Origin: Cliona cf. orientalis
Lineage: Eukaryota; Porifera; Demospongiae; Clionaida; Clionaidae
Length of the DNA stretch: 64,000 bases
NCBI GenBank assembly: GCA_963930775.1
Contig: OZ005697.1
Location: forward strand, 3,246,292 to 3,310,291
Reading direction: 5' to 3'
Positions 1 through 64,000 of this stretch are shown here, one piece after another (position 1 is the first letter of the stretch; each line of letters starts with the position of its first letter). Under the pieces are notes generated by a model. It made no database searches. It was not told the origin of the DNA and saw only the letters and a program-made list of their open reading frames with translations. The position numbers and the translations under genes were made by a program.

Positions 1-2038
1 CGGCATGCTCCAAACACTATAATATTATATTCAAGTGGCATGGCAATCAACAGAAGTATATAGCTATAAAACACCGTAATCATGCACATGCTGGAAGGTA
101 TCTTGTATAGCATAGCTATATATATATAATATTATACATATATACACACCAACCTTGATGACATGTATAGCTATACTAGCAACACTTGAATAAAAAGTGA
201 TCATGAAAATTGTATCCAGGCTGGTCATGTAGCTATGAAATTTGGTAATAGATTCTATCCTAGCCACATTGAGGATTCGTAATTATTTTCCGTGCATATT
301 TTTTTAAGCCATAATATAATATAGATAACAGTTTCAAACACGATATCATACATGACACCGCCAACTTGTGCTATTTTCGACCACTGTTAGTCTCTCTGGG
401 CACTCATTAATGTATATATATACTAGCTAGCTACTAAAATATATATTTTGTAGCCGTACCTCTTGCTGCCCATAGGGAGGCCATTCCGAGTTCTCAGTGT
501 CCCTACGGTAGCTTTCGGCGTCGCCGCTTCCCGTACTGTCAGACCTAAAGCGAGGTAAATCAGCTCTAGTATTAGTTTATAATAAAGAATTATACTTTGA
601 CGCACATTTATTTTTAATCTGGCGTTGACTGGCTATAGTCTACCCCCTATGATCTACTACTGTGACACTGGATCAACCTTCCAACAAGTCGTGACTTTTA
701 GCCGGGCCACCCGGGACCGTGGCCACACCTCTCAAATCCTATTGGTCACATCTGCGCATGCGTAATACTAAACAGGATGTGGGAACAAATCAGGTAGCTA
801 GCTACCCCTCCACTCGACTTACCCAGGTCCACATATCCAGATCGATCGCCACGCTCACGATTCAGCAAAAATAACCTATCGACACACTGATCGACACTTT
901 TCTCGACTGACCAGTCAAATGATACATCGCGCTATAATTATAACTACTATAGATAAATCTCAGCGTGTTGAATTAACACTGTCACTATTGTGGCTGTAGC
1001 CAGTAGGCTAATCTGCCTCTAAGACTTGCCACTACACAAATTTATGTGTACTAAACTTTTAATGCCTTTCTCTAATTCCAAAACGACGATACAATGTCAA
1101 TAATACAACGAACTACCAATGCAAAATGGCGATCATAAGATCTAGGGTGGACTTTTATAGCCGCAGCAAGGCACCGTATATAATTATATACATATCCTGT
1201 TTGACATCATATGAACTAAAAATAGAATGAACCTTATAAGAGAGGCACAAAAGCTTGATAATCATATCCATAGCCCAAACCGTATTCAATAATATGGTAG
1301 CATAAAATAGTACAATGTCATGTTGACTAACATAATATAATAGAGTATGATGGACAATAACCATCAGGACAAACCATCAATAAATACTACAATTCTATAA
1401 TAATAATAATTTTACAATCAAACATGATAATATTTAATATGACAGAACTTAAAGTGTACTAAGATAACCTATTTTGGTGTTGTGACTTCTTTTAGGTGCG
1501 CAATTAGGTCTATAGAAATGGAAAGTTTGCAAGACATTGTAAGAATTAGCACCAAAGTTACCATCTGTGAACCTCTCAGTATAATTTTACTTCTAAATAG
1601 CAGACGGCCAGGAAGCCACACCCCTTTTCGCGGCCAGTGACGTAATTGCTGGCACCATGCCAGGCCCTTCCCCCTTCATAGGAGGGGCACTAGCTAGGGG
1701 TCTGGGGCGAGACTAATGCATTGCGTAATACAATTGAAGTGTATATACAGTACTTAAATTGAAGTAGACTCAAATTCAGCTCATATCCTGCTTTCCTGTA
1801 CACTAGCTAATATACATGTACTAGGTGCTAAGTATGTCGAAGCTCTTGGAAGCCAATCTATTAAATTTTGTATCACATAGTATGGAGCTTATTTGAAAAT
1901 ACTCCCTTAGTAGCTACAGTAGCCATATATATTATAGCTATTCTGCATTCGAAAATCACTGATTTGTGCCTCACTTTGGCGGCTTACCACTCGAGACAGC
2001 AGGCTTGCTGTAGTTTCTAACATTGGATCTGTGAAGTA

Positions 2039-2625
2039 CAGTGGACTCTCCAAATAACGGACACCTTGGTACATAGGCTTCTGTCCTTTATTCGGGATAT
2101 GTCCTTTATTGGGGTATTTTACTTTAGTCACCCCCCATTTCATCTAATATTAATTTTATAGCCAATAATTCATGACATTGTATTAAACTATTCAGTCTAT
2201 TTCAAAGAAGTGATCGACTCGACGAGTGTCAATTGCGTCATGGTGGACGAATGGCTAGCTACTTGCCATTTTAGCAAGTAAAGCAGTGGCTGTTGTCATT
2301 ACTATAGCTAGACAAAGTATTACCGTTTTTAGAGTGTCTACATGTATTGCTGTCTTTTAAATTTTTGTACAGATTGTTAATAATGTTATGAACTGCATGT
2401 AAGGAGGTCGTGGGCAGGGTTAACCACACCCACCGCTGTACGTTAGTCGGAATGTTTTTTGTATGGTACTGTATTACTTTGTGCAACTGCTGTGTCCCTT
2501 ATCCGGAATTCGGAGGTTGTCCACTATTCAGGTGCTGCTACTGTATTAAACATAATATGGTGATATTGGTTGGTACATATAGCAGTGTCCGTTATTGGGA
2601 GTGTCCGTTAGTAGAGAGTCCACTG
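2039..2625. mobile_element. pogo/Tigger-type MITE with TA target duplication
   Basis: Both ends read CAGTGGACTCTC going inward, each flanked by TA (2037-2038 and 2626-2627). The arms go on with related 'aacggacac' motifs. About 587 bp, no transposase. The CAGTGGA ends and TA duplication match the intact Tigger element at 31613-34853, which may mobilise it (inference). Confidence 0.8.
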
Positions 2626-2794
2626 TATATAGAAGGCTCAAACTGCCTATAAATCAAGTGGGAAGCCTGGGGCTCTTGAGACCTTGGAATAGTGACAGTT
2701 TGAAAAATGGAAAAAAAAAATGTTTTGTGTGATTCAGATTCTGAAGTGGTCCCTTTAGCTGACATAAATGCACTATATAGTTACGTTGTATTAT

Positions 2795-3172
2795 CATATA
2801 GCGGGAAATTTTGGTGAGGTTTTTTAAAGGCATTGTACCACAATATAAGGGCTATAGCCTAGCAAATTAGTGTCACATGTGCATGATATAACTGCACCCA
2901 TTAGATTGAAATCTGGTAGCCACTTTTCAATCAATGGTTGTAGTTTGCGGTGGCCAAACGTGATCGGTCCTAAAAATTATAACAATCACCGCTTATCTAG
3001 TGACACAATGCCTTAAATTTGGTGATTTAGTGATTCAGTATAGATTGCCAAACTAATATACACGTATATATCTATGGCGGTAGCATTCAGATAGCCAAAT
3101 TTAAACTTCGCCAATACCAATGGAGAGCCATTTCGCTAAATTTAATGCTCGCCAAACTTACCCACTATACAG
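2795..3172. mobile_element. Decayed MITE of the 'tagcggg...ttggcga' family
   Basis: The left side has 'tagcgggaaatttt' and the right side 'gccaaacttacccactata'. Internal motifs such as 'ttcgccaat' and 'gctcgccaa' recur in the better preserved copy at 34131-34760. Ends are eroded, so limits are approximate. Confidence 0.55.
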
Positions 3173-3280
3173 TACTACATAATATCAGTCTATTATAGCC
3201 TATCCGGTAGCCACCTCCACTCTAGACCCAAGGTGCACATGTAGCTTCTAATAATAGCCAGTAAGCCAAGCAACACCGGG

Positions 3281-3302
3281 GGGTGGGGGGGGGGGGGGGG
3301 GG
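3281..3302 (+). repeat. Poly-G run
   Basis: An almost unbroken G-run about 22 bases long lies just 3' of cytochrome c exon 2 (minus strand). Similar G or C runs occur at about 12229-12270, 44428-44443, 45012-45031 and 48421-48430, mostly inside or beside MITEs. Their lengths are likely to be unreliable. Confidence 0.7.
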
Positions 3303-3408
3303 ATTCTCAAACTGAATATTCACAATTATTAGAAAAAAGCAACTTAGAACACCCAGGCATAGGCTACATAACTAGACCCAAAATAATTAACTCCACTAGT
3401 ATTTATAC

Positions 3409-4088
3409 CTCTTCTGTCTTTCTCTTTTTTTATACCCTCGAACACCATTTTAGTTCCAGGGATGAACTTTTTAGGATGAGTTAAAAATTTATCTAAGTTC
3501 TCCTGGTCCCAGATAGTATCCTTATACAATGCTTGAACCGAGTACTTGGTGTAGTTGCTTTCACTGGCTACTTTCCGACCAAAGATTCCATACAAGTTAG
3601 GCCCAGTGTGCATACCATCAGGATGAGGCTGAGGACCGCCATTCTGAAGAATGAGACAGAAAAGAGAAAGGGAAAGGGGGAGAGAGAGACAGAGTGAGAG
3701 AGAGAGGGAGAGGGAGACAGCATACACTTGTACATTATGTGAAGTAAATATATAGGAGCATCTGTATACCTGACGACCATTACCAAAAGCACATGCTCTA
3801 CAACGTACAATGTACTGGAATATTAAACGCACATAATCATTATGTAAAAATTAATATGCACATATATAGCTTATCGAGTGATTGTTATTCTTTAGGCTGT
3901 TTGTTAATAAGCATGAGCCTCTCTCAGGTTTGTTGACACTATTCCAAGAAATAATTTTAATGTTGAACATAACTCACAAGTTCAGTGGTATGGCATGTGG
4001 CACATCTCATTCTGAATATCTCTGCCCCCTTAGCAACATCAGCAGGCTCGCCGACCTGGTTCCGCTCGCAATCACCAATGTTACTCAT
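3409..4088 (-). CDS. CYCS: Cytochrome c, mitochondrial (two exons seen, 3' end missing)
   Basis: Electron carrier of the mitochondrial intermembrane space, between complexes III and IV and also an apoptosome activator in animals. Exon 1 (4088-3978) starts MSNIGDCER, continues GDVAKGAEIF-like residues and carries the haem-attachment motif CATCH; it ends at a gtgagt donor in phase 0. Exon 2 (3643-3409) supplies HTGPNLYGIFGRK, the PKKFIPGTKM stretch with the axial Met, and FEGIKKEKDRR, ending in phase 1. The short C-terminal exon (DLIAYLK-like in other animals) was not located. Between CATCH and TGPNL there are 16 residues rather than the 9 usual in animals; a second in-phase acceptor (exon start at 3628) would remove five of them. 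It is divergent from gene 1, about 1.5 kb away. Confidence 0.88.
3660..3720. repeat. GA-rich microsatellite in the cytochrome c intron
   Basis: Imperfect gagagaga/gggaga repeats lie just upstream (minus strand sense) of the exon 2 acceptor, where on the transcribed strand they read as a CT-rich polypyrimidine tract. Confidence 0.7.
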
Positions 4089-4171
4089 CTACACAATCAT
4101 GTATTGTATGTACATGTACAACACCAATAAGGAATAGTACTATTAGCTGGGGATTCTGTGATTGTGGTATA

Positions 4172-4745
4172 TAGTCGAGCCTCCGAACAAAGGACACTTT
4201 GGGAACAGACCTCTTGTCCTTTGCTCGGAGGTTGTCCCTATCTCGGAGGTTCATGATTTTTTTAACCCATTTTGATTGTATTATCCTTTAACAAATTAGT
4301 AAATGCACTGAAATGCATAATAAGAGCAGTAGAGATGATAATCAAGTGGTTGGTATGTTCTGTTTTCAGTATCAACATAGCATAAGCTGAATTTTTTTTG
4401 CTTCTGAAGTACTGGCTACTCTAAAATCGTTATCTGGATTCCCGGCTAATATTATTATCGCGCATGCAGCATAATATCGCGACCGCCTAGATTGCGACAA
4501 AGGTGGGCGTGGCATCATTAATTTAAGGGCGTGGTTTCCGGATGTCCGCTATTTAGAGGCAGTTTTGCATTGAAAAATCACATTGGGAGCTTGGATCTTG
4601 TCCGCTGTCCGGAATCGAGAAGCGTCCGCTTCTCGGAGGTTGCTAATGTACTAAAACTATGCTAAATTCAATCGGTAACACGGCACTTGTCCGCTGTAGA
4701 GAGGTTGTCCGCTTCTCGGAGGGTCCGTTATCAGAGGCTCGACTG
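4172..4745. mobile_element. MITE with TAGTCGAGCCTC ends
   Basis: The left end reads tagtcgagcctcc and the right end, inverted, cagtcgagcctct, each flanked by TA. Arms contain repeated 'tctcggaggttgtcc' motifs in both orientations. No coding capacity. It occupies much of the space between cytochrome c and gene 1. Confidence 0.78.
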
Positions 4746-5187
4746 TATACATGTACTACATGTACATTAATTTTATTTAAATTTTATAACATATTATAAT
4801 CCTTCCCATTTCTGAGGTGGATCATGACCATCTGCCCACTGGCACGTAAAATCAATTTTGTGATCATATCAAAACTGTTGCGCCTTCACGTCACTTTAAT
4901 ACGTCAAGAATTTATACCCCTGACACTGTCGGTGCCACACAACATGTTCTATTAAATAGCCCTCCACTTCTACCCCCTCCCCTGAATCTAATTCAATAAT
5001 AGATCTCTCAGTGGTTTAGTACACAATGATGCACATAGTCTACAAAGCTGTGTACATAAAATTCTTAGTAGTTGGAGCATCGACTTGGCAACTTAAACTT
5101 GTGAGCTGCCAGTGTTTGAACTCAATCTTTTTTCTGTTTCAATCAACTCATAAACTATTTAAAGATGATTACCTTACGCGAAGTTGG

Positions 5188-5378
5188 TTAGACTGACTTT
5201 TAGGATCTACCTGCAAAGTTCAGACATAGACAAACCCTCGAAACCAACCCTGGAGACTAACCCTTGTGACTAACCCTGCCATACAGACCCTAGAGACAAA
5301 CAATCTTACCCAAAACCCAACCCCTGACCCCTCACGTCCGGGATGACTTTTAGGTAGATCCTAAAAGTCAGTCTAGCC
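5188..5378. mobile_element. Short inverted-repeat element
   Basis: The ends are inverted copies of a roughly 26-base sequence containing 'agactgacttttaggatc' (left about 5188-5215, right about 5352-5378). The interior ('ccctggagactaaccc', 'aacccctgacc') reappears near 39425-39505, so this is a dispersed family. Confidence 0.65.
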
Positions 5379-5439
5379 GCGAAGTTTATCCTAAGTTCTA
5401 TTCTTAAGATAACTGTTACCTTTTCCAGCCTGTATAAGC

Positions 5440-5633
5440 CCTTCAGGGACACTTAACTTCCAAGCCAGCACCACGATCACCAAGCCGCGCCCACAAATTA
5501 TGTGGGCACACCCACCGCACCTTTGTCGGAGGCGGGGCGGCGCCGAATTGGCGCCGTTGAAGCGCGGCCCGCATTGAATTATCGAAGGGGCAAAGCTAGC
5601 TCAGCAATTTTAATACAGTAATCACCTTCCATT
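5440..5633 (+). promoter_or_regulatory. GC-rich 5' flank of gene 1, possible promoter
   Basis: This stretch is much richer in G, C and CpG than its surroundings, with two GGCGCC sites five bases apart near 5540-5556. No TATA box is evident. An in-frame TAA at 5619-5621 lies five codons before the gene 1 ATG. Assignment as promoter is inference from position and composition. Confidence 0.3.
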
Positions 5634-6815
5634 ATGGCTGAGCCTTCAATCACTGCAGACTACGTGTGTAACGTGTGCTTGTCGGCGAATCCTTCGATAA
5701 GAGATCTCATCGATGTCGGCTGCTTCAAGCCAGGCGCCCACGCAAAGGCACCGAGGGTCCCCGTGCGATGGAACCACGGCTCCAGGCGAATGGAGAGGGT
5801 CAGAACCTCGATGGAGCCGTCAAGTGATACCTACCTCGGATCTTTGTCCCTTTCCAAGCCACCGGATAATCGAATCAATATTCGGCCGATGCCCCGCGTG
5901 AGTGTACCTCACGGGGGAAAGAGATTCATCATGTGTGATTTGGGCTGGAGGTGTGGTGGGGACAAGTGTACGTTTGCTCACAGCATGGAAGAGAGGGAGG
6001 CCTGGAATGAAGCACTGCTCAGACAACAGTCGGCGGCCATGACGGCTGCTACTGCCCCACCGGACAGGAGGGTCAGCTTCGATGAGAGAATTGGTGGTAA
6101 GTACATGTATTATTAAACATAATCATGTGTTTGGTGGTGATACATGTACATTGCGGCAGCTGTTTAAATTTACTACAAAACCTCTAATTAGTGTAAACAC
6201 TCTTACAGTGTAATGTGCATTAAACGAGGTATTAATAAGATACACTGTATACATACTTAAGCTTTGTTGTAAAAGTTCCGCACGATAATAATTATTTGTA
6301 TTTGCGTAATAATATGTATGCTTGAGCCTTGTCCAATTTTTAGGGAAAGACACATGTAATTCAGTAAAAAGGTGTACATGTATATTGTAGATAATTCATG
6401 AAGATGTACTTCTGTATGTACGTAAGTGTATTTTCCCCATTATTACCCAGCCCCCCTCTACTCTCAAACTGGTCGCCAGGATACTGTAGTCACTCAGCCG
6501 TCGTACACAGCTCCTTCGTACCACCAGAATGATGACTCAGCATTCTACGAAGCCACCCAGTACCACCATGCCCACCCCCATGCTCACCACCATCCCTCTA
6601 GTGGACCACCCGGAGTGACAGCCATTCCCACACCAGGTCCACTCTATGACATGGCAGCTGTCTCCCACAGTGCCCACCACCAGCATCGCCATGGCAACCC
6701 CGTGCCTCATGTGGTCGACCACCATGGAGCTACTGCTAGCACACCAGGTCCTATGTGGGCTTCTACGTCTGCGTCTTACAGTCATCCTCTACCAGGTGGA
6801 AGCCAAAATTACTAC

Positions 6816-6846
<31 letters not shown>

Positions 6847-7010
6847 AGCTGTACCACCATCAACAGCAGCAGCCACAGCCACTGTCGGAAGTTTACAGCC
6901 ACGGCCATCAACACTATCAGCCGGTAAATGTATGATATCACTATCCACTGATTGAGGGTACAATGTACATGTACATATATGTATGCACATAATTATGTAG
7001 AAAGAGGGTA

Positions 7011-7097
<87 letters not shown>

Positions 7098-8058
7098 GAA
7101 AGTTTAATATTGGAGACTACAAACATGCAGTACATGTACTGGCAAGCACGATAGACACATAAAAAATTCCCTCACATAAAAAATGCTGATGTGACTAACC
7201 ACGTTTACACAATCTTGATTATCTCTTGTAGATACAGGCTCGTCCTTCTGTGCTGGGTCATCCTCTGAATACAAATCATTCACAGATATGGCATAGCCAC
7301 ACCCACAGCCACGCTCATCCTCCTATTGGTTCACGAAGGCAGCGCTACCCAACCCATTCCGGTATCCCAGAATCCCAGATCAGCAATGAGTTCCTCTCCT
7401 CTCCATTGGCTAATCTGCTACCTGGTCTGGGCAGTCAGCACCCCAGCGTCTCCAGGGTACAATCAGCACCCACCAGTGCTACTGCACAGGTAAGCTACAT
7501 GTGTACATGTAATTCTTGCTAGTTAGTATTGGGTGTGCTACACTGTATATTATGACACAAATGAGCACCTCTGCTAAATCAACTTCGCTGGGCCAAAACT
7601 ATCCTCTTGTACATCTAAAGTGTTTCAGATTCATGTACTGAGGGTGGATTAAACTTACATGTGTAAGACCGGCTTTTTATACTTTCATGTGTATTTGTGT
7701 TGGTTGTTTACACTATGATTAATAATTACTTATTTGAAAAATATGAATCATTCCAGTCATTAATGAATATCTAATTCCAGTTACAACTTCCAGTAACCAA
7801 TGAATTACTGCGGCATGGACATCCTATAATATTAATGTAGTTCGACCCTGAGTAAATATGTATTATGTACATGTAATTGTTATCCAAGTTTGAAGATGAC
7901 TGATAGTGGTGTCATTGTTGAGCATCCATGTGCACATTGTTTATATTTTTGTATGTGTAGTCCAGGAATGTACTTTTGCTCTCCATGAGGATGTAAGCTG
8001 TGTACAAATGCACACTCAAACCTCTCTTTTCTCCCTCTCTCTCCCCCCGTCTCTCCCT

Positions 8059-8119
<61 letters not shown>

Positions 8120-8468
8120 ACACACAGACACCATCATTACCTGAGGATCCCTGGCCCTCTCTTGGTAGTCCCACCACCGCCCCAAGGGGCTTCCCCTTGG
8201 GCAGCTCACAGCTTCAACCACAGTACTCCATGGCTGCTGTAGCTCCCTCTCCCAACCCCCCGTCCCAAGGTCACCAGCTTAGCACACAAACTGAGACATC
8301 ACAGCCAGCTCAGCAGCAAATCACTCCCTCCCCACACCTACATGTACCCTCATCCAGGTATGTATTACGTGCGTGAACATCTGTATTGTGGTTATGCATG
8401 TAAGTGCCTATGGTGTACGTACATCTGCATGTGATGAACACATGCATATCATGTGCATAAGAGAAGGT

Positions 8469-8517
<49 letters not shown>

Positions 8518-11500
8518 AGGGAGGGAGGGAGGGATAGAGAGAGAAAGAAAAAGAGAGGGAGGGAGGGAGTGTATAAATGAGGGAGAAGAAAATTTAATAT
8601 TATTTGCTTGCATTTGTGTGTACACACATTGTAAAGTAATCACCCTCTGTCATTCAGGCCTCTGGCTCACAGTGATCTTGAGAAGCAGCAGGTGTCAGAG
8701 TCTTCAGTGGCCAGTTCTGTCGTTCAGGCAAAGAGCTATGGCCAGTATAAACCAGGAAATATTATCTATGAGTTGCTATCTGCTAGCAACTATAAAAATA
8801 AATTTCAGGAGCTACTTAAATGCGAAGAGAGCACACACAAGAGCATCCTGGAAAACAGGTAAACAATATGTAACGTGTATTGCCTTACGGTGGCTAGATG
8901 ACATGCCCTTAATGTAAAAAAATGTAATTTCTCCAGCTGAATAAAAATTCCTAATTGCATGTTGTTATAATAATGTACATGTACATATGTGCTGTATTAA
9001 GCCATGCAATACACATGTATACATGCATGCATGCTCATGGCTTTATCAGGGTACCCTTGAGGTTGATTTTTCCTCCCTAAAACTTAGAGAATACGGTGTA
9101 CATTGTACATGTACATGCTGATCTCCCCCTCCTGAAGAACCAACAATTGATGTTCATATAAATTGGTAGTTGACCTCTGTTCATCATTGGCCTACTTTAT
9201 GATGATCCAATCCCTTCCCATAGCCGGCAAATTGCCTATAAAAACTTTTGTTGCTAAACCACTACCAGCAAATGTACATGTACAATGTCATATACATGTA
9301 TGTATTAATCCCTCTAATTTGTATTATGCATGCATGTACTTTCCCTGTAGGTGTAATGGAGAGTATCAGTTAGTCCTTCATCAGTCGGGCCTCAAGCGAC
9401 CTCCCTGGATGACTCGAGAGTCAGACTTCCGACATGTTCGATACGGCTACATTGCCCTAAACGGTGACCAGATTGCTTACGCTGTGCAGGCAGCACAGGA
9501 TAAAGAGGGTGTGACCCTCACCTACGACGGGAATACGATATGCACGGCAGATATTCTCTCGGAGAATTACTCGCACATAGAGGAAAAGCTTTATATAGGA
9601 TTTGATCGAGATGCTGTGACTAAATTAAACCATTCCGAGTGCCCAGTTAAACCCGGTCCGAGCGACTTTAATGTTCACGTCAGCTTTAAACTAAAGCACT
9701 CTTATTTTAATAATCTTAAGCGGTCTTTAGACAGACTTCATCCGGATATCATTCAGCGGCTGACACCCCACTACCAGAGTTTTCAGTGCCACCAGCCTAA
9801 CCTACACATGGGTGCTACCCATCCCATGTATAAACCGTATGAAAAGCTATGCTCTCCCGATCAGCTAAAGGCTTTAAAAACCATTACCCTCTCTCCTTCC
9901 AGCGGCCCTCCCGTTCTCATAGCTGGACCCTTCGGAACAGGTAAGACCCGAGTCCTTGCTGTAGCTGTGCAGTTCCTTTTTGAGCAACCTACCTCCTCCT
10001 TCGTCCGAGTCTTAGTCTGCACCCAACAGAGGATGTCCGCCGACAACTTTCTCGAAACGTTCCTCAACTTACAACAGATTAGGAACGTTGGCTTTGCCGA
10101 TGCTTTCTTGCTCCGAGACTATGGCTTTCACACCCCAAAGCTTAAAAAGTATTACAGAAATGTCCAGAGTATCCAGCATCAACTTCTCCGCCACCCACAC
10201 CCTCGCACGCTCATCGTCACCACCTGCCTCACCGCACCTCGTCTCGCTTCTTTCTTGCAGCGAGACTTCTTCACTCACATCCTTATCGATGAAGGAGCTC
10301 AGATGAGGGAGCCAGAGGCTGTTGCACCACTCTGCCTTGCTAACAGTAACACTAAGATTGTCATCGCTGGAGACCATCATCAGGTACATGTACATCAAAT
10401 TAATTTTTATCTTCTACTATAATACATGTACATACATGTATACCAATCCTAAACCTAAGAGCAAACCATCCCATTGCCTGCTCAGTTTAACCTACATTTT
10501 ACATTTACATGTACATGTAATCCTTGCAAAAGGCAGAGCCACTAGGCAGCTGTCCACCCTTGAGAACTACATATAGTATGTATAGTATTGTCATTGTTGG
10601 GAAACGGGTCGTGTAGCTTAGACCCTCTTGTGCACCACGATACCCACTTATTGGTATACCTACATGTATACAGTGTATGTACATGCGTAGCTAGCATAAC
10701 TGAGCACTTAGGGTAATAGTGTACAACAATATGTTTTGATAGTACGTATGTGCTTACTTTAAGTACATGTATTTATATGGTTACGTGCGTTGTAGCTTGT
10801 CGTGTGCATAGTATGAACACCGAACAATTAAGGCACAAACCATACGTCGTTGTGAAATCACTCTATTGACATAGTAGCTATAAATATGCATTATAGCACT
10901 CATGACCATCTACATTGTCATAGGTTGGTCCAGCGATGCTAGTTCTTGGTTCCAAGGCTCGAGACAACGGTCTGGACAAATCCCTCCTGGAGAGACTGCT
11001 GCTCCACTACCAAGGCATGCAGGGGGACGTAGCCAGCAACCATCACGTCACGTTAGTCACCAACTATCGCTGCCATCCCGACATTCTTGAGCTATCCGGC
11101 AACCTCTTTTATGAAACACCACTGAAGCCTCCAGACGACAAAGCCCCGCCCAAGCTCCACCCAGAGTACTCCACCTCCTTCGTGTTTGTGTGCTCCAGCT
11201 ACGGTGAGAAGGTAGAGGAGACGAACAGGAACACAAACGAAGAGGAAGCCATCGTGATCTTGGAGAAGCTGAGGGAGTTGAGTGAGAATTGGCCGTACAG
11301 AGAGTGGGGGGATAGGGACCTAATCAAGGCCTGCATCATGAGCCCTAGTAGAAGCCAGGTAGGTATAGAGATACTATTCATGCTTTTACATGTACATGTA
11401 CATGTAGATGTAGCTTTTTATAGGCTATACATGTATCACATGCACAGTCCATGAGCATGGTTTATGCCACAAACTTGCAGCGTACTAGTTAGCCATTAAT

Positions 11501-14500
11501 TCATCCTGGTAGGATGTGTAAAGCACGTATGGAACTTTCAGTATAAATCTGTCAAGTGAAATCTGTCTTTGATATGTGAATGAAAATGCTTTGATGTGGC
11601 CACAGGCCTTGCACAAACTATGCACCCCATCATTTGAACTTTGCTTGAGGAATATGCATGTGCTACCTGCTGTATGCGTGGTACAGCTACACAGTATGGT
11701 TAATATATAAATATTCCTCCCTCTAGTTGACTGTGATTAGCAAGTTAATTGAGGATAGACGAAGGGGCTACTTCAGACTCAGGTCCATAAGGAGACTGCC
11801 TACATACGATATACAGGGTAAGAAATATCAACATGTCCATTAGAGTATATTGTACTGAGATTTAAGCAGGCACTGTGGGTCCTGTAGGCTTGGGCATGGC
11901 CGGCTCCTGAAAAATGATTGACTGATTTCTGACAATTAAGACCTTATTCTCCAAAGTAAGGGTCTCCCCAGAAAATTTTGAAAATTTCATACATACATGT
12001 AATATTATACGTTCCAGGACCACTGATTTTGTGATCTCCTATATAACTACATGTACATGTATAGCTAGCTAGCCGGCTACCCGAGTACATGTACATTCTA
12101 TAGCATGCATGTTGTTCTCATTCACGGTTGCGTTGTAATCAGCAATTAATTTAGCACCTTTGTTCCATATGAGTTACTCTATTCTGCACTGATTATGCGT
12201 TTATGGTAAAGCAGGGGCGGATACAGGGGGGGGGGGTGCTTGGGGTGCTCAAGCACCCCCCCCCCCCCCCCAGCCAAGATAACAATGTCATACAGGCCTC
12301 TATAGACATAGCTAGCTCTAGCACGCCCCTTCTAGTCAAAAAACCTTGATCTGACATACATTTACATGTAGCTACAAAATCTGATTGATAAAACCTATCT
12401 GTAAAAACTCGAGTTCCACTGACTCCTCCATGTTTTCTGGTTGTTGCCTCGTTTCGAGGCAATTAAGTGGGTATGGTTTCGCAAAAAGGGGCGTGGTCAA
12501 TTTTTATTGCTGATACGCCTGTAGCTAGCTGTTACCATGATATGGCTGCCTTTGATAGCATTGTTAGTGCCTTCTGGGATGGCTGACCAGTTCCAGAAAC
12601 CCCCCTGGAGCCGCTACTATTGGGGTTGGTAACTTGACTATAAATTATAAGGAGAACACCCCTTGAATATTTAAAGTATTATCAACCACTGTCTTATAAT
12701 TACATGTACATGTACATTGTACAGGAAGGGAATTCAGATTTCTACTGTTGAGTACGTCAGAGCCTACGACAGACGATGGATACATTACCAACCCGACAAA
12801 GAGCTTCTGTGATCGATTCGTCTTCAACACGGCCATCACTCGAGCCCAGTCGCTGATAGTGAGCGTCGGGAACCCATTTCTCCTCCTGGAGGTGGAGAAA
12901 CTCATGATCATGAGGTATGGGGAGAAGGGGAAATGCTGGAGCAACTACCTAGACTACTGCCTCAGGAATAAGACCATTTCATTCAGCGATTCGCAGCTAT
13001 CGAGAACGAAGCAGAAGAAGATTCTATCCAAGGTTCGAGAGATCATCAAGGAGCGATTGTCACGAGATTATGCCAGCGAGCCAATGACGCCCGCACCAGC
13101 TGACAGAAACGTGTTCTCGAATGCAGACGAGTTCCCACCACTCCCGCAAGCAGCTGGTGCTCCTCAAGCCCCACCCCCAGCCACACTCACAAAAGATCCG
13201 CCTCCTACTAGGGCAATTCCTACGTACAACAAAGCTGCACAAGCTCCACCCACAACAAGACCACCTCCTCAACAGCGTGAAGCACTACCTCAACCAACTG
13301 GTGGCAACCCTCCTGCCAAGAGACAACCTCCACAACAGCATAGTACCGCAACTCCACCATCTCCAACTATCCAGTGGCCAGCTCAGCGTAAAAATCCACA
13401 GGAGATACAACTGAGACCACAGAGTAAAAATCCGCAGGAGATACAACTGAGACCACAGAGGGTGGTGGCTAGTGGTGGGGGTGGTGGTAGTGGGCAACAA
13501 CTAAAGCAGGTTCCCAGGAGTGCTCAGCAACAACAGAGACAGTTACCGAGTTCACCAAAGTCAGCTCAACAACCTGTAGCTGCAGCTCGATCAGAGGCAT
13601 GGCAGTCAAGGCCAGTAGGTGGTCATCCACGTGCACTCGGACAAATGCCTCAGCAGCAGCAGCAACCCCGCTCATCCATCGCTCAACAGCCACGCTCACC
13701 AGTGGGGCATCAGCCACGCTCGCCAGTGGGGCAACAGCCACGCTCACCTGTCGCTCAACAGCCACGTTCACCTATCGCTCAGCACGCACGTCCCCCCGGA
13801 AACCGACAACCACATGTACGTGCACAACCACAGTTTACTCATCAGCCTCACCCACAAGCAGTGAATGGTAGAGCGAATGGTAGACTATCAAGGAAGCCTG
13901 AAGCTCCTATGCTTGGTGGGCGTGGTGTTAATGGCAGGAAGCCTGCGAATAAGCCTTCTAAGCTTTCACTAGCGTCACACACTACCTGGGCAGACCAGCT
14001 GCCCGAACTGCCTCCAGGGGCCATCCAATCGCCAGCGGAATTTCCACCACTAGGAGCACCAGCTACTGCTGCTGGGAAAAGGCAGCCACAGCATGTACAA
14101 CCACACCAGGGGAAAAGGAGAGAGAGGCCACAGATACCATCGAATAGCATCCGGGATCTCTCTACAAGGCAGACAAAGAGAACAGAGGAAATGACATTCA
14201 TCGAAGGTACGTGTAAATGAATAACTACATGGATATGTACTTGATTGAGTGCAATAACACATCTTCACCCTTGTTCACTTCACACATATTATGATACAGA
14301 TAAGCCAGCTCCTCAAGCACCTACAAATGAGGTCGTATCAGGAACTGATTCTGAATCAGAGGTAATTATATTCTTCTTTAATAACGCTTACATGTAGTGA
14401 TATATGTTGTGTGCCCTAATTAATGTTTGTTTTATATTTGTAGTCAAAAGAAGAGGCTAATGCTAAAAGTGCACTAATAGTTCACAGGTATTGCAAGTTT

Positions 14501-17500
14501 GTATCTTACACGCATGCAGGTTTAGCGTGGTACTGCTTGTACATGTGTGTGGTCAAGAGCAGATGTGGAATTCATACAATTGAAAATTTTGTCCATAATA
14601 ATATTATAAGACTAATTCTTTAGGTTTGAGGAGGAGTTTACAGTAAGAGAGGTCCTAGGCCAGGGTGGATTTGGTGTGGTATTCCATGTGAAGTCGAAGT
14701 TTGATCATGGAGACTATGCACTCAAGCTGACAAAATTACCTGCAGAGTAAGCACACTGTAATTGCCTCTGGACTGTATCTACATAATATCCATGTAGCAG
14801 GAATTGTTTGAGGGCTCATCTTCTTACACATGTAACTTTATCATACACAGCAAAACGGAGCAGTCTAAGGTGATGAGGGAGGTCCGTGCTCTGGCTAAAC
14901 TGGAGAACCATCAACACGTTGTTCGCTACAACACCTCCTGGAAGGAGAGGGCTCCCTCAGACTGGAAGACCAGGAACTACTGGACAAAACTCAGGGATAG
15001 CAGCACCATGTGAGCATACATGTACATGCAGTATATAGTACATCATTGATCAATATTATCACTGGGCCGGAAATCATTGTACATGTACATGCTCTAACTG
15101 GTAAGGGTCATCAAGTAAGAAAATTTAATAGGCTATGGCTCACAATATGCTAAATGAAGACCAAAAGCACAAATCTATACTGAAGATCAAATAGAGCATT
15201 ATAGTTACATGTACGTGTATGTACATATCATATAATCATAGTAACTCTTCATCAGATGAAACCAATGTCTACCACTGACATACTAGCTACTACATATACA
15301 TGTACATAATAGTTATCTGCCAGTAATTGGGGTGCATGAGATGCATGGTCGAATGCACCGCAATTACTGGCAGATAACTATTAGTAGTTGACCTCTGTTC
15401 ATCATTGGCCTACTTTATGATGACCCAACCCCTTTCCATAGCCGGCAAATTGCCTATAAAAACTTTGGTTGCTAGGCAACTTCCAACAAATAGTAATACA
15501 TTTAGCTTTATCATACCCTGCTGTATGGTGCGTGCAGACATGATGCAGAGTACAAGCTCTGGATGCCACTTGCATGTACAGTGTACATGACATTGTAGTT
15601 GCATAATGTTTACTTAGTGAGGCTTTATAAAGGGAAATACCCTGGGACCTCCCCCATTTTTGATGAAATTCCTTAGGTGTTTCACAGTGCAATGTGCTAT
15701 ATCTTTCCCCCTAGTTCAATGTCATCTCGGTCTCCAGTGCCAGTAGGGCAGCCCAGGCCAGCTGTTGACTCCTCCTCCCACACCTCCCCCAGCTCAGCCG
15801 ACACTCCCAGTGACAGCACTGTACAGTCAGTGGGGGCAGTCAATGCTGAAACTAGTGATAGAGACTCTTCATTCACAGTGGAATTCAGGGACAGTCAAAG
15901 GTAATATATCACATGCAGATACACATGTAGCATGTGATTTTCCTTCTTATTACAGATAGCTATATAGGTACATGTACAATGTACATGTATACCATACATG
16001 ATAAATTTCGTTTTGAATAATTACATATGATATTGTATTAATTTTTTTATACATGTACATGTAGTGCAGATTGCATAAGTATACATGTGCATGTACATGT
16101 ATATTATACATGTATAATAGTGCCGATGATACTTATGAGCTCATACTACATGAATACATTCTATTGTGGCAGTTTTATTATTATGAATTTTATCATAGCC
16201 ATGGGGAAGAGGAGGAGAGCAGTCGGGCGGAACAGATTAAGCTAATCAAACCGCGCATACCACCAGCTAAAGCTGAAGGAGATCTGCTGACTCAGCTGTT
16301 GGATCCACCCATGGTGCTGATGATCCAGACAGAGCTCTGTGAGAAGAAGACACTTAAAAGCTGGCTCTCAGATCACATCAACGACAGGAAGAGGAGAACT
16401 GTTGTCAACTTCTTTGAACAGGTACATTTACTTACTAGTGGTGATGAAAATCATCTGTGCGGGGCGAGCCTTCGCAAAGTCACAAGATTTCTCACAGGCA
16501 TGCATGCGCACATTGGGTTGGTAAGCTTACCCCAATAGCTAGGCCTGAGAAGCTACCATGACAGTGGAAGTATCACAGATTGCTAGTGTAGTAGTAGCTA
16601 TAGTCCAATAATGTTGATCACCTATGCTATATTTAGTAGTCTACATGACATAATCATGAGTCCAAGTACCTGTAGCCAGGCCCTGAGAGGATAAGCCTCC
16701 ATGCAGTCATCTTCATGCTCAGGAAAGTGGAGTCTACCAGTGATGTTAATCGTGGACCTGAGCCTTGCCAGAGCGGTACAGCACTCACCTTTCCTTGCCT
16801 ACACTCGAGTTGTCTCTCAGATAGATGGTGCAGTGCAGGCGTATGCGCACGCGCATGACGACCATTACCTTACACGTTCAAAATTTAACTCTCTCCTCAC
16901 TGAAATGATCACCCCACAAACATCTTTTATATATAATATACATATACATATAAAACCGCTTCCTGTACCTCGTGTATTCGGGGCTCGCTCAGGCTCGCCC
17001 CAAATTATGAAAGAGTTCCATAACAATACACTTGGTACATGTATAATGTATGGGGGCTAAATTTATCAATCATAATACATACATGTAGGACTTAAACCTT
17101 ACAGATTGGTGATATACACAATATAATTACATGTATCAAGAGCATGCTTTAGTGTTCAGGGTGGTAAAAAGGACTTACAGTGTATTGCTGTCAAGATATC
17201 GCATTTGTTGAACATAATTCATGCAACATCATGACGTAATACATGTACATGTCTAGATTCTGGATGCTCTCTGTTTCATCCACCAACCTCGCGAAAGGAT
17301 CAGGTTCGTTCATCGAGACCTCAAGCCATCAAACATCTTCTTTGCTCGTGGAAGGGAAGAGTCCCTTAAGATTGGTGACTTTGGTCTTGTCAAAGGAAAT
17401 GCTCTCATCGAACCCACAGGTACATGACATTGTAATACATGTATGAATGTGCTTACATGTACACATACAGTGTATGTGTATTTATGAGCACTCATGAATA

Positions 17501-18926
17501 ATTGTTACTTGTGATCTGTACTGTACATTGTAGGTATATTACCGTATCCTCCCGAAAATACATGTAAGCCCCCTTCGAAAATAAGCCCCCTCCCCTCTTT
17601 GACCTTCAAGTTCTTGCACAGGTATGTTTGCCTCGATTATAAGCCCCCCTCCCACCAAGTAGATAGACTGCACATAATATACACGCGCGCGAGCACGTAC
17701 GTACGTACGTACATAACCCCGCCCTTCAATTGACTACGAGTACAAAGATGGTGCTGGCTTTTAGAAAAGCCTGTTTTGAAGTCATTCTGTTATGATGGCA
17801 CTTCTAGCTTGGCGAAGACACTTACGAGCCGGTCAAGATGCTTTTACTTTCCTCTAAAGACGTAGGCCCTACACACACGCAACAACAAGTCCTTTTCCTA
17901 CCGCCGATCCTCGTGTTGCCGCTCTTTTGGAGAAAAGATAAGCAAACTCTGGATATTTCCCGCGGTACGTGACCAACGATGGTGGCTAAGGGGGGCTTAT
18001 ATTCGAGGGAAAGTGCATATTCGAAAATAAGCCCCCTCCCCAGTCTAGGTCATGTCTACTGCTGAAAAAGGGGGGGCTTATTTTCGGGAGGATACGGTAT
18101 AATGTTTGGTAGCTACATGTAAATAGAATCCTGCATTCTCATTATTTTATGTGAATGTACACATGTACTTCTGCAGCTCAAAATCCCTTCCTGGATGTTT
18201 CCGCTCGGCAGCAGCAGTCACCCAGCTCTATAGCAGGGACACTGCTCTACATGAGTCCCGAGCAGCGAGAGGGGAGGGGCTGTGACCACAAAGCTGATAT
18301 CTATGCTCTGGGAGTCATCTTCTTTGAGCTGAATTATCCATTCACCACTGATAGTGAACGATTTAAGGTATATTATTATAGCTGATAACAATGCTATGAT
18401 TTGATCCCTATAGACTGCAGGAGTTGGGAGTTAATTCATTATTAGCTGTCAATTGCAAGCCAACCAAGTTGTGTATTGTAGGTGTAGGTACATGTACGTA
18501 TTTTTATGCAGTGGGTTAAGGGAATCCCATGCCCTCCCCCCATCCAAAAATGTATCATAATCATTGATTCTCGGCAAATACTACCAGGAATTTACATAAC
18601 AATGACATTGTATCATGATGTAAAACCCTACGGCTTGATATATACATGCACAATGAATAGTGTGAATGTTATTGTCATATGTACAATGCCATAATAATAC
18701 ACATTAGGTTCTATCACAGCTGAGAGAAGGCAAACTCCCCAAGGGATTTCGTGACAAGCTTCCCAATGAGGTGACCCTCATCATCCAGCTATTGATGGAT
18801 CACAATCCCATCAAGAGGCCTAGTGCTGAGGAGATCAAGACAGACAAGCACAATGAGCTGAAGAGGCTGAGGAAGAAAGCAGGGAAGAAATCAAAGCCTA
18901 CTCTCATACCTGTACTCAAGAGCTAG
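5634..18926 (+). CDS. Gene 1: CCCH zinc finger - HELZ2-like RNA helicase - eIF2-alpha kinase fusion
   Basis: Eighteen exons with matching phases encode 2,011 residues: 5634-6096, 6451-6923, 7232-7489, 8128-8357, 8658-8858, 9351-10383, 10924-11358, 11727-11817, 12725-14206, 14300-14361, 14444-14487, 14624-14746, 14851-15009, 15715-15900, 16199-16421, 17257-17419, 18177-18367, 18708-18926. Start ATG 5634 follows an in-frame TAA. Order: CCCH finger (C101, C107, C112, H116); His/Gln-rich linker (155-470); SF1 helicase (about 540-1150) with Walker A GPFGTGKT (734-741) and DEGAQ (855-859); Pro/Gln linker (1190-1540); kinase (1591-1990) with HRDLKPSN (1840-1847) and DFG (1862-1864). Helicase relatives HELZ/HELZ2 bind RNA; kinase relatives PKR, PERK and GCN2 phosphorylate eIF2-alpha Ser51. 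Cytosolic RNA-triggered translational control is my inference. No stop separates helicase from kinase, and gene 2 repeats the arrangement. Confidence 0.9.
5931..5984 (+). other. CCCH zinc-finger segment of gene 1
   Basis: Residues 101-116 fit C-x5-C-x4-C-x3-H, followed by SMEEREAW, the 'AHS-x-EE-x-x-x-W' tail typical of the HELZ-type CCCH finger that binds RNA. A further cysteine cluster (C12, C15, C30) near the N-terminus could form a second metal site, but it matches no family I can name. Confidence 0.8.
7013..7094. repeat. (AG)n microsatellite in gene 1 intron 2
   Basis: About 82 bases of uninterrupted AG dinucleotides, 140 bp before exon 3. Part of the AG/CT/AG set around exons 3 and 4. 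Confidence 0.95.
8064..8116. repeat. (CT)n microsatellite serving as polypyrimidine tract
   Basis: About 26 CT units end 11 bp before the exon 4 acceptor (cacacag at 8127), so the microsatellite is the polypyrimidine tract of this intron. Its RNA is complementary to the (AG)n runs at 7013-7094 and 8469-8512. Confidence 0.95.
8469..8532. repeat. (AG)n followed by (GGGA)n microsatellite
   Basis: About 22 AG units, then five GGGA-type units, in gene 1 intron 4, 110 bp after exon 4. Confidence 0.95.
9351..13060 (+). other. SF1 helicase-coding exons of gene 1
   Basis: Exons 6-9 carry the Upf1-like helicase motifs in order: GPFGTGKTR (motif I), [13 protein letters not shown] (Ia), [14 protein letters not shown] (II), [13 protein letters not shown] (III), [10 protein letters not shown] (IV), [17 protein letters not shown] (V) and [18 protein letters not shown] (VI), then [11 protein letters not shown], which resembles the segment after motif VI in HELZ2. 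Motif III is GDHHQ where gene 2 keeps the commoner GDPQQ. The preceding exon 5 has an LLxxEE-type helix ([19 protein letters not shown]), also found before the helicase core in MOV10/HELZ proteins. Confidence 0.9.
12212..12617. mobile_element. hAT-like MITE
   Basis: Left end caggggcggatacagggg, right end inverted tagcggctccagggggg, resembling the CAGNGGCGGATCCAGG ends of many hAT-derived MITEs. It lies in gene 1 intron 8, immediately upstream of exon 9, and carries G and C runs. Confidence 0.55.
13390..13461 (+). repeat. In-frame 36-bp duplication in gene 1 exon 9
   Basis: Two adjacent copies encode [11 protein letters not shown] separated by S, within the Pro/Gln-rich linker. The nucleotide copies are nearly identical, implying a recent slippage or unequal exchange event that kept the frame. 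Confidence 0.85.
13665..13788 (+). repeat. In-frame 24-bp minisatellite coding PRSPVxQQ units
   Basis: Five consecutive units encode [32 protein letters not shown] and QQPRSPIA. Each has an SP dipeptide or its variant, a possible proline-directed phosphosite (inference). It sits in the disordered linker between helicase and kinase. Two FPPL motifs (DEFPPL, AEFPPL) flank the linker. Confidence 0.9.
14624..18926 (+). other. eIF2-alpha-kinase-type catalytic domain of gene 1
   Basis: Exons 12-18 carry all key kinase residues: glycine loop [14 protein letters not shown] with the ATP-binding Lys, [19 protein letters not shown] (helix C), a Ser-rich insert in exon 14 as in EIF2AK kinases, [41 protein letters not shown], and [18 protein letters not shown]. 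The YMSPEQ and DIY-LG-I-FEL-YPF strings are hallmarks of PKR/PERK/HRI/GCN2 rather than of general Ser/Thr kinases. The Thr of [10 protein letters not shown] matches the activating Thr of the PKR loop. A basic tail of about 25 residues ([11 protein letters not shown]) closes the protein. Confidence 0.92.
17540..18099. mobile_element. MITE with TACCGTATCCTCCCGAAAAT ends
   Basis: Left end taccgtatcctcccgaaaa; right end inverted taccgtatcctcccgaaaat, continuing into 'aagccccc' on both sides. About 560 bp, noncoding, in gene 1 intron 16 between the DFG exon and the MSPEQ exon. Confidence 0.85.
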
Positions 18927-19150
18927 CTACTTTAAATGTTATTAATATAATATTATTATGTACTATTGTAGACCTATAAATTATTCGTTGTTATTAAAAC
19001 AAATTTTATTATTATTATGTTGCAGATACTGTACAAGTGCAAAGGTGCATGCAGCATGCTTACATACGATGCAGCTCGTTCTCGCCCCCAGGCCACTCCC
19101 CTGGGGACGTGGCTACCTGATCGGCCCATTTATAGATCTGAGTGGGAATC

Positions 19151-22100
19151 ATGGCGGGCTCACTATGGCAACCTCCAACACAGCTCGACAATGGTAAGGC
19201 CACTCAAATCTTACCGAAGCAGGGTATCTCGTTTGCGGCAGCACTTCAACAAGGGATCGCGCCTGGCCATGATCAACAGCGCACCCCTGGCACCCTCCCT
19301 TTCTACCAGCACCCACCCCGAATTCGGCAGAATTCCCAAAGAACACCGCGGAATCAAAATCGTTCATCCAGCAGCTCTAATAAACGTTCTAGTTCAACGT
19401 CAAGGTCAGGAAGGTCGCAACAGCGAGGGCAACAGTCGACAAGAAGACAAGGACAGCAGCAGCGGCGGGAGTCCCGCCAATACACGGGCGGTGAAGCAAA
19501 CTCGGCCGCGAGGAGGATATCCGCTAAGAAATCTATACTACAGCATACACACTCTGAGTGGAGAGTAAATGTTGAAGTGAGTGCTGCACTAGAGCAACCG
19601 ACGCAGTCCCGAACTGAACAATCAATGCCTGTGCACACAAATTCAAAGCAAGCTCGCCCATTTCCAGTTAGATCAGCTACCGTGCAACCATTATGTACGA
19701 AACCATCTCAGTCGATGCCTATGAACTCAGAACTAGCTACTAATTATGTGCCATTAATAGCACCATCTATGGGCTCAAAACCAGCTATTGTACCATCATC
19801 CGTAGAGAAGCCAAACCAAAGCACTGTTCAGCTGCCCATAAATTCTAGTGTGAGTCATAATAATAATATGCGCTCAATATCAAGATCCGATCTGTCTGAA
19901 AGGCAACAATCGGGAAAAAGACAAGGACAGCAGCAGCAGCAGGAGTCCTGCCAGTCCACGGGCGATCAAGCAAACTTGGATAGGAAGACATCTGCTGAAA
20001 AGTCCATGCCACAGCATGCACACCCTGAGAGAGCAAATGATGTTGAAATGAGTGCCACACTTCAACAGCTGACACAGTCTCGGACTGAACTATCAATTCC
20101 AATGCATTCAGATTCAAAGCCAGCCCACCCAATGGTGCCTACCGTGCCTAAGAACTCAAAACCAGCTACCAGTTATGCAGTGCCATTAGCACCATCCATA
20201 GGCTCAACACCCGTGGCACTGAAACCAAATCCAAGCGCTATGCAATTGCCTATCAATTCAAAATCACCTACTGTACCGCCCCCTTCCAGACAAACGACTG
20301 TGCCATCAAAACCGATCATTACCATACCACGCTCTACAGCAAACACTAAACAGACTATAGCTACTACACAACCTCCCATGTCAAACTCAAAAGAGGTTAC
20401 TGTGCCAGTGACTACGGAATCAAGGTTCGTATCGCTCTTTGCAGCCAATACAAAGGAGGCTACTATGCAATCTCCCTTGGTAAAACCAAAACTACCGCCT
20501 TCCGTAGCAATCTCAAAACCAGCTACAGTACCACAGCATACTATTATTTCAAAACCAGCTACCATACCATCACATGGTGGCAACCTGTCCGTACACCATG
20601 GTAAATCGTCACCTTTTTATCAATCAACACATGCATCACAAAGACCAACACGTGAAACAGCACTTTCAGCCGACTACCGAAAGAAGTACAAGTCACTTTT
20701 GGAGCTTGAACAGGAGGAGCATAGAAAAAGATTGGCTGAAAGGTTAGTTGAGAGTAGACAATACAAAATCAATTTTGGAGCTCATTTTAAAGATTATGGG
20801 GATAACTTACAAATGAAGAGTGCCCACTCCCAGATCTCCAAGGCTAGATCCTTACTGCCATGTGTATGGCAAGAAGCAAAATCTGCATGTCTTACATCAA
20901 GGGACACATTCCACCAAACGTATACTTACACCAAGCCAAACTTTAAGGCTTAGTTGATATTAGCTTGATCATATATACATCAATCAGAATCCTATCAGCA
21001 ACTTACCGTGATGACTCCACCATTTAATTTATACATGGTTTGCTACAAGGTAAGCGCCCAGTGCAGCGGGTAAGTGCCCAGAGTAGTCAAGGAATGATAG
21101 AGTATCGATACCCATGGGCGCTAGGCCTGGGCCAAATATTCGTGGATGATTTTTTTAATAATAGGCAGCTTCTTGAAGAAATTGAATAATGGGCTTTTCA
21201 ACTGCACAAGCAAGTAGTGCACATACACAATGTGCATGTGCTTAAAATTGAAAACTTTTTGTCATGTGACATGAGCCTATGATCAAATGGAGGAAGCACT
21301 TGAGCATTTAGAAAACTTTGTGTCATGTGACATAGCCTATGATCAAATGGAGGAAGCACTTGAGCAAACAGCTCAGACAACTAGTTGTCGATCACTTTTG
21401 GGAGTGCTAAATGTTTGTAATGAATAGTAAACATTGTGTAACTGATTACTTCCTGTATTATGTCATGGACTGTATAAATAGTGTGCATGTGCATGTGTGT
21501 ATTGTTCAGTTCTCCCTAGTATTTCCCCTTGTTTAATACCTACAACTACTGTAAGAGAGCGCAGGCAGGGAGCAGTCGTTACAGGTAAGGGCCTGTCCGG
21601 GGTCCTGCGACCACTCGCAGACGTGAGTGCATGAGTCTGCCAACCAGTGTGACTTGGGGATCGGGATCGAGCGTGATGTTACAAGTTCCTTTAGCCTCGG
21701 AACTTACAAGAAAGAGAAAATTTGCATGTAATCCAGCACTTGTTGGCCAAAATGTACATGTATATTCTCATGTTTCATTTGCATTTTGTCAGCTTTTTTT
21801 AAGAATAATAGGTAACTTTCTCTTATCATTGAATAATGGGATAGATAAGTAAAGAATAATTATTTGAATAATGGGCAAATATAAAAGAATATTTGGTCCA
21901 GGCCTAATGGGCGCTTACTGGTGCCCTGGACACTACAGTATTATTTTTTGACGGTATTGTTTTTGGGTTAGGCCACTTAATATATCTTAATATATCTTCT
22001 GAGTGCTTTGATATAAGTTGCAAAAGTATGGATGACAGGGTCAAAAAAGAATAGTACGGAAGATGCATTGCTATGCAACATGACTAGTTAAGGTAGTATT

Positions 22101-25100
22101 CCACCCATGCACATAACAAACTAGTAAACTTGCCCATATGCATGAGTAGTAGAACAATCATCTCTTGACATCACAGAATATTATTAACATGCAACCACTA
22201 AAGCCATGAAGCTATGAATGTTTTATCTGCACTGTCCTATCAGAGGTTTGATAGTAACTAGCTTTTAATGATATTCAAGTCCATGTACAAGGGTGGTTAT
22301 GATGTCCAATTTGGAAAGAGATGTTTATAATACTACTACTATCAAGAGTGTATTAGGAAAAGTACATAGCTCCTATATGTTAGTATTGCGCTTATGCTGT
22401 GTGATGGTGGCGTCACAGCACGTAGTAGATACCAGACAAATGCTGTACAAGTACATGATTTTGTGAAAACTGTGTGGCCACAAGCCTGTGAATAATACTG
22501 TAGGGTAGTCCCTTGGTGGGGTAGTTCTAGTAAGACACTGTGCAGCACACCTGCAACCACACAGCCATGTGTATGATCACTGTGTAAACGAAACATGGAT
22601 TCTGCATAGCTATGGTTAGGCTGGCACACGTAGGATGACGCCACCATTTCATAGTGTAGAGCTTGCTCGCCCACGCAGTTCCTAATACACTCTCGCTACT
22701 ATGTGTGTGCATACTCCTGGTAATATACTCCTGACGATAGCTACTTTGATTCTCAGTTTTTTTCAAGCCATTTCAAACTGGGTTGAATGCACGATCAAGT
22801 GATTAGCCACGCTCCTTAAATAAGCCATTGGTACCATGAATGCATGTGCGTACTTCTAGTTTTACTGTAATAGTTGACTATATTGGATTAGATTCTAGAT
22901 TCATGGTTGAATACATAGATTGCTACATATCCCCACTTCATCAGTACATGGAAATTGTATTATTCATAGGCCTCTGGTAGCTATCCCTACAAACTGTAAT
23001 TTTAATGGCTCAACAACATGTAGTGACAAGATTTGTAGGGATAACTTATCACATCACTGTACTTCCCTATATGCTTGTGGGAGTCAACATCTACAGGTGC
23101 ATGATATTACCGAGACTTGAAAAGCAAGTGTAGGGATGTATAGTGGATGTGATAAGTTATCCCTACAAATCTTGTCGGGGTACTTTTTGGCACTACCATC
23201 CCTACTTCATCTGTTAATTTTTTTACATTATGTTTAATTATTCAAACAATAGTTATTGCTATATTGGCATATAAATACTTGTTACTGTTCTGTTTTTTTT
23301 ATTGCCTTCAGGGTAATTAATTCATATTCACTTTCATCGATAGCTATATTATACCACCTGACTAGTCTTGTGTCCAGCCCTTCTAGCCACAAATGCACAT
23401 GCTCAATAGAATGTTCCAGAATATGTGAGCGAATTTGAGAAAAGGGGTAACTTCGCGCAAAACGCGATTTTTTGTCACTTTTCAGCTTACCACCATTTCA
23501 AGCCAGTAAGAGCCCTAGGCTTCAGACTTGGTTTGCAAGCAGTTTGGACCTTCTACTTCACAGATCCAACGTTAGAAGTCTGAGCAAGCCTCCTGTCCCG
23601 AGCGGTGAGCCGCCAAAGAGGGCCATAAAACGGCGTTTTTCGAACGCGATCGACGTGCGCGCTTGCCCCGCCCATACCGGACGTGGGCGGGGCTCGCGAT
23701 TTGCAGCGAGTGTAGTAGGATGATGGAAGAATATTCATGCCAGGTTTGAAGTTCATAGCTGCTATGGTTCCAAAGTTATAAGCGTTTTAAAACCAAAATT
23801 CGGGAAATGCGCGAAGTTACCCCTTTTCTCAAATTCGCTCACATATAGGTAAAGGGCAGTTTCAGCCACTGCAGTTGCAATTACACTAGCACTCTGGTCT
23901 ATGGCTGTGCACCCTGTAGCACAGTATACAACTGTGCCTCATCACAGGCAAGACCAGTCTGCATGTATGTACATGCAGTTGTAGCTACTACTTTTGTGGG
24001 TCCTAAATGCCAAAATAAAACAATCACGTGCAGCAGGGGGTGAGCGAAGCGATCCCCACTGCTTGTTACATCCCAAATCCCAATTAACAAAAAACAATTT
24101 GGCCAACCGATGAGGTAATTATGATGAAATGATGATGAAACGGTTCAAACCTATGATGAAAGTTATGAGGTAATTACTGTGAAACTGTTTCAAAACGTTT
24201 AGCGTGCCTGAAAAGTTGTTGGGACCCAAAATTTGAACCTAGTGTAGAAGAGATTGTGGACTATCGATGATATAATATGAAGATTTTCTCAGCTCGCTTT
24301 TTTTGGTGAGCTTGCACTCGGGGAATTTCCCTATTCAGTCTAGCACATGGCAGGTGGAGGTCACATTCGGGTCAACTGGCTTAAGCCATGCACCCCAATA
24401 GTATTCAATACAGAGCATGCTCAGTTTGTTGATGTGCTGAGGTCGACAATGAGCGGCGTACAGTAGTGCGGTGTAATACTTTTCATGAGGGATGAGGGAT
24501 GTAGTCTAAGTTTTTCATTATGTCCTCAGTAACAATTTACTTTTGGCGATTATTAGGCAATTATGAGTAACTATGATGAAACCTATGGTGTACTCTATGA
24601 GAGAAAATTCAGGGCCTTGATGGGGCCTTTCTGATACTTAAATTCGGTGAATACGTGGAGTATCTTGCGCATGTATCCAGTGAATACCTTGCAAGCAGCG
24701 TGTTGCCTTCTATGACGAGCAGCAACAGCCAAACTTAATTCATGCATTCTCTAAGCTGATGTAATCCCATGGATATATATAGATAGCCCTGTGCTATATA
24801 TAGCAAGCACCATGATGATGAGTAGCGTGCCACCAGAAGCTGTACTTCGCTGTTGAATTCTTCTCTGTGATTGTAGCTTTGAAACTTTTTGCTATCGAGG
24901 TCGAGAGCCACTCTCAGACTCCCAATAGTCCGAGTCTAGTCTGCAACTGAGTCACCTACATCAATGCATGATGTATACCGTGACTACAGAGCACAAAATA
25001 ACAGCCAGCCATCGGGCATTTTCCGTGCATTTCAACCAGATGGCCGCTCAAGCTACTTCTTGGTCGGTCATAGTGTCCAGGCAAAAGTTTCCAAAGTTAT

Positions 25101-28100
25101 AAGACTACCAGTATGGTTCGGATAGAAATATCTACTCTCATTTATACAGTCTACTAGAATTTTATCTTACTTTTTATATAAAAAAAAAACGAGCAAACGA
25201 GCTCCTTTGCAGTCGTTCTTGCTGTTCAATTTCTCAGTAGCCAAACATGATAAGTCAAAGTGCTATTATTGTGCAAGATGTCCACGTGTACCTGTGGCTA
25301 AACTAATTGACCTTGTTTATGGCTTCCTAGTATATACAGCCCACTAGCACTTGTACTCCCAGTTGTACAGGGATCTGGACTCAATGGCATATCCTAGCAA
25401 ACGGAGCAAACGACCGACCAACTTGGAAATTGGTTGGCCATCATATATGGCCACCCATTTTGAAAACCTTATTTTGTCCTCTGGACTAAACTCAGGTCAT
25501 CGGGAGTGTAAATCCACTATGTTCACGACCTTTACCACACACCACTTCCACTATGCAGCTACTGAGGATATGGTCAAGTTTTCATTATACTATACAACGA
25601 AAAATTTTAATTTTTAAGATGATTATTTTTCTTATATAGTCGGTGTCATTACATGAGGGCATGGATACGCATCTTGGATGCACCCAATTGCTATGCAGAA
25701 AGCGCAGCGCAGGCAGAGAGAAAGTCCACACTAAAACATCTTATGTTCTGTCAGCCATGGACACATTTTGACCATACCTAGTTCATGCCATATGCTATTT
25801 TAACTGTATATGTTTGAATTCTATCATACGTGCCACGCATCTCCATGAATGGTACGTGCCATGTTATAACGTAGGACGGGTTTTAATTGCGTAGTTTAAT
25901 AATTGCGTTTTAGTCAAGTCAGGCCAAATTGCGAATCCAATAATTGCGATGGACGACCCATACCGTACTGTAGTATAAGTGCATGTTTATGTTTACGAAT
26001 CTATTAACTGCGAAACGTAGAAAAATTTGCAATTCGCAGTTAATAGATACTCGCAATTAAAACCCGACCTACGGTATCTATAGTATCCACTTGAAATACT
26101 GTCTTGACAATGGAGTCCGAGTGCTATGTTTGTCTCGATGCCTGATTTGTAGATGGTTAAATATCAGTGATATTGAAAGCTTACAACGACCTTTAAACAT
26201 ATCCTTGCCCTTGCCAGTTATAATGTAGCACACCGCCTTCATCTGAACTTTACAGACACTAGTATAACCCAAACACTGGGCAGCTTCAATGATTGCTTGC
26301 TGAATGACACAGTAATGACTGGCTACCAACTTGACAAAAACTGACTCACTGTTCTGTCAAATGGACCTGTGCATGTGTGGAGGTCAATGTGTCTTTTTGT
26401 TCCTATACTGTCACGATAGTGATGCTCTTTGGCTATAGTCAGTTTGTGGATACATTCATAGTTTGGCATTACACAACTTCGACCCATTACCTAATCTCAA
26501 ATTTCTTGCAATGAGGAGAGAAGCAGGGGGCGGGGGGAGGGAGTGCAATTGATGGTATGTCCCTGTCCCACCCCTGTATATTACTTAATACTGTAGATCT
26601 GGAAATTTTTGTGTAAAGAAACTTTCGTATGATACATTTTCGTATAAAAATTTTTTTGTAGGAATGACCCCTTACCGCATTAGCGATAATAGTGCATGCT
26701 AATTTTCGTAAGATTAATTTCGTAGCCGCCATCGACTATGAAGATATTTTTACAACGAAAATTTCGAGTCCAGATTTACGGTATGTGGTCAGTATGATCA
26801 AGAACATTTGCATGCCTATACAAGGAGTGAGCGAGTGAGCGAACCCCTTGTATCAACCCAAGCTTGAGGTCTTAGACTAGAACATCTCATATCCCATGTG
26901 TTGACAACTCTAACCTACTGGTATGTGCACCATGAGCAGAAAGCACATGGGCTAGCCATAGAGCACGTATGCATCCTGGCTGATCATGTGACTTTGTCAT
27001 TCAGCTAGCTAGAGAAACTCGTTAATACTCTTGCAGCTTCTCTCGCAAGGCCTCCCAAGAAAAGACGCTTAGAATAGAATTGCCAGTGGACAACAACGTC
27101 ATCAACTCCTGAATGTCGCTCCTTTGCATTTACCATGCAGGCCACCGTATGTATGTGCACACTTCATCTGTCCTGGGGAGCTATTGCCAATATCGGTAGA
27201 CTCTATAAGTAGGGATGGCCCGGATATGCCATATGTGTAATACATTATAAATACCCAAATATCTCAAAATAGGTAATTTTGTGAAATTTCTAAGTGTGAA
27301 AATCAGATGATCTCCAGCAAATTGTGCATCTAACAAGACCAAGATCATTCATCAAAACAATTGTATACGTCAGAACCAGATGTTCAAAAAATGGGCCATT
27401 TGTCAATCTTTCTTTCTTCTTTCTTTCTTTCTTTCTTTCTCATTTCCAGGGCTAACTCGAGACTGTCTGGATCTCCCACCTTAATTCTCGTATAAATCCA
27501 CTCTATTTTGTAGCGCGCAGTGCAGTGGCATGCTAGTTTGGCGTTATCTCAACAGTTACGTAATAGTGGGTGTGTACGGCGCATTATCGAATGGGTGTGT
27601 CTGATACGCCATTTTGTGATAATAATGCGCATGCTCGGAATATGTTGCCATGGTGAAGTCATGTGACAGCGCCTGGCCCTAGGCGCCGGCCTAGGCAAGC
27701 TAGCTAGCTCGTACATCGCTAGCGCGTGCAAAGGGGCGCTGGACCAATCATGGATATGAAGGTTCAAGGCTCGAGGAGCGGTAAGGCGTTAGGCTGTGAT
27801 AGGCGAGCTATATACTCGCTAGCGCTTGTAGCGCTAGTGCTATGCAGGATCGATCATAGATACCATCATACGAAGGCACAAGGCTCGAGCAGCGGTATTA
27901 AACGTATAGATCATAAAAATTAATACCGTAAACTCTGGTTATTAAGCGCACCTCGCTATTAAGCGCACATTATTTATTAAGCGCATGCCCTCTTCTTATC
28001 ATAAGCTATTGTTTATTAAGCGCATGCGCTTAATAGGCGTGGCGTTCTATGAACCTGACCTTGACCGGCTGGAAAGTATTTGGAGTCAGGTATCTTTGGA

Positions 28101-31100
28101 GAAATGATGGCCACGAATAACGTTATCATGCAAGAAGATAGACAAATCGCCAGCACTCGTCATCTTGAGCGGCAACTGTAAACGCTAAAGTGCTCGATCG
28201 ATCGAGTGCTAGCGGGCCCGGGCCTCGCATCCATCACGTGCCCAAACGTTTGTGGGCGTGGTTATGTGCCATATAAGCGCATATCCTTTATTAAGCGCAT
28301 ACTGTCATACCGTTTACCGCTATAAGCGCATGCGCTTATTAACCAGGGTCTACGGTATGCCGGGTAGCTAGCTGCTGCCAACAGTAAAAGTTAGAACTTG
28401 GTTTTCTCCCTAAGCGGAAAAGTTTTATCACTACTTGGGCCGCCTAAAGCAGCCTTCTTTGTCATCCTATTCATTGTCATTGAAAATTGTTATGAACGCA
28501 AGTTAATGAGGGGCGTGGCAAAGAATTTTGCGCACTTCCCATCCACTTAATCAGAAGTTGTGAGCAAACCATGTAAGATGGCATTGATAAATTACACTAA
28601 GTGCAATAAAAAAGAACAGAAACAAATATAAAAAAAAATTGAATAAAATTGAAGAATGAAGTAGGGATGGCAGGATCAAAAAGTACACGAACAAGAGATA
28701 ATCGCATCTACTATACATCCCTACGCTTGCTTTTTGAGGGGTGCAAAAATAGCCAGTAATAATGGGATTGAATAAAAAATTGATAAACCCGAACCATCGT
28801 GACAACTAGGGAACAACCTGCACGAATGTCTCCCACATACCGCACTCAACAAACATGTCAACCATGATTAACAGGTGCACAATAGTAGAGAAAAGCAAGC
28901 GTAGGCATGTATAGTAGATGCGATTATCTCTTGTTTGTGTACTTTTTGATCCTGCCATCCGTACTTCATTCTTCAATTTTATTCAATTGTTTTTATACTT
29001 GTAATAATATATAAGTGGACATGCAAAACTGCTCAGAGCACCTGCACCCATAGTTTTGCACCATGGTGCTTTTTGAAGAAGCTGGCGAATGTCCCCAAGG
29101 AGGCTACTAGCTGTGAGGGAAGCTGCATGACTTGATGTCAGCACCGTAGTGCGGATTTCGATACTATAACAGTACTAGACTAAGGGTTGTTGCTGCTGTC
29201 AGTGTGAGTCATTGTATTGTCGTTGCCTGCTTATGCAGCTGGATGCCATATTATGCAACACGCCAAGGGTTTTGTGCTCTAGAGAGCTCTAGTCTTCATG
29301 GTTATAAATTTTATGGTAGCCACCAATATGATTAACTTAAAGGGGCACGGTGCTACACAATGATTACCGTATTGTCTCTAATTTAACGGACATCTCTAAT
29401 TATCCGGACACCATTTCGAATTATTTTTTACCTCTAATTACACCGGACAGTCAATGAAGTTTGAGTTTTTGTTGTTCTAATTATCCGGACATTGTTGGAC
29501 AGCTCGCGCTAGCGTGGTACTGATCGAGCAAAATTTGCAATGGATAGCTACTTTTTTGGTGGTAATGAAGGAGGCGAGCTGTTCTCTTTCCCACCATGAA
29601 CAGGGAGCTCCAGGTACCGCCTCATTTTCTCAATCTCTGCAGCTGCTCGATCGCACGACCATTTGACCGAATGCGCATGTGCGAAAGCGTGTTCTAATTC
29701 ATCGGACACTTCGAACGCCGGCTATTTTCGTGTGCTCTAATTATAGCGGACATTGGCCAAAATAATTATTTTCTGGTGTCCGTTAAATTAGAGGTAATAC
29801 GGTATGTAATAATTGATACACAATCTGAAGCAGTTTCTTTTGTCGCTGAGCCTTTCTGCAAAGAATTTCCAATAAATAGCGAGCACAATAATATCACTAC
29901 ACACTAATAATATGGTATTCTAATATGCCTTTTTGTATCCAGTTGCGACGGTGAATGTATTTTGGAACTGTGTGATTCAGCGATCAAACCTGCTCCACTA
30001 TCAAGATTTGTCACATATGCTTGTATACGTGGGTTGCAAGACTTTAAAATTGCATATGCAACTCAGGCAGCAGAAATGGAAAAGAAAATTGGAGCTAAAA
30101 TCTACAAGAAAGGTGGTGTTCGGAGGGTGCATTGCAGGGCACACATTCTTCACATGAACTACTCTGAAATTGATACTGAACAAAAATTGTATATAGCATT
30201 TGATGAACATTGCAATCATTTTTTTCAAGCATATTTTGAGCCTGATATCAGAAGAAATAAATATATAAAGGTTGAAATTGAATTTCAATTAAAAACTCGT
30301 ATTTTGGAAATTTACGGAAATCTGTTGAGAATCTTCCTACAGAAGTTATCCCAAGGATTATACCCAGAAATCATCAGGCATTCTCACATGAAGTACCTAC
30401 AGTGGTGACTAATCATGAAATGGATCTTGATGCTGAGCAACAAATGGCACTTAATGCAATTCTTGTACCAGCTCATCAAAATAGCCTTCCCATCCTAATC
30501 AGTGGTCCCTTTGGAACAGGAAAAACTCGTATTATGGCCCTTGCAGCTCATATGCATTTTCAACGAGCTCACTCAGCTTGTATCTTAGTATGTACACAGC
30601 AGAGAGAGTCTGCTGACAATTTTATGCTTATGTATCGTGAAGTGGTATCAAAATCTGGCTCTGACGATGTTAATGTGACAAACATTATTCTTAGAGATTA
30701 TGGATATCGTAGAAGAGAGTTACAGAAATTTTATATTAAGCCAGAGGAATTATCAAGATGCCTCCGTAATTCTAAAGACAACATGCATATGCTTGTTGTC
30801 ACTACTTGCTTGACCGCTCACCACCTGGTGGACGAGAATATTAACTTCACCTGCATCTTTGTTGATGAAGGAGCACAAATGCGTGAACCAGAAGCAATTG
30901 CAGCTCTCAGAATGGCAAATAAAATGACTACTCTTGTAATTGCTGGTGATCCTCAACAGGTATAACCCCTAAAATAAGCTAAAATATAGCTGGAGAATTT
31001 GGTGGAGTTGGGCATTTTACAATCACCACATTAAAATTTCTTTACTCTCCTAAGTATGCAATAATTGCCCATTTGAAACTATATAACAAATTTAATCGTA

Positions 31101-34100
31101 TACCTCATTTTACAGGTTGGTCCTGCTATGCTCGTATTTGGTGAGGAAGCAAAGAAAGGTGGTCTGAACAAATCTCTGTTGGAAAGACTAGTTCTTGAGT
31201 ATAAAGAAATGGATAAAAATTTTGAATCACCAGTGTCTCAGAATTATCACATTACATTGGCAACTAATTATCGATGTCACGATGATATACGAAAACTCTC
31301 TGCTAGGCTTTTCTACCGTGAGATACCCCCAAAAAGTCCACTCAAACCCAATGACCAACCTGGTGCTTTTGGATTTCATGGATCACAGTCGTCAATTCAT
31401 TTTATGTGCTCAAGTATTATGGATAATGAGCAGCAAAGTGGTGTAGTAAATGAAGCAGAGGCAACAAGTGTTGTTAATTTGCTTGTGGAAATCTTGCAGT
31501 CCTGGCCCAGATATGGAGGAATCAAAGCAGGTGATTTTGATCCATGGCGTGTGTGTATCATGAGCAAAAGTCGAAGTCAGGTAAGTATTGATCTGACATA
31601 CATAGTAGAATACAGTGGAACCCCTCTATAACGGCCACCATTGGGGAATGAGGTAGTGGCCTTTATAGAGGGGTGGCCTTAACTCAGGGGTTTTTTCCAT
31701 AAATTGATAAAACAACAACACAACTTGAATTATGCAATAAAAATATTAAGTAGGATTAAAATATTCTTTAAGTGTGCTCTGCCTAGCAGAATTAAGGCTT
31801 GTACAGTGAAGGAAGGTTAGCCTGTTTGCTGATGCTGCAATCCTCGTTGCCTCTTCTGAGTACCCTCTGCTGTCCAAGAAGGTTTGAACATCTTCCAATG
31901 ACGCTATTGCATCTTGAAACCTTGCTATCTTCGCAGGAGGCGGATCTGCATCAAACTCTTCCTCGGGATCACCTTGCTCAGCGTCTGCTGGAGATGACCC
32001 AAGTTCAGAAAAGAATTGATTCTCCCAGTCATCGTCATACTGTTGACAAGTGGGTAGATTATCCTCACCATTGATATACTCTTCCATTGAGCAGTTAGTA
32101 GTATCTGGCCCGAGTGAAATTTGATCAACAAGGTCATTCAATTCTTCTTGAGCCTCTACCTCGTCAAAAGGATCCTCGGTTTCATAAGCACGGCTAACCA
32201 CAGAGAAGCTGGATCCAGTAATGCCAGAATTTCTGAAACACTTCATAATAGTCTCTTCTTTAACAGATTCCCATGCTTCAGCTACCCACCTTATGGCTTT
32301 GAGTACATCTACAGACTTGACTATTTGCGAAGCAGTATCATTGGTTTCATCAATCTTTGAGAGAACAAAGCGCAGTAGGAGTCTCCTATAGTGAACTTTG
32401 AAATTTTGAATTATGCCTAAGTCAAGGGGTTGTATATGTGATGTTGTATTTGGGGGGAGGAATATAATTTTGATGTTTGAGTATTTTCCTTTTAGCTCAT
32501 GAGGGTGGCATCCAGCATTGTCCATTATCAGCACTACTGATCGAGAGCGTGAAGAGAGGCGACGATTCAGCTTAGTAAGGACCTCGTCCAATATTTCTCC
32601 ATTCATCCACGCATTAGCCTGGCTGTAGTAAGTCACTGGTAGCTTAGATACATTTATACCTTTAAAACATCTCGGTTTTTCTGCTTTCCAAATCACGATA
32701 GCAGATTCTTTTCCACCAGCAGCATTAGCAATTAAAGCAATTGTAAATCTCTGCTTAGCTTTTTTCCCGCCCTTGCACTGAGATCCCTTCTTTCCAAAAC
32801 CATACTCTGGAAGAGCACGCCAAAAACATCCAGTTTCATCTAGATTCCAAATATTTTCGGCGGAATACCCCACTAGAAGCTCAGGAATCCGTTCTTTCCA
32901 TGATGCTATAGTATCCCCAGATACATCACCTGACTCTCCATTAATTTTCATCTTGTGAATATCGTATCGCTTTTTCCATCGATCTAACCATCCGTTAGAT
33001 CCCTTGAATTTATCATTACCCAGTTGTTCAGCAATCTGCTTAGCTTTCTCGCACAACTGGGGTCCATCGGGATAGATATTATGAGTAGTAGCTAGCAAAT
33101 ACCAGTTGTGAAGGGATTCATTTATTTCAGCAAACTCGCACGTACGAGACCTTTTTCTTAACAGAACACAATCACTTGAAACATTTGATTCATACTGTTT
33201 AAGTAGGCTTTCTTTTTCGGACAGTATTGTGTTCACTTGTGTCTTGCCACATCCAAATTTCTCTGCTAGAGCCCTGCTGCCCAAACGGGTCTTCTCGGCC
33301 AAATCGATCAATTCACACTTCTTGGCCAAAGTGAGAGTATTCCTAGCCTTCTTTTTGGAAGACATGCTGCTTTTGCCGGGTATGTCAGGTAGCCCGCCTA
33401 GCCACGTGGTTCTTTTTAATAGTGCCCACCACGCTGCATAATCACTGACCTTCGCTCAGCCGGTGAGCTTTGACCGTGGGAGAAGTTTGAATTGAAAGGA
33501 TAATGGCTAGCCAGCCTATTGCAAGCACTGAGATCGACAATTTCAGTTTCGACTCCTTTATCAGAGGCTATCATGCCTATATGGAGCGGTGGGACCCGTG
33601 GGTTGGAGAAGTTTTGCCCTTGGAAAGAGAGCCAACTAATCCAGAGGACAAGTGTGCTGTGGCCGTCAAGAAATGTGGCAAAATTGTTGGATTCAACCTT
33701 GCTCCTGTTGCGTCAGCCTTTTTGAAGAGAGCTTCAAACAAAGGACTTGTTGAGGTGACTGGAAATCGTGTCAACCGTGGTGCTGGCTATGGCTTGGAAA
33801 TTCCATGCCAATTTTACGGATCTACATTATACATCGAGCGACTGAAAACTATAGTACATAAGCTAATCTCAGATGGCCTATTGTAAACTGTACTGACTGA
33901 TGATTATTAATAAAAAAAGTAGGTGGAGCTGGCCGTAGTATGAGATCATGCGCACTAATGATCGTTAAAGTGGGTAGAGCTGGCCGGTGACGACCTTTAC
34001 CTTGGCTAAAGTGGGTGGAGCTGGCCGTAGTGCGAGGTCAATACGTATTGGTGAGCATCATTTGGGGCCACAATACGTGGCCGTTGTACGGAGTAGAGGG

Positions 34101-37100
34101 GTGGCCGCCAACCAGGGGTTTCTTAAGTACTACCGTATAGCGGGTAAATTTGGCGAGCATTAAATTTGGCGAATCACTCCCTTAATGATATTGGCGAATT
34201 TTAAATTTGGCGACTTGACAAATTGTGCGCGCAAGCGCATGATGCGATAAACAAGTGACGTAATGCATGGATCAGCTGGCCGGGCACTCAATTCGCCGAG
34301 CTAGCTAGCAGCTGTCAAAAATGGAGAATTTACCTATCTGAGCCCTTTCTTCTGGTGAATTACTAATGTACTTGCCTCTAGATGTCAGTGCCTCTTTCTC
34401 ACCTGAGTTCTCTACAGCAAGAACGCGCTTCACTTCTTTGTTCGCGTGGTCGAGGTCCTTCCTGCTGAGAGACAAGTAGGCACATGTTGATGACGAAGGT
34501 AGCGTCGGATGTTTAACCTGAAAGAACTTGAGCAGCGACGTTGATTCCCGACAAACGATTCTGTTATAGCTACACCAAGGTTGCGAGCAATCAATCTATG
34601 AATTCGCACTGCTCTCGTTCACATGCGCATGCGCACACGTAGTCATTACGTCATAAAAATACGTTATTTAAATATTGGCGAGTTTTAATTTGGCGATTTT
34701 CTTCAAAATTCGCCAAATTGCCAAATTAAAAACCTCGCCAAAGTTTCCCGCTATACGGTATCTTATATGGAGATGCAATCGGGACCAAGGTGAGTGGCCG
34801 TTATAGACAGGGCGGCCGCCCATCAGGGGTGGCCGTTAAGAGGGGTTCCACTGTACTATCTATTCCTAGATATGCATGCTTGCATACAGGTAGGATAAAC
34901 TATTGGTGTGTGTGTCTATATAATTGATCATTCATTTAGTTGTGATAGTGCATGATTTGATTTTCACATGCCACCTCCAACTAACTTTACTTACGAGCTT
35001 TGCTGGGTACTTATTCAGTAAGGCTAGAGGCATAGTTGAGGTGAGTATCATCATGGCAGTGTGTCTCTAAATTTACATGCTTCTTATCGATAAAGCAAAA
35101 TGTTCTTGTTTTTATTTACAAGTAATTTTCAAACCTCTAAATTTATTACTATATTGTCATAATTATGTATAGCTCCGGACAATTCGTTCCTTGATTTCCA
35201 AGCGGAGAGTAAGTAAAGAATTACAGAGAGTACGGTGTGTTCCAACCTATGCTATGCAAGGTACAATGAATATTATTATTATGGTATGATAATTATAATG
35301 CCGTGTTTATTCTAGTAGAATGCAAGTTAAAAAAAAATTACGATAGTATTATTATTGTAATAAATTTTGCGACTTTCTGGTAGAGGTCGTCATACTCTAT
35401 ATTGCATGCCCAGTAGCAATTTACTTTTCTGGTTATGAGGTAATTATAGTGTAATGTATGATGAAACATATGGTGTAATCTATGAGGTAATTGCCAGAAA
35501 ATTCAGGGCCTCCAAGGAGCCTTTCTGAGAGTCTGACTTGAAAATCGGTACAATCATACATACGCATGTCTCCAGCGAATACATTACAAGCTGGGTGCTA
35601 CTTTCTCTAACAAGTATATACCGCTGGCCAAACTTCACACGTTCTCTTGGCTGACGTAATCCCGTGGATAAATAAAGCTAGCCTTGCACTATTATAATAT
35701 AGCATGCACACTGTGTGCCATGCTTGCGACCAACCCAATGTTCAAAAGCTGTATGGCGCTGTCGAGTTCGTTTCCTCAGTCCTGTGATTGAAAATTGTCA
35801 GTGTCAAGGTCAAGAGTTGGTCTCAGACTCCATCTCTGCGATTGAGGTGCCGACATCGATGTGGCTTAGACTGTGTACACACTATATTCACGACCTTTTA
35901 CCATATGAACCATTATAATGCAGCTACTGGGCATGTGATCAAGTTTTTCATGAAGGTATATTATGAAATTCTTGCTGATTAGATTTTGCATTTAATAAGT
36001 ATATATGCTAATCACTCTTATAGTTGTATAAGGGAATATGTATAATGTAGGGAGTAATAATTTGACCCTAGTTTTTCACCTGGATTTGCTATGCATGCTT
36101 AGCTAAGTATTAGTCGCTTAGAGGTCTAGATCAATTTTTTGTGCTTGTGACAATATTATGATGACAACCAATTACTTTTGTACTCCTTATATGCATTGAT
36201 AGTCGTTTCGAAATCAAGATCAAGAGTCTCAGGAATAAAGGATCACAATGCTGAGTATAGCTCCTCTTCTGCTTATTTTAGAACACTGGGCAGCTTCAAT
36301 GATTGCTTGCTGAATGACACAGTCTATCTAATGACTACACTGATGATGCACGTCTACTAGTAAAGTGCAAAGTGCACTGTGGAGCATTGTAATCTTTTCT
36401 TGATGACGTGGCACCATTCTGCAATCTGATTGAACGTGGCAAGAGCTTGCCACACGGAACCAAAATTGAATGCGCATTTCACCACACGTGTGATAAAGAG
36501 GCTGGGCACGAGACTAATCTCAGTGTATGCACATAATATTATGGTACAGTAACACCTTAGTCCAGGGATCGTCCCAGACTGGACTACCTTAATGCATTTA
36601 TGCCCCATATCCTTGTGTCAGAGTATCCCTTTACAACACAGTAACACAATCAGTCCAGGTATCTTCCCAGGACTACCTTTAAGGTTACGGGTGACAGTTC
36701 GCCCATGCACGGGCATTTCCCATAGTGAGTAATGGATCACACCAAGGCGAACTGCAAATGAAAACTCTGCGTCAAGTTTCACGTAGATGGCTTCTCTATC
36801 TTATTACTCAGACATGTGGGCAGGGCTGGAGTTGGTGTAAATTTGAAGGCCACCTGTCAGAAAGCAACTAGATAGCCGTGATGACGACCTGGTCCACCAT
36901 TACGCTTGGCGTAAATTATCTTCTTTTGTGTAGCTTTCTCTTTCATTGTGGAGGCTCTATGAACTTGGGAACCAACTCCAGCACTGGAGTAAGTTAAGTA
37001 CTTCATAAATAAGCTATAGATGGTAGACTAGACCCCTTTGTCTAGGTAAAACTTGACGCAAAAGTTCGTGACAATGTTGGCCATTGCCTGACTTTCACGA

Positions 37101-40100
37101 TAGGAAGGTCGCTTCAATGTTGTGACAGCTGTCTCTATCATCATGTTAGCTATAATTTCATTTTTATTTCAGCTTCATAGCTGCTTCCCTTGTGGAGATA
37201 TACAAATAGCTTGTTACTCGCGAGAATTTCTAGATGCAAACTGTCACTCGTAACCCTACGTTAGTATATACATGCATGTACATCCCATTTCCTTATGTCA
37301 AGCTTCCCTACATCCCTTTTTTGCGAGGCCACAGTATATGCAACGGTCTTCATACGGTGTATGGATTAAAGGCATTGAATCAGGATATAAGGGCCACATG
37401 TTATTATTTTCAGAAACATTTGAAATTGACTGCACAACATGACATCAAGTGCACGCTAATGCAGGCATGCAGTATTGGTGGACGCATGGCATCTACCACG
37501 CCCACAGCTGTCACTCAATTGAGCCTCACATATCTGATGTTCGCAGATAAGCACAGAAGTGAAGACTAAAATTATTATCCAAAGGAGAAACAAACCGACT
37601 CTTTGCACCGCTCAGTATCCTCACAATGTCGGTTTGCTAGCTTTCTCGCCTGATTGCGGGCACAGTGCTACATAAGCCAGTCAGGCAGGTAAGTGGCGTG
37701 ATACCGATGTCACAAAACTGCAATACGCGGAGCATGTATACGGACGTTCCCTTTTCCTGGCCCAGAAAAAAAACATCACTAGATGTCATAGTTTCTATTT
37801 TTATCTGCTATATGCTGATACAGTGCCTTTAAATGATGCCTTATTCTGCGTATATAGGAAATGAATATTGTGTGCTTATCTTGAGTACATGGGAGCCTCT
37901 AAAACCAGATGGTTCTCCAGAAATTGATTCATCAAAGAGTCTATGTGATCCATACGTTTTTAACACGGCTATTACGAGAGCTGAATCCCTTGTAGTTGCT
38001 GTTGGAAATCCTATATCACTTCTGAAGACAGAAAAGCATATGATACGTGATCCAAATTACAAGGATAAAGGAAAATGCTGGAGTAATTTCCTAAAGCATT
38101 GTATTGAGAATGATACCCTAACCTTTTCGAAGTCTTTGAAAAGCCCACAAGAGAAGGAAGCCTGTCTTGTAAAAATAAAAGAAATAGCTGGTGATCATCT
38201 TGGCAAACCTATAAAGGTGAAAAATACTATAGCAGCATCATTTCCATAATCTTGATTTGCCAAAAAAAATGTATACACTATTACTGCATACTTCTTTCAA
38301 CCTTGGGTATGGCGCACTCATATTAAATTTTGATATTTCTCTATTCATGCAGTGTATCCCCCCTGACCAGCGTCCTCATGTGACAATGTAAGTACATTCA
38401 AATTGGATATGTGTTTATATTCTGCTATGCTTACTTTGCATGTAGTTTATCTAATAATTTTTGTTATGATTAACCTCGGTGCATGCATGAGGATAACAGT
38501 AGCCATTCTATGTGCATATACATGTCTATTGCTACGCTAGCTGCTACCTTGGTAAGGTTCTTTATAGCAATCTAATATAAAATGTGGATTTCACTGAATA
38601 TGCCTCATACTCCAATTTTGGTATCATTATCTTACAACTACTGCCTTTAAAGTGCTCTCGGACAAGTTTTCGATTGTATTGCCATCCATGAAATATACAG
38701 ACTGGTTTATGAGGGCTGCATTTCAAGATGCAATTGACATAGTACGGTGAGCATGCAACGAGAGATATAATACAACAATGCCAAGGACTTTGCAATAATA
38801 GTGCTACTGAATATCACTGCATGAGGAGATAAAAAAAGGTTTACCCAAACTGTATGGCATAATTATTGCTCTTGTATTCACACAGTGTTTAAAAGGGGTG
38901 GGATGAGGTAGGACCCAGGAAATGGAAAGTCTAGCTATTTGTAAGATGATGTCGTACATTGAACTTTGACCCGTAATGCAAATTGCACGGTTGGAAACAC
39001 CACCGGAAACACTTATGATAATTTCCTGTATCAGTCATGTTTGTCACGTGCAAAATCCGTATCAGTCAATCGTGTTTGTCATGTGATCGCCATATTATAT
39101 ATGCAGTGTTGAAACATTAAACCATGATTGAGCGTTGAGCGCTGTTCACTCGCACGGAGGCCAAGGTGAGTTGCTGCGAGTCAGATAAATGAGCCAAGGT
39201 GCCACTGCACTTACCGTAACCCAAGCCTATACACTTTAATTAATCTTTGGTACCTAAAAGGACAGCTGCATGCCATCACCAAAACTAACCAGTCCCTTCT
39301 CAGCTTAGCCGCTTGAGCTACTATAGCTCCAGTACAGAATAGGCTTCTTAAATATATGATAAATACCTTATTACCATAGTAGAATGACGATACTTATCAT
39401 GTGATATTTGGACTCCCCATGCATGCAGACCCTGCAGACTAACCCTGCCATATAGACCCTGGAGACTTGCTAACAATTATACCCAGAACCCAGCCCCTGA
39501 CCTCTACTGTAGTTGATTACATACATGAGGGTCCATAATATAATATTTTTTTCTGAAATATTTATAAGGGCCAGGGGTCAAAATATTTCAAAAATTATAT
39601 ATGGACTGGGGAGAACAAAAAGGAGGGGGGGGGGGATCCAAATTTGTCGCGACGTACCTAAAAAATACCACTCGTTCATTGCCTTCTGCATTGTTACTCG
39701 TGCTTTGCTAGCAGCACTCATGTTACAATACATGGCAATGAACTCGTAATCTTTCCCGGTATTCTCATTGTACTAAGGGAATAAACATCGACTCTATAAG
39801 TAGGGATGGTACGGATACTCCATGTGTAATACATTACAAAATTAATATCCAAATATCTCAAAACAGGTAATTTTGTGTGATTTCTAAGTGTCAAAATCAG
39901 AATCTACAGCAAATTAGTATAGGTAATCACATGAATTCGAGTGCAATTTGGGAAATAATTGCACTGAGCCATGCATGCATTAGAAGGAGTAGTAATTTCA
40001 TGAGGCTCAGCTGAGTGAAATTTATCCTTCTAATGCATGGCATGTGCAATTATTGCACGAGAATTCATGTGATCACTTATTAATATAGTTTACCGACATT

Positions 40101-43100
40101 ATTAGCCTTCATGTTGTAAAGATATAACTAATGCATGAATGATTTCATAATTGTATAAATATTACCCTTACAGAAGCAGTCATATAAACATTAATAATGA
40201 CTCATAACAAAGGATACTTCTTTGACTTGAACAATGATACATAAAATTAATAAAACTGATACTTCGCACATGGATAAAGTGTGTTTAGTACTGGTATATG
40301 GACAAATGTCAGTCAGATTCAGAATCAGAGGATAGTATGTACATGTAAGCACGCTTTCTGGGAAGTGATGGTTGGGTTTTGGATGAATTGTTGCATATCT
40401 GCTGTGTATGTGATGATGAGTATGAGCTAAAGCAATTATTAAAGGTGCATTTTTGAAAAATAAAAGGGGCTGGGTTAGGATTAACTTTAAAATGAGGGTT
40501 TTGGAGTACTGCACTCAGTTGCAGGTGCAAGAGTGAGCATGGATTGAGGCTCAACAACACCACCTAGAGTTTTACCTATGGTCATCAACGTCAAGAGTAT
40601 CATAATCTGCTAAGCTCTGTTCCTTTTTGTGTCCTGTAATTGCCATTATCTCTCTGTTTGTTGCATCAAATTTCCGAAGCTTGGTGACTAAGGTTTTCCT
40701 GAGAGAGTGGTTTGTAAAACTGAATTTGTCGATCTGGTTGACTCCAACAGAGCTACGACCATACCATATTGTAGCTTCACACCATTGTCGTTCTTTTCTC
40801 AGTGGTGTCAAGTATAGGGGGCTTGATGAAGTCAGAGATTCTGGACGTTTTGAGAGAAGCTTGAGAATAGCAGCCACTGGACACCTTGGTCCACCAATGT
40901 TGAAGATTTTCTGAGTGTTGGACCGTGGTCTTTTATTCAGTCCACCTTGGCGAGTTTTGGTTGGACCATAGCCCATCCCAAAGGCTAGGATCGCACAAAC
41001 ATGCTGAATCAGTGGTCCAGGTGTACCTACTTCCCTATAATATTATACCGTAGAAACTGATTGTGAAGCGCTGCTCGCTGTTAAGCGCATACTTTTTATT
41101 AAGCGAATAGTTTTGTGCGATCTTTACTGCTCTATGTTAGGCGCATATTCCCAGCAAGCCACCTGAATGACGAGCGATCGGTTACACGAGCCCATGCAGA
41201 AAGAAGGCTAGAAATAGGCTGGAGAAGAAAACGTCGAGAATTACGCTCTCTACGTCGCTTCTTGGCCACCGCTGTAGCCTTTCTACCCTCGACGCGTTCT
41301 TTATGCATGCCCCACCTACCCTATTTTAGCACTTTTAATAAAGCGCATGCTTCCTGTTAAGTGCATACTTTTTGCTAAGCGCATATTTTCTTGCTGCCGC
41401 GTGTTGTAAGCGCATGCGCTTAACAACCAGTTTCTACGGTATTATTGTTGGAGCATAGTTGGATGTAGCTAGGTCCGGAAAAAGAAGTTGTAGCTAGTTC
41501 TATGCATTTAATAACAATGAATAGGCAAACCATATAACATATATCAGATCACCATGGTATGTATAGTTTCATGCCCAGCCTCTGTCCCCACAAAATTAGT
41601 CAGCTAGGTGGCATTAATATTGATGAAATTAGTGACAATCATGAGTTCTCCCGAGGGCACTAAGAAAAGAACAGTAATAAGCATAATAAACAATTGAATA
41701 AAATTGAAGGATGAAGTAGGGATGGCAGTATCAAAAAATACACAAACAAGATTTGTAGGTATAACGTATCACACCCATGGCTATTTCAGTACATCCCTAT
41801 ACGCTTGCTTTTTGAGTAGCCGTGCACACACATAATAATATGGGGCACATGTAGGAATGGAAAATCAATACCGTATAATTATATATCAAAATACTATAGC
41901 GATACTTTATATACTGAATCAGAAGTGCATCGAGAAAAGTAAGCGTAGGGATGTATAGTGGGTGTGATACATTATCTCTACAAATCTTGTTTAAGTATTT
42001 TTTGGCACTGCCATCCTTCAATTTTATTCAATTGTTTTTTATACTTGTATTATACTAGGTAGATGATATCATCAGACGGGGCGAGCCTTCGCTCACGGCA
42101 TCAGCTGTACTCCAGGGTTTTTAATTGTAAAGGGTAATCAAAGTATTGTTAAAATGCCTTGGTTTTGAGTCACTAACTGGGCAAGCCAAGCACGACCAAA
42201 TTGGAGCAGCCAGACTCGGTTTGGCCATGGCATGATTCTTGACATCCTTGAGTATGGTATTAAAGCTGGAGAAAGGTACAGCTCTACTTGTAGCTACGAT
42301 ACAATTGAAAATAGTGCCAACTGTGAATGACTGCCACTGCCATGGCTACAACTCGAGATAAATAAGGTCGAAAGTTACCCAATAACACGCTCCACGACAC
42401 AGATTTTTTTATCTGCCTAAGGCCCTTGAGCTCAAGCCACACTGCACTGCCACAATTCCATGGATCTGTCCTTCGATCTGCGTCAATGGCAACCTTTATC
42501 TGTCACGGAAAGGTCGTGTCTGAGCATTGAGTTGTTGCCGTGCAAGGTCACACATTATACTGCTTCCAATTTCTCATGTATTTGGGGCTCGCTCAGGCTC
42601 ACCCCGAATTAATTATTGTTGTGAACCATTACCATAAAGCTCATTCCACTGTCACAATAATGGTTGTGTAGCTTAAAACTTTAGTGAGTAAAAATTTCAT
42701 GGTTATGCTAATTTTTTGTGGTCTAGTATCTAACCATACCTTGCATCTGTTATGAACTTGAAATTTCACAGGAGAATGTTTTGCAGCTGTTCTCTCATCT
42801 ACAAATTTAAATGAATGTATTGCATCAGCCAGGATGTACACATGTAACTAGGATACTTAATTCCCTGGCCTCCCACAAAGAAGGCATCTTCTATACTTTT
42901 TTGTGAACCACCGTAGCACCCCACAATGTGTACCGTATTTCCTCAATCAGACGCCGCCCTCGAATAGACGCCGCACTCGAATAGTCGCCGCTAGCTACAC
43001 ATGCCCGATCTTTACTATCGCCGCCCTCGAATTATCGCCGCACTCTCTAATTAGAGCACACTTGCTACGCCCTTAAACGGTGTCCACGTGCTTGCTAGCG

Positions 43101-46100
43101 GTGCTACTGTACGTGAGAAAGCCATCAAGAGACCAGTAAAGCTTCTGACGAAGGCAGACTGTGAAAAGCAGCTAGGTATTGAACTTAGAACAAACCTTTT
43201 CATTATTCTTGTAGCTATGCAGTTCTATAGTATATATACTACTATGAAAGTTTTTGTCGCCGCCCTCGAATAGTCGCCGCTAGTTTCAGCAGAGGGAAAA
43301 AATTAGTCGCCGCGGCGTCTACTCGAGGAAATACGGTATACCTCGTAGATACGACAAACTTAACTTGGAAGGTGTCATAGGGTTCTATTACAAGGTTTAC
43401 ATTGCAGCAAATGCTTTGTTAAAGTAACTGTTCATTCTTATTTACTGACCAGTCTGCCACTGCCTCCCTCACTATCTAGTGAGCTGTCAATGGATGGAGG
43501 AGACGGTGAACTTCTTTCATAAATAGTGTAAACAGTATGCAATAAGTGCTTAATACTACTGATTCATTGCTGCATGATTGTGGCAAAGAAGCAGATATTA
43601 AGCTTCTTGGCTTTCTGTGTATCTATTATTTCCAAGTATTTTGTGTTAAATTTAGCGTGTTATTAATTTTTTGTGTGTGTGGTACATGCACTTGGCCATG
43701 TTATTCATTCATCGCTAGCAGTGTTTGTTATTAGTTCAGTGCGCAAAGGGTTTTGCATCATAGTTCTTCATTATACCATAGTTCATTGCCACAACTCTAC
43801 TACAGATATGAAATTTTATCATATTGTATTCATCTAGCCTTGAAGAGAATTTTGAAGTTGAGTGCAGATTGGGAGCTGGGAGTTATGGTGTGGTACTTAA
43901 AGTGAAACGTTTAAAAACCGATAAACGTACATATGCCATCAAATTGAAGATTTGCACGTAAGTCATTACTAGAATCCCTGTTATTGGTGTGAGCCTAAGC
44001 GAGCCCAACATAAACAGTAACGAACTGTGTAAATGAGATGTATATGGATCTTGTTATGTACATGTATAAACTTCCTACATGAACTTAAACAATTTTCAAG
44101 AGGAGGAAAAAAAAATCAAAGTGTAAGCAAGATTTGAACCCGCTATATCTGCTCCACACACAAGAGCCCCAACCACTAGACCACCGCTGTTGTCGCTGAT
44201 GGCGCTGCTGGCGCTGCTGGCAATCGCTATCTAACCCATTCCATAGACAAACCTTAAAGATTATCCCTGCTAACCATTGGCAACCCATCCCCAACCCCCC
44301 AGCCCCTCCCATCAATCCGTACTACATATATCATAGAATTCCGCAATTATGCCCCCCTCGCACATAAGCCCCCCTGCACTTTTAGCTCAAGTTCCTGCAT
44401 AAGTAGTTTTATCTCGCGTAAAAGGCCCCCCCCCCCCCCCCCCCGCCTCCCTCTCTGACTATAAAATCTTATTTGAGCCCAAAAACCAAATAAAAATAGT
44501 AACTACAGCTCGAAAACCAGCTATAATTGCCTTACTTTGTCGTTTTTCTCAAGTTTTGGCCATCAAACAGCCAGAGAAAGAGCAGAGATCGCACGCCCAC
44601 GTGGCATTCAACAGTCAGTAAAGGTCATCACACGGAAATGTTGTCCTCGCACTTGTGGAAGAATTTTGCATGCAGTAATTTAAAGCTACATGCTAACAGA
44701 GAAGTCACCACTACTGTACTTTGCAATCCATATTGCTTCCTTGAGTTTCAGCGGATTAACTGATCGAAGCTTAATGCAAAGAGACAATGGGAATCCCACG
44801 GTAGATAGTGAGGCCAAATCATCTTCTAGTACAGGGCCCTGTCAACCATTATTGTGAGTGGGTAGCTATTATCCGCTGTAATATTATTACAATTATTAGG
44901 ATTTAATTTCTAGTATTTTGTTAGGCTGCTATAATTCATATATAGCAGTCCTTCAGCTTTCCTGCTGTAAAGCAATAATAACAATTATAATAATAATAGA
45001 GATTTGATACTGGGGGGGGGGGGGGGGGGGGAGTGGGGGAAAGGCCCCCTGGCCTCCTCCTGGACACTTTACTGTCTTTAACCTGAAGGCAAAACTGGGA
45101 TATGAAAGCTGCTAATTAATCCATAGTGCACGGGCCCTTTTTACGAGATTACCATAATATGTTTGCATTTCTAGTGATAATTTTCTTTAATAGAAAAGAT
45201 GAAAAGAGAACTCTTAAAGAAGCTGAGAAGTTGCAAAAACTACAGGACAAGAATATAGTAAGGTATTATGATTCTGGTTTTGCGAAGTTTCCAGACTGGG
45301 AAGATTGGAAGGAGTGGTTGCAGAAAACAAGCAGGTTATACCATAGATCATAATATAGACTACGTAAACAGGATTGGAAACTGCTCATGTGAACAATATT
45401 ATTACACACATAATGACTGCGCACTCCATGTTATGGTCGAGGTTGATAGCTTTGTTGAGTTCTACATGCATTGGTATTGAAGTTGCAGTGTCATAGGAGT
45501 AACGAAGTTAAAGCATCAAGATAGGAGAACACTACTACCAGCAAGTTTTGTAAGCTACGCAGGTACCGTACTCTCACAGTTTTGGCCAAACATATTTGCT
45601 CTCGTTTCCTGCTGTCTTCGGCAAGAGTGAACAATGGGAAACTCTTTGTAGGATTCCACCAAGGGCCACAGCCACAAAAGAGTGGCAAGGGCAAAGTCAC
45701 TGTATTGATACACTGGAATAAGCACTTCTCGATGGATGCACTGTCTTCTGTGAGTGAACAGTCCCATTTTTGCTTGTTGGACTTTGTAGGACTGTAGCGA
45801 TGAGCGGAGAGGCTTCGGAAATTCAACATTGCTGGCCACATTTAGAGCTTCACTGAAATAAGCCTTCTTCAAGCTTGAAACTGTACTTCTGTTTCGCTGC
45901 TATCTGTCAATAAGTGCACAGCGGTCGTCATTTTCAGCCATTTTTGGCTCAAATTGTCGTAGCAACAGGAATATCCAAGGATGCAAACTATAACACAGAG
46001 TGTGCGTACACATTCTATTGCTCATGTGAGCGATTTCCAATCCCGTTTACGTAGTCAATATGATCAGTTCTATGGCTATACATTCTGAATTATGCATGTG

Positions 46101-49100
46101 TTAGCCACAGTATAACTGCAAAATATCGTTTGCACCTTAGATTTGGACAATCTCTTTCATCTGGTAGTTCTACACACAGAGATTTTTATCCCGGTGAACC
46201 CTTGTGCTTTTTCATTTTGACTGAAGTGTGTGATGGAGGAACACTGAGGGATTGGTTAAGAAAGAACAAAGATAAGGAGGATCGATCACGTCCTGTTATA
46301 CGTGACTTTTTAGACCAGGTATAGACATTAAACTCTTTGTTATTGTACATGCAGTAATACTAATATCACTTCAGATACTGCAAGCTTTGAAGTATATTCA
46401 TAAACAGAATCTTGCTCATCGTGATCTGAAACCGTCAAACATCTTTTTTACAAGTGATAATACATTGAAAGTTGGTGATTTTGGTTTTGTTAAGGATATG
46501 GATGATGATCATTGTGCCACTGAGCAGAGTAAGTGCACATAAAAGGATCCATACTCTAGCTGTCATAATTACGTAACTTATATCATTAGCTGCATGCTCA
46601 CGTATCTTGTAATCATACCACGTTTCCTAGTGCGCACACATTAGACTCAAGAGAGCTGCTCGTTTGTTAAGTATTCATGGGCGGATTTAGGGGTGGGATT
46701 TCTGGGATTGCACCCCGCCCCCAAAATGCTCATAGTCCCACTTTATATAACTGTATCCCCAGTAGTAATTTACTATGGTTCTGAGGTAATTATGGTGTAA
46801 TCTATGATGAAACCTATAGTGTATGGAGCTAAAGCAATTAAAATGGCTGTGGTTTTCATTAAACAGGCGTGGCTTGAAAGTTTTTGTGTGCATTAACAAT
46901 TTGGGCCCACCATTCAAAAATTTCTAGGTATTGAACTATATACTGTCTGACTACTAGCTACCATAATTCACCTGCTTATAGTGGAATGCTGCTTAAGGTT
47001 ACGGGTGACAGTTTGCATCTGGAAATTTTCGTGAGTAACAAGCTATTTGTATCTCCATAAGGGAAGCAGCTATGAAGCTGAAATAAAAACGAAATTATAG
47101 CTAACATGATGATAGAGACAGCTGTCTCAACATTGAAGCAACCTTCCTGTCGTGAAAGTCAGGCAATGGCCGCCATTGTCACGAACTCTTGCGTCAAGTT
47201 TTACCTAGACAAAGGAGTCTAGTCTACTATCTATAGCTTATTTACGAAGTACTTAACTTACTCCAGTGCTGGAGTTAGTTCCCAAGTTCATAGAGCCTCC
47301 ACAAAGGGAAAGCTACACAAAAGAAGGTAATTTACGCCAAGCGTAATGGTGGACCAGGTCGTCAACACGGCTGTCTAGCTGCTTTCTGACAGGTGGCCTT
47401 CAAATTTACACCAACTCCAGCCCTGCCCAGATGTCTGAGTAATAAGATAAACACTTCCTTACGGTCAAAAGAGAAGCCATGTACACGAAACTTGACGCAG
47501 AGTTTTCATTTGCGGTTCGCCTTGGTATGCTCCATTACTCACTATGGGAAATGCCCGTGCGTAGGCGAACTATCACCCGTAACCTTAACGGATACCCCTC
47601 AACTGCGGACACCTTTGATATAACGAACAATTCTGAATGTCCAGATCTTATCTCCAATACATTCCAATCGCCTCAACAGTGGACTCCCTGCTATATACTC
47701 TGTGTAGCGGACACTTTGCTTGGCCTCAACGGTATCATTGCCATACAAACTCACTCATATTGCAGACACTTTGGTGAAAAATTTGCAGAATCTGATTCAC
47801 TTGTATATAAACAAATAGCAAGAAGAACTAGTAAAGGCTAGCTACAAGTGCACTAGAACTGCTAATCTTTGTGTTAGCAAGCTTGTGTATAGCTTCACCT
47901 GAGAGGTAACATTACACCATCAGTTATAGCAGTAGTACTTCAATAACCTCTGAAGAGAGGACACTTTGCTAATCCAGCCACTTAACTGAGTCCCAAGTTC
48001 CAAGGATGTCCAATTCAATTATATTGCAAAAGAATCCAGCTAAAGTAGCTATCAGCAAATATTGCAACATTGGGTTGGTGTAGCTATGTTCTGGGAATAT
48101 CTCTCCATGCAAGTGCTCTTTGGCATGCAGATTTTGCTTGAGCACTTGCCTTACATGGCTTACCTGAGAGTGGGCGTTTATCCGGGATACTATGGTATTT
48201 AACGCTTGGTGCACATGTGCATGAGGGTTACGATAGTTTGTCTGTCTGTCTATTACCACTCTTAGACTACTGCCTGCATAGGACATTTATGCAACAAAAT
48301 GAACGTATCAGCACAATTTAATATTGTAGCACTGTAAGAACACTCCAAAATGTAATTTTCACAAACTATTCCATTTAACACCAATTAATCTTCAGTGGCG
48401 TAAGGAGATGTTTTTGAACCGGGGGGGGGGGCTGTAAATAAAATTGCGTGCAAAGTGCGCAAAAATTTTTCTTAGATCACACGATATACCTTCAAACCAT
48501 GCCCATTATTATGCCAATTTGGCTGTAAAGTAGACTTTACATCACAAATCTGAAGATATCAAGGCCTAGTAGAATTAATATCTTCCTAGGTTTAAGCCCA
48601 CTTGGCTGACAAGATGGGGGGGTGGCTATACAGCTTGCAGCCCCCCTGCTTCTTAAGCCAGTGATCTTGACTCGCAATCTCAGTGATATCCACCATCAAC
48701 AGTATACACTACATTTGTGCTGAGTATTTTGCACTTAAGTATGAATAAGGATTGGTTATACACCTATACAAGTGTAAAAACAATTGAAAGGATGAAGTAG
48801 GGATGGCAATGCCAAAAAGCACACAAACAAAATTTTTAGGGATAAGAGATAATCACAACCACTATAGCTACATCCCTACACTTGCTTTTCTTGATTATAA
48901 TATTGATATCGACTCATGCTATCCTTGGAGTGTTCTTGACTTGCATGTGGGAGAAATTAATGTTCTCCCTATCCATAATTTTTATATTACTACTGACTAT
49001 TTATGATCCCCATGCCACTCAAAAAGCAAGCGTAGGGATGTAGCTATAGTGGTTGTGATTATCTCTTATCCCTAAAAATCTTGTTTGTGTGCTTTTTGGC

Positions 49101-52100
49101 ATTGCCATCCCTACTTCATCCTTTCATTTTATTCAATTGTTTTTACACTTGTTTCTGTTCTTTTATATTGCATGAGTGCAACTATATACATTAAGTATAT
49201 AGATGGGAGGTGCAGAAGTTCGCGCGTGCGCGTAAAAGTAGTAGCCACGCCCCTCGTTAACTCGCCTAGTGCATAGCCGATAAAGCCGATGAGACTCTAG
49301 TACTAGTATAGCTATTATTGATTTTTATCGACTATCTTTGTCACTACTACTGACACTGAGTACTGAGCTGGCTGTTACACCGATTGCAGAGGGCCGTACT
49401 GCGCCCGTACGTTGAGGCCTCGAGTCTCCATATCCCTAGTCTCGTGCCCAGCCTCTTTATCGCACGCGCAGTATCAATAGCGCTGCACACGCTAGTCTCT
49501 AGCTAGGTTTGCTTTATCGCGCTCGCGCTGGCCTAGCTTGCGCGGGAGAGTCTGGCGCTTAGCTATGGCTAGCTAGGTTAAGCTAGCTTCGAGGCGCTAG
49601 CTAGCTGGCTTGCTAGCGGTGGTAGCGCGCGCCGCTGACTACAGTCACATGACTTCACCATGGCAACACATTATGAGCATGCGCATTAGATGACAAAAAT
49701 GGCGTATCAGACACACCCCCTATCTTTAACCGCGCCGTACACACCCACCATTACGTGACTGTAGAGATAACGCAAAACTAGCGAGCCACTGCACTGCATG
49801 CTACAAAATAGAGTGGATTTATATGAGAACCAAGGTGAGAGGTCCAGAGAGTCTTGAGATAGCCCTGGAAATGAGAAAGAAAGAAAGAAAGAAAGAATGA
49901 GAAATGGCTATTTTTTTGAACATCTGGTTCTGGCATATACAATTGAATTGATGGATGATCTTGGTCTTGTTAGATAGATAATTTGCTGTAGATTCTGATT
50001 AAAAATTTCAAAAAGTTACCTGTTTTGAGATATTTGGATTTTTGTAATGTATTACATATATGGAGTATCCGTGCCATCCCTACTTATAGAGTCTACCGAC
50101 TCTATGATAGGTGTAGGTAGCTATGGGACTTATCATACTGAGGGTCCGCATGGCATGATAAATAATTACCATGGCTACGTACAGTAACCAAATTGAAGGT
50201 GTATAACCATCTTCTACCACAGTAAATCAATAGTATTTAATACTGTAGCCAGATTACCTATGTTGCCATTTGCTTTGCCATTCAGGGCCATCTGTATTGA
50301 TAAAGAGCGCTATAGTTGCTTGAACACAACTGTAATCGAGTGACTACAATAGTCATCCATCCTTCAAGGCTCCCAGAATCTGACCTATAATAATAATGTT
50401 ATTATAGTGAGTATAGTTTTCAACCTGCATTTACTGCAGTGATAGCTTGCTGGTCAAATCTAAAAAAGGTGGTTTTGTTGCAGCATCAAAGCAGCCATGC
50501 AGCTGTCTGAAAAATTACTGATGTCCAGTTACTCCACCCACATAATTACCTTGCAAGCGCGCGCCCCACTCACAAGTTCATAAATAACTTGTTAGATTGA
50601 TAAATCTCTTATAGGTGTGAAAAGTGATTTATCAACCTCCATTGAGCAATCTGATTGGTCAGAATGTTATAAGCATAATATTATCATGGTAGTATTAATT
50701 CTCGTATCAATTTCATGCAGCTGTCACATTTCCCAGTGAAGACAGGTCACTCAGTAAGAACTATGGAACCGAATACTACAGAAGTCCTGAAGTAGTGAAT
50801 AGGCAGTCAAGGAATGCTATTGACTGGATGAAGGTGGACATCTTTGCAGTAGGCGTTATTTTCTTTGAGCTTTGCTGGAGTTTTGAAGACCGTGAAAGAG
50901 ATAAGGTATGTTTATGATAATCATTATTATACTATATACAACGAAAAATATTTTTCAGTCGATCAATTTTCTTGTAGTATTATAGTCCGTGTCCTAACCT
51001 GGAGGGCATAAAAGATGCGCTCTCCTACAAGTTCAAAAGACTCACGATTGGTCAGAATTGTCATGCCGTGTGCACAAACAAGGTTGCCAGGGCCTAGGGG
51101 CCATAGAGATGCATTCTCGAGCTTGAGCGAGTGGCGCAAGCGTCGTACGTTTCGACAGGCCTGCTCGGCAGGCCACCAAGCCTCGAGCAAAGCGAGAGGT
51201 GATGTCTGCTCTTTATCATGGTCTGGTGGTAGATTCGACGTTCGAGCGGAGTGAGAACATCGCCATTACACGATGAGTTTGAGCAGCTGCTCTTGGCCTT
51301 CAGTGAGGGGTGTGGTCTACACCATAATAGCAAAGTTCGATGCTGCTGTCATCTGCGCATGCGCACTGTTACAGTACTAAATGGCATTCAGTTGACATCA
51401 AACATACTTGTTATGGTAGAAAAATAATGGCAGACTTGATATCCGCATGCTCTGAGGTATTTGACTAGCTACTGGGTGTTCGAACTTCTAGGCACCGTCA
51501 ACCATTGCCACTCTATCTCCATGTACTTCCATGCCATGGACTGTACAACAATAATAGAGTGCCCATTTTAATTAAATTTTTGAAACAATGAGCTCATTAA
51601 GAACCAATTAACAGTGGAACCTCTCTAATCCAGACACCTTTAATTGGGACCCTGTATAAGTGGCCGGATTAGCGAGGTGACCTCTTTTCAGGGGTTATTG
51701 AAGTGTGGTGGGTGTAGCTTACCACTAAAACTGATGATGTAATGTGACCTATGACCTCACAAGTGAAGCACAATGTCGTGGAAGCTGCTCAAGGCTACTA
51801 TATAACACCAAGATTATAGCACTTGCAGCACTATAGCTAGCCATTAGCTCTTGCTATTTGTTTTACAAACAAGTACAACTTTTTTTGCCAAAGTATCAGA
51901 TTCTGAGTGATACTGTTGGAGCCAAGCCAAATGTCCTCTTTATGGAATAGTGAGGTGGCTGCTTTAATTCTAGGGTTCTGATTATATGGATGAATATGTT
52001 CCGGACCAGGCAAGGTGTCCAAATTATCGCAGATGTCCACTTTTCAGGGGTGCAAAGTGGGATTCCTCTGTACATCGTATTATGTGGACACAATATTATT

Positions 52101-52525
52101 ATTATTAAAAAAATTATAGTCACCTTATGGCTTACTAAAGAAACTCGTAGCAAATTTTCTTGGGCCAGCTGGCTCTAACATTAATGCGAAAACTATCCTG
52201 TAACCTTAAAAATTTAATATTATATGCCATGCAATGATATTAGCCTTATCGTACATCTAAACAATCATTATCATTCATGATACAGATAATGCGCAAATTA
52301 CTCCCGAAAGAGGCAGAACAGAAACCAGCACTACCTGAGAAGTTTACCGAGGAGCATTGTAGTGAAGCTGCTGAATTGATCCTATTAATGACTTCATATG
52401 ACCACACACATAGACCCTGTGCAAAGAATATCTTAAAAGGAAACTTTCAGTCCTTTAGCAGAAAAGTGAACATGTATTCAAAGAAGAAGAATAAGCGGAA
52501 GGTAAAAAGCAGCTCAATATCTTAA
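19151..52525 (+). CDS. Gene 2: diverged tandem paralogue of the helicase-kinase fusion, with a frameshift
   Basis: Twelve exons: 19151-20742, 29943-30959, 31116-31580, 35173-35260, 37858-38216, 38353-38387, 43838-43957, 45194-45334, 46141-46318, 46375-46528, 50721-50905, 52286-52525. Junction phases equal those of gene 1 exons 5-18. ATG 19151 follows an in-frame TGA (19118-19120). Contents: disordered Ser/Pro/Gln-rich region (1-500), SF1 helicase ([60 protein letters not shown]), then kinase ([34 protein letters not shown]). No CCCH finger was found. About 1,524 codons if one missing base at 30291-30295 is allowed for; read literally, the frame stops at 30406-30408. Thus it is either a decaying paralogue or a sequence error. 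Kinase residues are intact but the activation loop and helix F-G region are more diverged than in gene 1. Confidence 0.82.
19404..20255 (+). repeat. Internal tandem duplication in gene 2 exon 1
   Basis: Two roughly 125-150-residue units align: 19404-19845 and 19882-20255. Matched landmarks are [19 protein letters not shown] / [31 protein letters not shown] / [26 protein letters not shown] / [26 protein letters not shown] / [11 protein letters not shown] and VQLPINS / MQLPINS. The units have diverged, so the duplication is not recent. Later shorter SKPAT-type repeats follow to about 20590. Confidence 0.85.
21052..21950. mobile_element. Inverted-repeat element with an LTR-like interior
   Basis: The left side (gtaagcgccc; gcgctaggcctggg; ccaaatattc) is repeated inverted on the right (about 21876-21935). 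The interior has a TATA-like tataaata at 21473-21480 and a two-copy direct repeat, but no ORF. Whether this is a MITE or a solo LTR with flanking repeats is unclear. Confidence 0.45.
21247..21369. repeat. Two-copy direct repeat, about 62 bp
   Basis: 'gtcatgtgacat', then 'agcctatgatcaaatgg' and 'aggaagcacttgagca' occur twice in tandem (about 21260-21306 and 21330-21366), with near-identical spacing. Confidence 0.85.
22920..23225. mobile_element. Degraded foldback MITE of the 'gaagtagggatggca' family
   Basis: The motif 'gacaagatttgtagggataa' and onward (23026-23070) is inverted at about 23125-23178, and the right arm ends with 'ccatccctacttcatc'. Three better copies lie at 28638, 41691 and 48781. 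Confidence 0.6.
23421..23846. mobile_element. MITE with 38-bp perfect terminal inverted repeats
   Basis: 23421-23458 and 23809-23846 are perfect inverted copies starting atatgtgagcgaatttgag. The interior is more GC-rich and noncoding (about 350 bp). Perfect arms imply recent insertion or strong constraint. Confidence 0.88.
24480..26340. repeat. Dispersed repeat, copy 1 (with RecQ-like remnant)
   Basis: Several blocks recur in the same order at 35400-36350: 'gaaaattcagggcc', 'gccaaactt' with 'gacgtaatccc' or a variant, and 'cactgggcagcttcaatgat' followed by 'tgcttgctgaatgacacag'. The minus strand near 26190-26320 encodes a string resembling the start of RecQ-type helicases ([16 protein letters not shown], then GKGKDMFKG). 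No full-length ORF survives. Confidence 0.5.
25867..26076. mobile_element. 210-bp MITE with TA(A/C)CGTAGG ends
   Basis: Left end taacgtaggacgggttttaa, right end inverted taccgtaggtcgggttttaa. The interior repeats 'aattgcg' and 'gcgaat' motifs. Inserted in gene 2 intron 1. Confidence 0.8.
26589..26783. mobile_element. 195-bp MITE with TACTGTA/TACCGTA ends
   Basis: Left end tactgtagatctggaaattt; right end inverted taccgtaaatctggactcga. The interior is AT-rich with 'tttcgta' repeats. Noncoding. Confidence 0.75.
27195..27680 (+). repeat. 480-bp dispersed repeat, copy 1
   Basis: The same sequence, inverted, is at about 49640-50105. Landmarks: 'gactctataagtagggatgg', a tttc/gaaa microsatellite, 'tagagtggattta' or inverse, 'gtgggtgtgtacggcgc', 'catggtgaagtcatgtgac'. 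A truncated third copy begins at about 39790. Unrecognised family, noncoding. Confidence 0.8.
27924..28357. mobile_element. MITE with TACCGTAAACTCTGGTTATT ends
   Basis: Left end taccgtaaactctggttatt; right end inverted taccgtagaccctggttaat. Arms repeat 'ttaagcgcat' many times in both orientations. About 434 bp. Related in its 'aagcgcat' interior to the element at 41046-41441. Confidence 0.85.
28638..28989. mobile_element. Foldback MITE, 'gaagtagggatggca' family, copy 2
   Basis: Arms of over 100 bp read caattgaataaaattgaag-like, then 'gaagtagggatggca', 'aaaagtacac', 'gagataatcgcatctacta', 'catccctacgcttgc', and return inverted. The middle is about 120 bp. In gene 2 intron 1. Confidence 0.85.
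29365..29804. mobile_element. MITE with TACCGTATT(G)/(A)CCTCTAATTTAACGG ends
   Basis: Left taccgtattgtctctaattt, right inverted taccgtattacctctaattt, both continuing 'aacgga'. About 440 bp with 'ctaattatccggaca' repeats; ends 138 bp before the first helicase exon of gene 2. Confidence 0.87.
31746..33365 (-). CDS. Tigger/pogo transposase, DDE superfamily
   Basis: 539 residues, uninterrupted, ATG at 33365. The N-terminus (about 10-55) is a psq/CENP-B-like helix-turn-helix ([30 protein letters not shown]), followed by a second CENP-B-type DNA-binding helix domain (about 85-150: [28 protein letters not shown]). The catalytic core has the triad in [22 protein letters not shown] and [12 protein letters not shown], with 32 residues between the second and third Asp. 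The C-terminus is acidic. It would cut at the CAGTGGAACCCC ends and insert into TA. The full length and intact triad suggest it could still be functional. Confidence 0.95.
   Translation of the reverse strand: MSSKKKARNTLTLAKKCELIDLAEKTRLGSRALAEKFGCGKTQVNTILSEKESLLKQYESNVSSDCVLLRKRSRTCEFAEINESLHNWYLLATTHNIYPDGPQLCEKAKQIAEQLGNDKFKGSNGWLDRWKKRYDIHKMKINGESGDVSGDTIASWKERIPELLVGYSAENIWNLDETGCFWRALPEYGFGKKGSQCKGGKKAKQRFTIALIANAAGGKESAIVIWKAEKPRCFKGINVSKLPVTYYSQANAWMNGEILDEVLTKLNRRLSSRSRSVVLIMDNAGCHPHELKGKYSNIKIIFLPPNTTSHIQPLDLGIIQNFKVHYRRLLLRFVLSKIDETNDTASQIVKSVDVLKAIRWVAEAWESVKEETIMKCFRNSGITGSSFSVVSRAYETEDPFDEVEAQEELNDLVDQISLGPDTTNCSMEEYINGEDNLPTCQQYDDDWENQFFSELGSSPADAEQGDPEEEFDADPPPAKIARFQDAIASLEDVQTFLDSRGYSEEATRIAASANRLTFLHCTSLNSARQSTLKEYFNPT
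33503..33886 (+). CDS. HIRAN-like small protein carried in the Tigger element
   Basis: 127 residues, ATG at 33503, ending TAA. The pattern [17 protein letters not shown], then [16 protein letters not shown] and [17 protein letters not shown] follows the HIRAN fold (V-G-E-x-L-x-L-x-R-E-P-x-NP-x-D-x-x-A-V-x-V-x-G-x-x-I-G), a domain that binds DNA 3' ends in HLTF and also occurs alone. It is transcribed away from the transposase start, 137 bp apart, and lies within the element ends. Whether it helps transposition or is a captured host gene is unknown. Family call is from pattern only. Confidence 0.6.
   Translation: MASQPIASTEIDNFSFDSFIRGYHAYMERWDPWVGEVLPLEREPTNPEDKCAVAVKKCGKIVGFNLAPVASAFLKRASNKGLVEVTGNRVNRGAGYGLEIPCQFYGSTLYIERLKTIVHKLISDGLL
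33915..34045 (+). repeat. Three imperfect direct repeats inside the Tigger element
   Basis: 'aaagtgggtggagctggccg' and variants start at about 33917, 33968 and 34011, roughly every 45-50 bp, downstream of the HIRAN-like ORF. They could be subterminal transposase-binding repeats (inference). Confidence 0.65.
34131..34760. mobile_element. MITE nested in the Tigger element, TACCGTATAGCGGG ends
   Basis: Left taccgtatagcgggtaaatt, right inverted taccgtatagcgggaaactt. Arms are built of 'aatttggcga' units. About 630 bp, noncoding. Insertion inside the Tigger means it moved after the Tigger arrived. Confidence 0.88.
35400..36350. repeat. Dispersed repeat, copy 2
   Basis: Colinear with 24480-26340 but shorter; it shares 'gaggtaatt...gatgaaac', 'gaaaattcagggcc', 'gccaaactt', 'atgcagctactg' and 'cactgggcagcttcaatgat'. 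A further fragment is at about 46745-46820. Confidence 0.55.
36679..37258. mobile_element. TTAA-ended MITE, copy 1 ('aaggttacgggtgacag')
   Basis: Left ttaaggttacgggtgacagt, right 'actgtcactcgtaaccct'. The same element is inverted at about 46993-47588. TTAA at the ends would suit a piggyBac-type insertion, though no transposase is present. Confidence 0.75.
40572..40976 (-). pseudogene. Tyrosine recombinase C-terminal fragment, Crypton-like
   Basis: 134 residues. The segment [17 protein letters not shown], then [14 protein letters not shown], shows the H-x-x-R, (G)H and final Y layout of the catalytic box of tyrosine recombinases, in the form seen in Crypton-type and DUF3504-related animal elements. 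The upstream half of the core (first Arg) and any N-terminal domain are missing or in other exons, so I class it as a fragment in gene 2 intron 6. Confidence 0.65.
41046..41441. mobile_element. MITE with TACCGTAGAAACTG ends
   Basis: Left taccgtagaaactgattgtg, right inverted taccgtagaaactggttgtt. The interior repeats 'ttaagcgcat'. About 396 bp; sister family of 27924-28357. Confidence 0.85.
41691..42034. mobile_element. Foldback MITE, 'gaagtagggatggca' family, copy 3
   Basis: Arms start caattgaataaaattgaag and return inverted at 42034, with 'acaagatttgtaggtataac' / inverse in both. About 344 bp. Confidence 0.85.
42931..43338. mobile_element. MITE with TACCGTATTTCCTC ends and 'cgccgc' interior
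   Basis: Left taccgtatttcctcaatcag, right inverted taccgtatttcctcgagtag. The arms repeat 'tcgccgc(c)ctcgaata'. About 408 bp, noncoding, in gene 2 intron 6. Confidence 0.87.
44120..44190 (-). tRNA. tRNA-like sequence, probable pseudogene or SINE head
   Basis: On the minus strand, 'ggtctagtggttggggctc' fits an A box and 'gcgggttcaaatcttgc' fits a B box with a paired T stem; an anticodon stem gctct/ggagc encloses a 7-base loop, and a T-run follows as in a polymerase III terminator. The acceptor stem does not pair and the base before the anticodon is not T, so a functional tRNA is unlikely. Confidence 0.45.
45335..46078. mobile_element. Inverted-repeat element abutting a kinase exon donor
   Basis: Arms of about 60 bp ('gactacgtaaacaggattgg' and inverse 'gactacgtaaacgggattgg', plus 'accatagatcata' / 'gccatagaactgatcata') bound about 745 bp without a recognisable protein. 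The left end begins within a few bases of the donor AGCAG|gttata, so the donor context may be donated by the element. Confidence 0.7.
46993..47588. mobile_element. TTAA-ended MITE, copy 2 (inverted relative to copy 1)
   Basis: Left ttaaggttacgggtgacagt; right 'atcacccgtaaccttaa'. Internal blocks ('ggagttagttcccaagttca', 'acaggtggcc', 'ccattactcactatggg') match 36679-37258 in reverse. Short ORFs within it are chance. Confidence 0.82.
48393..48666. mobile_element. hAT-like MITE with CAGTGGCGTAAGGAG ends
   Basis: Left cagtggcgtaaggag; right inverted cactggcttaagaag. Interior G and C runs face each other. About 274 bp. Confidence 0.6.
48781..49139. mobile_element. Foldback MITE, 'gaagtagggatggca' family, copy 4
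   Basis: Arms include 'gatgaagtagggatggca', 'aaaagcacacaaac', 'gggataagagataatcacaa', 'acatccctacacttgc' / 'gcaagcgtagggatgtagc', repeated inverted. About 359 bp. Confidence 0.85.
49640..50105 (-). repeat. 480-bp dispersed repeat, copy 2 (inverted)
   Basis: Inverted match to 27195-27680, including the aaag microsatellite (about 49877-49897), 'atagagtggattta' and 'ccatccctacttatagagtc'. The two copies lie 22 kb apart inside the same gene. Confidence 0.8.
50906..52285 (+). other. Gene 2 intron 11 (1.4 kb)
   Basis: It contains a Tigger-type MITE (about 51611-52070) and an unassigned GC-rich stretch (51050-51350). No exon is seen. Confidence 0.6.
51611..52070. mobile_element. Tigger-type MITE with ACAGTGGAACCTCT ends
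   Basis: Left acagtggaacctctctaatc; right inverted acagaggaatcccactttgc. 'gacacc'/'ggtgtcc' and 'cttttcaggggt' recur near both ends. Ends resemble those of the intact Tigger in the same gene, so cross-mobilisation is possible. Confidence 0.7.
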
Positions 52526-52780
52526 TTATTTACACCGTACATGATCTCGTGGAAATATACTGTTATAATACTTATTGAATATTAAGTTTTTTTTGCATGA
52601 TATGTGAGTCACTGATAATTTAACTTATAACGATAGCACAATTTATATTACACTATTATCTATGCTGCAATAATAATATTATTATTATACTTTTCTAAAT
52701 TAAAATACAAGACGCTTAAAATTAATAGACAAAATTCATGCAGATAAATTTTTGTCAAAAATTAAAACTAGCCAATTTCA

Positions 52781-54640
52781 TCATACGCTATTCATAAACA
52801 ATGTTTTAACTTCCTGAAGCATTGCCTGATAACGTTTCATGTCCTCTAATTTCTCCTGTCTGGTAACGTCTAGTGTTTCCTTTAGTACTGCATTCACATC
52901 CATTTGTATCATCAGCTGTGTCTCTAACTCGTCTACCTTTCCACGATCACTAGTCTCTTTGTTTACATTGCTTAATATATTATTGGTGGCATGGTTTCTA
53001 CTCACTATCCTCTCCAATCGTGTATTCTGCTGACGAAGAGCTCTCATCTCAATATCAAGCCCATTGAATTTATCCATCATAGCATCTAATCTCTGTTGTA
53101 GACATCTAGTCAATTCTAACAATCTCTCTCGTTCTATTTGTGATACTTGTGCCATTAAGGAGTCATTCCCACTAGAGTGTGTATACAATAATCCCAAGGG
53201 CTGACCAGCTGAAACAGCTTTCCTATCTATTTGATGGCCAGAGCTTTGCTGTCCTCGTAAAGCAATAGGTTGCAATGTTGACGAAGTAATATCTTTCATA
53301 CTCTTCTTTGATGTTTGAAGCTCGGTTAGGCACTTCTCCAGCTGGGTTCGAAGGATCTGGTTCTCCTTATTGAGCAGCTGTTTCTCTCTCTCTGTGTCTT
53401 GTAACATATCAAAATTGTCACTCTTTGAAGATGTTGATCTTGGTCTTCTAGGCTCACCCCTCTGATCTTCTTTCGCCGTTAATGATATTTCTTCCTTCAG
53501 AGACTTCACGGTACTGGTGAGCGTCTTGTTACGTGCCTTCAGTGCATTACACTGTTGTATGATCTTGGAGTAGCTAGCTTTGAGTGACTCCAGCTCACTG
53601 CGTGCTTCATCAAGGTTCTTTTGCTTGTCGTTTTCAATTTTTCTCAATGCAGCTTTCTGTCTTGCATCTACCATTGGTGCAGCGACAGCGCGATCACTAG
53701 TCCCCCTCCTAACATGAGTGGAGCCATTTTGCCTCCCTTGAAATTCCCTCAACTGCTTTCCAAGCTCAGCTAATTTGCTTTGTAGTGCAATGATCTTCTG
53801 TGCTCTCCCTCTCCAGCCCGGAGTAGCACCACTCAAAAGTGTGCTCATGTTCACTCCCTCTCCCACCTCCTTAGTGATTACCCTCTGCGCTAGTTTCAGT
53901 TCCTGCTTCAGCACCTGGCACTGGTTGCGCTGTTCAGCCATCTTCAGCTTTGACTGTTGAAGCTGTTCTTGTAGCTGAGCTATCACTGTGGTCTGATCTT
54001 CTTGTGGTTTTGGTAAAGCATCTCCTTTAATACGTTTGGGTAGATCCATGTATCCGGATGGTTGTGATGAATCATTTGGGTTTCCTGTTTGTGATGTATT
54101 ATTCATTTCACTTTCCTTCAGTTTCTTTTGTAAATGTCTGACATGATTCTTTTCAGCAGCAACTTCTGCACTTAGCTCCCTGTTTCTCTTTGATAATTCC
54201 ACGATTCTCTGTGTTGCAGTTGCCCCAGCAGTGCCCATTGCCACTCTCTCCTCTTCTCTCTCCTTCTCCAGCTCAACGATTTTTCGCTCCTTCTGCTTCT
54301 GCTCTGACTTTAACCTAGCATTGTCAGATTGTACTCGTTCTACACAGCTCTTTAAGTATTCGATTTCTTTGGAAGTTGGTACAGAAAGATCTAACTTGCA
54401 ATTGCTAGTTTTAACTTCAGCTCTGTCTTCGTATGAGGCGGTTCTTAGCTCCAAATCAGTGCCTGGGTTAGCTTCATCCAGGCCACATGGTGGGCCTGCA
54501 TGGTTGGCTGACATGAATCTTCCCTGATTATCGGGACATAGGTTGTCTCCCTTGATCTTGAGGCTTTTTCGTGTTTTGAATCGCTCTCTCTGCTGTTGTT
54601 GAATGAGCTGTAAGCGTTCTTGCAGAGAAACAGCTTCCAT
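52781..54640 (-). CDS. CCDC13: CCDC13-like coiled-coil protein (single exon)
   Basis: 619 residues from ATG 54640 (MEAVSLQERLQLIQQQQRER), close in layout to the start of animal CCDC13; an upstream in-frame ATG at 54688 would add 16 residues. Diagnostic strings are TQRIVELSKRNRELSAE, the AQRVITKEVGEGVN stretch, TPGWRGRAQKIIALQSKL and a C-terminal helix ending MLQEVKTLF. CCDC13 is a centriolar-satellite coiled-coil protein needed for ciliogenesis and microtubule organisation in vertebrates. Heptads run through most of the length. The protein is shorter than human CCDC13 (715 residues). The frame is uninterrupted, which is odd beside intron-rich neighbours. It is tail-to-tail with gene 2, 255 bp apart. 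Confidence 0.88.
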   Translation of the reverse strand: MEAVSLQERLQLIQQQQRERFKTRKSLKIKGDNLCPDNQGRFMSANHAGPPCGLDEANPGTDLELRTASYEDRAEVKTSNCKLDLSVPTSKEIEYLKSCVERVQSDNARLKSEQKQKERKIVELEKEREEERVAMGTAGATATQRIVELSKRNRELSAEVAAEKNHVRHLQKKLKESEMNNTSQTGNPNDSSQPSGYMDLPKRIKGDALPKPQEDQTTVIAQLQEQLQQSKLKMAEQRNQCQVLKQELKLAQRVITKEVGEGVNMSTLLSGATPGWRGRAQKIIALQSKLAELGKQLREFQGRQNGSTHVRRGTSDRAVAAPMVDARQKAALRKIENDKQKNLDEARSELESLKASYSKIIQQCNALKARNKTLTSTVKSLKEEISLTAKEDQRGEPRRPRSTSSKSDNFDMLQDTEREKQLLNKENQILRTQLEKCLTELQTSKKSMKDITSSTLQPIALRGQQSSGHQIDRKAVSAGQPLGLLYTHSSGNDSLMAQVSQIERERLLELTRCLQQRLDAMMDKFNGLDIEMRALRQQNTRLERIVSRNHATNNILSNVNKETSDRGKVDELETQLMIQMDVNAVLKETLDVTRQEKLEDMKRYQAMLQEVKTLFMNSV

Positions 54641-55957
54641 CACGGTGAGTAGAACGTTGAGCTCGATGATTATCTTATGCGTTACCATAGCAACGCATGA
54701 TTTCACGACCCTGTACCTACTAGGTTGCTCAACCTATGGTGCTGACGATCCTTACCACCTTACACGCAGTTCTCACAGGAAGGTTACGTCACTGAAGTTT
54801 AATGTTTATCACGACCATTTCCAACTTGCTTTCTTGACCACTTCTTGCATCAGTGTATATACAAGCATAAAGAGCGGATTAAAGGTGACACAATCTATAG
54901 CTCAGTGCATTACTTCATCGTTCAGGTATGGTACACAGTGATATGAATAAGCAGTGATCACGAGGTTACCAGCAGGGCCTGGTGTAGCTATATGTGGATT
55001 CACCTGCACCCAATCCATGTAATACATTTAATATCAGTGCACCTGACACCCTTTCAGCATCTGCATGTACGAAATTTGTTATTCACCTAGCAGTGTCACA
55101 TAAAAATGGTAATTAGCTACATTGTCGACACATGTACAGATGGCTAACATCTACGCCAGTACTATATCTACATGGAATAGTAGCTACCTGTTGTGATCTA
55201 TTGATGTCATCTGCAGTCGGAAATGCTATACGATATGTAGCTAGACATCCATTATCATATAGAGCCTTATACATCAACCTGCATGACATTGTGTAGTTGT
55301 CTATCTTGCATACATCTATAAGACACCACCAACAGCAAGTAATCACAAAACTAAAAGTCCCAAATGGTCCCATTTGATTTCTCAAAACCTGGTCACATAG
55401 TTAATAACAATGTGTAGCACACACAGTGCTAATAAAATTACTTAGTTTACAATAATAGATACCTTTATCAAGGTAGCTACAGCTATTCCTTTTAAGTTAG
55501 CTGATTTCCTTGATCGTTGCACTTATTATAGCTATAATAATGATAACAACCTAACTAAAAGGTAGCTAGAGCGTCATAAGATTCACTAATAAATTACCTT
55601 TTTGGTCACCACGTGCTTCAAGCGCAGTTCATAAGTATAGCTAAACTGGTTGCAATTGAGAGTATAGCACATGTAGCTAGCATACTGTTTCATGATCAGT
55701 CAATGACACAAACATTTCCAAGTACTGCACGTGGAGGAAATCCGAGTTTATTAATAATTTTAAGAATACCGGGTACTAGCTCAGAGGGGGGCGTTGTGAA
55801 ATCACATAGGCTTTATGTATGTGTGCACTGTGCATGTCATTACTACAGAATCAATATTAGCCAAAATTATAAAAGCTGCTTAAAAACTAGTAATTTTAAA
55901 AGCTATTGCTAGCTACTCTCAAGAAACCAAAAAGAGAAAGAAGACTAACTTAAAGGC
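54641..55957. other. Divergent intergenic region
   Basis: About 1.3 kb between the CCDC13-like start and the membrane protein start. It should hold both promoters. No clear element, ORF or transposon end was recognised. Confidence 0.5.
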
Positions 55958-57410
55958 ATGGAGATGCAGGATATTTATAACATCCCAAAGCCATCAAAAG
56001 ATGACATCGGCATTGCTTATGGTGACATTACGACTGTTGAAAGTATGAAACGTGACTTGAAAAAGATAAAGCAGTTGCTGCTATCTGTTGGATTGTTGCT
56101 GGCCATATTTTTCACAGTGTCTCTCATTGCTGCAATAGTAGCAGTCTTAGCTTACTCCAAACCTGCTGGTTCACAAATAAGCAAAAGCGATGTTCAAAAT
56201 ATTGCATCCAATGAATTGCTCCGCATCCTCAATGAAACAGCTCCTGATCAGGAGGAAAAGATCGATTTGCTTCAACAGATGTTCATAAGAAATCTCTCGT
56301 TCCAGTTGGAAAAGCTGTATGTGTTTCAAACAAATCTTTCATTAATCAACGAGCAAGTTGGTGCTATGAAAGGTCGTCTTGATGGATTAGATCTGCTCTT
56401 AAATACTAATTTGGATACTGTGAGAGAAGAATTAATAAGCCTTTCAAACATAACAGAGATTACTTCAACAAGAAGAGATATTACCGAACTTAGGACAGAG
56501 ATTAGTGAGCTACGTACTTCATTCAATGGAGATACTTCATCCCTGATGGTCAGACTTAATGCACTAGATTCTCATGTGACTACAAACTATACGTCATTGA
56601 CAAATCAAATTTCAAGTCTTCAGCTTTCATCAAATAGGACCATTACTTCAGTTATATCTGACATTGCAACACTGAGACGTGACGTTAGTAGCCTTCAAAC
56701 CTCAACAACTAACTCGATCTATCAATTCGGTCACAACTCAAATCAATACTCTGAGTGGCACGCACAGTAGAGACACCTCATCACTTTCAAGTCAGATTAC
56801 AACCCTTCAACAACAAACGGACGCTTCTATCGATACAGTTACAAGCAGAATCAACACCCTAAGCACCACACACACTAATGACAACTCATTACTTACGAAT
56901 CGGGTTAGTGGTCTTCAAAGCACAACAACCAGCCTCAGTGGTTCTATTTCAACAATCAACTCTCGCCTGTCTAGACCAGTTAATATCTTTCAGGGTTGTT
57001 ATGAAGATACTCGATCGTGCACTTTAAGTACTGGTGCTGGTGCTGGTGCTGAGCATATTAAGCCATATTGTCAAACTACGTATTTAGATATCAACTATAG
57101 TGTAAGTCTAACTATATACTCGATCATAACTTGGACTAGCTAATTTTATTGTTAATGGCAGCAATAATTAAATTTACAGGGTCATCGGACTATGGATATC
57201 AGATGTGACTTCAGTAGAGAGCGTGCGTATTGGGCAGTGGAATCCGCAAGCCTCCAGAGAAGTAGTAATGGCAACAGTGTCAGGTGCAAATGTGATCTGA
57301 CTGACCCAAGCACTGATGGGCACACTACAGTGAGCTTACCTAATACCATCAACTGCATCCTTATCATCCTCAGATGTCCAACATCACAGACTGTTGTTAG
57401 CTCAACCTGA
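55958..57410 (+). CDS. Type II membrane protein with coiled-coil stalk, frameshifted
   Basis: Two exons: 55958-57101 and 57180-57410, joined in phase 0 (gtaagt donor, ttacag acceptor). A short cytoplasmic N-terminus with KKIK is followed by one membrane helix (residues 39-66) and no signal peptide, so the bulk should be outside the cell or in the lumen. The stalk has several N-glycosylation sequons (NET, NLS, NIT, NYT, NRT) and repeated Ser/Thr-rich heptads (SSLSSQITTLQQQT, DTVTSRINTL). The Cys-rich end starts GCYEDTRSC. Near 56695-56735 the frame shifts by one base (frame 1 stops at 56770). It may be a pseudogene, an allele or an error. I do not recognise the Cys-rich domain; a receptor- or lectin-like role is only a guess. 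Confidence 0.65.
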
Positions 57411-58744
57411 ACACATGCATGCAAGACTTTGACTGAGTGGAGTGAGTAGACTTAGTCAGTGTGTTGTAATTCAGAAACCAATTGTTGTAGTAGGCTCCAT
57501 TAGTTACTAGCAGCTATAATATAGTTAGCTATAATTGATGTTTTCTTACTGAAAAAGTACCTTTTTAGGCTTTGAAATAATATATATTCATGATTTGTGA
57601 GAACATAATTTTGCTCTATAACTATTTTGCATGCCATTGGTCATTACAGAGATAGAATATGAAAAATTTCATGTAGTCATGTAGAGATCTGATTCTTGTT
57701 GATAGCATTCATGCTGATTAGTTGGGCACTAAATTTTATCCTGTACATGTGATCTCATGTATGCACAGTTCAATGTTACTGTATGCTCATGTATTTTAGA
57801 ATGCAAGATTAAAATTAATTATTTTGGGTGTGTATGTATGTACCTGAGTACTAAAACAGCTACTGTACTGCTGTTGGGTGGCTCCCTTACGTGCACTAGC
57901 TGGCCTGCTCTACTTACTTAGACGTATCCACATGACTACAACACTATAATAATTATTATATTGGGGACAGATTGAACTTGTCATCGAATGTAGTAACTTT
58001 AGTTGCCAGTGTGGCTGTTTGGGATGTCGACAGCAGACATTAAATTTTGGATGGGCAGGTATCAGGGTTCAAGAATGGATCCAGACTCACTAACTACGTA
58101 CATGGAACGAGTGAAGATCTTCATCCAAGCTATTAATGGGATCACATGTAGCATGTGCAACTGAGGATACCTAGCCTTGTCCCCAGCGTGTAACATTGAA
58201 AACGTGGGATGGCCATGGCCTGGGGATGAGGCTAAGGATACCCATATTCCTTTAATAACATGATCCACTTGACAATGTATTTAGTGTGAAATAGTATACC
58301 CCAATGACCCTATAGTAGGAGTTCACATGTTGGTTTTGCCTTCATATGGATCATGCATGCTGAACAGTAGCTATAATATTTAATTTATAATATTATTAAT
58401 TTAAGCCTCGTCACATACGGTAGTCGTTCTGTCTGTCTGTAACCACACTAGCTCAGGCTAGCTAAATACCTCGTGTGCGAGTCCAATTTGCAGTGTTGTA
58501 AGGTTCCTTATGGCGTTCCAAACGCATGATTCAGTGTGGTGTGGATATCTCCCAGAATGCTTTTTTCCGCCAGTTTTGGTGTCATTTGCTGATTCTACAA
58601 ATGCAAAAGCACAAGATATGTCTATACAAAGCACAAAAGTGTTGATTTCATCTACATGGACGTACTATGAACAAAATCAATATTATAGCTACTCTCATTA
58701 TGACTTACTTGCATATAATATACCTTAAGAACACTTTTGAAGTT

Positions 58745-58960
58745 TGCGGGTACTAAATTAGCGAAATTAGCGATTTTTCCCGATTTTCGCTAATATTTGT
58801 ACTCGAGAATATTAAAATTTCAACATTTTCGAATAAATAGAATGTTAATTTTGAAAACTCGCTAAAAATTAATGAGAAAATTTAATGAGTACCCGCTAAA
58901 CGCACTCTTTCCAAATCCGCTAAAATTTGTACCCGCGAATAATCGTAGCCCTACGGTAGA
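58745..58960. mobile_element. MITE-like inverted repeat
   Basis: 'gcgggtactaaattagcg' near the left is inverted as 'gctaaaatttgtacccgc' near the right, followed by a 'ccctacggta' end like other TACCGTA families. The left end is eroded. Confidence 0.45.
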
Positions 58961-59860
58961 ATGACCTTGTATGTAATCCTCGGCGCATGCGTAGTAGGCA
59001 TGTTACAATACTCGGTCACCACAGTCTTCCTCGCTATATAGCTCCAGGCGAGATTTCGACGGATGAATCAGACGACAGTGGCTTCTTTTCAACTCGAAGG
59101 GTAATCCCTTTAAGTTTAATGGGAGTCTAGATTCAATGGAACGTGGAACGGTGGAATGGAATAATGGAACGATGGAATGGAATAGTGGAATGGTGGAATG
59201 GTGGATCGAGCTACTAACGACCCTGTACCGTTTGTACTCGTAGAAGTGGACCAATTGGGCATGCGCACTAGCAATTGACATTGAATAAACATGGATGGTC
59301 TGGATACAAGGCTACCTGTCACTGGACAATTATCAACATCTCTACAAGTGTGTGAAAAGGAGCCTGTGTATGAGTTGTTGTGTTACGCATAGCTATAGCT
59401 ATCTAACAGACAAATTATTCTCAGTGGAGTATCATATCAGCCCCTGGCACACACCTAGTCTGTGATAACTAGCTACTGAAGCATTGATTGCCATCATTGG
59501 ACCCTGGCTGAAGGAGGAACGAAGAGGACCACATTCAGGGAGATCGAAGTATGCAATACAGTGGAGAATTATGCACACCCATACACATCATAGTAGTCAC
59601 TCACGGTACTGTCAAAACACTCACAATGTCATAAATTATTAGGATTTGACGGTAGTGAATATTAACAATCCTTTTGAAACAACAATGTATTATATCAAAT
59701 ACAATACAAAAGTGGTACTAGATCTATATGCTTAAACTTTAATATGAATATTTGATTGATTGACTACGGCATCCAGCCGAGTGCCACAGTTGACATGATC
59801 ATCACCCGGGCCCGGGGGAGCTAGTATTATGATAACTTATCTATTCAATAGATGTAAGCA

Positions 59861-60193
59861 GTGGCGGATCTAGGATTTGTTGAAGGGGGGTTCTGTTCTA
59901 TTCTTACGTGCGAAGCGCGCGCGAAAAATTTAGAAACCACGCCCACTTTCGGTTAAAACCACGCCCATTTTCGATCGTTTTTAGAACAACTACCAGCCCC
60001 TACCAGTTCAATCGATGCATTTTGAACGAATTTTCTGCTAAAGCATGCTAAGGTGAGCCATAGCAGCAGTTTTCTTAGTTCTCTAGCCAGAGAGGGGGGT
60101 TCCAGTTAGTCTATCATCAGTACTTCTTACAACTAGGTGCAGCCCAAAGGGGGGTTCTATCGAAACCTCCGAAACCCCCTAAATCCGCCACTA
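59861..60193. mobile_element. hAT-like MITE with CAGTGGCGGATCTAGGA ends
   Basis: Left cagtggcggatctaggattt; right inverted agtggcggatttaggggg. 'aggggggttct' occurs in both arms. GTAAG flanks both ends as a possible remnant of target duplication. Common animal hAT MITE type. Confidence 0.75.
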
Positions 60194-60912
60194 GTAAGGG
60201 GCACCGTGACTGATAGAACTACCCAGGCCTTGGTCCCAGGCAGTGCCAGGGATACTAGCATTCAAGGCCATAATATTATGGCATGGCAACAGGCTGAGCA
60301 ACAAATTAAATAGGCACCATACTACGGCATTCTGCATGTCCGTGCTGGAAGTAGCAGTATAATACTGTCTAGATCTATAGCTAGACTATCAGCATGTACC
60401 CTATGGCTTTTGCCTCTCTGTCTTTTTCCGAGTCTACATCCCTGGCCTATTCTTCTCTCTTGCCTTTCTGACTCTGCTCAAGCTGAGCTGCATAGTGCGC
60501 ACGCGCGAATAAGTGGTGTGGAAATAAACCCGAAGCTGATCTGAGTGGCGACTCGATCGCTGTAGTCTTCTATGGGCGTCGTTTTACCTGCCATAGCTCA
60601 AGCCAAATCAAGTAAATGTAATTGTCTGTCGGTTTAAGATGCAGCACCGGGAATGGAGGCTGGCACGGAGCTCCTCTCGGTGGACTGTGAGTGGTGTAGA
60701 TGTTGGTGTGCTTCATTTGGACTCATACCATGGTCATGTGCGTGGTGCCCTGTCCGTCTAGCCTAGAGCTAGGGAACTACCTTAGAATCTTGCCAATTCA
60801 GTCCGATATGAAAGAGTTCTAGTGTTATTCTCTTTTTCTTTTGTGTGTGCTTAGTCATGTTTTTTCTGTGTGTTGTGTTTTATGCACTCCCTATCAGGGG
60901 CTGAAATCAAAT

Positions 60913-61923
60913 TTAAGGTACCATTTAATTGCGTGGGCGTGAGCGTCAGGATTGGCTAATTCAATTAGCGAATCGTGAAGGGGCGTGGCCGAAGAGGCCA
61001 TACGAGTGCTTTTGGCCGCGGGTGGGCGTGTCCAGAATCGGCCAGGGATGATTATGCGCGTGTAATTAGCGACCGGAAATAGCCCCTGAAGAAAACACCG
61101 GTAATTGCCCACATCAAAGCAAGATCAAAGCATTCTTTCTTAACTATTAACCGCAACGACAAAAAAAAAAAAAAAGCTTAATTAGGCCTAATTATGCATG
61201 TGGGCGTGTTCCTGGCACTGTGTGGAGTGTGTGCATGTGCGTTAATGCAGGTTTTATTGCTTCCGATTGGGCGTGGCTTCACGGGCCAGTGCTTGGATAT
61301 CGGCGCATAAGACTTGACCTCGGCGATAGGTGGGCGTGTCCCGGATGCGGTGGTGACCTTTGAACCCCGCCAGGAGGCTTTGGGGGCGTGGCAGGAGGTC
61401 AAAGGTGAGGCCATGTCTGTTAATGAGGCACTGTACGGCGGTGCGATCGAGGGGCCTGTACGGCCGGACGGAAGCTGACGATGGTTTGAAGCGGATGTGG
61501 TTGCGATGACGTGTTGTTACTCCGCCCACACAGGAAATGAGGTGAGCTCTTGCGTGGGCGGTGTGGCAGAACGGCCTCCAAGTGTTTGTGTGTGTTTTGG
61601 CCTTGAGGAAGCTGTGTGTTTTAATTGGGATTGATTGTGGGCTTCCGGTGGACATCCGGTGGTTAGTAGGCACTTGATTGAGAATGGCGGTCCTTGGGGA
61701 ACAGGGTGGGGCTGTTTTGGGCGTGGCCTGGCCCCTCCCTTCCGGCTCGGCTTCCGGTCCATGGAGGATATTAAATGAACACTTCCGGCTCTAGCAGCCA
61801 CACCCCTGAGACCTGTGCAATTAAAAGGGCGTGGTTACACAACATGCACCTCACTAATGACTTTGATGTGGTTTAGGTGTCATATCCCCCACCTCACGCC
61901 CACGCAATTAAATGGTACCTTAA
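60913..61923. mobile_element. TTAA-ended, GC-rich 1-kb element
   Basis: Perfect inverted ends of about 31 bp start TTAAGGTACCATTTAATTGC (60913-60943) and return at 61893-61923. TTAA at both outer edges fits a piggyBac-type target. The interior is GC- and CpG-rich and contains a long A-run (61160-61174). No transposase. Confidence 0.82.
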
Positions 61924-62526
61924 TCATTTAATCATACAGGGTCGTTAGTCACAGTTGCCCATTCCACTATTCCACCGTTCCACCATTCCACTATTCCATT
62001 CCACCGTTCCACTGTTCCATTCCACCGTTCCACGTTCCATTGAATCTAGACACCCAAGTTTAATACCCTTTTCTACGTGCAACATTGAAGGGGAAGCTAC
62101 TATATTATATATCATTATATTGTCGTTGCCATGCCTGCTTGTGCACTTAGCCTTAATTGCAACACGCCAAGGGTTTTGTGCTGTAGAGAGCTCTCAGTAG
62201 TCTTTCAAGCATCCTTACCTGTCCCATCATCAATAGTTCTCCTAATCTAGTTAATTACAACTACCATTGCTATGTCAAACATGCCAGTTTGTGAATAATA
62301 AACAAATCAGCATGTTTATACAAACTTATCCCATGAGAGTTTTCATGATTACAGTAATTGTTACAACTTATGGAGAACAGAACACTAGCTACCTATATAA
62401 TTATCGAATTCATCTATCATGGGAATAGTTAGCTACTGTGACGGTACTACTCACAAAGTTGTGGCAAATGTGTCAGTTTTGATAGCTATTCATGTTTGAC
62501 ATACTGCTAGTAGTATCAATAATTAA

Positions 62527-62985
62527 GGGGGCTTGTCCAAAGTCCTTGTGGAAAAATTAACGTCATTATGACGTTAGGGGGGAGGGGGTCATGACGTTTT
62601 ACAACTGCACTGTCAGCAGACTTGAGCTTTAGTTGTGATTATGCATTCTTGTGGTTGAACAAGTCTAGACACACCTCCAGCAGTGTCAAATTTGCATTTT
62701 AGTGACAGCTGTGTCAAGCACTATGTAGCTAAAAGTGTACACGTAGCTACAGGCAAGCAAGAAACTGTCAAAGAAGCACAGGTATGCAATGAATCCATGA
62801 AGACATAGCTAGCACTGTAGAATACAAGTAAATACTGAATGTGTGGGCTAAATGGAGCAGAATCAGAGTTGCAGTGTTGAATCTATGCTGAAATGCTGTG
62901 ACGTTAAGAGAGGAGGAGGAGGGGGGTAAAAAGTTAACGTCATAATGACGTTAATTTTTCCACAAGGACTTTGGACAAGCCCCCT
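62527..62985. mobile_element. MITE with about 50-bp arms and an internal 'acgtcattatgacgt' palindrome
   Basis: Left gggggcttgtccaaagtcct, on to 'gtggaaaaattaacgtcatt'; the right arm repeats it inverted (about 62932-62985). Each arm contains AACGTCATTATGACGTT, itself a palindrome. About 460 bp. Confidence 0.87.
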
Positions 62986-63244
62986 AACTTGATTATGAGA
63001 ACTATGATGGACGGGTAGTGTGCGCAACTGAGGCAATCCATAACAGATTAATTAATGTGATCACCTGTGATACAGTCTACGCTAAGACCACCTTAATTGG
63101 CTCTGGAATGCGGTTTGAGCAGCTGTACAGTAGTATATGGGCGACCGCATGGTGGAATAATGCATGTACTAAAATTTTCGTAGCTACCTGGACATAAGAG
63201 ATGTAAGCTACACACTTAAAACACACGGTGCAAAGGGATTGTAG

Positions 63245-63409
63245 AACACCTGGGAGTACAAGATCATAGATTCTGGCCGCTCATTCGAGCAGAACAAGGC
63301 CAAACGGTCCTTAGGCGAGTCTGGCCGCCTCCAACTTCAGTTGAGTGTTCAACATGCAGCAAATAGCCTCCAGCAGTTCATAGTTACAAATCTAGGAGCT
63401 AACTTTCAG
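63245..63409 (+). CDS. Possible orphan coding exon
   Basis: 165 bp open in phase 0 from acceptor attgtag (63244) to a strong donor cag|gtaagtat (63410). It encodes 55 residues, including SFEQNKAKRSLGESGRL and QLSVQHAANSLQQF, with more even base composition than its surroundings. I do not recognise it. A similar 'gagtgttcaacctgcagcaaa' string returns at about 63680. It could belong to a gene running off the right edge, or be chance. Confidence 0.28.
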
Positions 63410-64000
63410 GTAAGTATCTTGACAAATACTGGAGACATACCGTTGTCGTTACCTCCAGAAACACCAGCTCAAATATCAGAAATAATTCAACAGTTCTCAC
63501 AAAAATAGCTTCATGTACAATACTGTAGTACTAACTAAACTGAACTGAGGCTAATAGATCTACCTTACTACTAGTCTCTGTAACAGGTTTCAACTCCCTA
63601 CCTACAACTGTTTGTTATTTATGAACCGATCTTCATGGCCATCTCCAGTCATCGCTCTGTTTCGGCGAAGTTCAAGCGAGTGTTCAACCTGCAGCAAACT
63701 GTCCTGGCTGCTTGATTAATTGGTCACATGAACATTCCATCCCATAGATCATTGGCCTGCCTTGGCTTCCGGTAAATCCTTGCTCGTGTTCAGATATAGC
63801 TGCACAAAATCTCAAAAAAGTGAATTTGTAGCCGTGTCGACCAGTGGTGTGACGTCATGCATAGGGCTTTAATCGCTGTTAGCTTACGCGAGGCATGCGC
63901 AAATAATTATATTCATAGACCACCCTTCCTGACTGTGGCGCGCGTATACGTCTACCGCGGTTGATTGATGATAACATTCCATAGTACCACTTAAGGAGGT

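Follow-up and report, generated by a model that had tools for sequence, protein, structure and literature searches.

Results

Exon Structure and Domain Content

A predicted gene in which an RNA helicase domain is followed, in one open frame, by a protein kinase domain lies on the forward strand of the stretch of DNA analyzed here, a window of 64,000 nt (C9:3246292-3310291) from a 216.8-Mb assembly. When the gene, which we call copy 1, was rebuilt from the raw sequence, 18 exons with matching phases were recovered between positions 5634 and 18926, all of the introns (17/17) had GT-AG borders, and the coding frame ran for 2,011 codons plus a stop with no internal stops. The start ATG at 5634 is the earliest in-frame ATG downstream of an upstream stop. 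The exon count, the phase agreement, and the open frame given in the preliminary description were thus confirmed.

Exon 1 (5634–6096) carries the start codon and is followed by a His/Gln/Pro-rich exon 2 (6451–6923) and by exons 3 (7232–7489) and 4 (8128–8357) of low complexity; the resulting low-complexity arm (aa 155–500) is rich in S, P, Q, and H. The helicase module begins in exon 5 (8658–8858), continues with motifs I–III in exon 6 (9351–10383; 18 motif residues) and with the start of RecA2 (TNYRCH) in exon 7 (10924–11358), passes through exon 8 (11727–11817), and reaches motifs V–VI in exon 9 (12725–14206), which also encodes most of a Pro/Gln-rich linker (to aa 1555). The linker, about 410 residues long and rich in P, Q, and A, is continued by an acidic stretch in exon 10 (14300–14361) and by exon 11 (14444–14487, with another possible 3′ end at 14538). 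The kinase glycine loop and the YALK lysine are encoded by exon 12 (14624–14746), the rest of the N-lobe by exon 13 (14851–15009), a Ser-rich kinase insert by exon 14 (15715–15900), and the end of the insert and start of the C-lobe by exon 15 (16199–16421). HRDLKPSN and DFG lie in exon 16 (17257–17419), the activation segment with YMSPEQ and the alpha-G motif PFTTDSER in exon 17 (18177–18367), and the kinase end and stop codon in exon 18 (18708–18926), with an ATTAAA hexamer at 18993.

The SF1 helicase and kinase motif sets claimed earlier could be placed along this frame, and the Pfam families AAA_11 (8e-16), AAA_12 (8e-19), and Pkinase (6e-38) all scored above their cut-offs; the gene model, the domains, and the catalytic residues are direct observations. 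A CCCH finger had also been proposed. The spacing C-x5-C-x4-C-x3-H is present at aa 101–116, whereas exon 1 gave no Pfam match at E values up to 5, so that the resemblance to the CCCH finger(s) of HELZ2 is one of spacing alone.

A Probable HELZ2-Type Helicase and a PERK-Type Kinase

The helicase motifs, picked by eye and then placed by coordinate, are motif I GPFGTGKT (aa 734), motif II DEGAQ (aa 855), motif III GDHHQ (aa 882), TNYRCH (aa 932), motif V QGREF (aa 1061), and a further motif of 11 residues at aa 1096. The best PDB match of the helicase half was UPF1 (5e-16), and the 16 PDB sequences passing 1e-3 were named UPF1/NAM7, DNA2, SMUBP-2, or 5′-3′ RNA helicase-like protein; copy 1 shares the SF1 core with UPF1, its closest solved helicase, but is distant from it. 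A scan of the genome for helicase exons gave 39 exon matches, which we read as 11 helicase loci. Two weak single matches lie beyond these loci (C7:6358924 and C8:1579465). The copy 1 helicase is homologous to two paralogs (C17 and C12) whose downstream frames both contain an RNB domain (4e-55, 8e-46), and one of these also matches OB_HELZ2 at 7e-6, a sub-threshold score (26.2 bits, where the cut-off is 29.3). Because these same-genome paralogs carry RNB, the helicase may be called HELZ2-like, an assignment that is supported indirectly. Copy 1 and HELZ2 have the UPF1-like SF1 helicase in common. HELZ2 also has an RNB domain and a second helicase, and Pfam listed neither of these, nor OB_HELZ2, in the full copy 1 protein at 1e-3. 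Copy 1 has a kinase in their place. At the C7 helicase, no kinase match better than E 0.2 was present in the 5.5 kb downstream.

The kinase motifs GQGGFG (aa 1603), YALK (aa 1622), HRDLKPSN (aa 1840), DFG (aa 1862), and YMSPEQ (aa 1900) are all in place. Among the best 19 PDB sequences, 17 were named PERK, GCN2, HRI, or PKR, and the other two (9bf3 and 1zxe) bear generic kinase names. The best E values were 8e-56 for PERK, 6e-41 for GCN2, 2e-39 for HRI, and 3e-30 for PKR; the kinase, first described as PKR/PERK-like, is thus of the eIF2alpha-kinase type as claimed, but nearer to PERK than to PKR. In the alignment with PERK, copy 1 retains the glycine loop, the YALK lysine, a stretch of 17 residues, and the alpha-G motif, where PFTTDSER aligns with PERK PFSTQMER; both SPE and the alpha-G Thr, which serves in eIF2alpha docking (PKR T487), are in place. 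PERK (EIF2AK3) and copy 1 also have a kinase insert and GT-LYMSPEQ in common. Judged by its motifs, the copy 1 kinase appears to be an eIF2alpha-type kinase of the PERK sort with a complete catalytic set.

A separate, canonical PERK gene lies on C12, with a signal peptide and luminal and membrane segments (judged by eye). The copy 1 kinase shares 49% of its residues with this local PERK over the part that could be aligned, and is 37% and 38% identical to the kinases of two further helicase–kinase loci, copies 2 and 3, described below. Two phase-0 C-lobe introns are common to the local PERK and the kinases of copies 1–3. On the other hand, the N-lobe of the local PERK is one uninterrupted exon, whereas copy 1 has introns both before and inside its N-lobe, and the phase-2 intron before the kinase is absent from the ordinary PERK gene. 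Weaker kinase matches in the genome were also seen: those on C5 and C1 resemble other kinase families by eye, and a simple motif scan of the one on C8 showed nothing.

One Gene or Two Neighbors?

Could the locus consist of two same-strand neighbor genes, a helicase gene ending near 14206–14220 and an eIF2alpha-kinase gene downstream, which were duplicated as a block? Several features of copy 1 allow for this. When exon 9 is extended into its intron, a stop appears after four codons, and an end of the gene by such read-through is possible, though not favored. Within the linker frame there is no Met from aa 1551 (exon 9) to aa 1640, past the glycine loop, but outside this frame there are two candidate ATG exons (14291 and 14327, donor 14361) from which splicing to the kinase would be in phase. 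A kinase-only product could therefore start at Met aa 1551 or at either of these ATG exons.

The splice signals speak against two genes. In a splice model that was trained on the other introns, with introns 9–11 held out, introns 9 (10.5/6.9) and 10 (7.3/5.4) scored within the range of the other introns, and intron 11 was weak (4.5/3.9, donor 4.5). The best in-frame path through the linker, with the exon-11 donor at 14538, summed to 24.6, a value equaled in 4 of 300 shuffles, of which 129 contained some linker path. With the donor at 14487 the sum is 24.1, and exon 11 may end at either position. The donor at 14487 would create an Arg codon across the junction (HR|FEEEF), at the position that the dimer-interface Arg takes in the eIF2alpha kinases; this position is R in the local PERK and K in copy 3.

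The gap of 417 bases that separates exon 9 from the kinase (14207–14623) is not GC-rich, with a GC content of 0.35 and a CpG o/e of 0.41, compared with 0.57 and 1.06 around the start of exon 1 (5500–5799), although CpG is a poor promoter sign here because the top CpG values of the window lie elsewhere. No AATAAA or ATTAAA hexamer was found in this gap, which is weak evidence, as the window carries about 1.2 per kb. Furthermore, a phase-2 intron precedes the kinase (before exon 12 in copy 1) at all three helicase–kinase loci, and this implies an upstream coding exon. That a HELZ2-like helicase is joined to an eIF2alpha-type kinase in a single polypeptide is thus well supported at the genomic level, and we regard one protein as likely. 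Two neighboring genes would be quite unlikely, also in the light of the related loci.

Related Loci in the Same Genome

A second helicase followed by a second kinase (copy 2) lies downstream in the window on the same strand. Its N-terminal exon spans 19154–20742 (end placed by eye), and its helicase 29943–31580 (exons 29943–30959 and 31116–31580), with a frame break near 30290 that is either real or an assembly error. Helicase motifs V–VI follow at 37858–38216, where the 3′ end is a candidate donor and the frame stays open to a stop at 38250; a motif scan of 31580–37857 found no counterpart of exon 8. The six kinase exons lie at 43838–43957, 45194–45334, 46141–46318, 46375–46528 (with a stretch of 11 residues), 50721–50905, and 52286–52525 (including the stop). 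Their phases (2,2,2,0,1,0) are those of copy 1, and exon 14 of copy 1 is missing. The copy 2 kinase has the glycine loop, Lys, HRD, and DFG and has lost the alpha-G Thr.

The interval between the copy 2 helicase and kinase is compatible with two genes, since the helicase frame stops at 38250 and the kinase is preceded by ten poly(A) hexamers and by 13 candidate ATG exons that splice in phase to it. At the DNA level, no homology was found between the copy 1 and copy 2 linkers (the top local score was 28, and 46 of 200 shuffles scored as high). An acidic SDSESE in the copy 2 candidate ATG exon at 40298 resembles the copy 1 linker, and the DNA comparison gives this likeness no support.

A third helicase and kinase pair (copy 3) lies on one strand of another chromosome, C2. 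Eight exons, starting with the counterpart of exon 8 and ending at the stop, provide 924 open codons that comprise motifs V–VI, a single linker exon, and the kinase. The phases of these exons (0,1,1,2,2,0,1,0) are identical to those of copy 1 exons 8, 9, 10, 12, 13, 16, 17, and 18; copy 3 has fewer linker and insert exons. Upstream of these codons, its helicase contains a frame-breaking insertion before the NFRCH motif. With Gln for Lys, HGN for HRD, and HFG for DFG, the copy 3 kinase is a pseudokinase, and its last exon continues into a RING-like finger, which falls under the cut-off (E 0.007), and a TRAF zinc finger (2.7e-11). A block duplication of two neighbors would likewise yield co-linear loci, but copy 3, on a different chromosome, has an open junction with a single linker exon and identical phases on either side, which strengthened the evidence for a joined gene.

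A fourth helicase copy, on C15, has no kinase, as might be expected of separate genes; however, its homology to copy 1 ends at window position 13629, inside the linker part of exon 9, so that it resembles a duplicate that was truncated. At the protein level, this copy and copy 1 are 95% identical in both exon 6 and exon 7 and 85% identical in exon 8 and the linker, and the DNA identity in the main aligned blocks is 77–86%. Over exons 5–9, the dN/dS between copy 1 and the C15 copy is 0.19 (dS 0.163, dN 0.032), which indicates that the helicase part, as distinct from the kinase, has been under purifying selection.

The same order and intron phases thus recur at two further loci, which confirms that the helicase–kinase arrangement is more than chance; the co-linearity of these paralogous loci was observed directly. 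The order, together with the shared phase-2 kinase intron at three loci, indicates that the joint architecture is old. Given the frame breaks in both other helicases, neither copy 2 nor copy 3 is an intact second example; they attest to the age of the arrangement but not to retention of the fused protein. Among the three helicase–kinase loci and the C15 copy, the only intact gene is copy 1. In an unrooted helicase tree (11 loci, 441 columns), the branch that parts C9_1, C15, C9_2, and C2 from the rest had 61% support, so that the tree does not prove a single fusion event, and monophyly of the kinase-side helicases was set aside as a proof. Outside this genome, a GTDB scan gave 13 pattern matches and an IMG/VR scan 2, none of which was confirmed as a relative, as expected for an animal gene.

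Is copy 1 then a fused gene in decay, with no conserved function? Of the four kinase-side helicase loci, three (C9 copy 2, C2, and C15) are damaged or truncated. Copy 1, however, is free of lesions over 2,011 codons and has its catalytic motifs in place, and its helicase exons show the constraint described above, a comparison for which the kinase part had no partner. We consider decay of the locus very improbable.

Discussion

The eIF2alpha kinases differ in their sensor modules, which respond to unfolded protein, uncharged tRNA, haem, or dsRNA, and both PERK and PKR are activated by ligand-driven dimerization. Could the helicase of copy 1 serve as such a sensor? PERK has a luminal sensor and a membrane segment, whereas Pfam listed no luminal domain in the full copy 1 protein, which has a helicase and a Pro/Gln-rich linker instead. 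Similarly, PKR (EIF2AK2) shares the eIF2alpha-kinase type with copy 1 but has dsRNA-binding domains, none of which Pfam listed in copy 1 at 1e-3; the RNA ligand of copy 1 is presumed.

The explanation that we favor, and consider somewhat more probable than its alternatives taken together, is that one gene encodes a 2,011-residue protein consisting of a low-complexity arm, a HELZ2-type helicase, a linker, and a PERK-sort kinase, in which the helicase, on abnormal RNA or ribonucleoprotein, brings kinases together and eIF2alpha is phosphorylated. We infer a single transcript, RNA as the ligand, dimerization as the switch, and eIF2alpha as the substrate. The helicase, with its low-complexity arms, would gather on aberrant RNA or ribonucleoprotein; this gathering would bring the kinase domains together, their dimerization acting as the switch; and the PERK-type kinase would then phosphorylate eIF2alpha, so that translation would slow. 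Such a mechanism is plausible for eIF2alpha; the antiviral role suggested in the preliminary description is putative.

It is also conceivable that the fusion is real and that its kinase no longer serves eIF2alpha, acting instead on RNA-decay or immune partners or on its own helicase, with eIF2alpha left to the ordinary PERK. The separate canonical PERK gene would permit such a shift, and the paralogous kinases have indeed drifted, copy 2 by the loss of the alpha-G Thr and copy 3 as a pseudokinase with RING-like and TRAF fingers. Copy 1, on the other hand, retains the C-lobe signature, including PFTTDSER, and nearly half of its aligned residues are those of the local PERK, which makes a change of substrate unlikely.

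HELZ2 is interferon-linked in vertebrates. If the favored mechanism is true, HELZ2 would be tied directly to translation control, in a new coupling of RNA sensing to a translation brake, and RNA-triggered translational arrest would have been invented separately outside vertebrates. More tentatively, and with more doubt than belief, we suggest an additional class of eIF2alpha kinase in animals, with a HELZ2-type RNA helicase as its built-in sensor, derived from one ancient fusion that was duplicated. In one descendant, catalysis would have been lost and RING-TRAF fingers acquired, so that a translation brake set off by RNA would have become a signaling scaffold of the ubiquitin or TRAF type with the same trigger.

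The architecture is new and is assembled from known families. No helicase–eIF2alpha-kinase fusion was described among the titles and abstract openings listed by the literature searches, in which few subscription papers or preprints were covered. According to PMC5025754, PKR is conserved in vertebrates only, and invertebrates have two eIF2alpha kinases. The domain organization of the EIF2AK family is described in PMC5851622, the text of which contains no mention of sponge, Amphimedon, Porifera, or Nematostella and uses the word helicase once, about the RWD domain. In sponges, PERK-annotated genes were reported in the LPS response of Halichondria panicea (PMC8242945), and two HELZ2-annotated helicase genes were expressed at lower levels in D. 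avara upon symbiont treatment (PMC11229196). The accessible portions of these four papers do not describe the fusion.

A separate look for silicatein gave no evidence of a sponge: at the cysteine peptidase loci L021, L022, and L025, the catalytic Cys is kept in the active-site matches, except in one unrelated reverse-strand match.

Related Loci and Linker Motifs

On chromosome C2 of the same genome, a helicase-linked pseudokinase (copy 3) occupies positions 6080-440 of locus L029 on the reverse strand. Beyond the kinase, its last exon also encodes TRAF zinc fingers (zf-TRAF, 2.7e-11) and a RING-like finger, the latter a sub-threshold match; the pseudokinase with these fingers represents a second unusual architecture within the helicase-kinase family of copy 1. 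A close copy of the helicase lies on chromosome C15 (6975500-6987902; loci L032, L034, L039 and L043), with 95% protein identity to copy 1 in exon 6. It breaks off within the linker, at the site equivalent to window position 13629, and no kinase was found downstream in the stretch fetched. HELZ2-like helicase genes with RNB domains, the latter within uninterrupted exons of more than 1,000 codons, are present on chromosomes C12 (L045) and C17 (L044). C12 also carries a canonical PERK gene (L009, reverse strand), in which a signal peptide, a luminal part and a membrane segment were recognized by eye along with the kinase.

The linker of copy 1 (exon 9) contains the EFPPL motif twice, at aa 1189-1204 and aa 1492-1507. 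The first (SNADEFPP) resembles a PAM2-like motif; Pfam returned no match at either site at E up to 5.

Two open frames on the reverse strand were assigned by eye, from resemblance. A 569-aa pogo/Tigger-type transposase-like frame (31746-33455) sits inside copy 2, the tandem locus downstream in the window, at the expected place of the exon-8 counterpart, and a frame resembling a tyrosine-recombinase-type domain (40572-41042) lies between the copy 2 helicase and its kinase.
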